From assembly GCF_009754905.2 (NCBI RefSeq), contig NZ_CP066775.1, forward strand, positions 372,001 through 436,000: 64,000 nt of DNA, in the 5' to 3' direction. The notes beneath the pieces are model-generated. The model saw nothing but the letters and a program-made list of their open reading frames with translations, was not told where the DNA came from and searched no databases. The DNA is from Mucilaginibacter ginkgonis (GTDB lineage Bacteria > Bacteroidota > Bacteroidia > Sphingobacteriales > Sphingobacteriaceae). This document shows positions 1-64,000 of this stretch, piece after piece (position 1 is the first letter of the stretch; every line of letters begins with the position of its first letter). The position numbers were made by a program, and so were the translations under genes.

Positions 1-297
1 AATATGCACATAAATGCGGGCTTTAAAATTACAGAAAATTTGCCCGAATTTGAATTCAGGGATTATGTGATATGGTTACAGAAGATAGTGCTTAACAATA
101 ATACCAGTCAATATTTTGATAACGACTCACTACGTAATCAAATAATTCATAAAATGATTTACCTGGCAAGAAATATGGAAATTGGTACAGCTGATCTATT
201 TTTTCTATTCAAAGTAATGTTTAATATTTTTGGAACGGCGAATATTTTAAAATTTTTCAGGTATCGCTCCGTATATCTAAAGATACTCAATAATTAA
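1..297 (+). CDS. C-terminal part of a protein, probably a glycosyltransferase
   Basis: The frame is open from the first base of the window, so this is the 3' part of a longer gene. About 98 residues are visible, ending in a basic, aromatic tail (KFFRYRSVYLKILNN). No catalytic motif is in view. It ends 4 bp before the next glycosyltransferase and shares its strand and AT-rich style, so it probably belongs to the same polysaccharide operon. That it is a family 2 glycosyltransferase is a guess from position and tail character only. The methionine at base 4 is probably internal. Confidence 0.5.
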   Translation, partial: NMHINAGFKITENLPEFEFRDYVIWLQKIVLNNNTSQYFDNDSLRNQIIHKMIYLARNMEIGTADLFFLFKVMFNIFGTANILKFFRYRSVYLKILNN

Positions 298-301
298 CAA
301 C

Positions 302-1171
302 ATGATCAAAGCATCCTTCATTATAGTTAACTATAATCGCAAACAAGAATTGTTAATCACTATTGCTAAGACATTAGAGGTTATAGGAAATGATTTATCT
401 CTATATGAAATAATTATAGTTGATAACGCTTCAACGGACGGAAGCAGGGATGCTATAAAAGAGCAGTTCCCAAATATAATTCTTATAGAAAATCTTGTTA
501 ATACAGGTGCCCCGGCTTGGAACCTTGGGTTCGCAATTGCAAAAGGCAAATATTTTATTATCCTTGACGATGACAGCCAGTTAGATAGCGGGCTTAACGG
601 CGCGCTTTCATTTTTAGATAGTCAGCCCCATGTAGGCGTACTGGCACTTAACATAACCGGAGGGGCTTTTCAAACCAATCATTGGAATGATTGTGGCGAA
701 TATGCTGGTTTTATAGGATGCGGGGCAATAATCAAAAAAGAACTCTATGATAAAATTGGAGGCTACGCTGACTGGATATTTTTGTATACAAATGAATATG
801 AATATGGTATAAGGTGCTTAAATGCAGGCTATAAAATTTTATTCTACAAAGACTGCCACGTTACTCACCGCACAAGTAGTATTAATCGCAGCAATCAGCG
901 CCTTATAACATTTTCCGTACGCAATGAGATGGCTATTGTGTTCAAATATTTTAGCAAAAAACACCGCAATTTATACTTAACGAGGGTTTTTCTTAATAAT
1001 CTAAAGGGAATTTTTAAATATGGCTTAAAATCCGTTAGCTGGTATGTTACTGCTCTAAAAGAATTTCATAAAATAAAAACGACTCTTGTACATACACCTG
1101 TAAAACCAGAAGTGGAGAAATTTTACAGCGAAGACGTGTGGTCCACTAAAAAATTTGCTAAGATAATTTAA
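302..1171 (+). CDS. Family 2 glycosyltransferase (first of a tandem pair)
   Basis: This 289-residue protein has a GT-A fold signature. The nucleotide-binding segment VDNASTDGS lies at about residues 40-48, and the metal-binding acidic triplet LDDDS at about 88-92. A YTNEYEYGIRCLNAGY segment, at about residues 160-175, matches the conserved catalytic-base region of GT2 enzymes. The family transfers a sugar from a nucleotide donor to a lipid-linked or growing glycan on the cytoplasmic side of the membrane. No transmembrane segment is evident. The downstream neighbour is a close paralogue sharing the NTGAPAWNLGF and GGYADWIFLY blocks. Donor and linkage cannot be read from the sequence. Confidence 0.88.
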   Translation: MIKASFIIVNYNRKQELLITIAKTLEVIGNDLSLYEIIIVDNASTDGSRDAIKEQFPNIILIENLVNTGAPAWNLGFAIAKGKYFIILDDDSQLDSGLNGALSFLDSQPHVGVLALNITGGAFQTNHWNDCGEYAGFIGCGAIIKKELYDKIGGYADWIFLYTNEYEYGIRCLNAGYKILFYKDCHVTHRTSSINRSNQRLITFSVRNEMAIVFKYFSKKHRNLYLTRVFLNNLKGIFKYGLKSVSWYVTALKEFHKIKTTLVHTPVKPEVEKFYSEDVWSTKKFAKII

Positions 1172-1178
1172 TACCCAC

Positions 1179-2054
1179 ATGAAAGCCTCATTTGTAATTG
1201 TCAACTATAACAGAAAAGATGAACTCCTTTTCACACTCAAAAGTACAAAAGAGCTAATTAGAAACACTGATTACGAGATTGTAGTCGTAGATAACGCCTC
1301 TACAGACGGCAGTGCTGATGCTGTGCGAGAGGCATATCCAGATGTGGTGTTGCTCATAAATTCTGTTAACACGGGAGCACCGGCCTGGAACCTGGGATTT
1401 AAGGCGGCCAAAGGCGACTACTTTGTAATTCTAGATGATGATAGCCACATAGAATATGGTTTAGAAGAAGCGCTGAATTACATGGATGCCAATAAAGATG
1501 TTGGTGTCTTAGCCTTAAATGTAGTAACAGGGCCCTATACCAGCGAGATGTGGGATTGGAAAGATGGCCAAGACACTGTCGGGTTTATAGGATGCGGCGC
1601 CATCTTGAGAAAAGATACATATTATAAAATTGGCGGATATGCTGATTGGATATTCCTTTACGTCAACGAATGGGAGTATGGGCTCCGTTGTATTGATGCC
1701 GGATACAGTGTTAAATTTTTTGAAGATAGCAAGGTCATACACCGCGCCAGCAGTATTAACAGGTCGTCTAAGAGATTAAGAATTTTCGTCACCCAGCATG
1801 AACTCGGCATAGTTTATAAGTTTTTTTCTGTTAAAAGAAATAAATATTTATTAAGAGTAATGATCAATAATCTTAAAATAATCAAACATGGCGATTTTAA
1901 AAACGCTTGGTACAATTTAATTGGGATTTCAAAGTTCTTCAGCCTTGCAAAGAAACTTTCTTACACGCCAGTCTCTCCCGAAGCACAGCAATTGTTTGTA
2001 GAAAATTTTCAAATAACCAAAAAATCGGCGTTCGGCTTTTTACTTGGTAAATAA
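1179..2054 (+). CDS. Family 2 glycosyltransferase (second of a tandem pair)
   Basis: This 291-residue GT-A enzyme is paralogous to the gene just upstream, 7 bp away. It keeps VDNASTDGS (about residues 38-46), the LDDDS metal site (about 85-89), NTGAPAWNLGF, and an ED-type acidic motif in LYVNEWEYGLRC. Both copies are intact. They probably arose by tandem duplication and then diverged in the C-terminal acceptor part, so they may add two different sugars or two linkages of the same sugar. It is expected to work on the lipid-linked repeat unit at the inner face of the membrane. Confidence 0.88.
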   Translation: MKASFVIVNYNRKDELLFTLKSTKELIRNTDYEIVVVDNASTDGSADAVREAYPDVVLLINSVNTGAPAWNLGFKAAKGDYFVILDDDSHIEYGLEEALNYMDANKDVGVLALNVVTGPYTSEMWDWKDGQDTVGFIGCGAILRKDTYYKIGGYADWIFLYVNEWEYGLRCIDAGYSVKFFEDSKVIHRASSINRSSKRLRIFVTQHELGIVYKFFSVKRNKYLLRVMINNLKIIKHGDFKNAWYNLIGISKFFSLAKKLSYTPVSPEAQQLFVENFQITKKSAFGFLLGK

Positions 2055-2062
2055 AGGAGCAT

Positions 2063-3133
2063 TTGAATACAATGTATTTAAAATATCATTTTAATATTTC
2101 CATCGGTTCTGCCGTCCACAATGCTGGAAATAAAGCGGTAAACGATTGTAAACGGATAATGCTGGATAATGGCTATATCGACCTAGAAATATCTTTCTCA
2201 AAGAAGCCATATATGATAATAACTAATTTTTTGAAATTAGTTTATTATTTGATACGTAGTTATTTGCTGATAAAAAGTCGTTCAATCATTGTCGTGCAGT
2301 ATCCACTGCTTGGTATAAACCGTTTTTTCCCGGCATATATAGGTCTTTTGCATTACAAAAAATGTAAAGTAATTTGCCTGATACATGACATCGAGTCTTT
2401 ACGCTTTCAACGAGACGGGCGTCAAATACAAAAAGAAATTGATGGCTTGAATAGTTATGATTTAGTCATTTCACATAATGAATTGATGACAAAGTGGTTA
2501 AGGAAAAAAGGTTTGAATGTTGTTACTAAAGAGATAAATATGTTTGATTACCTCTTTAAATCAGAACTAATAAATGTTAGAATCAATAACGACATAAGTG
2601 CAAAACAAGTGGCATTCGCAGGTAATCTACAACGGGGGAAATTTCTGTCGAAATTAAAGTGCCTGCCCGGGAAGGTCAAGTTTATCATTTTCGGGACCTT
2701 AGAGGATCTCAGTATACCTGATGGGGAAAATGTTTTTTATGACGGTTCTTACGCTCCAGATCAGTTGCTTGGACATTTGAAAGGTAATTTCGGCCTGATA
2801 TGGGACGGAGACGAAACAGCTGACTGCAGCGGCCCCTTCGGAAACTATATACGGTATAATAACCCGCATAAATTATCACTCTACCTTGCGGCTGGCTTAC
2901 CAATCATAATGCCCGAAAAAGCTGCTTTGGCGCACCTTATTCATGAATACAAAATTGGATTTACAATAAATGATCTGAGTGAAATTGCTACCGCATTTTT
3001 ACAGATAGGGGAACAGGAATATCATGCTATGCTTAAAAACACTCGGGAGCTATCGCAAAAAGTGAAAGAAGGTTTTTTTTTACAGACAGTTTTAAAAGAT
3101 GTAGAAATAGAGCTCCTGCACCAGGAAAAGTAA
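2063..3133 (+). CDS. Glycosyltransferase, galactofuranosyltransferase-like
   Basis: This is a 356-residue GT-B type sugar transferase. The N-terminal half carries SAVHNAGNKAVND and VQYPLLGINRFFPAYI. The C-terminal half has FAGNLQRGKFL, a GLIWDGD segment and NNPHKLSLYLAAGLPIIMPEKAALA, the pattern of beta-1,6-galactofuranosyltransferases and related enzymes. A UDP-galactopyranose mutase gene lies 4.4 kb downstream in the same locus and would supply UDP-galactofuranose, which supports this assignment by context. The start is either TTG at 2063 or ATG at 2072. An AAAGGAG ribosome site at 2053-2059 fits ATG 2072 at least as well. Confidence 0.72.
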   Translation: MNTMYLKYHFNISIGSAVHNAGNKAVNDCKRIMLDNGYIDLEISFSKKPYMIITNFLKLVYYLIRSYLLIKSRSIIVVQYPLLGINRFFPAYIGLLHYKKCKVICLIHDIESLRFQRDGRQIQKEIDGLNSYDLVISHNELMTKWLRKKGLNVVTKEINMFDYLFKSELINVRINNDISAKQVAFAGNLQRGKFLSKLKCLPGKVKFIIFGTLEDLSIPDGENVFYDGSYAPDQLLGHLKGNFGLIWDGDETADCSGPFGNYIRYNNPHKLSLYLAAGLPIIMPEKAALAHLIHEYKIGFTINDLSEIATAFLQIGEQEYHAMLKNTRELSQKVKEGFFLQTVLKDVEIELLHQEK

Positions 3134-3149
3134 CGCTTTTGATACAAAA

Positions 3150-4325
3150 ATGAAGAAGCTTATAGAAAATCCCAATTTCATGTACATCGCGGCATTTTCA
3201 TTGCCTTTTGCTGTCTATACATTGCAGTGGTCCACTATCTATCCGGCGTTAACAAACCAATTGCTTTATTTCTATTTATTTACATTTACTGTTTGTCTAA
3301 TTCTCGGATCCTTAATACAAATATCCGTCCCTTTTAAATATATACAGATCAAACCTTCGTCTAATAACAGTAAGGTTTTATTTTTATTATACCTCCTTTA
3401 TTTAATAGAATCATTGTATTCGAAGCAGGTTCCTTTACTGCAAATAGCTTCCGGCAGCTTCGAATATTCAGAATATTCTTTTGGTATCCCGGTCCTTCAT
3501 ACATTTCTTATATCGTTTAATACCTTTTACGCTATCTATACGTTTCATCAGTATATTTCCTCCCGAAGAACCCATTTAATATTAACTTTTATACTTGCAA
3601 TATTCCCATTCTTCTTACTCGTGACCAGATCGAGTATATTACATGTGCTATTGGGTTCTTTCTTTGTCTACTTGCTTAGTCGTCCGAATTTATCGATACG
3701 AATCGTTTTAAAAAGTGCAATCGCAATTTTAATTGTGTTATTTTTATTTGGGATGCTGGGGGATATACGTTCTAAAAGCGAAGATTCCTCATATATCGCT
3801 AGAATCTCGGGCGGGACAGAGCAGTTCTTGAACAGTTCCGTTCCTAAGCAATACTACTGGTCATATTTATATATAGCTTCACCTGTAGCTAATCTTCAAA
3901 ACAACATCAATTTTACTTCTGCGCCAGAAGGAGATTACAGGAGTATGATTGTCAACGAATTTGTTCCGACCTTTCTCACCAAATTCACTTTTCATACAGA
4001 AGAAAGGCACTTTAATCAAATCAATCCTTTTCTTAACGTCGGAACGATATATGTTTACTGTTTTTCCGATCTGAGATGGAAAGGAATGTTAATGATGTTT
4101 GTGTACTTTGTTACCATTATCAATTTATACTATATCTTCCTTATTAAAAGTGAACGTTATCGTGTTAGCGGCCTTGCTATTCTTTGCAATATTATAGTGT
4201 TTGCCAATTTTCATAACACGATATCTTATTCGGTAATCAGTCTTCAACTTGTTTATCCTATTATTTTTTCAATGAACCGGTTAGTCAAAAACCGCCATAT
4301 ACAGCAATTCCAAAAGATGGATTAA
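3150..4325 (+). CDS. Wzy-like oligosaccharide repeat-unit polymerase
   Basis: This 391-residue polytopic membrane protein has roughly ten hydrophobic segments spread over its whole length and one large external loop at about residues 215-305. Length, topology and position among glycosyltransferases fit the O-antigen/capsule polymerase (Wzy) group, which joins lipid-linked repeat units in the periplasm. Sequence conservation in this group is very low, so the call rests on topology and context. An O-antigen-ligase-type protein would look similar. It is the last gene before a strong terminator, so it closes the first transcription unit of the locus. Confidence 0.68.
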   Translation: MKKLIENPNFMYIAAFSLPFAVYTLQWSTIYPALTNQLLYFYLFTFTVCLILGSLIQISVPFKYIQIKPSSNNSKVLFLLYLLYLIESLYSKQVPLLQIASGSFEYSEYSFGIPVLHTFLISFNTFYAIYTFHQYISSRRTHLILTFILAIFPFFLLVTRSSILHVLLGSFFVYLLSRPNLSIRIVLKSAIAILIVLFLFGMLGDIRSKSEDSSYIARISGGTEQFLNSSVPKQYYWSYLYIASPVANLQNNINFTSAPEGDYRSMIVNEFVPTFLTKFTFHTEERHFNQINPFLNVGTIYVYCFSDLRWKGMLMMFVYFVTIINLYYIFLIKSERYRVSGLAILCNIIVFANFHNTISYSVISLQLVYPIIFSMNRLVKNRHIQQFQKMD

Positions 4326-4354
4326 AATAGCTGAAAGGTTGTGATGGTTTCAGC

Positions 4355-4398
4355 AAAAAGTTAAACCATACACCAGATGGTTTAACTTTTTTTCTTTT
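4355..4398 (+). terminator. Strong hairpin terminator after the polymerase gene
   Basis: The arms AAAAAGTTAAACCAT and ATGGTTTAACTTTTT are separated by ACACCAG and followed by a T-rich tract. The stem is AT-rich but long and near perfect, and it could act in both directions. It separates the first five polysaccharide genes from the second, decaying part of the locus. Confidence 0.8.
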
Positions 4399-4568
4399 AA
4401 TCATAAATTTCAATTAGAAATTAAAATAAAATTTCAAATTAAAGCTGTAACTTGCATTAATATTAGCACCATCCCCAACGTGGATCGTTTTTACTAAAAT
4501 TACCGCTTCGGGGGATAGTTTCAGTAGTTAACCTCCTTTTTTAGCTTTACTTATAACTATGAAAGATT

Positions 4569-5663
4569 TTGGAAAGATCCTTTTGCAGAGTTATTTACGA
4601 CACCTGCATTTTTAACGTTCAGAAAGTTGGGGGCATTTCGGTTGTTTTTTGTGAATTAATAAATCGCTTAAAACAGGATAACCGACTTTCAATTAATTTT
4701 TTGATCAATGGCGCTCCGTGGAAGAATCTTTTTTTCAGCGATGCATCTGCAGGCGTAACGGAATTAAGCGAATTTCCAGTTACTACCGTTCTATTGCCTT
4801 TTTTTCCGTTGCTAAAATTGCTGCCGTCCAATGTAATATTTCATAGCACTTATCAGCGCTATTGCTTACAAAGCAATGTTTTAAATGTACTTACTATACA
4901 CGATCTGGGTTACGAAAAGGGGATTATGCGACGCGGGATCAAGCGTCGCATCCACCTTTTATTTAAAGGTATCGCCATTAAACGAGCGCATGCGATTGTT
5001 TGCGTTTCTGCCAACACCAAAAAGGATCTGATTAAATTTTACCCTTATTGTCGCTTTGGAAAAGAGGTGCGGGTAATTCACAATGGTGTTCATAAAATTT
5101 TTCTAAACGCGAGATCTTCTCCAACTGTACTAATTGGCAGGCCTTATTTGCTATACGTTGGTGCGCGTTTCGGCTATAAAAATTTTAAAAATGCTGTTTT
5201 GGCAGCCGTCGATGTTCCTGATTTTGATCTGAGGATTTGCGGAGGCGGTCACTTAACTTCAGCTGAGCTCAGATATCTGGAGCGATTACTTCCCGGAAGA
5301 TTCTTTTTCTACCCGGATATAGCTACTGATGCACTACGGGACATGTACAGCGATGCATTCTGTTTGCTTTATCTGTCAGATTACGAAGGGTTTGGAATAC
5401 CAATACTTGAGGCGATGGCTTGCAAATGCCCAGTGATAGCTCTTAATAATTCCAGCATCCCGGAAATTTCGGGTGGAGCCGCCCTCTTGATCGATGATAG
5501 TACGCCTGTTGCTGTCAAAAAGGCAATAAGTTTATTAGACAACGACGATTACCGACAGGGTCTGATTAATAAAGGTCTTGCTCATGCACGGAAATTCACT
5601 TGGGAAAAGGCAGCATCTGAAATGGCAGATCTTTACCTATATTTAAAACAACAACATAAATGA
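4569..5663 (+). CDS. Family 4 glycosyltransferase
   Basis: This 364-residue GT-B enzyme opens with VIYDTCIFNVQKVGGISVVF, typical of mannosyltransferase-like GT4 proteins. It also has LTIHDLGY, the donor-binding LLYVGARFGYKNF, and the EGFGIPILEAMACKCPVIA block containing the EX7E motif, then NNSSIPEISGGAALLID. It transfers a sugar with retention of configuration. The start is awkward: only TTG 4569 is available in frame, while an ATG at 4559 lies in another frame and hits a stop after 18 codons. A start-proximal indel is therefore possible. The gene heads the second transcription unit of the locus, and its neighbours downstream are damaged. Confidence 0.82.
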   Translation: MERSFCRVIYDTCIFNVQKVGGISVVFCELINRLKQDNRLSINFLINGAPWKNLFFSDASAGVTELSEFPVTTVLLPFFPLLKLLPSNVIFHSTYQRYCLQSNVLNVLTIHDLGYEKGIMRRGIKRRIHLLFKGIAIKRAHAIVCVSANTKKDLIKFYPYCRFGKEVRVIHNGVHKIFLNARSSPTVLIGRPYLLYVGARFGYKNFKNAVLAAVDVPDFDLRICGGGHLTSAELRYLERLLPGRFFFYPDIATDALRDMYSDAFCLLYLSDYEGFGIPILEAMACKCPVIALNNSSIPEISGGAALLIDDSTPVAVKKAISLLDNDDYRQGLINKGLAHARKFTWEKAASEMADLYLYLKQQHK

Positions 5664-6334
5664 TTTATTATGAGCGGATATTCAGGTTGATTAGCTCCGA
5701 TGTTTGTCTGCATTTTGCAAATCTGGGCTGGCAAATTCATGGAGTAGTTAATAACCGAGAGAGGTTTTATTTGAACATGGGGATTTCAGAGTCGTTACCC
5801 ATTTATCATACAAATCATTCTTTTTTCAGGTCATCAAAAGTTTTGAACACGTTTCCGGCCAGGAACTCCGCAAATATTTTATTATGCCGAAGGCTTAAGC
5901 GCAGGATGTTAACCGGTTTTAATCATACTGGAATTGAGATACAATTTTTTGAAGTTAACTGAATAAATGTAATGTGCCAGAAAGGGAATACACAGTATAT
6001 AGCTATAAAGGAAAGCAGGTTAGGAACAATATTCACGCTTATGATGTAGCGCAGTTTATTGAGGAATTTGTTCAAGCTCCGAGGATAGCGGAAGTCTATA
6101 ACATTGGAAGCGGAAAAGATACTACACGCTGTTTTGGAAGCTTTTAATATGCCTGCAGAGCTTAGCGGAAAGGAAATGAAATTTAAATATATTGACATGA
6201 ACCGAAAGGGTGACGGTATATGCTATTATAGCGACCTGCGAAAAATGAAATCACATTATCTGCGATGGGAGATTACCAAATCACTTACGACAAATTTTAA
6301 AGAAATTTATGAGTCATGGTTAGGCCAACGGTAA
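5660..6334 (+). pseudogene. Degenerate NAD-dependent epimerase/dehydratase
   Basis: Pieces of one extended short-chain dehydrogenase of the CDP-tyvelose/paratose epimerase type are readable in successive frames. SSDVCLHFANLGWQIHGV (Rossmann start, glycine motif damaged), then HSFFRSSKV, then GFNHTGIEI. After a frame change come YSYKGKQVRNNIHAYDVAQF and YNIGSGKD, and after another change YIDMNRKGDGICYYSDLRK. The central section with the catalytic Tyr/Lys region is missing, so about 100 residues are deleted as well as at least two frameshifts. The 3' end overlaps the original start of the next glycosyltransferase, the layout of a formerly coupled operon. The family assignment rests on recalled family pattern. 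Confidence 0.82.
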
Positions 6335-7545
6335 CAGTTTACACTGCCAGCAGTGTAAATATTGATTGTTTTGATTTTTTAAATAAAACCATTGGTGCCG
6401 CAGGGTATAAAGTTGTGCCACTGTATCTGATCAGTGAGTATGATTACAGAAAGCTGGCTAAAACACGGGGGATCAAAAAGATCTAGTTAGAACTAAAAAT
6501 GTATGTCTTTTATCCACTTTACGTGTTATGGAAGGGTCTTATCTGTATCCCTAACAGCATATTTGTCATCACCAGCAATACGTTCTTTGCACCCCTTTTA
6601 ATGACCTATGTTTTGAGGTTAAAGAAAAGCAAAGTAATTCATATGTTATATGATCTCTTTCCGGATGCGCTTGAAGTGTCTTTTTCTCTCGACGAAAATT
6701 CATCTAAGTCTAAACTCATTGGCAGACTTTTCAAGCAAAGTCAAAAGCTCTGTGAAGCGACGATTTACCTGGGTTCTTTTTTACAATGGCATGCGGAGAA
6801 GAGATGGGGTAAAGCACACATTTCTGAAGTTATAGACATTTCTACTGATTTGTCAAATTATTTAACGCCGAATATTTACAATACAGAAGATAAAAAACTG
6901 ATTATACATTACGGTGGACAGCTAGGACATCTTCATGACGCGCAGGCCATTATCGACGCGGTAAAATTTCTTAAAAATTCTGATCTAGGTCAGTTTGTGG
7001 AGTTTGTTTTTTATGTAAGTGACGCACAGGCTGCGTATTTGGAATCGTCGCTTGAAGGATGTCAGGTAACTGTTTTGTCAGCAGTTCCAAGCCGTCAGTG
7101 GAGGGAAGATATCAGTAATTTTCATATTGGGCTTGTTTCGTTGAGTTCTGGCGGTGCCAGCGTTTGCCTTCCCAGCAAATCATATGCAATGATGGCCGGC
7201 GGACTTGCCATTCTAGCTATATGTCCGTTATGGTCGGACTTGGCGCGTATGGTAAATGAGCTTGATAGCGGTTGGGTGGTTAACAATGCATTGTATACCA
7301 AGCGAAGCGATCTGGAAACGCCGGATTATCTAAATAATATCAAAAAGGAACGTAGTAAAGCATTGCTTTGCCAGGATTTCTATGGTAAGGTAAAGATGAT
7401 TTATCAAAATCCTCACGAGTTGATGAATAAACGTGAAAATGCTTATTACGGAATAAGAAAACATTTTGATATAGAGCATCTGAGTTGCAAATGGAGCGAA
7501 GTATTACAGAGGGTTCAACAAAATACATATTTAAAGGCAGGGTAA
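6316..7545 (+). pseudogene. Glycosyltransferase interrupted by an in-frame amber codon
   Basis: An ATG at 6316 opens a frame encoding MVRPTVTVYTASSVNID, LYLISEYDYRKLAKTRGIKK, and then TAG at 6484-6486. The same frame continues without further stops to 7545. The downstream 348 codons (from ATG 6499) give a GT-B protein with HMLYDLFPDA, IIHYGGQLGHLHDAQ and LPSKSYAMMAGGLAILAI, a family 4-like donor domain. The TAG sits where a tryptophan (TGG) would be natural. ATG 6499 could still produce a protein lacking about 60 N-terminal residues, including the first Rossmann strand, and this would probably be inactive. The original start overlaps the ruined epimerase by 19 bp. Confidence 0.72.
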
Positions 7546-8673
7546 GTGAAGGAATACGATTATTTAATTGTTGGCGCGGGACTGTATGGGGCTGTTTTCG
7601 CATGTGAGGCTTTTAAACGAGGCAAGAGGTGTCTGGTCTTGGACAAAAGAAGCCATATCGCCGGGAACATTTATACAGAGGATATAGAAGGCATTAAAGT
7701 TCACAAGTATGGCGCCCACATCTTCCATACGAATAACCGTGTGCTTTGGGACTATGTAAACGGCTATGCTGAATTCAACAGGTATACGAACTCTCCTCTG
7801 GCAAATTACAAAGGTGAGTTGTTCAACATGCCTTTTAATATGAACACTTTTCACGCTTTATGGAATGTCAAGAAACCAGATGAAGCCAAAAAAATCATAG
7901 ATTCCCAGGTACGGTCACTCAATATTCAACACCCACGTAACCTTGAAGAGCAAGCGCTATCAATGGTTGGTTATGACGTTTATGAGAAGCTTATTAAAGG
8001 TTATACTGAAAAGCAATGGGGAAGGAAAGCTACTGAATTGCCAGCTTTCATAATTAAGCGGCTTCCGGTCAGATATACCTTTGATAATAATTATTTTAAT
8101 GATCGGTATCAGGGGATTCCAATTGGCGGTTATACCAAAATAGTCGACAAACTTCTGTCAGGAGTTGAAGTCAGACTGGAAACCGACTATCTCGATGATA
8201 GACACCATTGGAACAACCTAGCAGAATGCGTTGTGTATACCGGAATGATTGATCAATTTTTTAATTATTGTTTTGGGATCTTGGAATATCGCAGTTTGTT
8301 TTTCGAGCACGAAGTGCTAGACTGTGAGAATTATCAAGGAAACGCAGTTGTCAATTATACAGATGTTGAAACGCCCTTCACCAGGATAATCGAACATAAA
8401 CATTTCGAATTCGGAAACCAGACAAAAACGGTTATAACCAAAGAGTATCCGAAACAATGGAAAGTCGGCGACGAGCCTTATTATCCTGTAAATGATGATG
8501 TAAATAACCTACTCTTTCAACGCTATAAAAATCTGGCGCAGGGCCACCCCAATATAATTTTTGGCGGAAGGCTTGGTGGCTATAAGTATTATGATATGCA
8601 TCAGGTTATCGCCATTGCCTTAAAAAAGATAGCACAGATATTTGATGAGAAAATTCCGCAAATCGATGAATAA
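7546..8673 (+). CDS. glf: UDP-galactopyranose mutase
   Basis: This 375-residue flavoenzyme interconverts UDP-galactopyranose and UDP-galactofuranose, the donor for galactofuranose in surface glycans. The FAD-binding motif VGAGLYGAVFACEA is at about residues 7-20. It is followed by DKRSHIAGNIYTE, the KYGAHIFHTN block (about 53-62), GYTEKQWGR (about 152-160) and LGGYKYYDMHQVI near the C-terminus, all characteristic of the family, and the length is normal. The start is GTG, directly after the TAA of the preceding gene. The gene appears intact although both flanking sugar genes are damaged. It is cytoplasmic. Confidence 0.95.
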   Translation: MKEYDYLIVGAGLYGAVFACEAFKRGKRCLVLDKRSHIAGNIYTEDIEGIKVHKYGAHIFHTNNRVLWDYVNGYAEFNRYTNSPLANYKGELFNMPFNMNTFHALWNVKKPDEAKKIIDSQVRSLNIQHPRNLEEQALSMVGYDVYEKLIKGYTEKQWGRKATELPAFIIKRLPVRYTFDNNYFNDRYQGIPIGGYTKIVDKLLSGVEVRLETDYLDDRHHWNNLAECVVYTGMIDQFFNYCFGILEYRSLFFEHEVLDCENYQGNAVVNYTDVETPFTRIIEHKHFEFGNQTKTVITKEYPKQWKVGDEPYYPVNDDVNNLLFQRYKNLAQGHPNIIFGGRLGGYKYYDMHQVIAIALKKIAQIFDEKIPQIDE

Positions 8674-11134
8674 GAAAATGTTAAACAAAATGCTGCGTGT
8701 TTGCGTCTGTATACTTAGCATCGCCGGGTTTGGAAGTAATGTCTATTCACAGACGAAGTTTTTAGGAAAAAAGGTAGATCAGTTGTCAGATGCACAAGTA
8801 AAAGTACTGATACAGCAAGCGACAAACGCCGGCAGGTCTACGGATGCTCAAATCGCACAGTTTGGTGTAAGCCAGGGCTTGGATGTTACGGAAACTTCCA
8901 CACTTACCCAACGCATACACACCATTCGCACCGCAAACGGGACTTCCAGCTTTGTTGAGCCAAGATCGAATCTTTTCGACTCAGTAAGCAACCACGCGTC
9001 GGCCAATGTAAGGCCTAAAAGTAACCAACTTCGCATTTTTGGGGAAGACCTTTTTTCAAGTAGCGGCACCATAACCTTTGAGCCAAATTTACGTATTGCG
9101 ACTCCGCAAAATTATGTAATCGGACCGGATGACCAGATTTTGATTGACATTTCAGGCGATAATGAAGCAAATTACAATCTGAGAGTGTCTCCGGAAGGGA
9201 GTGTTAATTTACAATATGTTGGGATCATAAACATTGGCGGACTAACCATCGAAGAAGCCCGCTCGAGAATCAAGGGCGTGATGTCCAAGACCTATTCGGG
9301 GCTTGTTTCGGGTAAAACAAAATTAGCGGTAAATATAGGCAATATCAGAAGTATAAAAGTAACCATTGTTGGGGAAGCGGTTAAACCTGGTTCTTATACT
9401 GTTTCATCATTGTCAACGGCGTTTAATGTGCTTTATTTATCGGGAGGTCCTAATCAAAACGGCTCTTTTCGAATGATACAATTGATTCGAAATGGAAAAG
9501 TCGTCTCAACGATTGATATATATGATTTTTTGCTTAACGGAATTCAAAAAAATTTAAGGCTTCAGGATCAAGATGTTCTTAATATTCCGGTCTACAAGGT
9601 AAGAGCAGCGATTAGTGGTGAAGTGAAGCGTCCAGCCTACTACGAGATTCTAGGGAAAGAAAATTTGGATGACCTTATTAATTTTGCAGGAAGTTTTTCA
9701 AGTGAGGCTTATACCTCCGGTGTTAAAGTTATTCAAAATACTACCCGAGAACGCAGGATACTTGATATCTCATCAAATCATTTTAACGATTATTTCCCCC
9801 AAAATGGAGACTCGGTTACGGTCGACAAGATATTGAACCGATTTGAAAACCGCGTTAGTATCGAAGGGGCTGTATTTCGCCCCGGTAAATATGCGATGGA
9901 GCAAGGTCTAACGTTAAAAAAGCTGCTCGCCAAAGCGGATGGTTTAAGGGAAGATGCATTTTTAAACAGGGGGTATATCAATAGGCTTAACGCGGATAAT
10001 ACGGGATCCCTGCTATCATTTGATGTCAAACGGATATCAAATGGAACCGATCCGGATATTTTGTTGCAGCGCGAAGACCAGGTTATTATCTCTTCTATAT
10101 TTGATCTTAGAGATGAGTATACAATAAACATTCAAGGGCAGGTACGTTCCCCCGGAACATTTAAATATCGCGAGGGACAGGATTTAGGATCAATCATTCA
10201 GGAGGCCGGCGGTTTTAAAGATGGTGCAACACCAAATCGTATTGAGGTAGCCAGGCGGATCCAGAACAGTAACCCAATGGTGAAAACATCGCCTGCTGCC
10301 CAAATATTCGTCGTAAACGTAGATGAAGGCTTACATCTTTCCGGAAATCAATTCAGGCTTGAGCCTTTTGATATCGTGTCAGTGCGATCAGCTGAAGGCT
10401 TTCAGATTCAGAAAACCATTCTGATTCAAGGAGAAGTACGTTTTCCGGGTAACTACGCCGTCAGAAATAACAATGATAAGATCAGTGACATATTAAGGCG
10501 GGCCGGTGGCCTTACAGCTTCTGCATTTCCGGCTGGCGCTTCATTGCAAAGAATTAATAAAGCGGGAAATTCTAAAAATGGCCGCGACATAGATACCGCA
10601 TCATTTGAATCCGAAAAGCAAAGAAATTTAAGAAGATTAGCGATGTCTCAGCGCGAACGCGACTCAGCAACTCTCGTAAATAATAACGTTGATATATATA
10701 AAAGTGATTTTGTAGGCATCGACCTTACTAAAATAATCAAGGATTCAACCTCACGGGATAATCTGCTGGTCGAAGATGGAGACATTATAATCATTCCTCG
10801 TCAGTACGAGATTGTAAGCATATCAGGATCTGTACTAAGGCCGATAAATGTCATTTATAAAAGAGGTAAATCAATGAATCAATACATAAATGAATCCGGG
10901 GGCTTTACTGAGAATGCGAATAGGCATGGTGCTTATATCGTGTATCCGAATGGCTCTGTCAGAGCCACTAAAAAATTTTTGTTCTTTTACAATTATCCAT
11001 CCGTTAAGCCAGGTTCTGAAATATTCGTTCCTAAAAGGGCATTGAAGGTTCCCCTTGGAATTCAAGGTCTTATAGGGATATCTACTGCCCTCGCATCTCT
11101 TGCGGTAATAATTATCACGTTATTCAGGAAATGA
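8666..11134 (+). CDS. Wza-like polysaccharide export protein with SLBB domains
   Basis: A protein of about 822 residues. It has a signal peptide ending near NVYSQ and a polysaccharide export domain around YVIGPDDQILIDISGD. Several SLBB-type repeats follow (TIVGEAVKPGSYTV, ISGEVKRPAYYEI, SIEGAVFRPGKYAM, NIQGQVRSPGTFKYR, LIQGEVRFPGNYAV, SISGSVLRPINVIY). A C-terminal hydrophobic segment (LIGISTALASLAVIIITLF) is likely the membrane-spanning end. Such proteins form the outer-membrane or periplasm-spanning channel for capsule or exopolysaccharide. ATG 8666 overlaps the glf stop and gives the best signal peptide; the frame is open to TTG 8642. No Wzc-like co-polymerase follows here. Confidence 0.9.
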   Translation: MNKKMLNKMLRVCVCILSIAGFGSNVYSQTKFLGKKVDQLSDAQVKVLIQQATNAGRSTDAQIAQFGVSQGLDVTETSTLTQRIHTIRTANGTSSFVEPRSNLFDSVSNHASANVRPKSNQLRIFGEDLFSSSGTITFEPNLRIATPQNYVIGPDDQILIDISGDNEANYNLRVSPEGSVNLQYVGIINIGGLTIEEARSRIKGVMSKTYSGLVSGKTKLAVNIGNIRSIKVTIVGEAVKPGSYTVSSLSTAFNVLYLSGGPNQNGSFRMIQLIRNGKVVSTIDIYDFLLNGIQKNLRLQDQDVLNIPVYKVRAAISGEVKRPAYYEILGKENLDDLINFAGSFSSEAYTSGVKVIQNTTRERRILDISSNHFNDYFPQNGDSVTVDKILNRFENRVSIEGAVFRPGKYAMEQGLTLKKLLAKADGLREDAFLNRGYINRLNADNTGSLLSFDVKRISNGTDPDILLQREDQVIISSIFDLRDEYTINIQGQVRSPGTFKYREGQDLGSIIQEAGGFKDGATPNRIEVARRIQNSNPMVKTSPAAQIFVVNVDEGLHLSGNQFRLEPFDIVSVRSAEGFQIQKTILIQGEVRFPGNYAVRNNNDKISDILRRAGGLTASAFPAGASLQRINKAGNSKNGRDIDTASFESEKQRNLRRLAMSQRERDSATLVNNNVDIYKSDFVGIDLTKIIKDSTSRDNLLVEDGDIIIIPRQYEIVSISGSVLRPINVIYKRGKSMNQYINESGGFTENANRHGAYIVYPNGSVRATKKFLFFYNYPSVKPGSEIFVPKRALKVPLGIQGLIGISTALASLAVIIITLFRK

Positions 11135-12063
11135 GATCGGGTCAGATGCCAAACGGGTTGTAATTACCGGGAGAACCGGTTTTATAGGAATGAATCTGTT
11201 AGCGTACTTAAAGGACAAAGAATGTGCAGTGTTCCCTTATTTGCGGGAAAAGTTAAATAGCAGTACTAATTTTAATTACCAAAAAGGCAACGTGATAGTT
11301 CATCTTGCAGGGAAAGCGCACGACGCGCATAACACCGGAAATCCTTATGACTTTAATACAGTCAATTATGGAATTATCAAAAGCTTATAAGGTGATTTAT
11401 CAGATCGGAAGCGAGCAAGTTTATACATATCTGTTCGGTTAAAGCGGTAACAGATGGACCTGTCGAAGTGGTGATGAATCGATAACGCCTAATTCTAAAA
11501 CTGATTACGGCATATCAAAGCTCTTCGCAGAACAGGACATACAGGGACAATCACTCCCGGAAGGTAAATCATTTTTTATACTCAGACCATGCATGACACA
11601 CGGGAAAGGCAATAAAGGAAATTTAAATTTCTTATTTGCGATAATTAAAAATGGTATCCCATATCCTTTGGGAGCGTTTAATAACAAACGGTCGTTTTTA
11701 AGTGTTTCAAACCTCTGTGAATTGATTCACCGGAAAGATATTTTTACAGGCATTTACGTTGCAGATGACGACCCTCTCGCAACCACAGAGGTTGTGAAAA
11801 TCATTTCATCCGCTTTAAAAAGGCGCGCACGTATCTGGTTATTAACTCAAAATATCACAGTCTCTTTTGCAGAAATCGGAAAGCTTTTTCATCGGCCTTT
11901 AGCCACAAAATGCCTAAAGAAGATAATAACCGACTTTGTTGTTTCCAACGAAAAAATAAAGGCGGTATTACACAAAGATTTTCCTATAACATCCCGGCAA
12001 GAAATTTTCGAGACTATCGAAAGCTTTATCGAGTATCCCCAAATTAAAAAAGCAGATGGCTAA
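11131..12063 (+). pseudogene. Degenerate NAD-dependent epimerase/dehydratase
   Basis: The original start was probably the ATGA overlap with the export gene. A dinucleotide motif VVITGRTGFIGMNLLAYL is readable, then VIVHLAGKAHDAHN (normal for the family), a stop, several out-of-frame pieces, and then ILRPCMTHGKGNKGNLNFLFA. The remaining C-terminal half (LGAFNNKRSFLSVSNLCELI, VADDDPLATTEVVKIIS, VVSNEKIKAVLHKDFPIT) is in frame to 12063. Several frameshifts and stops separate the two halves and the catalytic YxxxK region is lost. The protein was an extended SDR nucleotide-sugar epimerase or dehydratase closing the polysaccharide operon. Confidence 0.8.
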
Positions 12064-12397
12064 ATTAACGAAACATTCCAGCGTCAACCGCGTCATTCTG
12101 GCCGGAAAGATCGTTAATGCGCCATCGATTATTAAAGAGCATAGTAATAAGTTCTATCACTTCTTGTTGCAGACAACTGAAAATATTAATAGCGGAAAAG
12201 GCCCAATACTACATAATGAGTTACACGTTGTCAATTATAGCCTGGAGAACCCGCTTCTCAAACATATGGATTTAAGACCGGGGTTACTTTTATATATACA
12301 AGGAAGTTTACGGACTAATACGATAATAGATGTTGATGATACGCGACATTACAGAACAATTATTCTTGCAACAAATATTGAGATTATTACTATTTAA
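12056..12397 (+). CDS. Small single-stranded DNA-binding (OB-fold) protein
   Basis: This 113-residue protein has the SSB family layout: VNRVILAGKIVNAPSI at the N-terminus, FYHFLLQTTE, HVVNYSLENP, GLLLYIQGSL, then HYRTIILATNIEII. It is shorter than housekeeping SSB and lacks the acidic C-terminal tail that recruits partner proteins, so it is probably an accessory paralogue rather than the essential SSB. It overlaps the last codons of the ruined epimerase by 8 bp, which suggests it was co-transcribed with the polysaccharide genes. Bacteroidota capsule loci sometimes carry such a gene, but its role there is not known to me. Confidence 0.7.
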   Translation: MAKLTKHSSVNRVILAGKIVNAPSIIKEHSNKFYHFLLQTTENINSGKGPILHNELHVVNYSLENPLLKHMDLRPGLLLYIQGSLRTNTIIDVDDTRHYRTIILATNIEIITI

Positions 12398-12493
12398 AAT
12401 CTTTGTAGTCTCTTTAAAATACTAGTTAAAGACCGGATTTTCGTATAGATTATTCTTCATTTATATAAATATCTCTTTAAATAAATAAAGAAT

Positions 12494-13084
12494 TTAGCGG
12501 TTGTGTTTTTTATGAATATCTTTTACTAAACACAGCCTTTTGATCTCTGCTTTTTTAATTGGGAACGGGGCATATTTCAATCGGTCGCCTATCATTTCAG
12601 AGGTATTGTCAGAGTGCGCGATTATCTCATCGACTTTATCACTTAAGAGCAGGCGCTTATACATGCGGTAATCTCCCCATTCGATATAATACACCTCGCC
12701 GGGTAATATCTTTTATCACTGATGACTTTGAGGGCTACCCAACAGCCGTTTTCCAGATACGGGTACATGGAATGTCGCCAAACGGGCAGGGCAAAATCAC
12801 ATTCCTCAATACCCGGAAAGTTCATCCGACCTACTTATTGACTATCGTTTACGTTATTATATACTTCCACACGTGACGCCGGTAGCCACAATGTCATACA
12901 TGGGAATACCTTCTATGCGCTTATCGGTCGTCTCTTGACTTTGTGGCAAAGCTGCCGGAGCCGTGCTCTGCATAGCGAGATATTTCGAGTAGTGTTTTTT
13001 GAACAGGTCGAAATTTTTCTGGGTCGATGTTCTGACGGTTTTGATGATCTCTGTAATGGAGCTGGTAGAATTGAAGCCTAACAC
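12494..13084 (-). pseudogene. Degenerate S24/LexA-like repressor
   Basis: Read on the minus strand, pieces of one S24-peptidase regulator follow each other in three frames. First comes LGFNSTSSITEIIKTVRTST and DLFKKHYSKYL, then EGIPMYDIVATG, then VEVYNNVNDSQ with a stop. Next is MNFPGIEECDFALPVW and HSMYPYLENGCWVALKVISD, and after a frame change YYIEWGDYRMYKRLLLSDK to a normal C-terminus. The serine of HSMYP and the lysine of MYKRL are the catalytic dyad of this family, but the residue before HSM is Arg where Gly is usual. The N-terminal HTH is not recognisable. At least two frameshifts and one stop make it non-functional. Confidence 0.75.
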
Positions 13085-13357
13085 TCCGCCAATTCGGAGT
13101 AGAATAAATTGCTGTCCAGGGCATTTATTATTAGCAGCAATTTATCTCAATTCGTTATGAACAAAGATTGTATTTCTATGGTATTTTAAAGATTAGAGTC
13201 AATAACTGAAGATTATGCATTGAATTCATAATATAAAGACAATCAAACTTTTTTCATTAATGTTACACGTTTTGGGAATACAATTTAAAAAGGTTCTCTA
13301 TGCTCTTTTTTTTTTAAAGGTTAACTTGGCCAAGACAATTTGATTGATAAAAGCCAC

Positions 13358-13639
13358 ATGAATCTTTTAGAGACCTCTATCGCTGTTAATAAAAAACATC
13401 TTTGTAGTTCTTATAAGGATTTAAGCGCACGCGCAGTGGATCTAATGGCAGCTAATCGAATAAAATCTGGCATATCACAAACAGATTTAGGGACGCTCCT
13501 AGGTTTATCGCAAAATGCTGTAAGTAAATTGGAGCTTAAGTATACTAAGATTACTGTCGAAGTCTTTCTCCGGTATTGTAACGCAATTAATATAGATGCT
13601 ATGGAGATCTTGAAACAAGTGGAAGCTATAAGCGGATAA
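13358..13639 (+). CDS. Small XRE-family helix-turn-helix regulator
   Basis: A protein of about 93 residues (99 if TTG 13340 is used). It contains one HTH of the Cro/C1 type: IKSGISQTDLGTLLGLSQNAVSKLELKYTKI, with the recognition helix around SQNAVSKLE. There is no sensor domain. It sits alone between the ruined repressor and an opposing kinase gene. Proteins of this size often act as antitoxins or phage/element repressors, but no toxin-like partner is visible next to it. The target is unknown. Confidence 0.7.
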   Translation: MNLLETSIAVNKKHLCSSYKDLSARAVDLMAANRIKSGISQTDLGTLLGLSQNAVSKLELKYTKITVEVFLRYCNAINIDAMEILKQVEAISG

Positions 13640-13725
13640 ATTTCAAACCGTATTATAAAAGCCTGTTATCTAGTTAACGTTATAATAGAATGTTCGGAGA
13701 CAATTTTAATATGAGTCATGGTTAG

Positions 13726-15777
13726 TTAACCAGAACACGGTAATGTTATATAAAACGTCGTACCTATGTTTTCCAAACTGTCAAACCAGATATGTCCGCC
13801 GTGATCCTCTATAATTTGCTTTGATATAAATAGTCCCATACCATAAGTTTCCTCTCCTTGCGTGCCCTCCCGTTTTGCTTCTCCTGAAAGTGCGAAAATT
13901 TTACTTTTAAGATCGTTAGGGATGCCTATCCCGTTATCTTTAACGCTAATTTTTACACTTCCGTCACCAATTTCCGTCGCAATATAAATTTGGCTGCCAT
14001 TAGGGCTGAATTTGATGGCATTAACTAATAAATTATTGATAACCCGCCAAATTTGCTGGCGCTGAATCTTGACGGTGCAATCCTCTGCTACGGTGAATAG
14101 CAAATCGATCTGTTTCTCTTTCGCGCGGTTTCGTAATAATGATATGCTTTCTAAGACAATGTCTTTAATATGATTTGTTGTATTGTGTCCTTCATCTGAA
14201 TTTTGTTGTTTTTTGCTTGAAAGCAAATCATTCACGATAGCTGTCATAGTTTTGCTTGAACTCATGATCAGACCAACCATCTCTGCGTCGTCGTCACTTA
14301 GGTGTTGGCTTTCTGACAATAAATTGCTAAGTCCAAAAATGGCATTTAGTGGGTTTTTTAAATCATGGGCGACTATGCCTAACAATTTTGAATTTTCCGT
14401 GAAACTCGCTTCCAGAGAGTGAAGAGTAGTTTCCAGTTTTTTATTTCTTATGGCCATTTCATTTTGGGAAATCTGTATTGCTCTTCTTATTTTATTATTA
14501 TTGACAATCAGGATAAGGCAAATTATTAAAAGTCCCAATGTAGCAATCAATGCTATGGTCTTTATTAAATCTTCTTTTTCGACAGAACGGAGTTCATTTA
14601 TATTGGCTAATCTGGCAAATTCGGTCTCGAAATTTGTTGATAGATAAAGTCTTTTCGAATTAAAAATACTGTCTTTAAGGCTTTCATAACTGCGGTACAA
14701 AGATGAGACATCGGTAAATCTTTTCTGTGCCTGCGCAAAACGAATTTTAAGTTTTAGAAAGTCAAGCCTATCTGTCGCATTTGAGAGTTTAACACCGGAT
14801 GATTGTATATCCTTAATTAGCGCCGCCGTGTTTTTGAAATTTCTTTTCGACAGATATAAATCCGCTAATTTCCGTTCGGTGATTAAGGCGTCTTCAACTG
14901 CATATCCTGGGATTCTGTTTAAACGTATACTTTCTTTAAAATAATATTCAGCGCTGTCAACCTTACCATTTCTAAATTGGACACTACCAATATTGCCTGC
15001 AATAACCCCCTTCGCAATGATATAGTCTTTACGGTTTAGCTTTTTCTTAAGATATCCTATATTGTTCCAATGAACGGCACCTTTGAAATAGGCCAGGGCG
15101 CTGTCGGGCTTATTCAAAAACAAATAGCAAAGACCTATATTGTTAAACGTACCTTGAAGCCTGTAGTAACTGGAATCTTTATCAGAAAATTTAAGAATAG
15201 TATTCAATGTTTTTTTATGCCAGTTAATAGCATTTACATATTTGTTCTGTCCGTAGCTGATATCCGCAAGTCTCGAATAAAAGCTTGATTTTAATTTTTT
15301 AGCGTTAAATGTATTTAACGCTTCAATAACCGATAATCCATTATAATAGCTTTTATATGCCTCGCTGTACCGTTTCAATAAAAGAAGCATATCACCTTTC
15401 TCAAGTAGTACTTCCGCGAGAAATACTGCATTTGCAGCGTTCTTAGGTAAGACGTTGATGGCACTGTCACATAATGTTACAGCTTTAGAATAAAGCTTTT
15501 GACGGTGATGACATTTTCTGAGAAAGTTAAACCGTTGATACTGGGTAAGTTTGCCCGGATTTTCTATTGAATAGTAAGCGGAGTCTAAATATAAAATTGC
15601 TTTAGGATAATCCTTTAATTCAAAGGTTTCAGCCACTTTTAAAGCGTTTTCCCACTTAGAGTCATCGAATTTTTTTGGCGATTTCTTGCACGAAGGCAAA
15701 AAAAATGAAAGTGTTATTGATGAAATCAAGATGCCGTAAAACATCTTTTCATAGCTCATCTGCTTTCGTTTAAACAC
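13726..15777 (-). CDS. TPR-containing lipoprotein-type sensor histidine kinase
   Basis: This 683-residue hybrid has a lipobox-like signal (SFFLPSC, Cys 30) and a TPR-rich periplasmic sensor region (about residues 40-400). A single transmembrane helix (about 406-426) leads to a HisKA domain with His 471 in GIVAHDLKNPLNAIFG. The HATPase domain has the N box NNLLVNAIKFSP (about 581-592), G1 KDNGIGIP (about 613-620) and G2 GMGLFISKQIIEDHGG (about 646-661), all complete. It would sense an envelope or metabolic signal and autophosphorylate. No response regulator is adjacent, so it is an orphan kinase. Confidence 0.88.
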   Translation of the reverse strand: MFKRKQMSYEKMFYGILISSITLSFFLPSCKKSPKKFDDSKWENALKVAETFELKDYPKAILYLDSAYYSIENPGKLTQYQRFNFLRKCHHRQKLYSKAVTLCDSAINVLPKNAANAVFLAEVLLEKGDMLLLLKRYSEAYKSYYNGLSVIEALNTFNAKKLKSSFYSRLADISYGQNKYVNAINWHKKTLNTILKFSDKDSSYYRLQGTFNNIGLCYLFLNKPDSALAYFKGAVHWNNIGYLKKKLNRKDYIIAKGVIAGNIGSVQFRNGKVDSAEYYFKESIRLNRIPGYAVEDALITERKLADLYLSKRNFKNTAALIKDIQSSGVKLSNATDRLDFLKLKIRFAQAQKRFTDVSSLYRSYESLKDSIFNSKRLYLSTNFETEFARLANINELRSVEKEDLIKTIALIATLGLLIICLILIVNNNKIRRAIQISQNEMAIRNKKLETTLHSLEASFTENSKLLGIVAHDLKNPLNAIFGLSNLLSESQHLSDDDAEMVGLIMSSSKTMTAIVNDLLSSKKQQNSDEGHNTTNHIKDIVLESISLLRNRAKEKQIDLLFTVAEDCTVKIQRQQIWRVINNLLVNAIKFSPNGSQIYIATEIGDGSVKISVKDNGIGIPNDLKSKIFALSGEAKREGTQGEETYGMGLFISKQIIEDHGGHIWFDSLENIGTTFYITLPCSG

Positions 15778-16101
15778 AACCTTAACACTTTTTTAAGATG
15801 TTCAAAATGTTACCAGAACTTGAATACCTAATGAAACTTAGAATTGGTTGTATAATAAGCAAATAACTATAATTTAAGTTTTAATGTATAGTATATTGCT
15901 TATGACAAGCGGCAAACTTCGCGGATCATTTCTAGAACGAATGAGTAATAATTTAAAGTTTGATTACCTAAGAAGAAACTGAAGGAGAATAAAAAGTAGA
16001 TTGCCAAATTTACTTAAGTAAAATCGTTAAAAAAGAAGAAAATAATCAGCTGGTGAACAATTCAATTTTTAAGTAGTTACGTAAAAACAATCATCTCTAA
16101 T
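15778..16101. other. Intergenic region without a recognised gene
   Basis: This AT-rich region lies between the divergent kinase and hydrolase genes and should hold both promoters, but I see no convincing paired -33/-7 elements. The longest methionine-started frame is 26 codons (15902-15982, +), with no recognisable product. Confidence 0.4.
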
Positions 16102-17250
16102 ATGAATAAATATCTCAGAAAAAGTGCGTTACTAGGTATCGCATTAGTTTCGTTATTAGCATCAGCATGCAGCAATAACGGCAAAAATTCCACAAGCGAT
16201 TCCACCACGGTTAAGTCATCAGCCGCGGATAGTTCTGTGAAAACCGGGTTACCAGATTCTGTTAAACCATCCGGACAAGCACCGGAATGGGGTAAGGATA
16301 TCAGGCCCCAAATGGCTGCAGTTATCGAACAGCTTGGCAGCTATAGTGATAAACCTATTCCGCAATTGCCACCAGTTGAGGCGCGAAAGAACCACACACC
16401 GACGGATGCCGTGATGGATATCATGAAAAAATATAATATTCCTATGCCCCCTACTACAGTGGACACTATAGGGAAAGAGATTCCGGTGGCAGGCGGGACA
16501 ATTCATCTTAAAATCTATACGCCAAAAAGTACCGGGCCTTATCCAGTCATCGTATACTACCATGGCGGCGGATTCGTGATTGCTAATATAAACGTATATA
16601 ACGCCTCGTCACAAATGCTTGCTGAAAAAATGGGCGCTGTGGTAATCTCTGTAGGATACCGTTTAGCGCCAGAGAATAAATTCCCTACTGCACACAATGA
16701 CGCTTTTGCCGCATACCAATGGGCTGTCAATAATGCATCATCATTACATGGAGATGCTAGGAAAATTGCTTTGGTTGGAGAAAGCGCAGGTGGTAACCTG
16801 GCGGTTAATACAGCGATCATGGCTCGCGACAAAAAAATTCAGTTGCCGGTGGGTATCGTGGCAGTTTACCCTATCGCAGGCGCAGACATGAATACGGAAT
16901 CTTATCAAAAATATGCTAATGCCAAACCACTTGATAAACCTATGATGATGTGGTTCAGCAAAACTTATCTTAATAACATGGCTGAGGCGAAGGATCCCCG
17001 TATAAATCTCGTTGCAGCTAATTTGAAAGGCTTACCCCCGACAACAATCATCAATGCCGAATTAGATCCCTTACAAACAGATGGTGCTAATTTGGCTGAT
17101 AAGCTAAAGGCGGCAGGAGTGTCCACAGATCATAAGGTATTTGACGGTGTAACACACGAGTTTTTCGGTATGGGTGCGTTAGTCCCTGAGGCATTAGAAG
17201 CGGAAAAATTCGCTATTTCGCAGTTGCAGAAAGCTTTCAAAGGAAAGTAG
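16102..17250 (+). CDS. Alpha/beta hydrolase, hormone-sensitive-lipase-like, lipoprotein
   Basis: This 382-residue secreted esterase has lipobox LLASAC with Cys 23 and a Ser/Thr-rich linker to about residue 60. The catalytic domain has the oxyanion motif HGGG (about 154-157) and nucleophile Ser 228 in GESAGG. Asp 322 in ELDPLQTDG and His 352 in VTHEFFGM complete the triad. This is the family IV (HSL) carboxylesterase pattern, acting on short acyl or aryl esters. The mature protein is probably anchored in the periplasm or on the outer membrane. The natural substrate cannot be deduced, and the gene is monocistronic. Confidence 0.88.
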   Translation: MNKYLRKSALLGIALVSLLASACSNNGKNSTSDSTTVKSSAADSSVKTGLPDSVKPSGQAPEWGKDIRPQMAAVIEQLGSYSDKPIPQLPPVEARKNHTPTDAVMDIMKKYNIPMPPTTVDTIGKEIPVAGGTIHLKIYTPKSTGPYPVIVYYHGGGFVIANINVYNASSQMLAEKMGAVVISVGYRLAPENKFPTAHNDAFAAYQWAVNNASSLHGDARKIALVGESAGGNLAVNTAIMARDKKIQLPVGIVAVYPIAGADMNTESYQKYANAKPLDKPMMMWFSKTYLNNMAEAKDPRINLVAANLKGLPPTTIINAELDPLQTDGANLADKLKAAGVSTDHKVFDGVTHEFFGMGALVPEALEAEKFAISQLQKAFKGK

Positions 17251-17373
17251 CGGTCGGTTTGATGTACGCGGCAAGAAATTTGCGCCTATAACTGAAAATT
17301 ACCATAGATATGTCGTTATGGTAATCAGGATAAAAGGCAGGCTATTAAACACCTCACAAGAAATGTATTTTTT

Positions 17374-17411
17374 AATGGCATTCCTGAAAATTTGGAGATG
17401 CCATTTTTTTA
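17374..17411 (+). terminator. Hairpin terminator downstream of the hydrolase
   Basis: AATGGCAT and ATGCCATT are separated by 16 bases and followed by a run of T. Confidence 0.6.
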
Positions 17412-17458
17412 ATATCTTTATAACTGATTTAAAACCCCTTCAGTTTATATCACTCGGA

Positions 17459-17486
17459 AGCCAGACTCAACCCCTGGCTTTTTTTG
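17459..17486 (+). terminator. Second hairpin terminator in the same gap
   Basis: AGCCAG and CTGGCT flank a short loop and are followed by TTTTTTT. A further perfect inverted repeat without a T tract (ATTACCATA / TATGGTAAT) lies at 17298-17325. The rest of 17251-17589 holds no gene I can support. Confidence 0.65.
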
Positions 17487-17589
17487 TGACATCAGCTGTA
17501 GCGTAAGGAATCTTGACTGGATAAATAAAAGTCTTCCACAGGTAATGTAAATGAGATATGGTTAGAAAGAAGATTAAATATTCTGAGAG

Positions 17590-18815
17590 CTAGGACATAT
17601 TATAAAATTTTTTGACCTTATAATCTTTAAGATAATCTCGGTAATAACGAGTTGTCATCTCTGCATATTCCCTGGCAGATTTCAGCAGATTATGCTGCCA
17701 GTTTTTTCGAGAGCCGAAATCTTTTAAATCATCAATAGTTGCAGAGCCATCCATTCCACCGCTTCGAAGTTGCGAAGAGGTAAGCATACACGCCATGGTA
17801 TTAATTACGGCGCCCATCTCTTTATAGCGGTTACGGAGCAATTTAAAATTTATAGAATCTTTAACAGGTTGAAGTTCCTAAAGTATATAATCTTCACCCT
17901 CAAAATTTGTTGTACTGAGCATCGCAGCAGATATATACTGCATACGTTTTAGAATTTGAGCAATTAGTACTGCATTGTTAGCATTGAGATTTTGCGAATG
18001 AGAAGCGAGGTTATTCAGACAAGAGTCCCGTGCCTGCTTCATATCGACAAATAAATAGAATTTTTTTTATTGGGACTTTTCAAGAGAAAAAGATACCGTT
18101 TCAAACCCAAACTACCTGTTTCGGCAAAACGAAAAACAACATCTTTAACTTTATAGTTGAAAGGGCTATCATCGCAATTGTTAATCCAGTCTTGAATACG
18201 CGGGATCAGTTTAGTTTTAAGTTGTCTTTCAACTCCAGAGTGCTTTTCGTTTTTATGTGAAAGGACTATTTTATTTTTCTTTTGAAAAGTTCTTTTTTAA
18301 GTAAAGTTTCAAATTTTGATCTATCCGCTTTTTTAAGGAAATCGCAGATTTCCTTTAGATGTTCTTGGGTCTATTGCGTATGCTTAACCCAATTGCAAAG
18401 TTTTTCAATAGGCATTTAAAAATAGTCTGGCCAGTCTTTTCAGCTTTTACGTAAGCAATATTTAAACTATGAAAAACAACATATATAGAAGATAAAATAC
18501 GTGATAACTCCTAGGTTGTCGGCGCAAGACCCCCCTCATCGAAATCATTCAGATCAAAGTATACAACGTATTGTTAGCTCTGTAACTTCCGAAATTTTCC
18601 AAATGGAGATCTCCGCAAATCCAAGTCAACGGAGAACTATTGACATCGCTTGTTTTGGCTAAGTCTTCATAATATATATAACACGTGCTCTTAAAGAATC
18701 TAAATGGATTATCCGCTAAAGCTGCGTATTTATGTCGAAGAATGTCCGGCAAAAGATGCTTATTATAATTAAGCATCCTGGAAGTTGCCGGCGAGATATC
18801 AGTTTCGGAAATCAC
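17590..18815 (-). pseudogene. Degenerate DUF2252 protein gene
   Basis: On the minus strand the N-terminal 88 codons are intact and contain FRFFKSTCYIYYEDLAK and WICGDLHLENFGSYRA, the DUF2252 kinase-like signature. After that the frame breaks repeatedly. VVFRFAETGSLGLKRYLFLL, then FVDMKQARDS, then AVLIAQILKRMQYISAA, a stop, and ELQPVKDSINFKLLRNRYK to SQLRSGGMDGSATIDDLKDF follow in the order of the family. Several frameshifts and stops are present. The start codon overlaps the stop of the intact DUF4239 gene upstream, so the two were translationally coupled. The biochemical role of DUF2252 is not established. Confidence 0.82.
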
Positions 18816-19687
18816 TTTGATTTTATACTTGACGTGTATGTAGAAATTTGATTTTTTTCCGTCACCATCTGCTTATAAATCAATTCAAGGGGCCTGGGAC
18901 TCACACTAACTTTTCCGCGAAACGGATTATCGAGCGTGCCAATCAGAAATATCATCAGTCCTAATAGACCCGCAAAAAAACAAGTCATCACGATGTGCAT
19001 TTTCTTGCTTTTTACGTCAAAGAAAAACGTGACTGAAAGACATATGAGTCCGCCTATAATGACCAGCGACCATAAAGAAGCCGGCAACCGTGTAAAAGTT
19101 GCATTAACTCTAGACCGTCTAACTTCTATTAAAGAGTTGAACTGTTTAAATATTTCCGTCACAGTTATTTGATCTCTGATTTTTGCTGGCTCAAAACCCT
19201 CAAGATGTCCTTGAAATTTTCTTAAAAATTTCGCTGATTGCACTGGTGGTATTCCTTGGCGCTGTAATGGCCAACTTACCGTAATGACATTGTGCGTGTA
19301 GTCTATAAGATCGTTACGAAGCTCAGCTTTATAAGGTTCCGGCAGACTGTCCAAGTCCCTGAATAAACTGGTAATAATTTGCGCTTCCGTGTCAACTTTA
19401 TTATTAACCTCAGAAAATGAATTCCATGTTCCTATAGCGACAAGCCCAAGCGTTATCCCGTAGAAAACAGTTACTGCTGCTAAAAAATAGCTAACGATAT
19501 CGTTATGTGAATGGTCCTCGATATGCATTTTTCTGGCAACCTTCCTCGTTGCCAGCATACCGAACAGACCAAATATTAGAAATACGGTTATAGTTAAAAC
19601 TGCAAAGAGCCAGTTTGGAAGATCATAAACCCAAAAAAAATTCATAAACACATAAACTATATTTTTAACTATAAGTTTTACCAGCAA
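18812..19687 (-). CDS. DUF4239 membrane protein
   Basis: This 291-residue protein has two N-terminal transmembrane helices (about residues 25-45 and 68-90). A soluble middle carries the conserved TEAQIITSLFRDLDSLPE and two further helices lie near 215-260. This is the DUF4239 (bestrophin-like) architecture. It is probably in the inner membrane; ion transport has been suggested for related folds but is unproven. The downstream partner, a DUF2252 gene overlapping its stop codon, is dead, so this gene may have lost its functional partner. Confidence 0.78.
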   Translation of the reverse strand: MLVKLIVKNIVYVFMNFFWVYDLPNWLFAVLTITVFLIFGLFGMLATRKVARKMHIEDHSHNDIVSYFLAAVTVFYGITLGLVAIGTWNSFSEVNNKVDTEAQIITSLFRDLDSLPEPYKAELRNDLIDYTHNVITVSWPLQRQGIPPVQSAKFLRKFQGHLEGFEPAKIRDQITVTEIFKQFNSLIEVRRSRVNATFTRLPASLWSLVIIGGLICLSVTFFFDVKSKKMHIVMTCFFAGLLGLMIFLIGTLDNPFRGKVSVSPRPLELIYKQMVTEKNQISTYTSSIKSK

Positions 19688-19722
19688 TATTTATTTAAAT
19701 TGTTTGTAGTTAAATCAACAGA

Positions 19723-21240
19723 TCAAGCAACTTTTAAATCATTGGTGTTGGCAAAACTTGAGCTTTTAATTTTATCAGTTAATTTGGTTTTATAGTCAGC
19801 GAGTAGATATTCCCTATAGTTTTTAGTTACATTACCGAGGCATTTTGTGAACTGTTTAACGCGCCATTCAATTTCTTTATCTAATTCACTTACTAATATC
19901 AATGCGGATGGTATGCATTTACTGTTTTCCAAACACATCTTTACGTGCTGGTCGATCGATTTTTTGAGCACCAAGCTCGTCTTCAAGTTTTTATCCTTAA
20001 CATCCTTGAACGTAGCTTGAACATCAAATGCAATATGTGTAGTATTGGGAAACTTAGCATGAATGGAAGGTAAAATGTGATGGTCATCGAACTCGGTCTT
20101 TGTACTTATTGAATGGTAGTAGAGTTCAGGATTATCAAATATTACTGTCCAATCAATAGGTTCTTCCCATTTTCCTAATCTTTCGATATTGTTGCCGAGA
20201 TCTACTATTGTAAAAGATTTTTTATCTGGCAAACATCTCGAGCCTCGGCCAATCATTTGATGTAATAAGGTTAATGAATTTGTCGCGCGATTTAGCATCA
20301 CGGCCTTAACGCTAGGTTCGTCAAAACCGGTGGTTAAGATGGAGACAGATGTTAATATCGCGTCTTTTGTATTTTTAAACCACTTTAAAATAAATTTACG
20401 TTCGGACGCTTCAGTATGATTGTCAAGGCTTTTGACATTTAATCCTTTTTCGTGAAAATATTGAAGAACATTGTTTGAGGTAAATATGCCATTATTAAAA
20501 ATAAGTGTTTTCTTTCCTCTGGCATGAGCCATATATGCATCATAAAGTAATTCAAGCATACCGGGTGAAGAATATAGCTCATCCGAGGAAGCGGTTGAAA
20601 AATCGCCATTTGTACCCTCTGTTAAAGTATTCAACTCCACATCATATCGATATGTCTTGGGTTTCGCAAGATGTTGTTTGGTAATGAGGCTTGAAACGCC
20701 TTCTCCAACTATCAATTTATTATAGAAATTTTTTAGCGGATGTTCAGCGTCAGAACTCAATGGTGTTGCAGTCACCCCTAAAATCTTTGCATTCTCGAAA
20801 TGCAGTAATAATTTGTTAAAAGAATTATGATGCGCTTCATCAACGATTACAAGGCCAATTTGCGTTGTGTCAAATATTTTGTCTTCAATTCTATGATATA
20901 GTGTTTCAACCATTGCGACATAACAGCCGTTGTTTAACATGTGAGGTATTTTTTTCAAATGGGAATCTATAATGGTGTTTTTGATTCCTAAATTTTTTAG
21001 AGTTTTCGATGTCTGCCGACAAAGCTCTATCCGGTGCGTTAGTATTAGAACGCCTTTGCTTTGATCTTCGATAAGATACTTGGCTAACTCCGAAAATATA
21101 CGCGTCTTTCCTCCTCCTGTGGGAAGTTGGTATAGTAACTTTGAAGTTGAAGAATTATCTTTCAAGTCGCTGAGTATTTTGCGAACATCTTTTTCCTGGT
21201 AATCATGTAATGCTGATGTAGATTTGATCTGAAGATCCAT
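19723..21240 (-). CDS. DEAD/DEAH-type superfamily 2 helicase
   Basis: This 505-residue SF2 protein has a Q-like LHDYQEKDV and Walker A LPTGGGKTRI (Lys 45). It also has Ia ILTHRIELCRQ, II VDEAHH (about 134-138), III GVTATPL, V TTGFDEPSV and VI HQMIGRGSR. The arrangement matches the SSL2/type III restriction helicase-like group. The C-terminal 150 residues are lineage-specific. No methylase or nuclease is encoded next to it, so a restriction role is not indicated; DNA or RNA unwinding in repair is possible. It is monocistronic and lies after the DUF892 gene on the same strand, behind a terminator. Confidence 0.85.
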   Translation of the reverse strand: MDLQIKSTSALHDYQEKDVRKILSDLKDNSSTSKLLYQLPTGGGKTRIFSELAKYLIEDQSKGVLILTHRIELCRQTSKTLKNLGIKNTIIDSHLKKIPHMLNNGCYVAMVETLYHRIEDKIFDTTQIGLVIVDEAHHNSFNKLLLHFENAKILGVTATPLSSDAEHPLKNFYNKLIVGEGVSSLITKQHLAKPKTYRYDVELNTLTEGTNGDFSTASSDELYSSPGMLELLYDAYMAHARGKKTLIFNNGIFTSNNVLQYFHEKGLNVKSLDNHTEASERKFILKWFKNTKDAILTSVSILTTGFDEPSVKAVMLNRATNSLTLLHQMIGRGSRCLPDKKSFTIVDLGNNIERLGKWEEPIDWTVIFDNPELYYHSISTKTEFDDHHILPSIHAKFPNTTHIAFDVQATFKDVKDKNLKTSLVLKKSIDQHVKMCLENSKCIPSALILVSELDKEIEWRVKQFTKCLGNVTKNYREYLLADYKTKLTDKIKSSSFANTNDLKVA

Positions 21241-21271
21241 TATGGTTAATTGTAAATTAAAAAAATACGTA

Positions 21272-21296
21272 TAAAAAAAGCCCGCTCAACGGGCTC
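21272..21296 (-). terminator. Hairpin terminator of the DUF892 gene
   Basis: Read on the minus strand, AGCCCG, a short TTGAG loop and CGGGCT are followed by TTTTTTT. The stem is GC-rich and perfect. Confidence 0.85.
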
Positions 21297-21319
21297 TCAA
21301 AAGAATTTACAAATATATT

Positions 21320-21868
21320 CTATTCGTCGACCGCAGCGGGATTGACCAGTGATTCTGCTATTTCAGTCAAAGCTTCGTCAGTAGCTTTTTCAACTTGCAA
21401 CGTTTGATCCAATAGTTCTGCCACGTCATCATGTCCCATCGCTGCTGCTAACGTGCGTAATCCACCATAAGTTGAAATTTCATAATGCTCCACTTTTTGA
21501 GCACCGAGGATGAGGCCGCAGTCGCGAATCATTGTGCCTTTGTCGGTTTCCTCTATAATCCCGTTTGCCTCTTCTAATATGCCGGCCATTGCATCACATT
21601 TTTTAGCTGACGCTTTTTCTCCAAGTAATTCGAAAGCCTTTTCTAAAGTTTCGATATGGGTTTTTGTTTCGCCGGTATGCTTTTCAAATGCAGCCGCTAA
21701 CTCCGGGCTCGTAGCAGCTTTCTGCATTTTAGGTAACGCTTTATAAAGATGTTGTTCTGCCCAGTAAATATCTTTTAATTCGTCCACAAAAAATTCGTGG
21801 AACTCAGCATTTTCCATTTTACCGCGTTTTCCGGTAGGGAATTTTTTCTTATCTGTATTGGTAGCCAT
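21320..21868 (-). CDS. DUF892 ferritin-like protein (YciE/YciF family)
   Basis: This 182-residue, mostly helical protein has the family start EFFVDELKDIYWAEQHLYKALPKM and, later, KVEHYEISTYGGLRTLA with the helix-bundle Glu/His metal ligands. It ends in a second long helix. A lysine-rich leader of about 17 residues precedes the domain. The family forms di-iron four-helix bundles induced by stress in enterobacteria; the exact reaction is unknown. It is expected in the cytoplasm. It is followed by a clear terminator and preceded by two tiny ORFs on the same strand. Confidence 0.9.
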   Translation of the reverse strand: MATNTDKKKFPTGKRGKMENAEFHEFFVDELKDIYWAEQHLYKALPKMQKAATSPELAAAFEKHTGETKTHIETLEKAFELLGEKASAKKCDAMAGILEEANGIIEETDKGTMIRDCGLILGAQKVEHYEISTYGGLRTLAAAMGHDDVAELLDQTLQVEKATDEALTEIAESLVNPAAVDE

Positions 21869-21895
21869 ATTGTTTTTTTATGAGTTAACGTAAAA

Positions 21896-22024
21896 CTAAT
21901 TTTGTTTAACCGCAGTGGTGGCACTATTAAAATTTGCTATTGCTTCGTGCGCTTTTTCACTCATATTCATATGATGAGTGAAGTTAATTGCGGACCGAAC
22001 GTCATTACAGTCGAAATGCTTCAT
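21896..22024 (-). CDS. Possible 42-residue protein
   Basis: An ATG overlapping the stop of the small frame upstream (TAATG arrangement) opens 42 codons: MKHFDCNDVRSAINF ... SEKAHEAIANFNSATTAVKQN. The composition looks protein-like (helical, polar). It ends 28 bp before the DUF892 start and could be cotranscribed with it. No family is recognised. The support is the tight overlap with the other small frame and the absence of any other gene here. Confidence 0.35.
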   Translation of the reverse strand: MKHFDCNDVRSAINFTHHMNMSEKAHEAIANFNSATTAVKQN

Positions 22025-22155
22025 TATGCCATTTTTTCAGGTGCTACAACCCAGCAAGTATTTTGATGCATCCCGTGATCAATTACAGGAATTACGAGAC
22101 CTTTGCCTAAGGGCGTCTCAACCAAAATGCTAGGGTTCAACTGTAAATCGTCCAT
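22024..22155 (-). CDS. Possible 43-residue protein
   Basis: The frame encodes MDDLQLNPSILVETPLGKGL, then VIPVIDHGMHQNTCWVVAPEKMA. The pattern of an extended beta-rich domain and a GKG turn resembles short SH3-like or cell-surface-binding domains, but I do not recognise it. The stop overlaps the start of the following small frame. Of the two tiny frames, this is the more protein-like. Confidence 0.38.
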   Translation of the reverse strand: MDDLQLNPSILVETPLGKGLVIPVIDHGMHQNTCWVVAPEKMA

Positions 22156-22317
22156 AAACTAATAACTCTGCCTCTCATTAAGTGTTTCATCACTGTCAAA
22201 CTATTTTCTCCACGCGAGAACATTTATCTTACGAGAAGAGAAACGGTTAGTAACTAATCAGGTTTAAACCTTAGTGTTATGCCTATACAATAATGATTAT
22301 TTACACATCAAAATCTA

Positions 22318-22779
22318 ATGAATGCAGCAAGTAGCAATATGCGATTACCGGACGGCGGTTTTGCGAATGACACTTTAGTGTTTTTAAAAGCTGCACTTAA
22401 CTCGAGCGTCTCTAGCATTATTACTACGGATAATAATTTACCGGATAATCCAATCATTTACGCCAATAAATCTTTTCAAAACATTACAGGTTACGTCTAT
22501 GAAGAAATAATAGGACATAATTGCCGCTTCCTTCAGGGCGATGATCGCGAGCAAATCGGCAAAACGGACCTTCGTAATGCAATCGAAAAAGGTGAAAATA
22601 TAAATCTCGAGATCAGGAATTATTCCAAAGATGGAGAGTTGTTTTGGAACGCATTAGATCTTCAACATGGCAATGGCGGAACGGCATTGATGTTTGCCGC
22701 AATGTTTGGAAGGGACGATGTTTTACAATTCTTAATTGAAAGTGGTGCAGACGTCACTGTAACAGATGTTAGAGGTTAG
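22318..22779 (+). pseudogene. Truncated LOV domain joined to an ankyrin-repeat remnant
   Basis: Residues 20-115 are a LOV/PAS domain with the blue-light signature GHNCRFLQGDD; Cys 69 is the position that forms the flavin adduct. NYSKDGELFWNALDL follows. The sequence then switches abruptly to an ankyrin repeat (GNGGTALMFAAMFGRDDVLQFLI, ESGADVTVTD). The last two beta strands of LOV, which close the flavin pocket, are missing. A TAG ends the frame at 22779, but the same frame goes on as TAYDIAILQNNSVGISLLQ, an ankyrin continuation where CAG would be natural. I read this as a deletion fusion of two genes that then gained a stop. Confidence 0.68.
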
Positions 22780-22933
22780 ACAGCCTACGACATCGCTATT
22801 TTGCAAAATAATAGCGTTGGGATCAGTCTTTTACAAAGAGATATCTCCTCTCAAAATTTGAAAGTTATAGCAAGAGATTGTTTTTGTAAAATTAATGTTC
22901 ATCAAACAAATTCAAACAATCACAAACTAAATT

Positions 22934-23020
22934 GTGTTTTGCTACCTCGATGAACTTATTGAAGTCAAGAACAATCCTAAACCAAGAAAACGAATCGGCT
23001 TCAAGTCAGATGATTTGTGA
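22934..23020 (+). pseudogene. C-terminal remnant of an ORF6N-type protein
   Basis: The last 28 codons read VFCYLDELIEVKNNPKPRKR, then IGFKSDDL and a stop. This aligns with the final residues of the intact ORF6N-domain protein at 62354-62890 (VFQYLDNLLES ... RKRIGFKSDDL). Nothing recognisable of the N-terminal domain is upstream. The fragment marks an old copy of the same mobile-element gene. Confidence 0.72.
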
Positions 23021-23076
23021 TTTTTAATTTCATTCCAAAGCTTATAGCTTATGATTTTTCACTCTTAAACAGTTTC

Positions 23077-23104
23077 AAAACTCTCATCAATAATGAGAGT
23101 TTTT
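23077..23104 (+). terminator. Hairpin terminator
   Basis: AAAACTCTCAT and ATGAGAGTTTT form a perfect stem with a 5-base loop and a trailing T run. It is the remaining terminator of the lost ORF6N gene just upstream. Confidence 0.75.
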
Positions 23105-23172
23105 CATACGTTTTCGGACGAGGGAAAATGACTATTCGTCGATACTTGCTTTTATAGTTCTACGCACTGGTA

Positions 23173-23180
23173 TAAGTTTG
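23173..23180 (+). promoter_or_regulatory. Possible -7 box of the DUF3500 operon
   Basis: TAAGTTTG fits the Bacteroidota -7 consensus TAnnTTTG about 40 bp before ATG 23220. A TTG 24 bp upstream is a weak -33 candidate. Confidence 0.4.
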
Positions 23181-23219
23181 TTTCATCAATTGCAATACAG
23201 CAATCGTCAATTAACGATC

Positions 23220-24647
23220 ATGAAACGATTTAAACTTTACACCGTTGCAATGATGTTCAGTATGTTATCTGGCATCGTTGTTTTCGAGAGTTGTAAGAAG
23301 AAGTCCAGTGACACGACAACTACAACTTCCACTACAGCATCTATTTCAACATTAACATGCAGCAGCGTGGCTGTAGCAGCTACACCTACATCAGGCACAG
23401 CCTTCACAGGAACAGCAACGGTTCCTTACACAGGTGGTAATGGAGCAACTTATAGTGCAGGCACAGCCATCTCCTCAACCGGAGTAACTGGCCTGACAGC
23501 AACGCTAAATGCAGGAACACTTGCAAGCGGCGCGGGTAGCATAACCTACGCAGTATCAGGAACACCGGCAAGTTCAGGTACTGCATCTTTTGCAATCACC
23601 TTTGGAGGCCAATCTTGCAGCTTTACGATTACAGTTAACGCAGCATCCACCGGGACAACAGGTTGCAGCACATCAGGAACTGTGGCATCACAGGTTGTAT
23701 GTGCAGCAAATGCATTCCTCGCAACATTAAGCAATTCTCAGCAATCATCTGTTGTTCTTGCTTTAACTTTGGATAACGCTAAACGCTGGTCAAACCTGCC
23801 TTGCGCGCTTTCTTGCCGTAATGGTCTCCTGTTTAGTTCGTTAAGCAGCACACAATTAGCAGCAGCCAAAGCAGTCGCTAAAGCAGCCTTTGGTTCAACC
23901 ACAGGTGAAGGTTATGACGAGTTTACTCAGATTCTTGCGGCTGACGATTACTTAGGAACGTTGACCAGCGGTTATGGTTCAGGCAATTATGTTATCGCCT
24001 TTTTGGGCACACCGTCAACAACAGGCAAGTGGATGTTGCAAATAGGTGGGCACCACTATGCACAGAACATCACCTATGATAACGGCAGTGTAACAAGTAT
24101 TACACCATTACATGAAGGTGTTGAACCCAAAGGCTCATTTACCTCAAGCGGGACAACTTATACAGGCCCGATTGAGTCTGAACACACTGCCATGCAAAAC
24201 ATGCTGGGTTCATTTACAAGCACCGAACTGGCTTCTGCGAAGATCAGCAGTACCTTCTCTGACTGCTTGTTGATACCTGGTTCTACTACCAATACCTTCC
24301 CAAGCACAAAACAAGGCGTGAAGGTTAGTACTTTAAGTAGCGCAGCACAAGCAGCCGTTATGGCAGCAATGATGCCATGGATAAACGATTTAGATGCAAC
24401 TTCTGCTGCAGCATTTACAACCATCTATCAGAATGAACTGGCTAATACTTACGTATGCTATTCGGGTAACACCTCTGCGGTAGCCGGTACTGCGAGTTCA
24501 TTCCTTACTACAAATACAGATTACGTACGTATAGACGGCCCAAGTGTGTGGATAGAATTCATTTGCCAAACTGGTGTAGTTATCTCAAGCCAGATACATT
24601 ACCACACAGTAATGAGAGACCATAGCAGAGATTATATCGGTTTGTAA
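23220..24647 (+). CDS. DUF3500 lipoprotein
   Basis: A protein of about 475 residues. ATG 23220 gives a clean lipoprotein signal (MLSGIVVFESC). A Thr/Ser/Ala/Gly-rich, Ig-like region of about 120 residues follows. The DUF3500 domain covers the rest, with SQQSSVVLALTLDNAKRWSN, then GYDEFTQILAADDYLG, WMLQIGGHHYAQN and EGVEPKG. The HH pair and the acidic residues suggest a metal or small-ligand site, but the family has no proven function. It is the first gene of an operon with a HupE/UreJ-like membrane protein and a TonB receptor, so it may capture or process the ligand the receptor imports. The frame also runs to 23178. Confidence 0.82.
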   Translation: MKRFKLYTVAMMFSMLSGIVVFESCKKKSSDTTTTTSTTASISTLTCSSVAVAATPTSGTAFTGTATVPYTGGNGATYSAGTAISSTGVTGLTATLNAGTLASGAGSITYAVSGTPASSGTASFAITFGGQSCSFTITVNAASTGTTGCSTSGTVASQVVCAANAFLATLSNSQQSSVVLALTLDNAKRWSNLPCALSCRNGLLFSSLSSTQLAAAKAVAKAAFGSTTGEGYDEFTQILAADDYLGTLTSGYGSGNYVIAFLGTPSTTGKWMLQIGGHHYAQNITYDNGSVTSITPLHEGVEPKGSFTSSGTTYTGPIESEHTAMQNMLGSFTSTELASAKISSTFSDCLLIPGSTTNTFPSTKQGVKVSTLSSAAQAAVMAAMMPWINDLDATSAAAFTTIYQNELANTYVCYSGNTSAVAGTASSFLTTNTDYVRIDGPSVWIEFICQTGVVISSQIHYHTVMRDHSRDYIGL

Positions 24648-24663
24648 GATCCTCTTTCTATAT

Positions 24664-25995
24664 ATGCTGTTTCACTTTATGTTTCATAACCGCCGGGCAC
24701 TCGCTTGGCGGTTATTGTTTACCCTCACTATATTTATATCGCTGCTTTCAGTGTCAGCAAGCTACGGACATCAGTCGCCCAATACCCTTGTATTCATGGA
24801 CGCTGGACCTAAAAGCGCAGTGCTGGAACTGCAAATGCCAGTGAGTGAACTCGAGCTCGCATTCGGTCATCAGATATCGAAAGATCCGGCAACACTTATT
24901 ACACGTCTCGGCCCGCAACTTAAAGAATATATCAAGGCTCATATAAAGGCATATAGCGATAAGACCAAGCCCTGGAATGTTGATGTTTCAGCACTAAAAA
25001 TGGATAAGAGTCCATACGCCGATAATATCAACTACGACTATTGGGAGCTGGTTGCAAGCGTTGTATTGACTCCTAACAATGGCGAAAGCACCCGTAAGTT
25101 TACATTAAACTACGACGTCATTATGCACCAGGTTGTTAACCATGCAGCACTATTGTATATGCGCAGCGACTGGGAAACAGGAAAAATAAGCGGCACACCA
25201 ACACAAAGCGCGGTGATCAGCTGGAACACCAAAGATAATAAGATATATCCCCTAAAAGTTAATCTGGAAGGCGGGAGCTGGACACGGGGGTTTACCAGTA
25301 TGGTATCGTTAGGCATTCAGCATATTCAGGAAGGAACAGATCATCTGCTATTTCTGTTAACGCTTCTATTACCCGCGCCACTCATTGTGATTGGAAAGCG
25401 CTGGGCGAAGGCAGGCGGTATTCGCTACAGTCTGATAAGGATACTTAAGATCGTTACCGCGTTTACCATCGGGCATTCTATAACACTTATCATCGGTTCC
25501 GCAGGCTTAATTCCTTTTCCTGTACATATTATAGAAGTGCTTATAGCGATAAGTATTTTGGTCTCAGCCGTTCATGCCCTTAAACCCATCTTCCCGGGAA
25601 AGGAGATGTATGTCGCTTTAGGTTTCGGATTGATACACGGTATGGCCTTCGCGGAAACCTTAGCAGGGCTACACCTCGACTGGCAAAGCATGGCGCTAAG
25701 CATATTAGGTTTTAACGTTGGCATCGAACTCATGCAACTTTTCGTTATTGCGGTAACCATACCCTGGTTGATTATATTGAGCAGATCTCCTTTATATAAA
25801 TACATCCGTGTTGGCGGAGCGATGCTAGCATCTATTGCAGCCATTGCCTGGATCATTCAAAGAGTATCATTTAATGACAACTTTATCACCGGTTGGATAA
25901 CAGCGTCAACAGGATATGTAAAATGGTTGGTGTTGATGCTAGCTGTACCTTCTTTCGCAAGTCTAGCTTTTAGACCAAAGACGGTTAAGTCATAA
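24664..25995 (+). CDS. HupE/UreJ-like membrane protein with periplasmic N-domain
   Basis: This 443-residue protein has a signal peptide and an extracytoplasmic domain of about 190 residues. A membrane half begins with FTSMVSLGIQHIQEGTDHLLFLLTLLL (about residues 210-236), the HupE/UreJ_2 signature. TAFTIGHSITLIIG, LGFGLIHGMAFAETLAG and the last helices follow. The conserved His/Asp residues of IQHIQEGTDH, GHS and HGMAFAE are the presumed metal path in this family (nickel or other divalent cation). It is the middle gene of a three-gene operon, 16 bp after the DUF3500 gene and 3 bp before the receptor. Substrate unproven. Confidence 0.82.
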   Translation: MLFHFMFHNRRALAWRLLFTLTIFISLLSVSASYGHQSPNTLVFMDAGPKSAVLELQMPVSELELAFGHQISKDPATLITRLGPQLKEYIKAHIKAYSDKTKPWNVDVSALKMDKSPYADNINYDYWELVASVVLTPNNGESTRKFTLNYDVIMHQVVNHAALLYMRSDWETGKISGTPTQSAVISWNTKDNKIYPLKVNLEGGSWTRGFTSMVSLGIQHIQEGTDHLLFLLTLLLPAPLIVIGKRWAKAGGIRYSLIRILKIVTAFTIGHSITLIIGSAGLIPFPVHIIEVLIAISILVSAVHALKPIFPGKEMYVALGFGLIHGMAFAETLAGLHLDWQSMALSILGFNVGIELMQLFVIAVTIPWLIILSRSPLYKYIRVGGAMLASIAAIAWIIQRVSFNDNFITGWITASTGYVKWLVLMLAVPSFASLAFRPKTVKS

Positions 25996-25998
25996 CGT

Positions 25999-28245
25999 AT
26001 GCGTTACGTGGCGTTATTTCTATTCGTTTTATCTAACCTTAATGGGAACGCGCAGCGGCGCAGTTTTGAAGGTTCGGTGTATGCCGACGTTTCTCATCTT
26101 CCTTTAGAAGACGTAACTGTGCACCTCTTTCCCGGTAACCAGGCAGTATCGACCGACATTAACGGCATATACAAATTCAGGAATGTGTCAAGGTTTATAG
26201 ATAGTGTCAAGATAACGGCCGTAGGTTATAAGACAATTACATTGAAGGGTAGCTCGTTAAGAAACGGCAGCAGCGTTTACCTTACTGAGCAACAGACCAT
26301 GTTGTCTGACATAACAATAACGGGAAACACACCAAATCCCTATAAAGGAATAAGCGATATCGACATAAAGATGCGTGGTGTTTCGAACTCACAGGAAGTG
26401 CTGCGCATCGTACCAGGTTTGTTTATCGGCCAGCATCAGGGAGGTGGTAAAGCTGAACAGATATTCTTACGCGGGTTCGACAACGACCATGGTACAGATA
26501 TTAATTTGAGCGTAGACGGAATGCTCATTAATATGGTTTCGCATGCGCATGGACAGGGTTATGCAGACAGCCACTTTATTATCCCCGAAACAATAGAAAG
26601 TACGACTTATAAGAAAGGGCCATATGATGCTGAAAAAGGTGATCTTGCGGTAACCGGCTCTGTAGACTTCCATACTTTCGATGCGTTAAGCAACAACCTT
26701 ATAAAGGCTGAGGTAGGTCAGTTTAATACTTACCGCATTCTTGGAATGGCAAATTTGTTAGACAGCGCCTCGCGAGCTAAACAGCGTTCTTGGTATGCAG
26801 CTTCAGAGTACCGTTACAGCGATAGTTACTTTGACAACCCCCAGCATTTTAACAGGTTCAACTTCTTCACTAAATACCACGGACACCTGTCAAAGAACAA
26901 TGTATTTAGTATAGCGGCCTCGACCTTTTACAGCAAATGGAATGCTTCAGGTCAGATACCGGAAAGTGCAGTTGCCAAACGCGAGGTTGGTTTTTACGGC
27001 GCTTTAGATCCTAATGAGGGAGGTGTAACCTCAAGAACGAACTTTAATGCACAATTGCTCACCATCTTACCGAATAATGATGTAATTAAGAATCAACTTT
27101 ACTACTCCAATTACAAATTCGACCTGCATACCAACTTTACTTTTTATTTAGTTGATACCGTCAATGGTGATGAGATAAGACAGCGTGAAAGCCGCAACCT
27201 TTTTGGCTATTATGGCAGCTACCTGCACGAAGGTTTGTTAGGAGAAATGAGGCTCACAACAGATGCAGGTGTACAATTAAGATTTGATGCTACAAATAAT
27301 TCAGAGCTATCACATACCGTAAGCCGTTACACAGTTGTAAACCCAATTAAGTTAGGCGATGTGTTGGAGACAGCGAATGGATTGTATCTAAATGAGACGC
27401 TTAAGATAAGTCCGAAACTTACGTTAAATGCAGGTTTAAGGTACGATCACTTGACGTACAGGTATAACAATAAACTCGCCACTGACAGTACCTTTAACGG
27501 CATAGGTATTTACAAGGCAGCCAACGGAACCTTAAGCCCTAAACTAAACACTTATTATCAAGTGAGTTCTAAAACACAGCTTTACTTGTTTCTGGGAAAG
27601 GGCTTTCATTCTAATGATGCGAGAGTAATAGTTGCTCAGACCCATGGACCAACTCTACCATCGGCTTACAGTTTAGATCTTGGAACTGTTTTAAAGCCCG
27701 GCTCAAACTTACTATTAAACGCAGCATTGTGGTACAGCTACCTCGAGAAAGAATATGTTTATGGAGGAGATGGCGGTACTGTAGAGTTTAGCGGAGCAAC
27801 GCGCCGTATGGGCTTTGACCTTTCCGCAAGATACCAACCTTTAAAGCCTTTATTATTTGATGCAGATGTGAATTATGCTCATGGGCGAGCGGTAGATGGT
27901 GGGTACATCCCGCTTGCTCCGGTTTGGAGTAGCACAGGCGGGCTAACCTGTACTTCACAATCAGGTTTAAATGGCAGCCTGCGTTACCGTTATCTTGCTG
28001 ACCGGCCCGCTAATGAGGACTATAGTTTAACAGCAACAGGTTATTTTATAAATGACCTCGTTCTTAACTACACTAAGGGGAAGTATGAGATAGGTATCAC
28101 TATAAATAATTTGTTTAACGTCAGGTGGAAAGAAACACAGTTTGAAACAATTACACGTTTAAAAAGTCAGGCTGCTGTCGATGGTATCGCTTTTACACCA
28201 GGGACTAAGTTTGCAGCGCTCGCACATTTTGCTTTAAAACTGTGA
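25999..28245 (+). CDS. TonB-dependent outer-membrane receptor
   Basis: This 748-residue receptor has a signal peptide ending near NGNAQ and a carboxypeptidase-like beta-sandwich (about 22-100, FEGSVYADVSHLPLEDVTV). The plug has QEVLRIVPGLFIGQHQGGGK and EQIFLRGFDNDHGTDINLSVDGM (about 130-175), and the barrel ends in FAALAHFALKL. No SusD partner is present, so this is a single-component importer for a metal chelate or small molecule rather than a polysaccharide utilisation receptor. The plug contains a His-rich stretch (MVSHAHGQGYADSHF). Together with the HupE-like partner it suggests metal import. Confidence 0.9.
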   Translation: MRYVALFLFVLSNLNGNAQRRSFEGSVYADVSHLPLEDVTVHLFPGNQAVSTDINGIYKFRNVSRFIDSVKITAVGYKTITLKGSSLRNGSSVYLTEQQTMLSDITITGNTPNPYKGISDIDIKMRGVSNSQEVLRIVPGLFIGQHQGGGKAEQIFLRGFDNDHGTDINLSVDGMLINMVSHAHGQGYADSHFIIPETIESTTYKKGPYDAEKGDLAVTGSVDFHTFDALSNNLIKAEVGQFNTYRILGMANLLDSASRAKQRSWYAASEYRYSDSYFDNPQHFNRFNFFTKYHGHLSKNNVFSIAASTFYSKWNASGQIPESAVAKREVGFYGALDPNEGGVTSRTNFNAQLLTILPNNDVIKNQLYYSNYKFDLHTNFTFYLVDTVNGDEIRQRESRNLFGYYGSYLHEGLLGEMRLTTDAGVQLRFDATNNSELSHTVSRYTVVNPIKLGDVLETANGLYLNETLKISPKLTLNAGLRYDHLTYRYNNKLATDSTFNGIGIYKAANGTLSPKLNTYYQVSSKTQLYLFLGKGFHSNDARVIVAQTHGPTLPSAYSLDLGTVLKPGSNLLLNAALWYSYLEKEYVYGGDGGTVEFSGATRRMGFDLSARYQPLKPLLFDADVNYAHGRAVDGGYIPLAPVWSSTGGLTCTSQSGLNGSLRYRYLADRPANEDYSLTATGYFINDLVLNYTKGKYEIGITINNLFNVRWKETQFETITRLKSQAAVDGIAFTPGTKFAALAHFALKL

Positions 28246-28397
28246 TGCATCAGCAATCGATAATAATTACTAATGATCTACTTTGAATCAAAGGAAAAAT
28301 TTTGAATATCGGGTGATCCTTGAAACTGCCTTTAAGATTATAATTCAGGCGCCACCAATTTGAAGGTTAAGAATATTTAAAGACACATTACTGTGAT

Positions 28398-29018
28398 CTA
28401 TCTGCTTCGATTCAAACCATCTGTGCTCGAATCATCTCCCGGTTTTATGATCAGGGCCCTTTCGAAGTACGGGCGCGCTTCTTGTTTTCTTCCGCTCATC
28501 AACAAGCTCCAGCCAAGCATATGATTACCATCATAGTCAAAAGGATATAATGTAGCCACGATCCGGAAACATTTTATTGCCGCGTCAAACTGTTTACGGT
28601 TATAATAGATCACACCTAACCAATAATTAGCCTGCGTATTTTGCGGATCGATCTTTAAGATAGCATTATATTGCTCAGCTATCTTGTTAGTGTTTTGCAA
28701 AAATGCAAGCGGCTTTATGTAACCAAATTTTGCCTCGATAGCGCCCGGGCGCAGCTCAACCGCTTTTTGATAATAAGTTTGCGAGGCGTTATAGTTCTTG
28801 TTTAAATAATGCAGCCAACCCAGCCTGATGTTCACTTCATAGCTGTTATCTGCGTAATAGGGTATGATGTCTGCTATTGCAGCGGTGTAATTTTTATTGG
28901 TTTCATTGCCGTAGCTATTATGAAAAGCTTTTTGCAGCACGGCATTTGTCTGCGCTTGTGAGATCACAGTTTGCGCCAGTACTAAAATAAGTAAAAAGGT
29001 TTTTCTTAAAATTTCCAT
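28398..29018 (-). CDS. Secreted TPR protein
   Basis: This 206-residue protein has a signal peptide (cleavage near VISQAQ) and four to five TPR motifs, for example NVRLGWLHYLNKNYNASQTYYQ-like and ANYWLGVIYYNRKQFDAAIKCF. It is periplasmic. It is the last gene of the operon that starts with the receiver protein near 35.4 kb, and it overlaps the preceding gene by 13 bp. A scaffold role for the beta-barrel protein encoded just before it is plausible but unproven. Confidence 0.75.
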   Translation of the reverse strand: MEILRKTFLLILVLAQTVISQAQTNAVLQKAFHNSYGNETNKNYTAAIADIIPYYADNSYEVNIRLGWLHYLNKNYNASQTYYQKAVELRPGAIEAKFGYIKPLAFLQNTNKIAEQYNAILKIDPQNTQANYWLGVIYYNRKQFDAAIKCFRIVATLYPFDYDGNHMLGWSLLMSGRKQEARPYFERALIIKPGDDSSTDGLNRSR

Positions 29019-30208
29019 GCAACGCCTGCCGTAATTGAATGCTGGCCGTAGTTGTCCAGCCGGTAAATATCATATTTGGTTTCGTAAGTATAATTTATTT
29101 GCAGCATTGTGTGCAAATTTAGCCGATAAAAAAACGTAGCGCCGGTTTTAAATTTGGTTGGGTCTATCGCGTTGTAAATATATAAACCATCTGCGTCTAC
29201 ATAGTTTTCGAGGTTGCCTAAGGTTATGTTAGCTTCTAACCAGGTTTTGCGGCCTGTCTTAAAGCCAATTGATTGACCGAAAATAAATTCGGTTGCTGAA
29301 TTATAACTTTTTAAGGAAGCCTTGCTAATAGTATACAGGTTTAAATTTCCGTTTGAATACCAGGTCAGTTGAGCATTATATTGCAATAATCGCGAACTAT
29401 AAATGCTGCCCAAGTTAATATCCGCTTGCAGGTCTGTATATCGGCCACCAGTATAAATGAAGCCTAAAACACCAATATTGCTGTTATAAGTTGTACCGGC
29501 GTAATTAGTATTTAAATAATGATACGCACTAAGCAGTGTAAATTTTTGGTTTAAAGAATAGCGGGCTTTTAAAAAATATTCTATCTGGCTATCATCATTC
29601 ACACGAGTGTTAACCGGTCCCAAAATTCCTGGCGGATTTACGTTGACGGCCGGCCCGTTAACTTTTTGATTAAAGTAAATTACCGATTGGTCTAACAAGA
29701 GATGCCAGCCAACCCGATTGCTTAATCCTGCACGTGTATACAATCCGGTTTGGCGGCCTGCACTTTCCGGTGCTTTGATTCCGGCTTCCAAAGCGGCACA
29801 TGTAAAGGCAAACCTGGCGATGCCCTCTTTCTTTAGTGTCGCTGAATCCAGATACGCGGCATTTGCAAAAGACCCGGGCTCATTGTTGAGATACAGGTTA
29901 CAAAAATAAGCATAGTATCTTGCAACAGGTGCGTAACTATCCGCGGTGATAATGGCATTGTATTGTTGCAGTGCAGCTTTGTAGTCCTCAGTAACAAAGC
30001 GGGCATAAGCCAGCCGATACCGTAGTAACTGGAAATCCAATCCCGTTGCCAAAGCAGAATCAGCGTAAGCGATTAATTTTTGCCACTCGCCCGCTTTGTA
30101 AAGTTCGTAAGATATAGTATCGGCGTGGATATAAGGATCCTGCTGCGCTTTAAGCGCAAATGCCTGCAGCAGCAACGCCAACACGATCACATATTTCCGG
30201 TAAGCCAT
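29006..30208 (-). CDS. YaiO-like TPR plus outer-membrane beta-barrel protein
   Basis: This 400-residue protein has a signal peptide (ALLLQAFALKAQ) and TPR-like helices at about residues 30-140. A region from about 155 to 400 alternates short polar turns with amphipathic strands and ends in aromatic Phe (SITAGVAWKF), as outer-membrane barrels do. The layout matches the YaiO group, whose function is not well known. It overlaps its upstream neighbour by 22 bp. In this operon it is the only candidate for passage through the outer membrane. Confidence 0.68.
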   Translation of the reverse strand: MAYRKYVIVLALLLQAFALKAQQDPYIHADTISYELYKAGEWQKLIAYADSALATGLDFQLLRYRLAYARFVTEDYKAALQQYNAIITADSYAPVARYYAYFCNLYLNNEPGSFANAAYLDSATLKKEGIARFAFTCAALEAGIKAPESAGRQTGLYTRAGLSNRVGWHLLLDQSVIYFNQKVNGPAVNVNPPGILGPVNTRVNDDSQIEYFLKARYSLNQKFTLLSAYHYLNTNYAGTTYNSNIGVLGFIYTGGRYTDLQADINLGSIYSSRLLQYNAQLTWYSNGNLNLYTISKASLKSYNSATEFIFGQSIGFKTGRKTWLEANITLGNLENYVDADGLYIYNAIDPTKFKTGATFFYRLNLHTMLQINYTYETKYDIYRLDNYGQHSITAGVAWKF

Positions 30209-32328
30209 TCTACGTGGATCTTATTGTTCGAATTTTTACTCGTAAAACTGCTAATGCGTTGACCATTGATGAGAATACTGCCATCTGCAATGGTACTGCC
30301 ATTTTTTATCCTTTCACTATGGATGACCAATTCGCCTGCGCGCGATTCTGCTTGACTGTGATGAGTTATTTCGTTAAAAATAAAAAACGGTGCCACAATA
30401 TCCTGAAGCCACATGGCCGGGGTATTATCCATATCAACCAGCGGAAAATGATCAGTCATTGATGTTTGCTCGCGAAACCAAACGTTAAAGGCCGTCAGGT
30501 AAAACTGGTACAACAGCGAACCTTTATCGCCATTAAAACTAGTGAAATAAAAACGGTTGCCGTTATTAATAAAATATGCTGCAGCCCCCGTTTCACGACT
30601 GTACAGATAATTTTGATATAATCCATTAGTGACAGACTCTATTGTTTCCGTCCTTTCTGCAGACTTCATCTTCGCGACGTAGCCGGGTTGAAAATCAAAA
30701 GCTTTTTTAATTGACGCGTTGGCGAGGAAATTATTAACGTGGCAGCCCTCAATTGGTGTAGCGGTTGATGCGATTTGCAGCACGCCACCCTCATCCACCA
30801 TTTCATAAACGGCGAGCGGGTAGGCCAGCGTCTTTGAACCGATGTAAGGTGTAGCTTGTACCTGGAAATGCAAGTGGGGTTCAGGCGAGCGGCCCGAATT
30901 ACCACACAAGCCTAACAGATCACCTGTACTAACCCATTGCCCAACCTTGACGGCGATTGAATCTTTTTTAAGATGCGATACCTTGGAGTACAAGCCGTCG
31001 ATGTGTTTGATGACAACCGTGTTACCCCAGTTTTCAGTCAGATTTACCTCGCCGATGATATTATCTTCGATATGGTTTACTACGGCTTCGATTACGCCAT
31101 CGCCGCAGGCCAAAACCGGTTTGTTGTAACAATAAAAATCTCCCGGTTCAATGCCCGGATATTTGTAAGTATTGCCATCACTGTCTGTGATCACAAAATC
31201 AAGGGCATGGCCCCAATCGCCCAAATGTGTAATAGAGCCATTATATCCTTGCGACACCGTCCACCGGCCCATGAACGGTAAGACCAGAGGAAAATAATCG
31301 AGCCTGGCAAGACGCTTCTTTTGATTTATAAACTGGTAAAGGTTTCGTTCAGGCGAATAATGCTGAACAACCACCGGTTGCGGTTTACCCGACGATTGGC
31401 GCGATTTTACGAAATATAGTAAGGCGAAATTGACGATGCAAAACGGCAGGGAAAATACCGGGAGGGAGTGTAACCCTAACAACGTACTTAATGCATTTAC
31501 CAATAAAAATAGAGCAGGGATACTGATAACGGCGCACAGGTATGATCTCCAAGAGGGGATTAAAAAAAAACTACCGATGGCGATTGTCGCCATTATGAAA
31601 TTTGCGCCAAGATGATAGTAACTAACGCCGTCCGGATAGATATGAAAGGCTGAATTAAACGCAATGGCCGTTAAAAAACCGGTCACAGAAAGTGTAAATC
31701 CGATCCTGGAATGTATAAGCAGTCCTAAAGCGACGCCGATACCCGTTATTACATTGCATTGGAAAAGCACCGCGCTTAACGACCTGAAATAAAGGCATAG
31801 GCTACCCGGCATGGCGTCGCAGAGGTACTGATGTAATAATCCAATTTTGTTTTGACCGGTGTAGATCTCTTGCAGAAGCGCACTGTCCTTTTGTAATAAG
31901 CCGGTATTGAAGATGCTGTTTGCAGCCGCTAAAACGATCCAAAAGGTTACTATGAAGGGGAGAGACAAAATTGGCAGATTAACCTTAGCCAACCGTTGTA
32001 CTAATATGCCCGATAGCAACACCACCATCAATGATGCTACCAGGTACCAAAGAATAAAATGAGTATTTATATGATAAAAAGAGCCAAATGCCAACCCTAA
32101 CAGCAAACTGTTGAAACTATAGACGCCCGTGCGCAGATTAGCTTGATCAAAACCCAAGACTTGCGCCATTATGAGTGAAAATAGCACGCCCGCAAATCCG
32201 CACAGGCCGGCAACAGGGTTTAGTATAGACACGCAAAGCAAAATAAAGCCGAACACAGTGCTCTGCGAAAAAAACAGAATCGAATAGGTGTTAAATACCG
32301 ACTTTAAATATGTCAGTAAATTTTTCAA
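30187..32328 (-). CDS. Urea-transporter-like membrane domain fused to an M23 peptidase
   Basis: This is a 713-residue two-part protein. Residues 1-310 contain about ten membrane helices with urea transporter (UT family) features such as NLRTGVYSFNSLLLGLAFG and the internal-repeat echo FLTAIAFNSAFH. Residues about 340-480 are a peptidase M23 (lysostaphin-like) domain with QGYNGSITHLGDWGHALDF, then GNTVVIKH, LLGLCGNSGRSP and HLHFQVQ. The Asp of HALDF and the HLH pair are expected zinc ligands. The last 230 residues are unassigned. The start overlaps the end of the decarboxylase gene by 4 bp (ATGA). It places a channel for small amides and a periplasmic glycyl or peptidoglycan peptidase in one chain. 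Confidence 0.82.
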   Translation of the reverse strand: MKNLLTYLKSVFNTYSILFFSQSTVFGFILLCVSILNPVAGLCGFAGVLFSLIMAQVLGFDQANLRTGVYSFNSLLLGLAFGSFYHINTHFILWYLVASLMVVLLSGILVQRLAKVNLPILSLPFIVTFWIVLAAANSIFNTGLLQKDSALLQEIYTGQNKIGLLHQYLCDAMPGSLCLYFRSLSAVLFQCNVITGIGVALGLLIHSRIGFTLSVTGFLTAIAFNSAFHIYPDGVSYYHLGANFIMATIAIGSFFLIPSWRSYLCAVISIPALFLLVNALSTLLGLHSLPVFSLPFCIVNFALLYFVKSRQSSGKPQPVVVQHYSPERNLYQFINQKKRLARLDYFPLVLPFMGRWTVSQGYNGSITHLGDWGHALDFVITDSDGNTYKYPGIEPGDFYCYNKPVLACGDGVIEAVVNHIEDNIIGEVNLTENWGNTVVIKHIDGLYSKVSHLKKDSIAVKVGQWVSTGDLLGLCGNSGRSPEPHLHFQVQATPYIGSKTLAYPLAVYEMVDEGGVLQIASTATPIEGCHVNNFLANASIKKAFDFQPGYVAKMKSAERTETIESVTNGLYQNYLYSRETGAAAYFINNGNRFYFTSFNGDKGSLLYQFYLTAFNVWFREQTSMTDHFPLVDMDNTPAMWLQDIVAPFFIFNEITHHSQAESRAGELVIHSERIKNGSTIADGSILINGQRISSFTSKNSNNKIHVEWLTGNM

Positions 32329-33680
32329 ATGCCGGCGTTCAAATGAGCAGGTAACTGCTCAGGGGTTTCTACATATTCGAGTGTTTCATTAGCGCGAATC
32401 AAATGTGTTTGCTCATGTTCATCTATAAGTACCACAGCCGGGCGGGTGGTGATAAATTGCATCCACTGGGTCATGTTATATGCTCCAACTTTGTGAACCA
32501 CCAAATGATCACCCGGATTCATGACCGGCAGATTTATTTGCTCCCGAATCATGTCGATATTCATGCATAAAGGGCCGAAGATGGCCATATTCTCGGTGTG
32601 TGGTTCAAAATCTCCCGCGGGCGAAATTTGGTGATCATACCATAGGGATGTAAATAAAGTGTTGACCCCAAAATCGACCACAAGCGAGCGGCGGCCGTCC
32701 CCCAAGCGTTTGTTGGCTAAAACCGTCCCAGCCAGGTGGCCGGCGTCATCTATCAACATGCGGCCGGATTCCAGGATAAGCATCGGCAATTCGTATTTTT
32801 CGAATCCTGCATTTAGTAAGGCATTACTAATGGCTTCGGCATAATCGTCCGCATTGGGCACTGTATCTACAGCCGGCAAGTAAGCGCCTTTTAACGTATT
32901 GGTCGACGCGAACCCACCACCTAAATCAAGGTATTCGATCATATGCTTTAGCTCATTTTTGCATCGCAAGGCCAAGGCTGAAAGCTTTTGCGCAGCAGTA
33001 CGATATGCACTTACAGCAGTTACATAAGTCCCTATGTGGCAATGCAGCCCCACCAGTTGCAACGGGCTTGATTTAATTACTTTGTCAATCGCGGTCCACG
33101 CTTCGCCGTTTTCATAGTTAAAGCCAAACCTGTCCCACAACGGGTAGGTGCCCGTATCCATATTTACCCTAACAGCAACACGCGGTTTGTTTTTTGTTTG
33201 GTAGCCCAGCGTTATCAATTGCTGCAACTCGTCAAAATGGTCAATATGGATAAGTGAATCGTTTTCGATAGCCAGGTGCAAATCTTCTTTACTTTTCGCG
33301 GGGCCATTAAAAATGATCTTATTGCCCGGCATACCATTACCCAGCGCCTTGCGATATTCAAAGCCCGATACTACTTCTGCCCAGCTACCTTCGGCATGAA
33401 ATATTTTACAAACAGCGTTAATGTAGTTGGTCTTGTAACTCCAGGCAAACTGCACTTTTGGATAGCGGGTACTAAACGCACGGTAAGCAGAGCGGTAGTT
33501 ACGCCTAACCTGTTTCTCCGACAACACAAAAACGGGGGAGCCGTAATCTTCAATAAGCGCCTTTACAGGCACGCCGGCAATTTCCTTAACAGGCTGTACG
33601 CCGGTGTAGCTGCCAAATTTATTGATCGTGTTGGCGTTGAGTTTCTTTAGAACGGGGCGTTCATAGATAAGCTTTGGCAT
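32325..33680 (-). CDS. Fold-III PLP-dependent decarboxylase (DAP/ornithine decarboxylase-like)
   Basis: This 451-residue enzyme has the pattern of group IV decarboxylases. The PLP lysine is in FAWSYKTNYI, followed by GLHCHIGTYV, the phosphate-binding YLDLGGGFAS and ESGRMLIDDAG (the EPGR position). A C-terminal beta domain carries GPLCMNIDMI and VGAYNMTQW. It would decarboxylate, or less likely racemise, a basic or meso amino acid. It is longer and more divergent than housekeeping LysA, and it lies between an ATP-grasp ligase and the transporter-peptidase. A biosynthetic role specific to this operon is therefore more likely than lysine synthesis. It overlaps the ATP-grasp gene by 20 bp. Confidence 0.84.
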   Translation of the reverse strand: MPKLIYERPVLKKLNANTINKFGSYTGVQPVKEIAGVPVKALIEDYGSPVFVLSEKQVRRNYRSAYRAFSTRYPKVQFAWSYKTNYINAVCKIFHAEGSWAEVVSGFEYRKALGNGMPGNKIIFNGPAKSKEDLHLAIENDSLIHIDHFDELQQLITLGYQTKNKPRVAVRVNMDTGTYPLWDRFGFNYENGEAWTAIDKVIKSSPLQLVGLHCHIGTYVTAVSAYRTAAQKLSALALRCKNELKHMIEYLDLGGGFASTNTLKGAYLPAVDTVPNADDYAEAISNALLNAGFEKYELPMLILESGRMLIDDAGHLAGTVLANKRLGDGRRSLVVDFGVNTLFTSLWYDHQISPAGDFEPHTENMAIFGPLCMNIDMIREQINLPVMNPGDHLVVHKVGAYNMTQWMQFITTRPAVVLIDEHEQTHLIRANETLEYVETPEQLPAHLNAGI

Positions 33681-34743
33681 TTTTATTTGTTTTAAGCTCG
33701 CCGAAGGCGCTCATTTGCTGGAAATCTGAAATATCCACCACATTGTCCCATGAATAGCGGACAAACATTTTTCCTGTCTGATACGCTGTCATCTTTTGCG
33801 GTTGATGGCCCAATGCCATCTGCACTAACACCTCGGGCTGGTTCTGGCCCGCGGCTGCTGTAAGGTATATCCATGCCGGGAAACGCGGATTAATCTCGAG
33901 AATATATAACTGTCCGTCCGCACCGCGCACGATCTCCAGTTCGTAGCCGCCGCGCCATTTTGTTGCGCCGGCAAATTTGTCTGCGAGAGCAATCAACTGA
34001 TCGTCTTCGATAGTTACACCTGCCCAGGCCTTACCTTTATCTGTTATATAAAGTTTCCGCATTGGTACGATGCTTAGATTATAACCTTCACCATCTCCTA
34101 TGGCGGCGATGTTGATCTCTGTGCCGCTTATAAATTGCTGGGCTATTACCGGCAATCCCCATTTTGCGCTCAACTCATAAAAAGCTTTTCGGGCGGAGTC
34201 TGCGTTGTGAGCAATTGTTGCTTCATAATACTTACCTTTTATAACAAGCGGATAGCTCAATTTTTCCGCCGCAGTGTAGAGTTCCGCTTCGTTATTTATC
34301 AGCCTGTCGTGCGGAACGTTTAAACCTAATTTGTTACCTAACCGGTTTAGGTTCACTTTATCACGCATGTTCAATTGCTCATGAGATGGCAAAAACATAG
34401 CAATTCCAAACTTTCGAAGCCTTTTTTCAATACTGATGAAATTGTGAAGCTCTGCATCAAAATTAGGGATGACTACGTTAATCGTTTCTTCGGAGTGTAT
34501 TTGCGCTATACGTGAAGCAAGCGCTTCGGCACCTGCTGAAGGGTAGGGAATCTGGTAAGTTTTTTCTATCAAACCCGGAACGTATATACCTGCCTCCAAT
34601 GCTTCGTAAGCCAAACCAATTATACGCAGCCCTACGCCAAACGCTTCTTTCAGCGCACGTGCAACTGCAACACCGGGGCCGGGGTTGTCATTAGCGTTAA
34701 GGCCGGTTACTGCAACACAAATTTCAGCGTAAATGTCTCCCAT
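33661..34743 (-). CDS. ATP-grasp ligase
   Basis: This 360-residue protein has the carbamoyl-phosphate-synthase/PylC-like ATP-grasp fold. The N-terminal Rossmann-like part contains VAVTGLNANDNPGPGVAVAR. The nucleotide lid is around YPLVIKGKYYEATI, FISGTEINIAAI and ELEIVRGADGQLYILEINPR, where the final Glu and Asn bind magnesium. Such enzymes join a carboxylate to an amine through an acyl phosphate. With a PqqD-like protein one base upstream and a decarboxylase overlapping downstream, the product is probably an amide or small peptide. Substrates cannot be read from the sequence. Confidence 0.84.
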   Translation of the reverse strand: MGDIYAEICVAVTGLNANDNPGPGVAVARALKEAFGVGLRIIGLAYEALEAGIYVPGLIEKTYQIPYPSAGAEALASRIAQIHSEETINVVIPNFDAELHNFISIEKRLRKFGIAMFLPSHEQLNMRDKVNLNRLGNKLGLNVPHDRLINNEAELYTAAEKLSYPLVIKGKYYEATIAHNADSARKAFYELSAKWGLPVIAQQFISGTEINIAAIGDGEGYNLSIVPMRKLYITDKGKAWAGVTIEDDQLIALADKFAGATKWRGGYELEIVRGADGQLYILEINPRFPAWIYLTAAAGQNQPEVLVQMALGHQPQKMTAYQTGKMFVRYSWDNVVDISDFQQMSAFGELKTNKNAKAYL

Positions 34744-34744
34744 G

Positions 34745-34987
34745 TTACACTTCTAAAAGATTTGCCTGTTTTAATTGCTGTATCAAATCGTCCCAGTCGC
34801 GGTCAAGACGGGCTGTATCCACGTCATAATGTTCCAGGATGAAGTTTTTAATTTGTGCCTCGGTTTCGCCGTTTTTCATCGCGGCCAAAATAAAAGATGC
34901 CATGCCATTACACGAAAATGAATCGCCTGTAGCAGGATTGAAAATAAGACCACTTTCGCTAGTGGCAACATTTGGTTTAATTTTCAT
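34745..34987 (-). CDS. PqqD-like small protein
   Basis: About 80 residues: KIKPNVATSESGLIFNPATG, then a winged-helix part through LEHYDVDTARLDRDWDDLIQ to QLKQANLLEV. This is the PqqD fold, known elsewhere as a peptide-binding chaperone (RiPP recognition element). ATG 34987 is preferred to the in-frame TTG at 34993. It ends one base before the ATP-grasp gene. It may present a precursor peptide or a carrier-bound substrate, but no precursor gene is visible between the neighbours. Confidence 0.8.
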   Translation of the reverse strand: MKIKPNVATSESGLIFNPATGDSFSCNGMASFILAAMKNGETEAQIKNFILEHYDVDTARLDRDWDDLIQQLKQANLLEV

Positions 34988-35006
34988 TGGCAATATGAGT
35001 ATATAA

Positions 35007-35384
35007 TTAAGAGGCCATCAAGTAATCTATCCTTGTTGCTAAAACATTCATATCGAGTGGTTTAACAAAGAGGGCATCATATCTGTAAGCATCCAACTTA
35101 ACTTTCGATGTTTTAAAAGCAGTTACTATAATTATTGGTATTGTGTGCAGTAGCTCATCATCTTTTAAATCCTGACATATTAGCCCGCAATCGTTGCCAA
35201 TTAAAAGGTAATCTAAAATTATCAGATCGGGTGAGATAAACTTTGCCTTTTGATAGACAGAGTTCGAATCATAAATTATATGAATATCAAAGTCCCCGTG
35301 TTCTGAAATTTGATTTATAGTGGAGAGCATTCTCCAATCCTGGTCTAATACTAGAATCTTTTTTTTAGTTAATGAGCCACTCAT
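35007..35384 (-). CDS. Stand-alone response-regulator receiver protein
   Basis: This 125-residue CheY-like receiver has an acidic pocket at LVLDQD (Asp 14, Asp 16) and phosphoacceptor Asp 58 in LIILDYLL. It also has the conserved Thr (VTAF) and Lys (FVKPLD). There is no output domain. It is 19-20 bp upstream of the PqqD-like gene and probably the first gene of that operon. It could regulate the system by protein contact, or carry phosphate from the LytS-type kinase encoded nearby. Confidence 0.82.
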   Translation of the reverse strand: MSGSLTKKKILVLDQDWRMLSTINQISEHGDFDIHIIYDSNSVYQKAKFISPDLIILDYLLIGNDCGLICQDLKDDELLHTIPIIIVTAFKTSKVKLDAYRYDALFVKPLDMNVLATRIDYLMAS

Positions 35385-35486
35385 AATAATAGGGTTTTAT
35401 TACCTTATAAAATTGCAGCCTTGAGTAAAAAATAGCGATACTTTGTCTTTAAATAACGACAATTAATCGATGAATTAATAGTTATG

Positions 35487-36182
35487 TCATTTAGACCAAC
35501 GTTTAATAAAATCAGCGTAGCTGTTACCAACCGGTAATTCAATAGATGGCAACTTTACCTTTCGGTTCAGAATAGATGTAACTTGTCCTTTTGCAATTAT
35601 ATAACTTCTATGAATCCGCTCAAATTTATTAGAAGGCAACTTTTCCAATACTGCTTTTAATGACATTAAAGTTAATAACGGTTTTTCAACGCCAAGTAAA
35701 TAGATCTTGATATAATCCTGCATGCTCTCAATATACTCAATATCACGTATCGGCACTTTAATCATGCGATACTCCGAGTGTATATAGATAGCTTCTTCGG
35801 CCTCGTTGCCGGCTCTCTTTTTATAGCTAAAAAAATCGATGGCCTTATTTACAGCTTCATTGAAACGCTTTATGCTGATCGGTTTCAATAGGTAATCCAG
35901 CGCTTGAAGTTCAAAGCCTTCGAAGGCGAAATTTTTATGTGCCGTGGTGAAGATAACCATCGGCTTGTCTTTGAGAGCGCGTACCAGGTCAACACCGGTA
36001 ATATCGGGCATATCTATGTCGATGAACAACAGGTCTATCCGGGTATTGTGGAGATATTCCGCGCCGGAAACAGCGTCCTCGAAAGTAGCAAGCAGTTGCA
36101 ATTTGCTAAATTCAGCGATATATTTTTTAATGATTTCCAGCGCAAGCGGCTCATCATCGATAGCTACACATTTTAGTTGCAT
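35487..36182 (-). CDS. LytTR-family response regulator
   Basis: A protein of about 231 residues. The receiver begins CVAIDDEPLAL and has phosphoacceptor Asp in LLFIDIDMPDI and Lys in YLLKPIS. The LytTR DNA-binding domain is at about 130-231, with IEYIESMQDYIKIY and FERIHRSYIIA. ATG 36182 is preferred over TTG 36227, because the protein then starts directly at the receiver. It follows the LytS-like kinase on the same strand and is its evident partner. Targets are unknown, and the operon downstream (35.4-28.4 kb) is a candidate. Confidence 0.88.
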   Translation of the reverse strand: MQLKCVAIDDEPLALEIIKKYIAEFSKLQLLATFEDAVSGAEYLHNTRIDLLFIDIDMPDITGVDLVRALKDKPMVIFTTAHKNFAFEGFELQALDYLLKPISIKRFNEAVNKAIDFFSYKKRAGNEAEEAIYIHSEYRMIKVPIRDIEYIESMQDYIKIYLLGVEKPLLTLMSLKAVLEKLPSNKFERIHRSYIIAKGQVTSILNRKVKLPSIELPVGNSYADFIKRWSK

Positions 36183-36220
36183 AAGGCTCTTCCCAACACT
36201 CCCAAAAGAGGAGACTTTTT

Positions 36221-37408
36221 TTAACAAGTTATATCCAGTTTAACGACAAAGCGGTTGTCTACTGTTTTAATGTCTAATGTATGTTTGCCATTGTAAATAT
36301 ATTGTAAACGCTGTCGCGTATTTGTAATACCAATTCCCTTGCGGTTCGCAGCGCCTTTTTCAAAAATGGTATTAGCGCAAAAGAATTTTATGTCGCAATC
36401 ATCAACCTCCAGCGTAATGTCAATCACTGTCTCTTCATGCTTACTAATGCCATATTTGAATACATTTTCGATAAATGTCATTAGCACCAATGGCGCTATC
36501 CGCTGATTTACTACCTCGCCGGTTACACTAAAACTTAGCTTTGTTTTTTTGCCAAGCCGTAACTTTTGTAAGTCAATGTAATCTTTAATACAATCTATCT
36601 CGCTTTGTAGCAGTACCAAATCTTCTGCAACTTCGTCGGTAACATACCGCATAATATTAGATAACTTCATGATACTTTCAGACGTATTTGGGTTACCTGT
36701 TACAGAGAGGGCATAAATGTTGTTGAGGGTATTGAACAAAAAGTGCGGGTTGATCTGCGCTTTAAGAAACGATAACTCGGCACGTGCTTTTTCTGCCTGG
36801 GCCATTCCCACCATACTCTCAGTAAACTGCCATTTTTCCACTGTAGTGATGGCAATACTAAGCCCCACCACAATAATAAAAATAAAGAGCGCCACCAAAT
36901 CGATATTTCCCGACTGATGTATAATGAAGATCTTGTTAGATGATTTAAACTGTGGATCCTGCATGCGCATGTCTTGGTGTGGTAGCGGACCGAACATTAG
37001 CCCTTTACCAGTTGATGCGGTATCCGTACCCAGCGCCACCAATGTTGAATCGTGCATTACCGGCAACTGTGTTTGTGTTGTGCGAAAATGCGCGTTTTTA
37101 ATCGAATTGTTTTCCAGCAGGTTGTCAAATGGCTGCAGAAAATAAACCAGGCCCATCAGCAGTAATATAATTACGCCATATACAACATACCGCTTCCTGA
37201 ATACAAATCTAGGCACCAAATACCAAGCATTAATGTAAAACATGAAGATGTACGTGAGGCAGAACAGCCAATAAAAGGGGGAGGCCAAAATAAATAATGT
37301 TGCATGCTTATTCTCCTGCGTTTTGTTCATAAATAAAAGCGGAAAGGCCAGGAAAATGAGCCAGCCGGCAGCATGGATTATTGTAGTAGCAGCATTTGAA
37401 CGGCGCAT
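36221..37408 (-). CDS. LytS/YehU-type sensor histidine kinase
   Basis: A 395-residue membrane kinase with four hydrophobic helices in the first 110 residues and one near residue 175. Next come the His_kinase (PF06580-type) box LSFLKAQINPHFLFNTLNNIYAL and a C-terminal ATPase domain with PLVLMTFIENVFKYG and GIGITNTRQRL. It pairs with the LytTR regulator immediately downstream. The sensed signal is unknown. Confidence 0.88.
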   Translation of the reverse strand: MRRSNAATTIIHAAGWLIFLAFPLLFMNKTQENKHATLFILASPFYWLFCLTYIFMFYINAWYLVPRFVFRKRYVVYGVIILLLMGLVYFLQPFDNLLENNSIKNAHFRTTQTQLPVMHDSTLVALGTDTASTGKGLMFGPLPHQDMRMQDPQFKSSNKIFIIHQSGNIDLVALFIFIIVVGLSIAITTVEKWQFTESMVGMAQAEKARAELSFLKAQINPHFLFNTLNNIYALSVTGNPNTSESIMKLSNIMRYVTDEVAEDLVLLQSEIDCIKDYIDLQKLRLGKKTKLSFSVTGEVVNQRIAPLVLMTFIENVFKYGISKHEETVIDITLEVDDCDIKFFCANTIFEKGAANRKGIGITNTRQRLQYIYNGKHTLDIKTVDNRFVVKLDITC

Positions 37409-37449
37409 GGTTTGATCAAATGTAAAGAGTAAATAATAAAACCATACCC

Positions 37450-40400
37450 TTATCTTAAAATTGTAACGTAGCCAGATACCGCTTTACGGCCACTTCTCCT
37501 GGGATCAATGATGTAGTAATATACACCGGTAGGCAGGTTAGCGCCAGCCATAGTGCCGTCCCAGGGTACAGGGTAACCGACAGAGGTGAAAACCTTATTG
37601 CCATAACGGTTAAAGACGCTGATCTGGCTGTTGGGATAGCTGCTTAAATATTCAATGTTCCATACGTCATTTACCCCGTCGCCGTTTGGGGTAAAAGTGT
37701 TGGGCACAACAGGAGCTTTCAAAACTTTTATAAAAGTAGTTGCTGTTATGTTGCAGCCAGCTTTGGTAGTTACAGTTAACGTGTATTGCGTATCGTCGGT
37801 AGGCGAGGCTACAGGGTTTAATATAGCGTCATTATCTAGGCCAGCTGATGGTGACCATCGATAAACCAGGCCCGTTGTGTCGCCGGCGATGCTTGCGTCG
37901 AGGGTAATGCTGCCACCATCCAGTATGGTAACTTTATCGGTGATAGTAGCGGTTGGCACCGGGTTAACGGTGATCTGTTGCACAAAGCTCTCGCTGCAGC
38001 CCGCTGTAGATGTGAAGGTGTAAGTGATGTTAGTGGTGCCAATACCTGCAGCTAGCGGGTCGAAAATGCCATCGGAAGTCACGCCCTTGCCGAAGTAACT
38101 TGTAGTTCCGCCTAATCCCGATGTTTCTTTACCTGCCAATTGAACAGTGCCGGCATTAATGCATACTGGCGTGATAGCATCAAATTTTATAATTGGGATA
38201 GGTAGCAGCGTGACATACCCGTCGGTAATATTTACGCACGTGCCACCTGAATACGCCTTTAAAACTACGTGATACTTTTTTGGGGCGGCTGGATAGGTGA
38301 TCACCGGGTAATTGTGCGGATAGGTAGTGCCTTTCACCGGGTCGTTATATTCTTCCACGGCCGCAGGTTGGTTATCAAAATCGAAATACCATTGTATTTT
38401 AGTGACGTTACCGAAATCTGCCACATAAGAGTTATCGGTGAATAAGGCAGGTGCGTCACTGCAGACTTGTGTGCTCGCAGCAGCAAAATTTGCAACCGGA
38501 TTCTCGCCGTTAACACTCAATTGCTGAGTTTTTGTAGTAACACACCCATTAGCTGTAGTTACCGTAAGCGTTACATTATACAATTGTGCTTTGGTGTATT
38601 TGTGCCGGGGGTTTTGCTGTGTTGAGGTATTTGGATTCCCGGAGGTAGCGTTTGTATCTCCAAAATTCCAAAGATATTTAAAACCTGCCTGCGAACCATC
38701 GCTGATGGTCGAAGCATCGGTAAATTGAGCGTAAGCATCATTTAAACAAACATCAGGAATCGTGAAGTCTACAGTTGCTATTGCATTTACAGTCACGGGT
38801 TTGATAACAAATGTACTTTGACAGCCTGCAGCTGTAAATACCATCAGGCTGCTATTAAACGTCCCCGATGTGGTGTAAACATGCGAATGTGGTGCTGCTG
38901 ATGACAGGGTGTCTGCTTTACCATCACCATAATTCCATATCCATCTGACTAGAGTACCGTCGGTGGTCGTAGAAGCATCTGTAAAAGTTACAGCTTGTGT
39001 TGCACAGTCTGGTGTTGTAAATGTGTAGGCAGCAACCGGGTCAGCATTGATATGAACAGCTTGTGTTTCGGAACTCATACTGCATCCTGCCGAATTCACT
39101 ACCGTTAGCTTAACTAAATAATTACCCGCAACAGAATATACATGCGAAGGGTTTTGCAGTACGGACGTTTGTCCGTCGCCAAAATCCCACATCCAGGCGG
39201 TGATAATTGATGCTGACGTAGAATTATCTGTAAATAAAACAGCGTCTTTTAAACAGGTTGCAGCCGCGTAGGTGAAAGAAGCAGTTGGTGGCGCAGTCAC
39301 CACCAGCGAAGATGTCGAAGAGGTAACTGAACAATTAGCAGAATATCCCGCGTCGGAAGCTACAACCCTATACAGGTAGGTGCCCGCAGATATGCTTGTA
39401 GTGAAACTATAATCAGCCGTTGTTGCACCGGTTATATTGGTATACGTAGTGCCTCCGTCTGTGCTTAATTGCCATTGGTACACGGGTGAAATGAAAGTTG
39501 GTGTTGCCGCGGCGGTAACCGTGAGTGTCTTTGCATTGTTTGTGCAACCAGCCTCGTTAGCCGTTGTATTGGATGTAAATGTTGTAACGACGGAAGGTAA
39601 AGAGGTAACGCTAACAGATTTTGTAGTAGCGGCGCTTGAGCAGCCTGCCGCCAGTATAACGGTTAGGGTGGCATTATAGTTTCCTCCGGATATGTAGGTA
39701 TGTGTATGTGTGCCACCTGTGGTCAATGTTTCTGTAGTGCCGTCACTGTAGTCCCAAATCCACTGTGCAATTGCACCGTCTACGCTGGTTGAATTGTCAG
39801 TAAAAATTACAGGCTGACCGGCACAGTTTGGAGATGATATAGTAAAAGCCGCCACAGGCTTGGTATTAATAGTAATTGCGTGACTGGCGGTGCTTGTGCA
39901 ACCGGTACTGCTTGTTACGGTGAGTGTGACGGTATAAGTGCCTGGCGTGGCGTAAACATGAGAAGGAGTTGAAGAGGTTGCTGACCCATCTCCAAAATCC
40001 CACACCGATGACGTAATGGTTGAACCGTTGGCCTTGGGTTTATCTGTAAACATCACAACATCGTTCAGGCAATTTGAAGCAGTATAACCAAAATCGGCTG
40101 ACGGGCCCGCGGTAACATTGAGTGTTAACGCGTTTGATGCTACATAGCAGCTGGAAGATGAGATGTTATCAGAACTTGCAGACACCAGCCGGTATAAATA
40201 AGTGCCTGCAGGAGATGGAATACTTATTGGGAATGATGTAGCAGTTGATGCGCTGCCGATATCGACCCATCCGTTAGCGGTGGTATATATTTGAGGTTTC
40301 TGCACAAATCCGCTCGCTAAAGTGCTCTGCGAATTAATGGTGATGGCCTGGGTTGAACCCGCGCATGTAGTGGCACTTGTCGCTGATGACGAACTGCCCA

Positions 40401-41172
40401 ATGAAGCGACAACCTGCGAGCCATAAGCCCTGAAGGTAATATCATCTAACGCAAGGTCATTAGCCGGTGCACCACCATTGGCATTATTGGTCATTTGAAT
40501 AACTACATCTTCTGAACTTGTAGTCGTAAAATTAAATGTGAAGGACTTCCATATCCCTTTGCCAGAAGTGGAAGTGATAGGAATTTGCCCGGTGTTATAG
40601 GATCCTAAAACTGTTCCCGAAACTGTGGTAACAGAGAAAGTAATGTTTGGCGGGCTGTTATCCTGCGACCGTAGCAGGTTCATGATCCAGGCACCAAACT
40701 GGTAGGTAGTGCCGCCGCAGAGGCCGCTCACCGTCTTCTTGTAAAAATAATCTGTCTTGGCGGCGCTGGCATTTACCACCATCATATACCCGCCGGTGTC
40801 ACCGGTATGGTCAGTTGTAGTCCACCAAGTACCCGGCGTGTTGGTTGTATTTTCTATGGTGTAAGACCCGTCAATGGGAAAGTCGGCAGAACTGTAGGTG
40901 TAGTTTGTTGTCCCGGCCGTCAACGCACCTGCGTGCGAAGCAGTTCCCGCCCCGAAGGTTATGTTTACCACCGGGTCGCCCAAGCTTTGCGCTTTAGCCG
41001 CTTTTGCCAGCAACAACAAAACCCCGAAACATGGTATACTAATCGCAAGAGTGCGGCACACAAATTTCAGGGTTTTCAAAATCGACAGAAACAGGGACAT
41101 AGGGCGTTTAAGAAGCGCCTGCTTGCGCAGACGCTCTATCATCATTATGAAAAAACACATCGGGCTGACCAT
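37450..41172 (-). CDS. Giant PKD-domain surface protein with type B T9SS sorting domain
   Basis: A protein of about 1,240 residues. The signal peptide is best from the methionine at 41100 (SIPCFGVLLLLAKAAKAQ). An N-terminal carbohydrate-binding-like domain (about 65-250) and Ig-like parts follow. There are several PKD repeats with the WDFGDGSATSSTPSHVYATP pattern, repeated near residues 385, 475, 665, 760 and 870. The C-terminal CHU_C / gliding-motility sorting domain reads VVPNTFTPNGDGVNDVWNIE, then GNKVF and LPTGVYYYIID. The last domain is the export tag of the type IX secretion system, so the protein is secreted and held on the cell surface, probably as an adhesin. Confidence 0.9.
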   Translation of the reverse strand: MVSPMCFFIMMIERLRKQALLKRPMSLFLSILKTLKFVCRTLAISIPCFGVLLLLAKAAKAQSLGDPVVNITFGAGTASHAGALTAGTTNYTYSSADFPIDGSYTIENTTNTPGTWWTTTDHTGDTGGYMMVVNASAAKTDYFYKKTVSGLCGGTTYQFGAWIMNLLRSQDNSPPNITFSVTTVSGTVLGSYNTGQIPITSTSGKGIWKSFTFNFTTTSSEDVVIQMTNNANGGAPANDLALDDITFRAYGSQVVASLGSSSSATSATTCAGSTQAITINSQSTLASGFVQKPQIYTTANGWVDIGSASTATSFPISIPSPAGTYLYRLVSASSDNISSSSCYVASNALTLNVTAGPSADFGYTASNCLNDVVMFTDKPKANGSTITSSVWDFGDGSATSSTPSHVYATPGTYTVTLTVTSSTGCTSTASHAITINTKPVAAFTISSPNCAGQPVIFTDNSTSVDGAIAQWIWDYSDGTTETLTTGGTHTHTYISGGNYNATLTVILAAGCSSAATTKSVSVTSLPSVVTTFTSNTTANEAGCTNNAKTLTVTAAATPTFISPVYQWQLSTDGGTTYTNITGATTADYSFTTSISAGTYLYRVVASDAGYSANCSVTSSTSSLVVTAPPTASFTYAAATCLKDAVLFTDNSTSASIITAWMWDFGDGQTSVLQNPSHVYSVAGNYLVKLTVVNSAGCSMSSETQAVHINADPVAAYTFTTPDCATQAVTFTDASTTTDGTLVRWIWNYGDGKADTLSSAAPHSHVYTTSGTFNSSLMVFTAAGCQSTFVIKPVTVNAIATVDFTIPDVCLNDAYAQFTDASTISDGSQAGFKYLWNFGDTNATSGNPNTSTQQNPRHKYTKAQLYNVTLTVTTANGCVTTKTQQLSVNGENPVANFAAASTQVCSDAPALFTDNSYVADFGNVTKIQWYFDFDNQPAAVEEYNDPVKGTTYPHNYPVITYPAAPKKYHVVLKAYSGGTCVNITDGYVTLLPIPIIKFDAITPVCINAGTVQLAGKETSGLGGTTSYFGKGVTSDGIFDPLAAGIGTTNITYTFTSTAGCSESFVQQITVNPVPTATITDKVTILDGGSITLDASIAGDTTGLVYRWSPSAGLDNDAILNPVASPTDDTQYTLTVTTKAGCNITATTFIKVLKAPVVPNTFTPNGDGVNDVWNIEYLSSYPNSQISVFNRYGNKVFTSVGYPVPWDGTMAGANLPTGVYYYIIDPRRSGRKAVSGYVTILR

Positions 41173-41609
41173 GTTCGCAGCAGGATCAGCGATGTATTAT
41201 CAAAAATTGATGTTTACCTTATATCATGAATGAATGTATCGATAAACGTTGGTTTTTTATTGACTAACAGAGGGGAAAGAGTATGAAGCGATGATTGTTG
41301 TTGGTGGTGAAGTAAATTTATTTAGCTACCACCTTTAAAACTATTCTGATTTTTACAAGGCGATATGATACGAGGTAACTTGAAGTGAGTGATTCGTATA
41401 GTTGGAAATATAATATTGATAATCGGTTGAAAATCAGAAAACTCTGGGCAAGGTTTGAATCCCTCCCTATCCAATGGGCTCACCCAAAATCAATAAATAT
41501 GTACGATCCGACTGAAATAATCGGAGCAAAAAAAACTATTTGATCCGTTTAAATTCATATGGAACAGCCACTCTAAGGATGGTATTTGAATAAAAAATCT
41601 AACACAATC
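41173..41609. other. Intergenic region without a recognised gene
   Basis: No frame of recognisable coding content is present on either strand. It is AT-rich and should contain the promoter of the giant PKD gene. Confidence 0.4.
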
Positions 41610-41822
41610 ATCAAGGTGTAGTTTAAAAGCAACGCATATAAACTGAAGCTAATTTTCTCTTCAAAAAGTTGCTTCTGATTATAGTGCCCAGGGCGAAGAA
41701 CACACGGTATGGGCTTATTTATCTCCAACCAAATCGTTGAAGAGCACGAAGGTAAGATTTGGGTAACCAGCACTGAATGCGAAGGTACTTTATTTTACGT
41801 CCGGCTACCGCGTGCTAAGTGA
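41610..41822 (+). pseudogene. 3' remnant of a histidine kinase
   Basis: From 41703 one frame reads HGMGLFISNQIVEEHEGKI, then WVTSTECEGTLFYVRLPRAK and a stop. This is the G2 box and C-terminal end of an HATPase domain, closely resembling the end of the intact TPR kinase at 13.7-15.8 kb. In another frame just upstream, SDYSAQGEEH continues the same domain, so a frameshift separates them. Nothing upstream can be assigned. It is a dead fragment. Confidence 0.7.
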
Positions 41823-41974
41823 TGTTTAACTGAGAGGTGCAACTTCCTTAGGTGCTACATTATTCCTTCGGTTTACAAACCTGTGGTCACCATAAGTTTT
41901 AATTTGAATAGGATGGGCAAAATGGAAGATCCAAATAAACTGCTTGGCGAATCATGAAAATTAGTCGATTAGGT

Positions 41975-43063
41975 TCAATGGTTAGTATAATCCACTATCA
42001 GATGTATTTTATTGTCTAACTGTTCGACATAGTGCTGCATTTCTTTCAGAGGACCGCAGTTTTGAAGCTCTCCTTCGATGTCGATCAAAGTCAGCAATCC
42101 TTTGAGTGTAGCGACAGGTCTTCTGAGCTGGTGAGATTGATTAAAAGCAATTTCGTCTAGCTTTAGCCGCTGTGCTTCGGCACTGGCCTTTTGCCGTATG
42201 CGTTCAGAGATATCACTTCCATTATAAGACACGCCAATAATTTCACCATCCGGGTTACGTGCAGGGTCAATTGCGACATCCCACCAGTACGATTTATTCT
42301 TAAATTCGATATGCCTTTCCATTTTGGTAGATATTCCCTGAAGGGCGTTATTACAGGCTGAAGTAACGCGCTCCCGGTCGATTGGGTCGATCAGTTCCAT
42401 GATAGAATACCCTGAATTTATTTTAATGCCGTGATGTTCGTATATAAAATCGCTCATTGCCTTGCTGTAGGCTGTCACCTTAAAATCGAGATCCAAAAGC
42501 AGGTGTGCGCATGCGCAACTATCAAAAAAAGAGTGCATGGTCAATTCTTCTTTTTTTGCAGAGAGAAATTGATCTTTCAGCATTTCAAGGCTCGCATCAA
42601 ACTCAAGTAATTGAATAACCTGTTCTGCCAGTATTTGCAGCATTTGCTGTTGCTCTTTACTCAGCGTTCCTGGAGTTTGGTTTATAACACAGAGGCTTCC
42701 TAAATGAAGCCCATCCTGGGTTGTAAGGGGCGTACCTGCATAAAAACGGATATGCGGATCTTCGGTAACCAAGGGATTGGCCAAAAATCGTAGATCCTGT
42801 TCTGTGTCCTCAACCATCAAAAAATCTGCCTGTTCTATCACATGAGTGCAGAAAGCATGGGAGCGGGGCGTAGTTTCAAAATTAAAGGCTTGTTTAAAAG
42901 GGATATATTGGGTGTCGCTGTCTATAAGAGTAATCAACGCGGTGGGTGTGCCACAAATATCGGCAGCAAGGGATACAATTTCTTGTAACTCCTCTTCTTT
43001 GCTAATCTTTAGTTTTAAAAAGCGGTTAACGGCCTGTAACCGCTCCAATTCACGTTTAGGCAT
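41975..43063 (-). CDS. GAF-PAS protein with orphan phosphoacceptor-like helix
   Basis: This 362-residue protein has a GAF domain (about residues 15-150, FNFETTPRSHAFCTHVI, HIRFYAGTPLTTQDG) and a PAS domain (about 185-290, DLDFKVTAYSKAMSDF, SYWWDVAIDPARN). A short helical end contains EIAFNQSHQLRRPVATLKGLL, which is like a HisKA box with a histidine. The ATP-binding domain is absent and the frame ends normally. It is paralogous to the gene just upstream. It may dimerise with, or be phosphorylated by, another kinase. Cytoplasmic. Confidence 0.78.
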   Translation of the reverse strand: MPKRELERLQAVNRFLKLKISKEEELQEIVSLAADICGTPTALITLIDSDTQYIPFKQAFNFETTPRSHAFCTHVIEQADFLMVEDTEQDLRFLANPLVTEDPHIRFYAGTPLTTQDGLHLGSLCVINQTPGTLSKEQQQMLQILAEQVIQLLEFDASLEMLKDQFLSAKKEELTMHSFFDSCACAHLLLDLDFKVTAYSKAMSDFIYEHHGIKINSGYSIMELIDPIDRERVTSACNNALQGISTKMERHIEFKNKSYWWDVAIDPARNPDGEIIGVSYNGSDISERIRQKASAEAQRLKLDEIAFNQSHQLRRPVATLKGLLTLIDIEGELQNCGPLKEMQHYVEQLDNKIHLIVDYTNH

Positions 43064-43075
43064 TTTTTTAATTGT

Positions 43076-44143
43076 TTACGCTGTCATTTTTTCTTGCAAC
43101 TCTTTGACCGCTTCTGCCAAAAGCTGCACTTCTTCCAACTCTGGTTTAATGGAACTGTTTTGCACTTCACTCATTAGCCGCACAATTTCTTGTGCAGGTT
43201 GCTCTAAGTCATGCAGTTCAACTTTTCTTATTTTACGCAGCGACTTATTTTGATTTTTAACCAGCTCTTCCTGTTCTACCCGTGCCGTGATATCGATCCG
43301 GTTAAAAGACACACCCACGATCTGTTGATCCCGGTCATAAGCCGGTTCAAAAATCATATACCAGCAAATACGGCGATTTCCATACTGAAGGTCTTTCTCA
43401 AGGTTGACTTTTTCACCTGCCAACGCTTTTTGGACGGCAGCGACGTAATCTGAACGAAAGTCCATGTGAAGGTAATCTACTAGTAAAGTGCCCGTCACCA
43501 AATGTTTTCCCTGTGTATTAACGGTAAACTCGTCGAATGCTTTATTATAGGCCACGATTCGCATTTCAAGGTCCAGTAATACATGATTGGAACTTGAGCT
43601 TTCAAAAAATGAATGAAGTGTGATAGCCATATTCCGCGAAGCAACATATTGTTCTTTAAGCAATTGCAGGCTGGCATCAAATTCTAAAAGATGCATAACC
43701 TGATTAGATAAGCTTTTAAGCATACGCCGCTGAATATCGCTTAGTGTTTTAGCTTTTACATCATAAACACACACCGTACCTATTGTATCTCCTTCATTAG
43801 TAATTAGCGGTGCACCCGCATAAAAACGTATGTGTGGTTCGTTTTTTACAAAAGGGTTCTCGGCAAAGTAAGGGTCAACGCTGGCATCAGCTACAGCAAA
43901 GACCTCATCTTGCCTAATAGTCTGTTGGCAAAAAGAATGGTTATAATTTATTTGTTCCAGATCAGTTCCTACGCTAAATTTAACATGCTGTAACTGATCA
44001 TCCATAAAAGTGATCAGAGCAATCGGCGCGCTACAGATCAAGGCCGCGTGTTCTACTATTTTTTGAAGCTCGGCTTCTTTGCTGATCTGTAGTTTTAAAA
44101 ACCGGTTAACCGTTTGCAACCGTTCAAGTTCTCTTCGCGGCAT
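43076..44143 (-). CDS. GAF-PAS protein (paralogue)
   Basis: This 355-residue protein shares with the following gene the start MPRRELERLQTVNRFLKLQI, the GAF block HIRFYAGAPLITNEG and the PAS domain (DLEMRIVAYNKAFDEF). Its C-terminal helical part (RKVELHDLEQPAQEIVRLM) aligns with the HisKA-like helix of the paralogue, but the histidine environment is degraded. There is no ATPase domain. The two genes are 12 bp apart and look like a tandem duplication. Sensory ligand unknown. Confidence 0.78.
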   Translation of the reverse strand: MPRRELERLQTVNRFLKLQISKEAELQKIVEHAALICSAPIALITFMDDQLQHVKFSVGTDLEQINYNHSFCQQTIRQDEVFAVADASVDPYFAENPFVKNEPHIRFYAGAPLITNEGDTIGTVCVYDVKAKTLSDIQRRMLKSLSNQVMHLLEFDASLQLLKEQYVASRNMAITLHSFFESSSSNHVLLDLEMRIVAYNKAFDEFTVNTQGKHLVTGTLLVDYLHMDFRSDYVAAVQKALAGEKVNLEKDLQYGNRRICWYMIFEPAYDRDQQIVGVSFNRIDITARVEQEELVKNQNKSLRKIRKVELHDLEQPAQEIVRLMSEVQNSSIKPELEEVQLLAEAVKELQEKMTA

Positions 44144-44750
44144 AAAAGAACATATTTAAAAAGTCAATTTATAAGTTTATGAATATAGTTAAAATCCTGT
44201 AGATATAATTATTATAGGATCATTCATGAAATGATATTTTACATGACACTGACGCGCTTTATGCGACCGCAAGCTTAACTCATTAAATGACAAAACTTAT
44301 CGTAGTAATGCAAAAAGATGCGCATGGTAGTTCACGAACGTTAGTCACATACTATATACTCAGAAATAGGTATTAATTACAGTGCAGATCTATGGACGCA
44401 GGAAATTCAACTAACGAACTAAGCAGCAATTGTAAGATCCAGTGGCAGTCTACAGGATGTTAATCACCAGCTAATTAATGCAGACAGGCTAACATGAATC
44501 GTTTTTTTTGCAGGAGGTAATATCATAATAACGATAGGCGATCTTATCAAGTGTAGTTACGTATACTATCATAATAACTTTTAATTCCAGGAGTATGATA
44601 GAATACTGTCAACGATATGTGGCAAATTCACTTTGGCGAGAAGCATTTAAATACGGAACTGCAAGTATAAATTATACTATAAGTAAGGATTAGGTTTTAT
44701 AACAAACAGTTTATAACTTAAGTAGCCTGTACTATCGATATCATCCAAGC
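44144..44750. other. Intergenic region without a recognised gene
   Basis: About 600 bp with no supported gene. A 32-codon frame at 44597-44695 (MIEYCQRYVANSLWREAF) looks faintly protein-like but is not recognised. The direct repeat ATCATAATAAC occurs at about 44521 and 44568. Confidence 0.4.
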
Positions 44751-45077
44751 TTATTCCACAAGAAAGTAGAGGAAGCTTATCTGCATCGCCAGCTGCTGTT
44801 CATTGATATCTTTAATTTCCTCAAAAATGCCCCAGCATATTACTGCGCGCCAATTAAAGAAATCATTGATATCATCCACCTCAAAACACGCCTCGGGGTT
44901 TTTTCGCGTGAGATTAAGCTCTAGTCCTTCCGATAAATGCGCATAAGTGTAAGGTGTTTCATAAACATAATGAACAGGGACAACATACGTGATGCCGTCG
45001 GCATGGCAGCCGATTCGCCCTAATAATTTTGTTTTAAATAATTACTTTATTTTTTCACTATCTAATGTCCCCAACAT
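44751..45077 (-). pseudogene. Interrupted pyridoxamine-phosphate-oxidase-like protein
   Basis: Read on the minus strand from ATG 45077, the frame gives MLGTLDSEKIK, then TAA (45042-45044), then continues in the same frame with LFKTKLLGRIGCHADG and ITYVVPVHYVYETPYTYAH. NPEACFEVDDINDFFNWRAV and GIFEEIKDINEQQLAMQ follow, ending at 44751. This is the flavin-nucleotide-binding PNPOx/NimA-like family. The stop replaces what should be a Gln codon (CAA). The C-terminus also ends early, as about 150 residues are usual. Confidence 0.72.
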
Positions 45078-45089
45078 AATCTCATACGG

Positions 45090-46853
45090 TCAAATAAAAA
45101 TGTTATTCAATTTTGTTTCAGCAATGGCAAGTTCAAGGATACCAAATTGCGGTAACGGCCACTCATTCCAGAGCTGTTTATAATAAGCTATTCCGGAAAG
45201 CAGCTGTTCTTTAAATTTATACAGCTGTTTTTGTTTTTTTTCAGTCAGATCTTTCAAGTGTGCCTGAAGGTCCTTTTGTAAATAATCGATATAGAGCTCC
45301 AGTTCTTTAATGAACATATGCGGACGTTTAACATCATCCAACAAATTTACTTTCCCATAAATATGCTGTACCATTTCTTCCAGGCCATAGATACGGTTAA
45401 AATAGGCCAAATTGGGTCCGGGGCAGATAGCTACCGCGTTATTTTCTTTTGGCTTTTCAATTCTATATTTTAAATAAGTGGATGAACATAAGCCTTCACA
45501 GAGGCATATCTTTTCGGTGATTTTATCAAATTGCTTTTTATAATCAGCCGGTGCTGGACTTAGCGCTTGTAATTGACTTATTTTTAAAACCTGGTATTCT
45601 CTGGAGGCGGTGCAAATTGGATGTTCGGTGAATTCTGTATTGGTACACAAATACTTTTTCGTACAAGGACTGCCCGGCCTGCCTTTTTCAAGTCGTTCCA
45701 GTCGCTGTTTTTCTATTGAACTATTTTTAAAATTATTGAACAGGATACCCAGAGGCGATGCGCCGCTCAGGTGATAGTCGGTTTCCACTGCCCCTGCAAG
45801 TTGAAGTAAGGTGGCATCATCTACGTTAGTAGCTTCGGGCACCAGGAGAAACGGACTGCCCCATCCGGTAGAATTAAGCGCATAATAGTGGAGTAAAAAC
45901 TCATTTTCAGCAGCGGTACCAATACCGCCCTGTACACTTAGACGTTGTGGTTGGCGACGCGTCGTCAGCCCTTTTTCTAACAGGGCCAATTCATATAACC
46001 CGGTGAGCTCCCTATTCATTTCCTCACGTTTCTGTTTAAACTCTTCAAGTATTGGCCCTAATAGATAACCTTCGGTGGCGAAAGCATGACCACCGCAGTT
46101 TAAACCTGATTCTACACGGAATTCGGACACCCATAAACCTTTTTTTGCCAAAAATTTTGCCTGTATAAAGGCGGAACGGAAGTCACTGACTTTTAAAATG
46201 ATCTTCTTCTTTAATTCTCCGCGTTCATCCGGCTGGAAATCGGCAAAGGTTTCCAGATAGCTGTATAATTTAGGATTCATACCTGCGGAAAGCGTCACAG
46301 AAGATCGCAGATTACTATAGGCAAAGCCGCGTAAACCGGCCAGCGCATCTGTGTTTTCATCTCCAAGATAGCTCCCATCTGGAAAAAAATTCATTTTATC
46401 GACCTTAGCCATAATATTTACGTCAATCGCCCCGGGATGCATAAGTTCCCTTAATAAATTTTGGAAAAAATATTTTTGCGAACCATCCGGGTATTCCAGC
46501 ATCAGGTCATAGCCCTGCTTTAACTGCGATGTTTCAGGTTGCAGCTCAAAGTACCGGCAGATATCGCTGCCTGGTTTAAAAGATTGTATTTTCAGTTCCC
46601 TAAACTGCTTTTCCACCAGATCGTTAACTAAGTTTAAATAAGCAGTGATCCTCTTCGCACGGGCATCCGGTGCAGTTTTTGGAATTATTGTGTACGGCAG
46701 TTGGTTTTCGGCTGAATGGTAAGCCCGCATTCTTTCCGTTAGCTCATCGTCAACAATGGATATCACAGAAGAAATACCGTAACGTGCTACTTTAAGCGGG
46801 GTGTCTATAGAATATCCTAACCCCAACACAGGGATGTGAAATGTATGGCTCAT
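45090..46853 (-). CDS. Nitronate-monooxygenase-like TIM-barrel protein
   Basis: This 587-residue protein has an N-terminal start VLGLGYSIDTPLKVARYGIS and the central motifs ESGLNCGGHAFAT and RLSVQGGIGTAAENEFLL. These echo the flavin phosphate-binding and AGG/GGI loops of nitronate monooxygenases and related FMN oxidoreductases. SPFLLVPEATNVDDATLLQL follows. The last 170 residues are unusual and hold a cysteine set (CTKKYLC, HPIC, ICLCEGLC). It is twice the normal NMO length. It is divergent to the cbb3 operon and shares a control region containing a TGATATAGGTCA palindrome. A redox role in micro-oxic growth is inferred, and the reaction is unknown. Confidence 0.6.
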   Translation of the reverse strand: MSHTFHIPVLGLGYSIDTPLKVARYGISSVISIVDDELTERMRAYHSAENQLPYTIIPKTAPDARAKRITAYLNLVNDLVEKQFRELKIQSFKPGSDICRYFELQPETSQLKQGYDLMLEYPDGSQKYFFQNLLRELMHPGAIDVNIMAKVDKMNFFPDGSYLGDENTDALAGLRGFAYSNLRSSVTLSAGMNPKLYSYLETFADFQPDERGELKKKIILKVSDFRSAFIQAKFLAKKGLWVSEFRVESGLNCGGHAFATEGYLLGPILEEFKQKREEMNRELTGLYELALLEKGLTTRRQPQRLSVQGGIGTAAENEFLLHYYALNSTGWGSPFLLVPEATNVDDATLLQLAGAVETDYHLSGASPLGILFNNFKNSSIEKQRLERLEKGRPGSPCTKKYLCTNTEFTEHPICTASREYQVLKISQLQALSPAPADYKKQFDKITEKICLCEGLCSSTYLKYRIEKPKENNAVAICPGPNLAYFNRIYGLEEMVQHIYGKVNLLDDVKRPHMFIKELELYIDYLQKDLQAHLKDLTEKKQKQLYKFKEQLLSGIAYYKQLWNEWPLPQFGILELAIAETKLNNIFI

Positions 46854-46857
46854 GAAT

Positions 46858-46953
46858 CAAAATTAGGTTGCTGGCTCCTTCTGAAAACTGATATAGGTCA
46901 CATTTTTTGCGGGTATTCATCATTGTGTCGCTATAGCCAAAATGAGAATTTTG
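46858..46953. promoter_or_regulatory. Shared control region with an FNR-type palindrome
   Basis: The palindrome TGATATAGGTCA (46889-46900) lies between the two divergent genes. On the + strand GAATTTTG (46946-46953) resembles the -7 box TAnnTTTG and starts 51.5 bp from the palindrome centre. On the - strand TAATTTTG (46858-46865) is a perfect -7 match but lies almost on the start codon of the NMO-like gene. Confidence 0.55.
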
Positions 46954-46972
46954 AAGCTATAAGTAGCTTTCA

Positions 46973-49363
46973 ATGAATGAGATCTCGACGATTAAAGAAA
47001 TTACCTGTTATCACTGTGGTGACGAAGTTACCAACGTCGGTATCATGGCTGATAAGAAGGATTTTTGCTGCAACGGTTGTAAAGCGGTATACCAAGTATT
47101 AAGAGATAATCAGCTTTGCAGTTATTATAGTTATAATGATCATCCGGGCGCGAATTGCGCACAGCAAAATAAACGCTTTGATTACCTAAGCGAACCGTCA
47201 ATCATTAGCCAGCTGATAGATTACACCGATGAACAGCAGACCGTCGTTACCTTTTATCTGCCTCATATCCATTGCAGCTCTTGTCTCTGGCTGCTGGAAC
47301 AATTGAATAGGATCAATCCTGCCATTTACTATTGCCGGGTAGATTTCTTGAAAAAGCAGATTAATATCAAATTTGATCACCGGCAGCTTGCCCTGCAGGG
47401 GCTTGTTGAGCTATTGGATGATATTGGTTATGAGCCGCTGATCAGCTTGCAGGATATCATCAAAAAACAAAATGCCATCCCCCGTGATAATTTAGTGCTA
47501 AAAATAGCGGTTGCCGGATTTTGCTTTGGCAATGTCATGCTGCTTAGTTTCCCGGAATACTTTGGCCTATCACTCGCCGAGCAGTCCTTCCGGCACTTTT
47601 TTGGCTGGCTCAATATTTTGTTTGCCCTACCGGTGGTCTTTTACAGCGGAGGCGATTATTTTGTCTCTGCCTGGAATAACCTGCGTAATAGGATATTGCA
47701 TATTGATTTCCCCTTGGCCCTGGGTATCTTGGTGTTATTTATCCGTACTGTCGCCGAGGTTCTGAGCCACAGCGGTGCCGGATTTGCTGATACACTATGC
47801 GGGCTGGTTTTCTTCCTCCTGATCGGCAAACTTGTACAACAAAAAACCTATCATCATATTTCATTTGAGCGTGATTATCGTTCATTTTTCCCGGTAGCTG
47901 TACAGGTGATCGCCGATGGTAAAGAAAGACCGTTTCCGCTGTCTGATTTAGAAACCGGCCATCGCATCATTATTCGTAATCAGGAGATCATACCGGCCGA
48001 TGCTATTCTTTTAAAGGGTGAGGCGCTGATTGATTTTAGTTTTGTCACTGGAGAATCCCTACCTGTGGCCAAAACTTTAGGAGAGATCGTTTACGCCGGC
48101 GGTCGGCAAACTGGCCATGCCATTGAGTTAGAGGTGATCAAACCTGTTTCTCAAAGTTACCTTACGCAACTTTGGAACAATGAAGCTTTCACGCAGCCAA
48201 AAGAAAACCGGTTACCCTCTTTCAATGAAAAAATAGGTAAATATTTCACCGTTATTTTGCTGGTTATCGCGCTTTCAGCCTTTTTCTTTTGGCTTCAAAC
48301 TGATATAAAAAGGGCTCTTGCAGCCTTTACTTCCGTATTGATCGTGGCCTGCCCATGTGCGCTGGCCTTGAGCACCCCTTTCACCTTATCTGCTGCGCTT
48401 AGTGTTTTTGACGGTAACCGCTTCTACTTAAAAAACACGGCAGTTGTAGAACAAATGGCAGGCGTAGATACTATCGTACTGGACAAGACGGGAACAATCA
48501 CCACGGGCGATGCAACGAGCATTACCCTTAATGCACCGCTTACAAGCCAGCAAAGGCAGTTAATTTATAGCGTTTGTATGAATTCAGGGCATTTGCTTAG
48601 CCGGATGATCTGCCGCTATCTGGATGCCGAAGATCGCCTGGAAGTATCGGATTATACCGAAATCCATGGAATGGGTATAGTGGCCAATATCCGGCATCAC
48701 CAAGTACGCATTGGTAATAAATATTTCGTCTTAGGTAATAGAGAGACAAATCTAAAAAGCACTCAGGTGCACCTGATGATTGATAGCAACTACCTGGGTT
48801 GTTTTTGCTTTTTGCATCATTACCGGGAGGGTCTAGATAAAATCACCACTTTGCAGCCGCAATATCAGCTCCATTTACTCTCGGGCGATGGGGATCATGA
48901 ACTAACTGAACTGCTGCCTGTTTTTGATACTGCAGAGCAACTGCACTTTAATCAGTCGCCTCAGCAAAAGCTGGATTATATCCGGATGCTGCAGCTTAAC
49001 GACAGTAAGGTGATGATGGTCGGCGACGGGTTGAACGATTCAGGCGCCCTAAGGCAGAGTGACCTGGGCATTGCGGTAACAGAGAATATCAATAATTTTT
49101 CACCTGGAAGTGACGCCATCCTGGATGGACGCTCGTTTGCAAAGCTCGCGTCATTCTTAAAGTTTGCTAAAGACACTGTAAGGGTTATCCACATATCCTT
49201 TGGTATATCGCTGGTCTATAACATCGTAGGTCTTAGCTTTGCAATCACAGGAAAATTATCACCACTCGTGGCGGCTATCCTCATGCCCGTCAGCACAGTC
49301 ACTATCATTTCGTTTACCAGTATCGCCACACGCCTTGCGGCCAGATTTAGACAGCTCATATGA
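46973..49363 (+). CDS. ccoI: Copper-type P1B ATPase for cbb3 oxidase assembly
   Basis: This 796-residue ATPase has an N-terminal Cys-rich metal-binding segment (ITCYHCGD, DFCCNGCKAVY), an HMA-like site around IHCSSCLWLLEQ and eight membrane helices. The ion-binding motif is VACPCALALSTPF, the phosphorylation site DKTGTITTGD and the hinge MVGDGLNDSGAL. CcoI/FixI exports copper into the periplasm for CcoN. It is the first gene of the cco operon and overlaps ccoS by 4 bp. It lies behind the TGATATAGGTCA palindrome. Confidence 0.92.
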   Translation: MNEISTIKEITCYHCGDEVTNVGIMADKKDFCCNGCKAVYQVLRDNQLCSYYSYNDHPGANCAQQNKRFDYLSEPSIISQLIDYTDEQQTVVTFYLPHIHCSSCLWLLEQLNRINPAIYYCRVDFLKKQINIKFDHRQLALQGLVELLDDIGYEPLISLQDIIKKQNAIPRDNLVLKIAVAGFCFGNVMLLSFPEYFGLSLAEQSFRHFFGWLNILFALPVVFYSGGDYFVSAWNNLRNRILHIDFPLALGILVLFIRTVAEVLSHSGAGFADTLCGLVFFLLIGKLVQQKTYHHISFERDYRSFFPVAVQVIADGKERPFPLSDLETGHRIIIRNQEIIPADAILLKGEALIDFSFVTGESLPVAKTLGEIVYAGGRQTGHAIELEVIKPVSQSYLTQLWNNEAFTQPKENRLPSFNEKIGKYFTVILLVIALSAFFFWLQTDIKRALAAFTSVLIVACPCALALSTPFTLSAALSVFDGNRFYLKNTAVVEQMAGVDTIVLDKTGTITTGDATSITLNAPLTSQQRQLIYSVCMNSGHLLSRMICRYLDAEDRLEVSDYTEIHGMGIVANIRHHQVRIGNKYFVLGNRETNLKSTQVHLMIDSNYLGCFCFLHHYREGLDKITTLQPQYQLHLLSGDGDHELTELLPVFDTAEQLHFNQSPQQKLDYIRMLQLNDSKVMMVGDGLNDSGALRQSDLGIAVTENINNFSPGSDAILDGRSFAKLASFLKFAKDTVRVIHISFGISLVYNIVGLSFAITGKLSPLVAAILMPVSTVTIISFTSIATRLAARFRQLI

Positions 49364-49536
49364 CGATCCTATATTTTTTGATCGGCTGCAGCGTATTGCT
49401 TGCATTGATCTTTTTAGCCGCTTTTTTCTGGGCCCAGCGTAGCGGACAGAATGATGACCTCTATACACCCGGCATGCGTATTCTGCTGGATGAGGAGCAG
49501 CAAAAGAAGGAAAAAAGTGATCAGGGTCATATATAG
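49360..49536 (+). CDS. ccoS: cbb3 oxidase maturation protein CcoS
   Basis: A 58-residue protein starting at the ATGA overlap with ccoI. It has one transmembrane helix (LYFLIGCSVLLALIFLAAFFW) followed by AQRSGQNDDLYTPGMRILLD. The short cytoplasmic tail with the D-D-L-x-T/S-P pattern is characteristic of CcoS, which is needed for loading cofactors into CcoN. Confidence 0.9.
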   Translation: MTILYFLIGCSVLLALIFLAAFFWAQRSGQNDDLYTPGMRILLDEEQQKKEKSDQGHI

Positions 49537-49605
49537 AGCCGACAGTCATCATTCTGACAGTTAAACCATCCCAATAATTTTATACCCATCAACACGGAAG
49601 AATTT

Positions 49606-51729
49606 ATGCAGCCCGAAAATTTTTACTATGACAACAAGATCGTCCGGAACTTTGGTATCGCTACGGTTATCTGGGGAATCATTGGGATGACGGTAGGACT
49701 GATCGTAGCCATACAGTTATACCAACCCGGCACAAACATGCATAACCAGTACACCTCCTTTGGACGCATCCGGCCGCTGCACACAAACGCAGTGATCTTC
49801 GCATTTGTAGGCAATGCAATATTTATGGGGGTATACTATTCGCTGCAGCGCTTGCTAAAAGCGCGGATGTTTAGCGACGTGCTCAGCCAGATCCATTTCT
49901 GGGGATGGCAAATGATAATCGTTTCGGCAGTAATTACCCTGCCGCTGGGGTTAACCACTTCTCACGAATATGCGGAATTGGAGTGGCCGATCGATATAGC
50001 TATAACTATCATATGGATCGTATTCGGCTGGAATATGTTCGGCACGATTTTCAAACGCCGCGAGCGCCATTTGTATGTGGCGATTTGGTTCTATATCGCC
50101 ACTTTCGTAACTATAGCCGTACTGCATATTGTCAATTCATTTGAGCTGCCTGTTTCCGCTTTTAAAAGCTATATGGTTTATGCCGGCGTTCAGGATGCCC
50201 TGGTACAATGGTGGTATGGGCATAATGCAGTGGCGTTTTTTCTTACCACTCCCTACCTGGGCATGATGTATTATTTTCTGCCCAAAATGGCTAACCGCCC
50301 GATATATTCTTATAAGCTCAGCATCCTACATTTCTGGGCGCTTATATTTATCTATATATGGGCCGGTCCGCATCACCTTTTATATACTACTCTTCCAGGT
50401 TGGGCACAATCATTAGGCGTTGCTTTCTCGATCATGCTGATCGCACCAAGCTGGGGCGGCATGATCAACGGGCTGCTAACATTACGCGGCGCATGGGACA
50501 AGGTTAGGGATGACGTTGTCTTGAAATTTATGGTAGTAGGTCTTACTGCGTATGGCATGGCAACCTTTGAAGGCCCGATGCTTTCTTTGAAACAGGTGAA
50601 CAGCATTGCCCACTTCAGCGACTGGATCATCGCGCACGTTCATGTTGGCGCATTGGGGTGGAACGGTTTTTTAACCTTTGCCATCCTTTACTGGCTTATT
50701 CCGCGTATTTACAGAACAGAACTATTTTCCAAAAAAATGGCCTCATTCCACTTTTGGATCGGTACGCTGGGCATTCTCTTTTATGCCATCCCGATGTATT
50801 GGGCCGGCTTTACGCAAAGCCTAATGCTAAAAGAATTTACACCGGAAGGGATGCTGAAATATCCTAATTTCCTGGAGACCACATTACAGATATTACCAAT
50901 GCATGTTATACGATCAGCAGGGGGTGCTATGTACCTTTTAGGCGTAATTGTTATGGCTTATAATTTGACCCGTACCGCATTACAAGGAAAACTTCTGGCC
51001 AATGAAGCAGATCAGGCCGTCCCGCTTGAACCGGCACATACCGTGGCAAGAGAAAATGCCTGGCATAGACGCCTGGAGCGTAAACCGATACAACTACTGA
51101 TTGCGGCACTGCTGGTGATCCTGGTCGGAACTTTTGTCGAGTTGATGCCCACACTGACTATTTCATCTAACATCCCAACGATAGCGGCTGTTAAACCCTA
51201 CACACCGCTGGAACTTCAGGGTCGTGACCTTTATATCAGGGAAGGGTGTTCTAATTGCCACTCGCAAACGGTGCGTCCCTTCCGTTCAGAAACCGAACGT
51301 TATGGCGAATACAGCAAAGCCGGGGAATTCGTTTATGATCATCCGTTTCTATGGGGATCCAAACGAACCGGACCCGACTTAGCGCGTGAAGGCCAGAAAT
51401 ACGGTAACGCCTGGCACTATAACCACCTGATGGATCCGCGACTAATGTCGCCCGGCAGTATTATGCCGGAATACAGCTGGTTGCTGACGCAAACACTGGA
51501 TACTTCGCTCACCCGTAACAAGATCAATGCTATGCGTAAACTGGGTGTCCCTTACGCGCCTGGTTATGAGAATTTGGCCAATGCAGATCTTGACAAACAA
51601 GCTAAAGCTATTGCGGCTAATCTGAATGAGGACCATATTAAGGTTAAAAGCAATAAGGAAATTATTGCCATTATCGCCTATCTGCAGCGATTGGGAACAG
51701 ACATTAAAGCCAATAAGACAGCCAATTAA
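49606..51729 (+). CDS. ccoNO: Fused cbb3 cytochrome oxidase subunits I and II
   Basis: This 707-residue fusion carries CcoN in residues 1-470, with about 12 helices. The conserved heme and CuB histidine regions include RPLHTNAVIFAFVGNAIFM, WYGHNAVAFFLTTPYLGMMYY, HHLLYTTLPGWAQ and HVHVGALGWNGF. CcoO occupies about 500-707, with the heme c site REGCSNCHSQTVRPF, then ERYGEYSKAGEFVYDHPFLW and RTGPDLAREG. The fused form is normal for Bacteroidota. The enzyme is the high-affinity proton-pumping terminal oxidase of the inner membrane. Confidence 0.95.
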   Translation: MQPENFYYDNKIVRNFGIATVIWGIIGMTVGLIVAIQLYQPGTNMHNQYTSFGRIRPLHTNAVIFAFVGNAIFMGVYYSLQRLLKARMFSDVLSQIHFWGWQMIIVSAVITLPLGLTTSHEYAELEWPIDIAITIIWIVFGWNMFGTIFKRRERHLYVAIWFYIATFVTIAVLHIVNSFELPVSAFKSYMVYAGVQDALVQWWYGHNAVAFFLTTPYLGMMYYFLPKMANRPIYSYKLSILHFWALIFIYIWAGPHHLLYTTLPGWAQSLGVAFSIMLIAPSWGGMINGLLTLRGAWDKVRDDVVLKFMVVGLTAYGMATFEGPMLSLKQVNSIAHFSDWIIAHVHVGALGWNGFLTFAILYWLIPRIYRTELFSKKMASFHFWIGTLGILFYAIPMYWAGFTQSLMLKEFTPEGMLKYPNFLETTLQILPMHVIRSAGGAMYLLGVIVMAYNLTRTALQGKLLANEADQAVPLEPAHTVARENAWHRRLERKPIQLLIAALLVILVGTFVELMPTLTISSNIPTIAAVKPYTPLELQGRDLYIREGCSNCHSQTVRPFRSETERYGEYSKAGEFVYDHPFLWGSKRTGPDLAREGQKYGNAWHYNHLMDPRLMSPGSIMPEYSWLLTQTLDTSLTRNKINAMRKLGVPYAPGYENLANADLDKQAKAIAANLNEDHIKVKSNKEIIAIIAYLQRLGTDIKANKTAN

Positions 51730-51740
51730 CAGATAAGATT

Positions 51741-51932
51741 ATGTTTAAGCAATTTACCGAAAACATCAACGGGCACCAGGCCTACCTGCTTTTTTCACTG
51801 GGCATATTCTTTCTCTTCTTTATCGTAGTGACCATCATGCTGATCCGCATGCGTAAGCCACACATAAAGCACATGCAGGATTTACCCTTAACAGATAATT
51901 TAACGGATATACCAGAATGTACGCAGTTATGA
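51741..51932 (+). CDS. ccoQ: Small cbb3 oxidase subunit, CcoQ-like
   Basis: A 63-residue protein with one transmembrane helix (YLLFSLGIFFLFFIVVTIML) and a charged tail. Position between ccoNO and ccoP, and overlap with the ccoP start, identify it as the CcoQ-like subunit. Sequence similarity in this family is weak. Confidence 0.7.
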   Translation: MFKQFTENINGHQAYLLFSLGIFFLFFIVVTIMLIRMRKPHIKHMQDLPLTDNLTDIPECTQL

Positions 51933-52837
51933 AATACAGCCGAACATTTCTAACAAGTACTATAGCATTGTTTAGCATGCAACCTACAATGGCTAAGGAT
52001 GACAGCCTTTTATCCGGCGAAACAGTAAACTATATCGGGTACGGTGTGATTATGTTAACACTCGTGCTCTGTTTGATCGCCTTTCTGGTCATCAACCGAG
52101 CTTTCAGGGTTGTTATTTATTTGGTATTGAAACAACAGGGGATGACCGCCATGGAGATAGAAGCGGAAATGAACCCGGGGAAAGTTAAGAAAGCCAAAAA
52201 GCCGAAAGGAGAGGTGTGGCAAAAGCTGCTTTCTCTTAAGCCGATGGCACAGGAGAAGGAGATCTTAATTGAGCACGATTATGATGGCATTCAGGAACTG
52301 GACAACCCAATACCCGCTTGGTTCATGTACCTTTTTTACGCAACCATCCTATTTGCTGTGGGTTACCTGCTAAATTATCACGTTTTCATGACCGGCCCAT
52401 TGCAGTATGCAGAATACCGCAATGAAATGGCGCAGGCAGCTATTGAAAAGAAAGCTTACCTAAGTAAAACTGCCAACCAGGTTGACGAAAATACAGTAAA
52501 ACTTAACCCAGACGCTTCCGTGCTGGCTGCAGGAGGTACGACTTTTAGAAGCACCTGTGCACCTTGCCATGGCGACCACGCCCAGGGGAATGTAGGCCCA
52601 AACCTAACAGATGATTATTGTCTGCACGGTGGCAAGATCAACGATATTTTTAAAACTATTAAATATGGTGTATTGGCAAAAGGTATGCCCACCTGGGAAA
52701 AGCAACTATCACCAAAACAGATCTCTGACGTGGCGAACTATATTATCTCACTGCATGGCAGCAATCCGGCGAATCCCAAACCTCCGCAAGGCACTAAAGA
52801 AATACAAACTACCAATAAATTGGCCTTGGCCAAATAA
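51929..52837 (+). CDS. ccoP: cbb3 oxidase subunit III, c-type cytochrome
   Basis: A protein of about 302 residues. ATG 51929 overlaps the ccoQ stop as ATGA; the frame also holds ATG 51917. A signal-like N-terminus and a helix near residues 35-60 come first. The CcoP N-domain helix is near PIPAWFMYLFYATILFAVGYL (about 130). A single heme site, STCAPCHGDHAQGNVGPNLT, is followed by the methionine ligand in LAKGMPTWEKQLS. Only one heme is present, whereas proteobacterial CcoP has two. It passes electrons to CcoNO on the periplasmic side. Confidence 0.92.
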   Translation: MKYSRTFLTSTIALFSMQPTMAKDDSLLSGETVNYIGYGVIMLTLVLCLIAFLVINRAFRVVIYLVLKQQGMTAMEIEAEMNPGKVKKAKKPKGEVWQKLLSLKPMAQEKEILIEHDYDGIQELDNPIPAWFMYLFYATILFAVGYLLNYHVFMTGPLQYAEYRNEMAQAAIEKKAYLSKTANQVDENTVKLNPDASVLAAGGTTFRSTCAPCHGDHAQGNVGPNLTDDYCLHGGKINDIFKTIKYGVLAKGMPTWEKQLSPKQISDVANYIISLHGSNPANPKPPQGTKEIQTTNKLALAK

Positions 52838-52839
52838 CA

Positions 52840-54213
52840 ATGGATGTACAGCCTAAACCAAAAGAGACGGAAAAGCGCAGATGGATATACCCCCTAATAC
52901 GAAAAGGCCAACTTTACAATTGGCGCAGCAGGATCAGTTATGCTTACCTCGCACTGTTCTTTGCCGGCCCTTTTATCCGTATTGGAGGGCAGCCTTTGTT
53001 GCTGCTCAACTTTGTTGACCGGCAGTTCGTTATCCTCGGCCAGGTTTTCTGGCCTCAGGATATTTTCCTGTTCGTGCTGGCCTCGCTTGTCTTCATAGTT
53101 TGTGTAGTGCTGTTCACCATAGCTTATGGACGCATTTTTTGCGGCTGGGTTTGCCCGCAAACCATCTTTATGGAAATGTATTTCCGTAAGATCGAGCAAT
53201 GGATAGAAGGGGACGCTAATAAGCAAAAAAAGCTGGATGCCGGCACCTGGACAACAAATAAGATACTGAAAAAAGCTATTAAACATATCCTTTTCCTATT
53301 ATTTTCATTTCTAATTGCCAATACATTTTTAGCTTACATTATTGGAAGTGTCGCTTTAATTAAAATCATTACCGAATCAGTGCAATTGCACTGGGCTGGC
53401 TTCTTCAGCATTTGGGTATTTACGCTGATTTTTTATATTATTTATAGCCGAATTAGGGAACTGGTATGCACTGTGATCTGCCCATATGGCCGACTACAGG
53501 GAGTCATGCTCGATAAGGATACACTAGTGGTTGCATACGACGAAATTCGCGGTGAGCCCCGTGGCAAGCTAAATAAGAGCACGGATACTTTACAGCCGAA
53601 AGGCGATTGCGTTGACTGCGGTCTATGCGTGCAGGTTTGCCCTACTGGCATTGATATACGCCAAGGCACCCAAATGGAGTGCGTGAACTGCACCGCCTGT
53701 ATAGATGTATGTAACGACGTAATGGCTAAAATCCATAAGCCACCGGAGCTGATCGGATTTTATTCAGAGAATATGATCCGCAATCGGCAAAGGCCAACTT
53801 TTACAACCAGGATGATGGGTTACAGCGTGATCATCGCCGTAATGATGACCGTGCTGTGTTATTTTATTTTTAGCCGTGCTGACATGGACTTAACCATTAT
53901 GCGGAGCGCGGGGATGCTTTACCAGAAACAAACGGGCGGGCTCATCAGTAACATTTATAATGCGGAAGTCATCAACAAATCCAGTACTGTAAGAAGTATC
54001 TTAATCAGCCCTGCAGACTCGGCAGTAAAGGTAAAATACATTCAGCAGCCAGGCAAGATCAATGCAGGTAGCTCTGTCAAAACTGTATTTTTCCTGCTGA
54101 TTCGGGCTAGTGACATTCATGCACCAAAGACAGAAATAAAAATCAACCTGTTATTTAACAATAAAATTATTCAAACCGTCAGCACTACGTTTGTGGGGCC
54201 GCCAAACGACTAA
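52840..54213 (+). CDS. ccoG: cbb3 oxidase accessory ferredoxin-like protein CcoG
   Basis: This 457-residue membrane protein has five or so helices. One of them bears GRIFCGWVCPQTIFME and another EL-VCTVICPYGRLQG. A 2[4Fe-4S] ferredoxin domain follows, with CVDCGLCVQVCPTGIDI and CVNCTACIDVCNDVMAK. The C-terminal periplasmic domain is Ig-like. CcoG/RdxA is a cupric reductase that delivers Cu(I) for oxidase assembly. It is 2 bp after ccoP, in the operon. Confidence 0.92.
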   Translation: MDVQPKPKETEKRRWIYPLIRKGQLYNWRSRISYAYLALFFAGPFIRIGGQPLLLLNFVDRQFVILGQVFWPQDIFLFVLASLVFIVCVVLFTIAYGRIFCGWVCPQTIFMEMYFRKIEQWIEGDANKQKKLDAGTWTTNKILKKAIKHILFLLFSFLIANTFLAYIIGSVALIKIITESVQLHWAGFFSIWVFTLIFYIIYSRIRELVCTVICPYGRLQGVMLDKDTLVVAYDEIRGEPRGKLNKSTDTLQPKGDCVDCGLCVQVCPTGIDIRQGTQMECVNCTACIDVCNDVMAKIHKPPELIGFYSENMIRNRQRPTFTTRMMGYSVIIAVMMTVLCYFIFSRADMDLTIMRSAGMLYQKQTGGLISNIYNAEVINKSSTVRSILISPADSAVKVKYIQQPGKINAGSSVKTVFFLLIRASDIHAPKTEIKINLLFNNKIIQTVSTTFVGPPND

Positions 54214-54216
54214 ATT

Positions 54217-54636
54217 ATGAACTGGGGAAAAGGAATTATATTAGGAATGGGGCTGTTTATGCTATTTATCCTGGTGCTCTGCTTTAAGATGTTTAGACTA
54301 CCCGTTGACGAATATGACCATCACTATTACGAAAAAGGCCTGAACTTTAACAAAGACTACGATAAAGAAAAACAGGTAACCTTGGATAATGCGCAGCCGT
54401 GGATAAGTTTGTCTGGCACCAATCTGCAGCTGAAGTTTAAAGATGAGGCGAACGGTACCGCCAAACTGGTACGCCCGGCCAGCGCCACCCTAGACCGTTT
54501 ATTTATAGTCAATACCGACAAAAAAGGGCTTATTGATCTGCCCCTGACCAACTTGGTCAAAGGGCGCTGGCGCGTAGTGTTAGAATGGAAAAGCAATCAT
54601 AAAAATTACCTATACGAAAAGGAGGTTAACCTGTAA
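54217..54636 (+). CDS. ccoH: FixH/CcoH family protein
   Basis: A 139-residue protein with one N-terminal helix (GIILGMGLFMLFILVLCFKMF). Its periplasmic domain begins VDEYDHHYYEKGLNFNKDYD, the FixH signature, and ends with a beta-rich part (GRWRVVLEWKSNHKNYLYEK). It helps stable assembly of the cbb3 oxidase. Its stop overlaps the next start by one base. Confidence 0.88.
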   Translation: MNWGKGIILGMGLFMLFILVLCFKMFRLPVDEYDHHYYEKGLNFNKDYDKEKQVTLDNAQPWISLSGTNLQLKFKDEANGTAKLVRPASATLDRLFIVNTDKKGLIDLPLTNLVKGRWRVVLEWKSNHKNYLYEKEVNL

Positions 54637-55325
54637 TGGATAACAATCAAATCGCCTTTTATATTGGCTTATTTGGCAGCGTTCATTGTATCGGTATGTG
54701 TGGCCCCCTTGTATTCGCAGTATCATGCTTCCACCGTAATTGGTGGCGGGTGATCTTTGACAAGTTGGTATATAATTTCGGCAGGATATGTTCCTACACA
54801 TTTCTTGGTTTGCTTATCGGCTTTATTGGCAAGCAGCTCTGGCTGGCCGGACTACAGCAAAGTGTCAGTGTAATCAGTGGGCTGCTAATCATCATCGCCG
54901 GCCTCTTACGAATGTTTAAATTTAAAGTCACCCAAACCAGGCTGATGCCGTCGCTTTTAAATCCGATGCACATGATGCTTCACTATGCCTTGAACCACCG
55001 TGCAGGACATTTTCCCATCGGCCTGCTAAATGGTTTTCTTCCCTGCGGTTTTGTTTACCTTGCCCTGATAGGAGCCGTAAATACCAATTCGCCATGGGCC
55101 TCTGCCCATTATATGTTTTGGTTCGGCATGGGGACTTTCCCGCTGATGCTCATCGCGATGGTCAGCGCTGGATATATAGGCCCGATTTTTCGACGCAGCA
55201 TCAACAAAGCTATGCCCTATCTTTTAGTTTGTTTAGGTGTATGGTTTGTTCTGCGCGGATTGAATCTTGATATTCCGTACCTGAGCCCTCCTAAGCCGGT
55301 ATCCGGCGTGGCCCTCTGCCATTAA
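54636..55325 (+). CDS. SafE/DsbD-like membrane protein of the cco operon
   Basis: This 229-residue, six-helix protein of the sulfite exporter TauE/SafE-like (UreH/DsbD_2) group has the Cys motif FGSVHCIGMCGPLVFA at residues 13-28 and NGFLPCGFVYLAL (about 130-142). These are the paired cysteine loops of the family. Proteins like this sit at the end of cco operons in many bacteria, and copper or thiol transfer to the oxidase is suspected. Confidence 0.85.
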   Translation: MDNNQIAFYIGLFGSVHCIGMCGPLVFAVSCFHRNWWRVIFDKLVYNFGRICSYTFLGLLIGFIGKQLWLAGLQQSVSVISGLLIIIAGLLRMFKFKVTQTRLMPSLLNPMHMMLHYALNHRAGHFPIGLLNGFLPCGFVYLALIGAVNTNSPWASAHYMFWFGMGTFPLMLIAMVSAGYIGPIFRRSINKAMPYLLVCLGVWFVLRGLNLDIPYLSPPKPVSGVALCH

Positions 55326-55332
55326 AGAATAG

Positions 55333-55397
55333 TGACCGAGATCATTTTTGCATATGCTCCCGGTCATGGCACTGGGGCTATTCACGTCGCATTTTTG
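55333..55397 (+). promoter_or_regulatory. FNR-type palindrome and -7-like box
   Basis: The palindrome TGACCGAGATCA is at 55333-55344. CATTTTTG, one mismatch from TAnnTTTG, is at 55390-55397, starting 51.5 bp from the palindrome centre. This spacing equals that at the cco operon. It precedes the 55418 gene. Confidence 0.55.
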
Positions 55398-55417
55398 TAC
55401 TATATAATAATAAAATC

Positions 55418-55768
55418 ATGGCAACGCTAAAAGTACACTTGGCCAGCGAATGGTCGCACGAAAAAGCAATTCAAAAACACAAACAAACTCCATGGACAAA
55501 ATGGCTAAAATTTGCAGACAGCCAGGCCCCATATAAAACTGCTTGGTTTCTGGTGTCGCTCATTGCACAGGGCGTTTTGTTCCTGCCTATCCCGGCGGTA
55601 CTAATGTATTATTACCAGGCGCCGATCGCCGTGCTCGCGGTTACCATGATATTATTCTTTGGCAACGTGATCAGCGGTATGGGCGGCTCCGGCATACGGG
55701 TCGTTCTGACTGCTTTAGCTTTAAGCGTGATCATTCACCTTTTAATGTTGGCTATATTTATTTTTTAA
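55418..55768 (+). CDS. Small membrane protein of unknown function
   Basis: This 116-residue protein has a charged N-terminus (SEWSHEKAIQKHKQTPW) and three hydrophobic helices at about residues 43-61, 68-84 and 95-116. A glycine-rich FFGNVISGMGGSGIRVV loop lies in between. I do not recognise the family. It has its own candidate FNR-type site and terminator, so it is likely part of the micro-oxic response as a single-gene unit. Confidence 0.75.
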   Translation: MATLKVHLASEWSHEKAIQKHKQTPWTKWLKFADSQAPYKTAWFLVSLIAQGVLFLPIPAVLMYYYQAPIAVLAVTMILFFGNVISGMGGSGIRVVLTALALSVIIHLLMLAIFIF

Positions 55769-55794
55769 GCTTTTTATTCATGACAATTAATATT

Positions 55795-55822
55795 AAGCCG
55801 TCGGTTTGCCGACGGCTTTTTT
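55795..55822 (+). terminator. Strong hairpin terminator
   Basis: AAGCCGTCGG and CCGACGGCTT with a 4-base loop, followed by TTTTT. It ends the 55418 transcript. The following 290 bp hold no supported gene; one short frame, LQPETFDLSILDKAIEGSK, looks like a protein remnant of unknown type. Confidence 0.9.
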
Positions 55823-56111
55823 ATAATATGATGGTAAAAACGAGCTTTTTTGTTAAGGAGCCGGACGAATCTCTTAAAAACAAACTGAAGGCATGCATAG
55901 TATGCAGGTAACTATAGCATAATAGATCCCATATTAGCCAGGGGCTAATATGCCTCGCCTAAAAAGTGCTTTCTTTAAACCAACTGCAGCCCGAAACATT
56001 TGATCTGTCAATTTTAGATAAGGCTATTGAGGGAAGTAAGATCATAGGGTTGCAGAACCATAATTCCTATACTATTCTATTCTGATCATCCGCACGGTTA
56101 AACTGCTCGTT

Positions 56112-57488
56112 TTATATAGACATGCTGAACAGGCTTGTAGTAGGCTGGGCCGCCCATAAGCGGGCGTCCAGCGCCATGCAAATATTACGCAGATAGCTTT
56201 CGCCATTCGCTGTCACTTTTAACCCGACAGAACTGAGTTCAATGAGTCCGTCATCCGCAAGTGGCTGCAGGCGGTCAATTCCATTAAATACAGCTTCAGA
56301 ACACTCTGTGTGGTGGTTCCAATTAGTTAGGCCTTTGCACATAATTTGCAGGATATGCCGCCTAATAATCACATCTTCAGCGGTCATCAGGTGACCTTTC
56401 ATTAGAGGGAGTTTTCCTTCTTGCGTGATATTTAAATATTCCTCTACACTTTTTATATTTTGGGCGTAAGCATCACCTGTATCACTGATGGCTGATACGC
56501 CAAGGCCGATTGATAATTTGCACTGATGCGTTGTATAGCCCATAAAGTTGCGGTGAAGCTGACCGGTTGTTGCCGCTTTCAGTAGTTCATCTCCCGGAAG
56601 AGCGAAATTATCCATGCCGACTTCCAAATAGCCGTAACTCTTTAGCGAACTTCGTCCGGATTCATACAGTTTTAACTTAGTGGCAGGATCTGGCAAGTCG
56701 AGTTCGGTAAATTTCCGTTGTCCTGGTTTAAGCCACGGTACGTGGGCATAACTATAAAACGCAATTCTGTCTGGTCTTAGCTCTGCCACTTTCTTCAACG
56801 TCGAGTCTAACCCATCAAGAGTTTGCAAAGGCAAACCATAGATTAAATCATAATTGATCGACGTATACCCAATCTGCCGCGCATTTTGTGTTACTGCTTT
56901 GACTTGTTCAAAACTTTGCCTCCGGTTAATTATCTGTTGTACCTTCTGGTCAAAATCCTGGATGCCCAGGCTAAGCCGGCGAAAACCCATGTTAAACAAT
57001 GTTTGGAGATGTTCCACAGAAGTATTCGCAGGGTGTGCCTCAAAACTGAAAGCAGCATCGGGATAAATGGTTGCTTTTTCCAAAAGGCCGCAAATCAGGG
57101 TCTGGAGATTTTTTGCACTAAAAAAGGTTGGCGTACCACCGCCGAGATGAATCTCACGGATGATAGGTGCCTTACCCAGGATATCGACGTAGTGCCGCCA
57201 TTCCCTGATCAGTGCACCAATATAAGGTTCTTCCACCCGATGATTCTTGGTAATCCTTGTATTACAGCCGCAGTAGGTGCACAGTTCTTCGCAAAATGGC
57301 AAATGGATATACAGGCTGATGCCTGATTCATGGCCGGATTCTAAAAAAGACCGGCGGACACTACTTATCCAGGCTTGTTCATTAAAATAAGCTGTATCCC
57401 AATAAGGCATCGTCGGGTAACTTGTATAGCGCGGTGCTGCTACCTGATACTTCTCAGAAAGGCGTACTAAAGCTGCTTCAGCGCTCAT
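56112..57488 (-). CDS. hemN: Oxygen-independent coproporphyrinogen III oxidase
   Basis: A protein of about 458 residues. ATG 57488 gives the usual start MSAEAALVRLSEKYQVAAPR; the frame extends to 57551. The radical SAM site is PFCEELCTYCGCNT, followed by EIHLGGGTPTFFSA, RRLSLGIQDF, INYDLIYGLPLQT and the C-terminal HemN domain (RHILQIMCKGLTNWN). It converts coproporphyrinogen III to protoporphyrinogen IX without oxygen and so supplies heme for the cbb3 oxidase in micro-oxic cells. It overlaps the upstream dehydrogenase-like gene by 11 bp. Confidence 0.93.
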   Translation of the reverse strand: MSAEAALVRLSEKYQVAAPRYTSYPTMPYWDTAYFNEQAWISSVRRSFLESGHESGISLYIHLPFCEELCTYCGCNTRITKNHRVEEPYIGALIREWRHYVDILGKAPIIREIHLGGGTPTFFSAKNLQTLICGLLEKATIYPDAAFSFEAHPANTSVEHLQTLFNMGFRRLSLGIQDFDQKVQQIINRRQSFEQVKAVTQNARQIGYTSINYDLIYGLPLQTLDGLDSTLKKVAELRPDRIAFYSYAHVPWLKPGQRKFTELDLPDPATKLKLYESGRSSLKSYGYLEVGMDNFALPGDELLKAATTGQLHRNFMGYTTHQCKLSIGLGVSAISDTGDAYAQNIKSVEEYLNITQEGKLPLMKGHLMTAEDVIIRRHILQIMCKGLTNWNHHTECSEAVFNGIDRLQPLADDGLIELSSVGLKVTANGESYLRNICMALDARLWAAQPTTSLFSMSI

Positions 57489-57927
57489 TGACCTGATCTT
57501 TCTGCGTTTGGAGATGAGTTGCTCTACAGTCTTTGGCACAAATACATGCATTACCTACACATTTATTAAGTTGCCAGCGGTCGAGATTTTTTATGGTCTG
57601 ATTTGCAATCGCCTGTAGTGCATCCGGATCATGGCCAGGGGTATTGGCCAGTTTAATACCGTATCTGGCCGCTGCCTCCTTGTCAATATGGCCGGTCATG
57701 TCAGAGCGGGTAGCGATATAACGGACGCCCATGCCCGATAAAATTTCGATCACCGGTCCCGAAACTATATCGGTAGTGAAAACTATCACGGCCTCCTTGC
57801 CTTCGGCATAATCCAGGGTATCAAGGCCCAGGGGATTAGAGATTAGGGTAATATCATGTTTTTTTTGATTAGCCAGGGCTAAGAATTCCTTTTCAAATGG
57901 TTTAATGCTGTACGCGACCGTCTTCAT
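57478..57927 (-). CDS. Truncated D-lactate dehydrogenase-like protein with Cys-rich tail
   Basis: A protein of about 149 residues. Residues 1-115 match the catalytic domain of fermentative D-2-hydroxyacid dehydrogenase (MKTVAYSIKPFEKEFLALA, VFTTDIVSGPVIEILSGMGV). The NAD-binding domain and the catalytic Arg/Glu/His residues are absent. Instead the chain ends with KNLDRWQLNKCVGNACICAKDC, four cysteines in a CX4CXCX3C array. The reading frame is clean and overlaps hemN, so it looks like a deliberate small protein and not a broken gene. It may bind a metal or Fe-S centre. TTG 57933 is an alternative start. Confidence 0.72.
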   Translation of the reverse strand: MKTVAYSIKPFEKEFLALANQKKHDITLISNPLGLDTLDYAEGKEAVIVFTTDIVSGPVIEILSGMGVRYIATRSDMTGHIDKEAAARYGIKLANTPGHDPDALQAIANQTIKNLDRWQLNKCVGNACICAKDCRATHLQTQKDQVNER

Positions 57928-57949
57928 CCGCAATAATTTTGATTAATTA

Positions 57950-58013
57950 CAAAACTACCGGTCCAAAACTTTCCCCTCGTGCGTAATATCAGTTATAAAA
58001 GTGATCCGCGTCA
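57950..58013 (-). promoter_or_regulatory. FNR-type palindrome and -7 box of the hemN operon
   Basis: The palindrome TGATCCGCGTCA is at 58002-58013, overlapping the last codons of the upstream regulator gene. TAGTTTTG, a perfect TAnnTTTG match on the minus strand, is at 57950-57957. The box starts 50.5 bp from the palindrome centre. Confidence 0.6.
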
Positions 58014-59063
58014 GTTTTTCATTTTGGCAAGCCGAGTCATATCCAAAATGGTAATGGCACTGCCTTTTTTGTCGATCAAACCTTCATCCTTAAAATCTGA
58101 TAAGGTACGGCTGACGGTTTCAGTAGCCATACCGGCCATTGCGGCCAGGTCATCCCTTGATATACGAAAGCCTTCTGTAACGGAGTCTCCTCCACGTGAC
58201 AAACGCACTATTGCTTCTGCCATTCTTTTTCTAACAGAATGATAGGCCAGTTGCATAAGCTGATCTTCCTTTTTCCGTATATCGCAGGACAATAACTTGA
58301 TGAACTTGCGTGCAACATCAGGATACAGGTTTAGGAGATTGTCAAGGAGGTCTTTAGGGATCATATATAAAAAACTATCTTCCATTGCGGTTGCAGTGTC
58401 CTTAAATGGTTCTCCGGACAATATGGCGTTGACTCCAAGATAATTATCGGCGTAGAACATGCCCGTCATCAATTCACGACCATCCTCTGCCAGTTTGATC
58501 GTTTTAACCCGTCCACTCAGAACTAAGTAAAGGTGATTCCCTTTATCACCCTCATAATAAATTACTTGGTTCTTCTTAAATTCACGTCCCTTGCGCTCTG
58601 CTGTAATCTTTTTTAATTGCACCAAACCATCGCTTTTAGCAATGATGCTCTCTAGGCTGTCTAAAGACTTGCTGTAAAAATTTATCTGGATTGCCTTTTT
58701 TTTAAGCCGGCTTTCTACAGCATTCAACAACTCGATATCATCAAAAGGCTTTGTAAGATAATCATCGGCGCCCATTTCCATGCCTTTACGCAAGTCTGCC
58801 CGCTCAGCCTTCGCAGTCAGAAAGATAAAAGGGATAGCTGCAGTTTCAGGCTTTTTATTAAGCATATACAAAACGCCATAACCATCCAGTTCGGGCATCA
58901 TAATATCGCAAAGTATAATATCCGGGACCTGCTTTATTGCTAATTCTACTCCTTGCTTGCCATTAGCTGCGCTATAAACGTTATATCCCGCCAGTTCAAG
59001 TATTTCCGAAATATTCTCACGAATATCATCATTGTCCTCAATGATCAATATTTTTTTACTCAT
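58011..59063 (-). CDS. Receiver-cNMP-HTH(Crp/Fnr) fusion regulator
   Basis: This 350-residue protein has a receiver at about 1-120 with phosphoacceptor Asp 53 (ILCDIMMPELDG) and Lys in DYLTKPF. A cyclic-nucleotide-binding fold lies at about 150-270 (GREFKKNQVIYYEGDKGNHLYL). The Crp-type HTH is at about 280-335, with helices ISRDDLAAMAGMATETVSRTL. The recognition helix has the E-x-x-S-R pattern of FNR, which reads TGA half-sites. There is no N-terminal Cys cluster, so oxygen is not sensed directly. The gene overlaps the kinase start region by 4 bp. It combines the jobs of FixJ and FixK. Confidence 0.88.
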   Translation of the reverse strand: MSKKILIIEDNDDIRENISEILELAGYNVYSAANGKQGVELAIKQVPDIILCDIMMPELDGYGVLYMLNKKPETAAIPFIFLTAKAERADLRKGMEMGADDYLTKPFDDIELLNAVESRLKKKAIQINFYSKSLDSLESIIAKSDGLVQLKKITAERKGREFKKNQVIYYEGDKGNHLYLVLSGRVKTIKLAEDGRELMTGMFYADNYLGVNAILSGEPFKDTATAMEDSFLYMIPKDLLDNLLNLYPDVARKFIKLLSCDIRKKEDQLMQLAYHSVRKRMAEAIVRLSRGGDSVTEGFRISRDDLAAMAGMATETVSRTLSDFKDEGLIDKKGSAITILDMTRLAKMKN

Positions 59064-60247
59064 AGGATCGGTAATGAAATAGCAAATAAAGTGCCTTGGT
59101 TTACTTGGCTTTCGAAGCTTACGCGACCATCCATTAAGGCTGCATACCGGGCGACGATATTAAGACCCAAGCCGGTGCCGGGGATATTTCCAGTGTTGTG
59201 TGCGCGAAAAAATGCTTCAAACAAATGTTTCTGATCGGCCTCGGGTATACCAATACCATTGTCCTTAATGGTTATCTGGCAGCTCGTCTCGGTAATCTCA
59301 GTATTAAACTCAATAAATGTATTTTCCCCCGAATATTTGATAGCATTGCCTATTAAGTTGACCACGCAATTTTTTAGCAGGTTTTGATCAAGCCGGACAA
59401 TATGTTGTGTGCCTGTATGCTGGTAAATGATGTTTTGATTCTGTTTAGCCAACAACTGCATTTCCTCAATTATCTCTTCCGCCAGCTTGACCAGGTCAAA
59501 GCTGCTAAAGGCCGCTTCCACCTTTCCAGCCTCCAGTTTTTCAAGAGAAAGAAAATCATTTAAAATAGCTGTCAGATTAGTCACCGCGTTTTTTATCCTT
59601 CCGACATGCTTACTGATATTAGGATTGCCATACGATAATGCATATTTATCAATCAGGGATGCGGATAATTGAACCGCGCTTAAAGGGGTTCGAAATTCAT
59701 GGGAAGCCATAGATACAAAACGGCTTTTAAGCAGGCCTAGTTCCTTTTCTTTTTCCAGCGACTGGCTAACTTCTTCTTTGGCCAGCTGCAGTTCCTTAAC
59801 CATTTTCTGTAAAGAATGTGTACGCTCGGTTACTTCTCCTTCGAGCTTGTGTGCGTAATCTTTCAATTGTTCCTCGGCCTCTTTTTCCCGGCTCAAGTCA
59901 TGGATAAAGCCAGTGTATATATTTCTGCCTGAATACGCAACCTCGCTGACACCCAACCTGAACGGAAATATGCTGCCATCCTTCCGCAGACCACTCACTT
60001 CTCGGCCGATGCCAATAATATGAGCCTGTCCGGTTCGTTGGTAACGCGCCAGGTATTCATCATGCTGTTCCTTATCCGGAGGAGGCATAAGAATAGCAAT
60101 GTTTTTGCCTACTACCTCTTCAGGTACATATTGAAAAAGGCTGCAAGCGGAAGGATTAATAGATTCAATGCAGCCCCGATCATCAATAGTGATTATTCCA
60201 TCAATGGCATTTTGGATGATAGCATTTAACAAAGCCGCATTTTCCAT
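59060..60247 (-). CDS. FixL-like PAS sensor histidine kinase
   Basis: A 395-residue soluble kinase. PAS domain at about 10-125, with the FixL-type stretch ILMPPPDKEQHDEYLARYQR and AHIIGIGREVSGLRKDGSIF. His 76 of HIIGIGR aligns with the heme-ligating histidine of FixL. A coiled coil (about 120-170) follows, then HisKA with His 183 (SMASHEFRTPLSAVQ). The ATPase domain has NCVVNLIGNAIKYSG, DNGIGIP and GTGLGLNIV. No membrane helix is present. It is likely a cytoplasmic oxygen or redox sensor feeding the overlapping Crp/Fnr-type regulator. Heme binding is inferred. Confidence 0.85.
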   Translation of the reverse strand: MENAALLNAIIQNAIDGIITIDDRGCIESINPSACSLFQYVPEEVVGKNIAILMPPPDKEQHDEYLARYQRTGQAHIIGIGREVSGLRKDGSIFPFRLGVSEVAYSGRNIYTGFIHDLSREKEAEEQLKDYAHKLEGEVTERTHSLQKMVKELQLAKEEVSQSLEKEKELGLLKSRFVSMASHEFRTPLSAVQLSASLIDKYALSYGNPNISKHVGRIKNAVTNLTAILNDFLSLEKLEAGKVEAAFSSFDLVKLAEEIIEEMQLLAKQNQNIIYQHTGTQHIVRLDQNLLKNCVVNLIGNAIKYSGENTFIEFNTEITETSCQITIKDNGIGIPEADQKHLFEAFFRAHNTGNIPGTGLGLNIVARYAALMDGRVSFESQVNQGTLFAISLPIL

Positions 60248-60277
60248 GATCGCAAATGTCTTGATAACAAGTCATAC

Positions 60278-60317
60278 CGAATGTAATTAATTTCAGGTAA
60301 AAAAGTGATCAAAATCA
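60278..60317 (-). promoter_or_regulatory. FNR-type palindrome upstream of the FixL-like kinase
   Basis: The palindrome TGATCAAAATCA (60306-60317) is near perfect. On the minus strand TACATTCG (60278-60285) is a weaker -7 candidate, 26.5 bp from the palindrome centre. This is a different spacing from the other three sites. Confidence 0.5.
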
Positions 60318-60816
60318 TTTTTGTAATCCGTCATACATTGCCAGTAATAACATTTTATAAGGCTTATTTACTTAAAACTTATTAAAGCCACGCAGTTGAT
60401 TTAAAACACCTATATTTCGACGTCTTTGCTATAATTTTAAAATACGAAAATTTCTTACAGTTTCGGGCGCCTCCATTCAGAACTTTTTTAATGAACAAAA
60501 ATCCAGACTGAATTCAAGATGAGAAGAAGATCATTTTTAAAACCTCGCGATATTGATGAACTCTATAGTCGGATACCAGAGAAGATACAATTGCAATCGA
60601 TAAACGTGATAATATTATAGGATTCACGTTATTCAGGTATCGTGCAAGTTAAAAAGTTAAATTCAGCAAAAAGAACAATAATTTTTTTATATTTGTTTTA
60701 AAATTTGTTCATTCATCTGATACAAACAACTACAAATAAATCGGTACTAAATTAGGTACTCATATGGTTTCTGTTTGTACTTAAAGTATTGAAAATAAAG
60801 AAGTTATTACGTTTAT

Positions 60817-60840
60817 TTCGAGTCCCAGCGGGATCACAAA
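60817..60840 (+). other. tRNA 3'-end-like sequence, possible attachment site
   Basis: TTCGAGT followed by CCCAG, CGGGATC and A has the form of a tRNA T-loop, 3' T-stem and 3' acceptor arm. The 5' half of the T-stem (CTGGG expected) and the rest of a tRNA are missing upstream. A tyrosine integrase gene begins 270 bp downstream. Integrases often recombine in tRNA 3' ends, so this may be an att junction. The remainder of 60318-61113 holds no supported gene. Confidence 0.4.
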
Positions 60841-60859
60841 GTTGTACTTCAAGTCCAAC

Positions 60860-60895
60860 AAAAACCCTCTTAACTGCTTGTTTTGGGGGTTTTTT
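60860..60895 (+). terminator. Terminator-like hairpin
   Basis: AAAAACCC and GGGGGTTTTTT with a loop of about 17 bases; typical of the terminator that follows a tRNA. Confidence 0.45.
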
Positions 60896-61113
60896 CATTA
60901 ATTATCCCCCGTGTAACCCTTTCTAAAGCCGGATTTCTGAACACCTTACTGTCCACCTTTGATTAGTTATTAATTTTGGGTGTTCGAAAAATAGTAAGTG
61001 TCTGATCATTAATCTATTAAGAAATTTGATGGGTTCATGACACGGGCTGCATTCGAACCCAGGATTCTAATTAGTTCAGAGCGACTAGAAGCGTTAACTA
61101 ATTTAATTTTATA

Positions 61114-62352
61114 ATGAAAACTTCAAATTCATTCAGGGTTTATTTCACCATTAAATCCGACAAAGCCAGGAACGGAAAAGCACCGCTTTATGTATCCGTT
61201 ACCGTTAATAAGGAAAAGGCATATATTGCTTTAAAGGAAACGGTAAGTTTGGCTATCTGGGACTTCGGCAAGGGTGGCGTAAAAGGTACGCGCGACGAAG
61301 CCAGATTGATCAACAACTACATCGAGGATGTACGGCTGGCTTTAGGTAACTGTTATAAGGAACTATTATTAAAAGGAAAACTGATTACCCCCAAAACAAT
61401 TAAATCACTATTCCTTGGGGAGGCTGATGAAACCCTTACACTCAATAAGCTGATGGCTTATCATAATGAGACATCAGGAAAAAGCCTTGACCCGGCTACG
61501 TTAAAGCATTACCGAGTAACGCAGCGCTACCTCACAAAGTTTGTGATTAGTCAGTATCACGCTGACGATCTTCTCCTGAAGGATATTGATTTCAGTTTTA
61601 TCCAAAACTTTGATGCCTTCCTCAGAAATTATCATCCATTAGATCATCACAAGCCGCTGAAAGACAATGGCATAAAGATTCACTTAAAGAGATTAAAAAA
61701 GATGATCCATCTTGCTATGCATATGGATTGGATTGAACGTGATCCATTCGCGACTTTCCGTATCAAAATGAAACGCGTGTCAAGAGAATTTCTAACGGAT
61801 GTTGAATTAGCTGCTATAGAAGAAAAGGAGTTCGATATCGAACGCCTGAGACTTATTCAAGACCTGTTTATATTCAGTTGCTATACCGGAATGGCCTATG
61901 GAGATTTGATGTCCTTAAAACCGCAGCAAGTGGTGATAGCAGAGGACGGAGAAAAGTGGATCAGGACCTTCAGATGCAAAACTGACGAACCCGTTAATTT
62001 TCCTTTGCTTCCAAGAGCGGTTGCAATCCTTGAAAAATATAAGGGCAATGCGCGGGCCTTATATACCAAATCAGTATTTCCAATTCTGTCGAACCAGAAA
62101 GTAAATAGTTACTTAAAAGAAATAGCCGACTTCTGCGGCGTCCACAAAAATTTGACGTTTCACATGGCGAGACACACCTTTGCAACAACAGTAACCTTAT
62201 CTAATGGGGTACCTATTGAAACTGTAAGTAAAATACTTGGCCATACGAAAGTTTCTACTACGCAGATTTATGCAAGGGTAGTTGAACGGAAGCTGCAAGC
62301 TGATATGAAATACCTGAAAAATAAATTAGCTGAAAAAGCTTTAACTGTATAA
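61114..62352 (+). CDS. Tyrosine-type integrase (Bacteroidota family)
   Basis: This 412-residue integrase has an N-terminal arm-binding domain (NSFRVYFTIKSDKARNGKAP), a SAM-like core-binding domain (about 100-205) and a catalytic domain. The catalytic residues are seen in HMARHTFATT (HxxR), LGHTKVSTTQIYARV (His and nucleophile Tyr) and YTGMAYGDLMSL. In the last, the usual first Arg is replaced by Ala, as is common in this Bacteroidota group. It catalyses site-specific integration and excision. It ends 1 bp before the ORF6N gene. Confidence 0.9.
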   Translation: MKTSNSFRVYFTIKSDKARNGKAPLYVSVTVNKEKAYIALKETVSLAIWDFGKGGVKGTRDEARLINNYIEDVRLALGNCYKELLLKGKLITPKTIKSLFLGEADETLTLNKLMAYHNETSGKSLDPATLKHYRVTQRYLTKFVISQYHADDLLLKDIDFSFIQNFDAFLRNYHPLDHHKPLKDNGIKIHLKRLKKMIHLAMHMDWIERDPFATFRIKMKRVSREFLTDVELAAIEEKEFDIERLRLIQDLFIFSCYTGMAYGDLMSLKPQQVVIAEDGEKWIRTFRCKTDEPVNFPLLPRAVAILEKYKGNARALYTKSVFPILSNQKVNSYLKEIADFCGVHKNLTFHMARHTFATTVTLSNGVPIETVSKILGHTKVSTTQIYARVVERKLQADMKYLKNKLAEKALTV

Positions 62353-62353
62353 C

Positions 62354-62890
62354 ATGGAAGTTGCATCAACTAGTAACGAGCAAATTGCCGACAGGATATT
62401 TGTTATTAGAGGATTAAAAGTTATGTTAGATAGCGATCTCGCTGATTTATACGATGTTGATACAAAAGTATTAAAGCAAGCTGTCCGGAGAAACATTGCA
62501 AGATTTCTTGAAGACTTTATGTTTGAATTAACTCGAGATGAGTTTGAAGTTTTGAGGTCACAATTTGTGACCTCAAAAACTGATAGACGAGGTGGATCGC
62601 GTTATTTGTTTTTTTGTTTCACAGAACCTGGCGTTGCTATGCTTTCTAGTATTTTAAATAGCGAAAAGGCCATTCTTATCAATATTCAGATCATTCGGAT
62701 CTTTATAAGCATGAGACAGGCGATGCTCGAGAACGGTGATATGAAATACCAAATTGAATTAATTAAGAAGAGGATTGATAACCAGGATAAAAACTTAGAA
62801 ATCGTTTTTCAATATTTGGACAATCTGTTAGAAAGTAAATCGACAACTATGCCCAGAAAAAGAATAGGTTTTAAATCGGATGATTTATGA
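62354..62890 (+). CDS. ORF6N-domain protein
   Basis: This 178-residue protein has the ORF6N DNA-binding domain at about 8-100 (ADRIFVIRGLKVMLDSDLAD, LYDVDTKVLKQAVRRN, FTEPGVAMLSSIL). A helical tail ends RKRIGFKSDDL. ORF6N proteins come from phages and integrative elements and usually follow an integrase, as here. The role is not well known. A decayed C-terminal copy lies at 22934-23020. Confidence 0.88.
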   Translation: MEVASTSNEQIADRIFVIRGLKVMLDSDLADLYDVDTKVLKQAVRRNIARFLEDFMFELTRDEFEVLRSQFVTSKTDRRGGSRYLFFCFTEPGVAMLSSILNSEKAILINIQIIRIFISMRQAMLENGDMKYQIELIKKRIDNQDKNLEIVFQYLDNLLESKSTTMPRKRIGFKSDDL

Positions 62891-62902
62891 TCAGTAATAA
62901 TT

Positions 62903-63085
62903 AAGATTTACAAAAAATATTTATAACAGTAAATCTTTAATCTTCGTTGATTGAAATACTCAATTTCAATTTGATTAATTTCTTTCGCAAGTGTTATAAA
63001 CCTTGACGCTTTTTTATGCTATTCATGTTAAGGAATATTGTTCTTCTTAAAGATTAAGTCATCTTTCGACTTTATTAATCTTTAA
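62903..63085. repeat. Inverted repeats between ORF6N and recombinase genes
   Basis: Two perfect inverted repeats: AAGATTTAC / GTAAATCTT (62903-62911 and 62929-62937), and TTAAAGATTAA / TTAATCTTTAA (63047-63057 and 63075-63085). They share the core AATCTTTAA. They could be terminators, or binding sites for the recombinases at either side. Confidence 0.6.
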
Positions 63086-63095
63086 TCATAAAAGC

Positions 63096-64000
63096 ATGCT
63101 CAATCTTAAACAGGCGATAACTGACTTTTCAAATCATTGCAGATATGAAAAAAACCTTTCGTTAAAATCCATTAGGTGTTACGAAATCGACTTGCTTCAA
63201 TTTACCAAATTCATTGAAGCTCAAAACTTCCCTTCACAAATCAACTGCATAGATAAAATCCATTTTAAAGCTTATTTGAAAGAGCTCTCACGTTGGAAAC
63301 CAAAAACAGTTAAAAGAAAAGTTGCCACACTAAAGGCAATGTTTAACTATTTGGAATTTGAGGATTTAATCATTTCCAATCCCCTGCGCAAAATAAAAAT
63401 TCAAATTAAGGAGCCGCAATTTTTACCAAAAGCATTAACGCTGTTAGAATCCCATGCATTACTTAGCAAAACATATGATTTTTTAGCAGATAAAAAAAGG
63501 TCAGCTTACAGCTATCAAGAAGCTTTGCGTAATACTGCTGTAATAGAACTATTGTTCGCCACCGGAGCACGAGTGTCTGAAATTTCTGGCTTACTTCATA
63601 GTTCTGTAGACTTAGAATCGGGCCTCGTAACTTTTTTTGGAAAAGGGGGTAAGCAAAGAATGATTCAAATTTGCAATCTTGACGTACTTAAAATCCTAAG
63701 GGCCTATTGCAAACATTCAAAAAATAATTTAAGTGATGGCAAATTTCTATTAGTCAACCGCTTGGGTAACAAGCTTTCAGACCAGTCAATCAGAATTTTA
63801 GTTCGTAATCTAGCTTCAAAAGCTAACATCACAAAAAGGGTGACACCACATATGTTGCGGCATACGTTTGCAACGCTACTTCTAGAAAATAATGTCGATA
63901 TAAAATATATTCAATCAATGCTTGGCCATAGCTCCATCATGACCACTCAGATTTATACACATGTAAGTCTCGAAAAGCAAAAACAAATATTAGCAGATAA
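63096..64000 (+). CDS. XerC/XerD-like tyrosine recombinase, cut by the window end
   Basis: ATG 63096 opens a frame that has no stop up to base 64000 (301 codons seen). The N-terminal SAM-like domain is MLNLKQAITDFSNHCRYEKN and WKPKTVKRKVATLKAMFNYL. The catalytic motifs include LLFATGARVSEISGL (Arg), FGKGGKQRM (Lys), HMLRHTFATLLLE (HxxR) and LGHSSIMTTQIYTHVS (His and Tyr). The canonical Arg is present, unlike the integrase upstream. Only the last residues are missing. It may belong to the same element, or mark a second one beside it. Confidence 0.88.
   Translation, partial: MLNLKQAITDFSNHCRYEKNLSLKSIRCYEIDLLQFTKFIEAQNFPSQINCIDKIHFKAYLKELSRWKPKTVKRKVATLKAMFNYLEFEDLIISNPLRKIKIQIKEPQFLPKALTLLESHALLSKTYDFLADKKRSAYSYQEALRNTAVIELLFATGARVSEISGLLHSSVDLESGLVTFFGKGGKQRMIQICNLDVLKILRAYCKHSKNNLSDGKFLLVNRLGNKLSDQSIRILVRNLASKANITKRVTPHMLRHTFATLLLENNVDIKYIQSMLGHSSIMTTQIYTHVSLEKQKQILAD

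What the first reader, a model, noticed from the sequence alone, without database searches (positions are those of the whole stretch)
28398..35384. Candidate new system: PqqD-like, ATP-grasp, PLP decarboxylase, UT-M23 fusion, YaiO-like barrel
Seven genes lie head to tail on one strand; the six from the PqqD-like gene onward overlap or are 1 bp apart. They combine a peptide-binding fold, an amide ligase, an amino-acid decarboxylase, an inner-membrane small-amide channel tied to a peptidase, and an outer-membrane barrel with TPR helpers. This is the set expected for making, exporting and perhaps processing a small amide or peptide. No precursor peptide gene is visible. I know of no described pathway with this set.
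Basis: partly seen in the sequence, partly recalled or inferred. Interest (0 to 1): 0.78.

Follow-up and report, generated by a model that had tools for sequence, protein, structure and literature searches.

The report
Leader-tagged amide-making and export cassette
Many bacteria of the phylum Bacteroidota carry the same block of genes, in which a small peptide-gripping protein is predicted to hold a conserved tail on a decarboxylase enzyme so that the block would make, and likely export, an unknown small amide; our searches found no name for it.

Summary
PqqD-like, ATP-grasp, LysA-fold decarboxylase (DEC), UT-M23 fusion, outer-membrane barrel and TPR genes form a cassette conserved across Bacteroidota. 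In 395 phylum genomes the ATP-grasp occurs in 34, exactly the 34 with a UT-M23; the 11 other UT genomes lack it. Of 140 loci with the ATP-grasp, 139 have PqqD and 136 DEC; the misses are at contig ends.
New finding: DEC carries a conserved N-terminal tail, K-x-x-[Y/F]-E-x-P-x-I...K-F-G (P9 and K21 in 136 of 136), outside the enzyme fold and modelled with low confidence. It matches the YxxPxL leader motif of lasso peptides, and PqqD's closest solved relatives are lasso leader-binding proteins. The residue pair that touches in one such crystal structure changes together here (134 of 134 concordant, but only two independent switches). In 20 carrier genomes no other such tail matched at E<0.07.
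Best reading (inferred): PqqD docks DEC; ligase and decarboxylase make a small amide that leaves through a UT channel with a partly changed filter. YaiO membership is not supported; the receiver gene is not core. Product and direction are unknown.

The parts
34745..34993 (-). PqqD-like protein (82 aa from TTG; most homologues start at the ATG six bases on), lasso-type leader-binding (RRE) fold
   Evidence: PF05402; best NCBIfam lasso_PqqD_Strm in the window (39.9 bits, below its 70-bit cut-off) and matched by 20 of 20 members scanned; closest PDB chains TbiB1, TfuB1, 9x90
34796..34798 (-). codon of PqqD Asp66, equivalent of LppB Asp70 that bonds the leader tyrosine
   Evidence: gapless alignment to 9x8z; contact described in PMC13381572, passages seen; covaries with DEC residue 6
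33661..34743 (-). ATP-grasp ligase (360 aa)
   Evidence: PF15632, PF02655; nearest solved CPS large subunit and 2pn1; K169, E209, E268, E270, E283, N285, R287 in 138-140 of 140 loci, the rest gaps
32325..33680 (-). LysA-fold PLP decarboxylase, DEC (451 aa)
   Evidence: PF02784, PF00278; nearest solved N-citrylornithine decarboxylase 7kh2; below lysA cut-off, 234.5 against 297.9 bits; PLP Lys83 in 136 of 137, one gap
33585..33680 (-). leader-like N-terminal tail of DEC, residues 1-32 (MPKLIYERPVLKKLNANTINKFG...)
   Evidence: P9, K21 and Y/F6 in 136 of 136 with letters; codons vary; residues 6-26 pLDDT<50; one copy in 19 of 20 carrier genomes, two in the other
30187..32328 (-). UT-M23 fusion (713 aa): UT channel, linker, M23 metallopeptidase, beta-rich C-terminal domain
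   Evidence: PF03253 + PF01551; AlphaFold2 mean pLDDT 88; Foldseek 3k3g TMt 0.84 and LytM domains
31411..32304 (-). UT channel domain (residues 9-306)
   Evidence: PF03253; position 186 is E or Q in 0 of 123 fusions and in 6 of 6 stand-alone UTs compared; the matching first-half Gln (position 17, Ile in the window) is kept in 92 of 123
31294..31413 (-). K/R-rich linker after the last UT helix (residues 306-345); places M23 on the cytosolic side if the positive-inside rule holds
30814..31296 (-). M23 domain (residues 345-505) with complete zinc/catalytic set H368, D377, H452, H485, H487 (roles recalled)
   Evidence: all five invariant in 123 of 123; M23 relatives in PDB
29006..30208 (-). secreted, TPR-headed predicted outer-membrane beta-barrel (400 aa), ends in Phe
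   Evidence: hydrophobic N-terminus in 96 of 103 relatives by a simple count; no YaiO model match; barrel fold not modelled
28398..29018 (-). secreted TPR protein (206 aa), predicted periplasmic
   Evidence: TPR families; hydrophobic N-terminus in 113 of 121 relatives
35007..37408 (-). receiver (35007-35384), LytTR regulator (35487-36227) and histidine kinase (36221-37408): lineage-specific regulators, not core
   Evidence: families in 7, 20 and 18 of 62 loci

Best explanation
This is a conserved Bacteroidota gene cassette in which a lasso-type PqqD protein is predicted to grip a leader-like tail on the decarboxylase, so that an ATP-grasp ligase and that decarboxylase would together make a small amide that likely leaves the cell through the fused UT channel and an outer-membrane barrel. 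Shown: gene order and strict co-occurrence; intact active-site residues in ligase, decarboxylase and M23; the tail, its conservation, and the lack of a second one in 20 carrier genomes; the lasso-type identity of PqqD; a UT pore in which one of the polar positions of the stand-alone UTs is always replaced and two others mostly changed. Inferred: PqqD binds the tail as lasso leader-binding proteins bind YxxPxL, tethering DEC (and probably the ligase). The ligase forms an amide on an amino acid; DEC, whose residue beside the catalytic cysteine is Met as in N-citrylornithine decarboxylase, decarboxylates that conjugate rather than a free basic amino acid. The M23 domain, placed by topology at the cytosolic mouth of the channel, hydrolyses a peptide or amide bond to release or trim the product, which passes the UT pore and then the barrel with its TPR partner.
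For: Co-occurrence 34 of 34 and 0 of 11 in 395 phylum genomes. Of 140 loci with the ATP-grasp, 139 have PqqD (138 of them within 100 bp), 136 DEC, 130 UT; misses at contig ends except two, and both of those genomes hold UT-M23 elsewhere. Tail: Y/F6, P9, K21 in 136 of 136, G23 in 135, all four Pro codons used, no overlap with the ATP-grasp gene in 129 of 136, pLDDT<50 for residues 6-26 while residues 31-40 average 96. Lasso-type PqqD with most LppB leader-contact positions kept (contacts from PMC13381572). DEC6 x PqqD66: Y-D 110, Y-N 1, F-Y 21, F-F 1, F-H 1, none discordant; first of 36,982 PqqD x DEC pairs by normalised mutual information. Tail profile in 20 carrier genomes: only the cassette copies, next match E 0.07; the cassette PqqD is the only PqqD match in 15 of 20. 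DEC Cys372-Met373 against FigC C354-M355 (PMC7857480). Pore changes.
Against: The covariation rests on two independent switches (sign test p 0.5), and PqqD66 also tracks ATP-grasp residue 288 with slightly higher normalised mutual information (0.747 against 0.697), a clade marker; by APC-corrected mutual information the pair ranks 4th, by raw 5811th. No complex was modelled. The window's own tail lacks the common G17 and its PqqD has Leu at position 70 where most have Phe. The first-half filter Gln is kept in 92 of 123 fusions, so urea passage is not excluded. No call identifies the substrate, the product or the direction of transport. The M23 side rests on homology and charge bias only. The barrel fold is predicted from context. 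FigC H357, thought to touch citrate, is Ile375 here, so the substrate is not simply N-citrylornithine.
Confidence: 0.55

Rival explanations
1. An ordinary RiPP pathway with an unlinked precursor: PqqD binds a separate small peptide encoded elsewhere, the ATP-grasp modifies it (graspetide-like), and M23 removes the leader before export.
For: PqqD is of the lasso leader-binding type; ATP-grasp ligases modify peptides in graspetides (recalled); M23 keeps its catalytic residues.
Against: No second tail-like match at E<0.07 in 20 carrier genomes; no small gene of 50 aa or more is shared by most loci (the commonest, a cold-shock gene, is in 7 of 62). A precursor with a quite different leader would be missed, and so would peptides under 50 aa.
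Confidence: 0.15
2. An uptake and salvage system: barrel and UT channel import a small amide, urea or a cell-wall fragment, and M23 and the enzymes process it.
For: UT family proteins are passive channels (recalled), so direction is not set by the fold; the first-half filter Gln is kept in 92 of 123 fusions; M23 enzymes usually act on peptidoglycan (recalled); direction was not tested.
Against: The ATP-grasp (ATP-consuming, bond-forming) and PqqD fit biosynthesis better than degradation; no TonB-type receptor among the cassette's core families; the second-half filter residue is replaced in 123 of 123; no urease family in the fusion loci (f22 only in six stand-alone-UT loci).
Confidence: 0.15
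3. A cell-envelope modification system: the enzymes make an amide-linked group that is attached to peptidoglycan or a surface polymer, and M23, acting in the periplasm, opens the wall for it.
For: M23, secreted TPR and barrel are envelope-type proteins; nearest solved M23 domains are peptidoglycan hydrolases.
Against: UT termini lie on one side (recalled) and both flanks are K/R-rich, which predicts a cytosolic M23; no further gene family is shared by most loci (largest: the alternative barrel, 17 of 62, and a type IX sorted protein, 13 of 62). Most neighbour families were not annotated.
Confidence: 0.1

Closest known systems
Lasso peptide B1 proteins (TbiB1, TfuB1, PbaB1) and their YxxPxL leaders; LppB
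   Same: PqqD-fold protein nearest to this subfamily with most leader-contact positions kept; a partner sequence with Y/F-x-x-P-x-I/L/V.
   Different: The partner sequence sits on an enzyme, not on a small precursor peptide; no lasso protease or cyclase belongs to the cassette.
N-citrylornithine decarboxylase (FslC/FigC, 7kh2) and its relatives SbnH, BtrK, MccE
   Same: Highest-scoring solved relative of DEC (302 bits, against 235 for diaminopimelate decarboxylase); Cys-Met at the catalytic loop (PMC7857480 passages). That paper's clade 2 holds enzymes for conjugated amino acids, BtrK among them, beside DAP and D-ornithine decarboxylases.
   Different: Below the FslC cut-off (211 against 500 bits); FigC H357 is Ile375; extra leader-like tail; no further family shared by most loci that could be a siderophore synthetase.
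Butirosin BtrI/BtrJ/BtrK side-chain pathway
   Same: Ligase plus LysA-fold decarboxylase working around a small protein (BtrK activity from PMC7857480; BtrJ as ATP-grasp recalled).
   Different: The small protein here is a leader-binding PqqD, not an acyl carrier protein; BtrK scores lower than FigC and DAP decarboxylase (146 bits).
UT-family urea channels (dvUT, UT-B)
   Same: Whole channel fold (TMt 0.84 to 3k3g); first-half Gln kept in 92 of 123 fusions.
   Different: Fused to M23 and a beta-rich domain; position 186 never Glu/Gln, Thr mostly replaced at 122 and 293; no urease beside it.
PgaA/BcsC-type TPR-plus-barrel exporters
   Same: TPR region followed by a predicted barrel, with a secreted TPR partner (comparison recalled).
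   Different: No match to those families beyond shared TPR repeats; no polysaccharide synthase in the cassette.

Membership tests
Lasso peptide cluster | PqqD-type leader-binding protein (B1) | tested here: met
   lasso_PqqD_Strm matched by 20 of 20 members scanned, though the window's 39.9 bits is below the 70-bit cut-off; TbiB1 1.9e-12
Lasso peptide cluster | B2 transglutaminase-fold protease | tested here: not met
   PF13471 over cut-off in 1 of 20 carrier genomes, there beside a second PqqD on another contig. Below cut-off in two more, in a 477-aa protein that matches ordinary Transglut_core (PF01841), on the opposite strand near the cassette in 5 of 62 loci
Lasso peptide cluster | asparagine-synthetase-like cyclase in the cluster | tested here: not met
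   no such domain among the window's nine proteins; no further gene family is shared by most loci; neighbours were not all annotated
Lasso peptide cluster / RiPP | small precursor peptide gene with the leader | tested here: not met
   tail profile finds only the cassette copies in 20 genomes, next match E 0.07; other leaders not excluded
PQQ-type pathway | radical SAM partner of PqqD | tested here: not met
   none among the window's nine proteins; no further gene family shared by most loci
Diaminopimelate decarboxylase (lysA) | score over the curated cut-off and Glu-Ser after the catalytic Cys | tested here: not met
   234.5 against 297.9 bits; Met373 in 133 of 133 and Asn374 in 131 of 133 with letters, against Glu-Ser in 1twi
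N-citrylornithine decarboxylase (FslC) | score over cut-off and His at FigC 357 | tested here: not met
   211 against 500 bits; Ile375 in 133 of 133 with letters
Urea channel for urease | urease linkage | tested here: not met
   urease family f22 in none of the fusion loci and in six of seven stand-alone-UT loci (named by Pfam in L113)
Urea channel for urease | polar filter residues of urea channels (recalled) | tested here: inconclusive
   position 186 E/Q in 0 of 123, 122 Thr in 4, 293 Thr in 13, but position 17 Gln in 92 of 123
M23 metallopeptidase | complete zinc and catalytic residues | tested here: met
   H368, D377, H452, H485, H487 in 123 of 123
M23 metallopeptidase | extracytoplasmic, acts on peptidoglycan | tested here: inconclusive
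   topology favours the cytosol; activity not testable
YaiO outer-membrane family | match to a YaiO model | tested here: not met
   no match at E<=0.1 or E<=1 in eight relatives

The most novel reading that the evidence does not exclude
The decarboxylase carries its own precursor peptide: PqqD presents the DEC tail to the ATP-grasp, which ligates an amino acid to the invariant Lys21; the decarboxylase converts the tethered residue, and the M23 domain at the channel mouth cuts the finished amide free for export. An enzyme would then be at once leader, carrier and catalyst, a third way of scaffold-bound biosynthesis besides acyl carrier proteins and RiPP precursor peptides.
Probability: 0.13. 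Interest if true: 0.92.

Novelty: categorically new. Interest (0 to 1): 0.78.

Why it matters
If the tail is bound by PqqD, leader recognition, known as a device for ribosomal peptides, has been turned into a docking device for an enzyme; genome-mining tools that use PqqD-type domains to call RiPP clusters could misfile these loci. The cassette's ATP-grasp is in 61 of 295 sampled genomes of the window's class and 34 of 395 of the phylum, so an unknown exported (or imported) metabolite may be common among Bacteroidota. A UT channel with a partly changed filter, fused to a peptidase, also opens the question of what UT-fold pores can pass besides urea. Each step can be tested with one peptide, one purified protein or one deletion.

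Tried and rejected
PqqD as a LysW-like carrier modified at its C-terminus: rejected, the C-terminal residues are not conserved. A riboswitch naming the metabolite: none at Rfam gathering scores in the window or 7 other loci. UT as a urea supplier for urease: not supported. Defence system: no PADLOC match for five proteins. The two frames of UT and M23 in L115 as evidence for a separate M23 gene: not used, the break lies at a T run and looks like a frameshift. The ATP-grasp search in the 5.8-billion set was saturated (7993 of the 8000 scored candidates passed) and its listed names were generic; the UT-M23 search gave 3322 clusters among 8000 scored, and the 120 listed bear names such as urea transporter, peptidase M23, peptidoglycan DD-metalloendopeptidase, M23ase, MepM/NlpD or hypothetical, or none. 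The genome-contig scan found only 3 loci, so the genome search was used instead. Covariation as statistical proof: not claimed, two switches only. PMC8503589 was looked at (passages) and not used.

Limits of sampling: loci were chosen by the ATP-grasp profile, so presence of the ATP-grasp is by construction there; the unbiased co-occurrence test is. The genome samples overlap. One UT-M23 carrier (G129) was not fetched at length. Of 148 loci examined (window included), 8 had no ATP-grasp: L078 ends inside the cassette, 7 are the stand-alone-UT loci fetched as controls. Residue counts leave out L001 (same locus as L076). One of 135 pairs had a gap at DEC6 (L225), leaving 134. In L203 and L225 DEC, and in L115 and L230 UT-M23, are in two frames. 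Stand-alone UTs are 6 of the 7 fetched; L120 was left out.
Full report
WHAT WAS CLAIMED AND WHAT IS THERE. Seven minus-strand ORFs lie at 28398-35384 as described, with 1 bp between PqqD and ATP-grasp and overlaps of 20, 4, 22 and 13 bp downstream. Families: PqqD, ATP-grasp, LysA-fold PLP decarboxylase (DEC), UT + M23, a secreted TPR-headed protein, a secreted TPR protein, and a lone receiver domain. The window lies in a 3.70-Mb single-contig genome; the named records nearest in UT-M23 are two Mucilaginibacter and a Sphingobacteriaceae bacterium, 55% identical. No YaiO model matches the barrel.

THE CASSETTE IS CONSERVED. PF03253 was sought in 201 family genomes (29 with UT) and 395 phylum genomes (45 with UT). 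Stretches around most fusions and seven stand-alone UTs were fetched and mapped: the UT-M23 loci have ATP-grasp and DEC upstream, except L078, whose contig ends after DEC; the seven stand-alone-UT loci have none of PqqD, ATP-grasp or DEC, and six of them share a family that is urease alpha in L113. An independent search of 395 phylum genomes with the ATP-grasp profile found 34, with nothing between the cut-off 1e-50 and 2.5e-145. These are exactly the 34 with UT-M23 (33 in one frame; in G204 UT and M23 lie in two adjoining frames); the 11 other UT genomes lack the ATP-grasp.

LARGER SAMPLE. Further searches gave ATP-grasp carriers in 13 of 244 (class of G459), 24 of 196 (family of G308), 1 of 98 (class of G204) and 61 of 295 genomes (the window's class). 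Of 148 loci mapped, window included, 140 have the ATP-grasp. PqqD is upstream in 139 (the exception, L193, ends there), within 100 bp in 138; in L088 another gene lies between. DEC is downstream in 136 (four contig ends), UT in 130 of those 136. Of the six without UT, four are at contig ends; L253 and L259 are real, and both genomes hold UT-M23 elsewhere. After UT, 90 of 140 loci show barrel then TPR and 14 show TPR then another barrel-like family (F8); the rest have other orders or end early. The families of the window's kinase, LytTR and receiver genes recur in 18, 20 and 7 of 62 loci.

THE LEADER-LIKE TAIL. The NCBIfam matches of the window's DEC that span the enzyme begin at residue 33. 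The 32 residues before it are conserved in spots: K3 129, Y/F6 136, E7 133, P9 136, I/L/V11 136, G17 129, K21 136, G23 135 of the 136 with letters. All four Pro codons (31, 25, 29, 51) and both Lys codons occur, and in 129 of 136 loci the tail does not overlap the ATP-grasp gene, so protein-level selection is the likely cause. AlphaFold2 gives pLDDT<50 to residues 6-26 and an average of 96 to residues 31-40, where the fold starts. This is how a short binding motif looks.

PqqD IS OF THE LASSO LEADER-BINDING TYPE. A profile of 20 members finds, in order, TbiB1, TfuB1, 9x90 (PbaB1), PqqD and 9x8z (LppB) in the PDB (names of the last and third). 20 of 20 members match lasso_PqqD_Strm, the window below its curated cut-off. 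In the passages I saw of PMC13381572, these proteins bind a [Y/W]xxPx[L/V/I/F/A] motif; in LppB, Asn33 fixes the proline kink, Asp70 bonds the leader Tyr and Phe74 sits between the pockets. The gapless alignment sets these at window positions 29, 66 and 70: Asn in 139 of 139, Asp in 113 of 139, aromatic in 133 of 139. Of the other contact positions, that of V63 is mostly Asp/Glu here, those of L32 and V35 hold Thr/Ser in a part of the loci, and the rest stay hydrophobic. The YxxPxL motif of lasso leaders was also seen in passages of PMC10368454.

COVARIATION, AND ITS LIMIT. In the first 53 pairs DEC Tyr6 went with PqqD Asp66 in 48 and DEC Phe6 with Tyr/His66 in 5. The larger set, which includes these, has 134 pairs: Y-D 110, Y-N 1, F-Y 21, F-F 1, F-H 1, none discordant. 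The pair ranks first of 36,982 PqqD x DEC pairs by normalised mutual information, 4th after APC and 5811th by raw value; PqqD66 also tracks ATP-grasp residue 288 (0.747 against 0.697), so clade history plays a part. On a quick tree of ATP-grasp (without residue 288) and DEC core, DEC6 and PqqD66 change twice each, residue 288 once; two independent pairs, both concordant, p 0.5. Within the clade of 26 the states are FY 21, FF 1, FH 1, YD 2, YN 1, while residue 288 stays L/I. So: right residues, right direction, two events; suggestive, not proof.

DEDICATED PAIR. The tail profile in 20 carrier genomes finds one copy in 19 and two in G320 (two cassette copies), each at the cassette; the next match has E 0.07. 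The cassette PqqD is the only PqqD-family match in 15 of 20. The lasso protease family is over cut-off in 1 of 20, in G308 beside a second PqqD on another contig; two sub-threshold matches fall in an ordinary transglutaminase-core protein on the other strand near the cassette, found in 5 of 62 loci.

CHEMISTRY. DEC's best solved relative is N-citrylornithine decarboxylase (302 bits; DAP decarboxylase 235; BtrK 146). Passages of PMC7857480 state that in FigC Met355, beside the catalytic Cys, replaces the acidic residue that holds the substrate's side-chain amine, and that FigC falls in a clade with BtrK (carrier-bound glutamate) and MccE (a microcin C intermediate), as well as DAP decarboxylases. 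DEC has Cys372 in 132 of 133 and Met373 in 133 of 133 with letters, but Ile375 where FigC has His357. A conjugated amino acid is thus the likely substrate, not citrylornithine itself. ATP-grasp residues are intact; its nearest solved relatives do not name a substrate.

MEMBRANE PART. The AlphaFold2 model of UT-M23 (mean pLDDT 88) holds the UT fold and a LytM domain. K/R gather at the N-terminus and in the linker after the last helix; with the even number of membrane spans known for UT (recalled), M23 should face the cytosol, odd for M23. Five zinc and catalytic residues (roles recalled) are invariant in 123 of 123. Position 186 is E/Q in 6 of 6 stand-alone UTs compared and in 0 of 123 fusions; 122 and 293 are Thr in 6 of 6, and in fusions Ser in 112 and 83, Thr in 4 and 13; against this, the first-half Gln (position 17, 6 of 6 stand-alone) is kept in 92 of 123 fusions, though not in the window. 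That these are filter residues is recalled from the UT structure literature.

MECHANISM. I commit to: PqqD docks DEC by its tail; ATP-grasp and DEC make and decarboxylate an amide conjugate; M23 at the inner mouth of the channel releases or trims it; it leaves by UT and barrel. Docking is the best supported step (I would put it near 0.85), cassette unity is near certain, amide product and export near 0.6 each, M23 on the cytosolic side near 0.7.

NOVELTY. Five searches of a 5.39-million-paper open library found no paper on this set (none listed; one listed each, on lanthipeptide engineering and on the lipocone superfamily, seen as listings only); subscription journals are mostly missing. Names that sources give to the listed UT-M23 relatives are generic. 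I rate it categorically new because no known kind of system that I tested pairs a leader-binding protein with an enzyme's own tail; the parts are known families, and the pairing itself is still a prediction.

Noticed in passing
window 23178-28245, + strand: A DUF3500 protein, a HupE/UreJ-like membrane protein and a TonB-dependent receptor lie head to tail next to the cassette on the other strand; their conservation together was not checked.
   Followed up: no
window 37450-41172, - strand: A 1240-aa protein with five PKD_4 stretches and a CHU_C type IX secretion signal lies upstream of the kinase gene.
   Followed up: no
window 302-11134, + strand: Two family-2 glycosyltransferases and, further on, an SLBB/Poly_export protein, probably part of a surface polysaccharide cluster.
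   Followed up: no
G308 contig C6:406855-407479: A second PqqD next to a Transglut_core3 (lasso B2-type) frame: probably a true lasso cluster in a genome that also carries the cassette.
   Followed up: no
L115 (G204) 8911-11165: UT and M23 parts lie in two adjoining frames, broken at a T run; barrel and TPR follow several kb downstream.
   Followed up: partly
G320 contig C1, about 1-5 kb and 3.73-3.74 Mb: Equal-scoring cassette copies near both ends of one contig, with UT broken at one end; possibly an unclosed circle whose ends overlap.
   Followed up: no
13 loci, for example L096:5471-6310: A secreted protein of about 280 aa with a type IX secretion sorting domain (Por_Secre_tail in L096) lies near the cassette in 13 of 62 loci.
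   Followed up: partly
L095, L096, L098, L101, L108 (for example L096:3879-5312, - strand): A transglutaminase-core protein (PF01841) on the opposite strand near the cassette in 5 of 62 loci.
   Followed up: partly
window 30187-32328, residues about 525-713: The C-terminal beta-rich domain of UT-M23 has no Pfam match and was not searched on its own.
   Followed up: no
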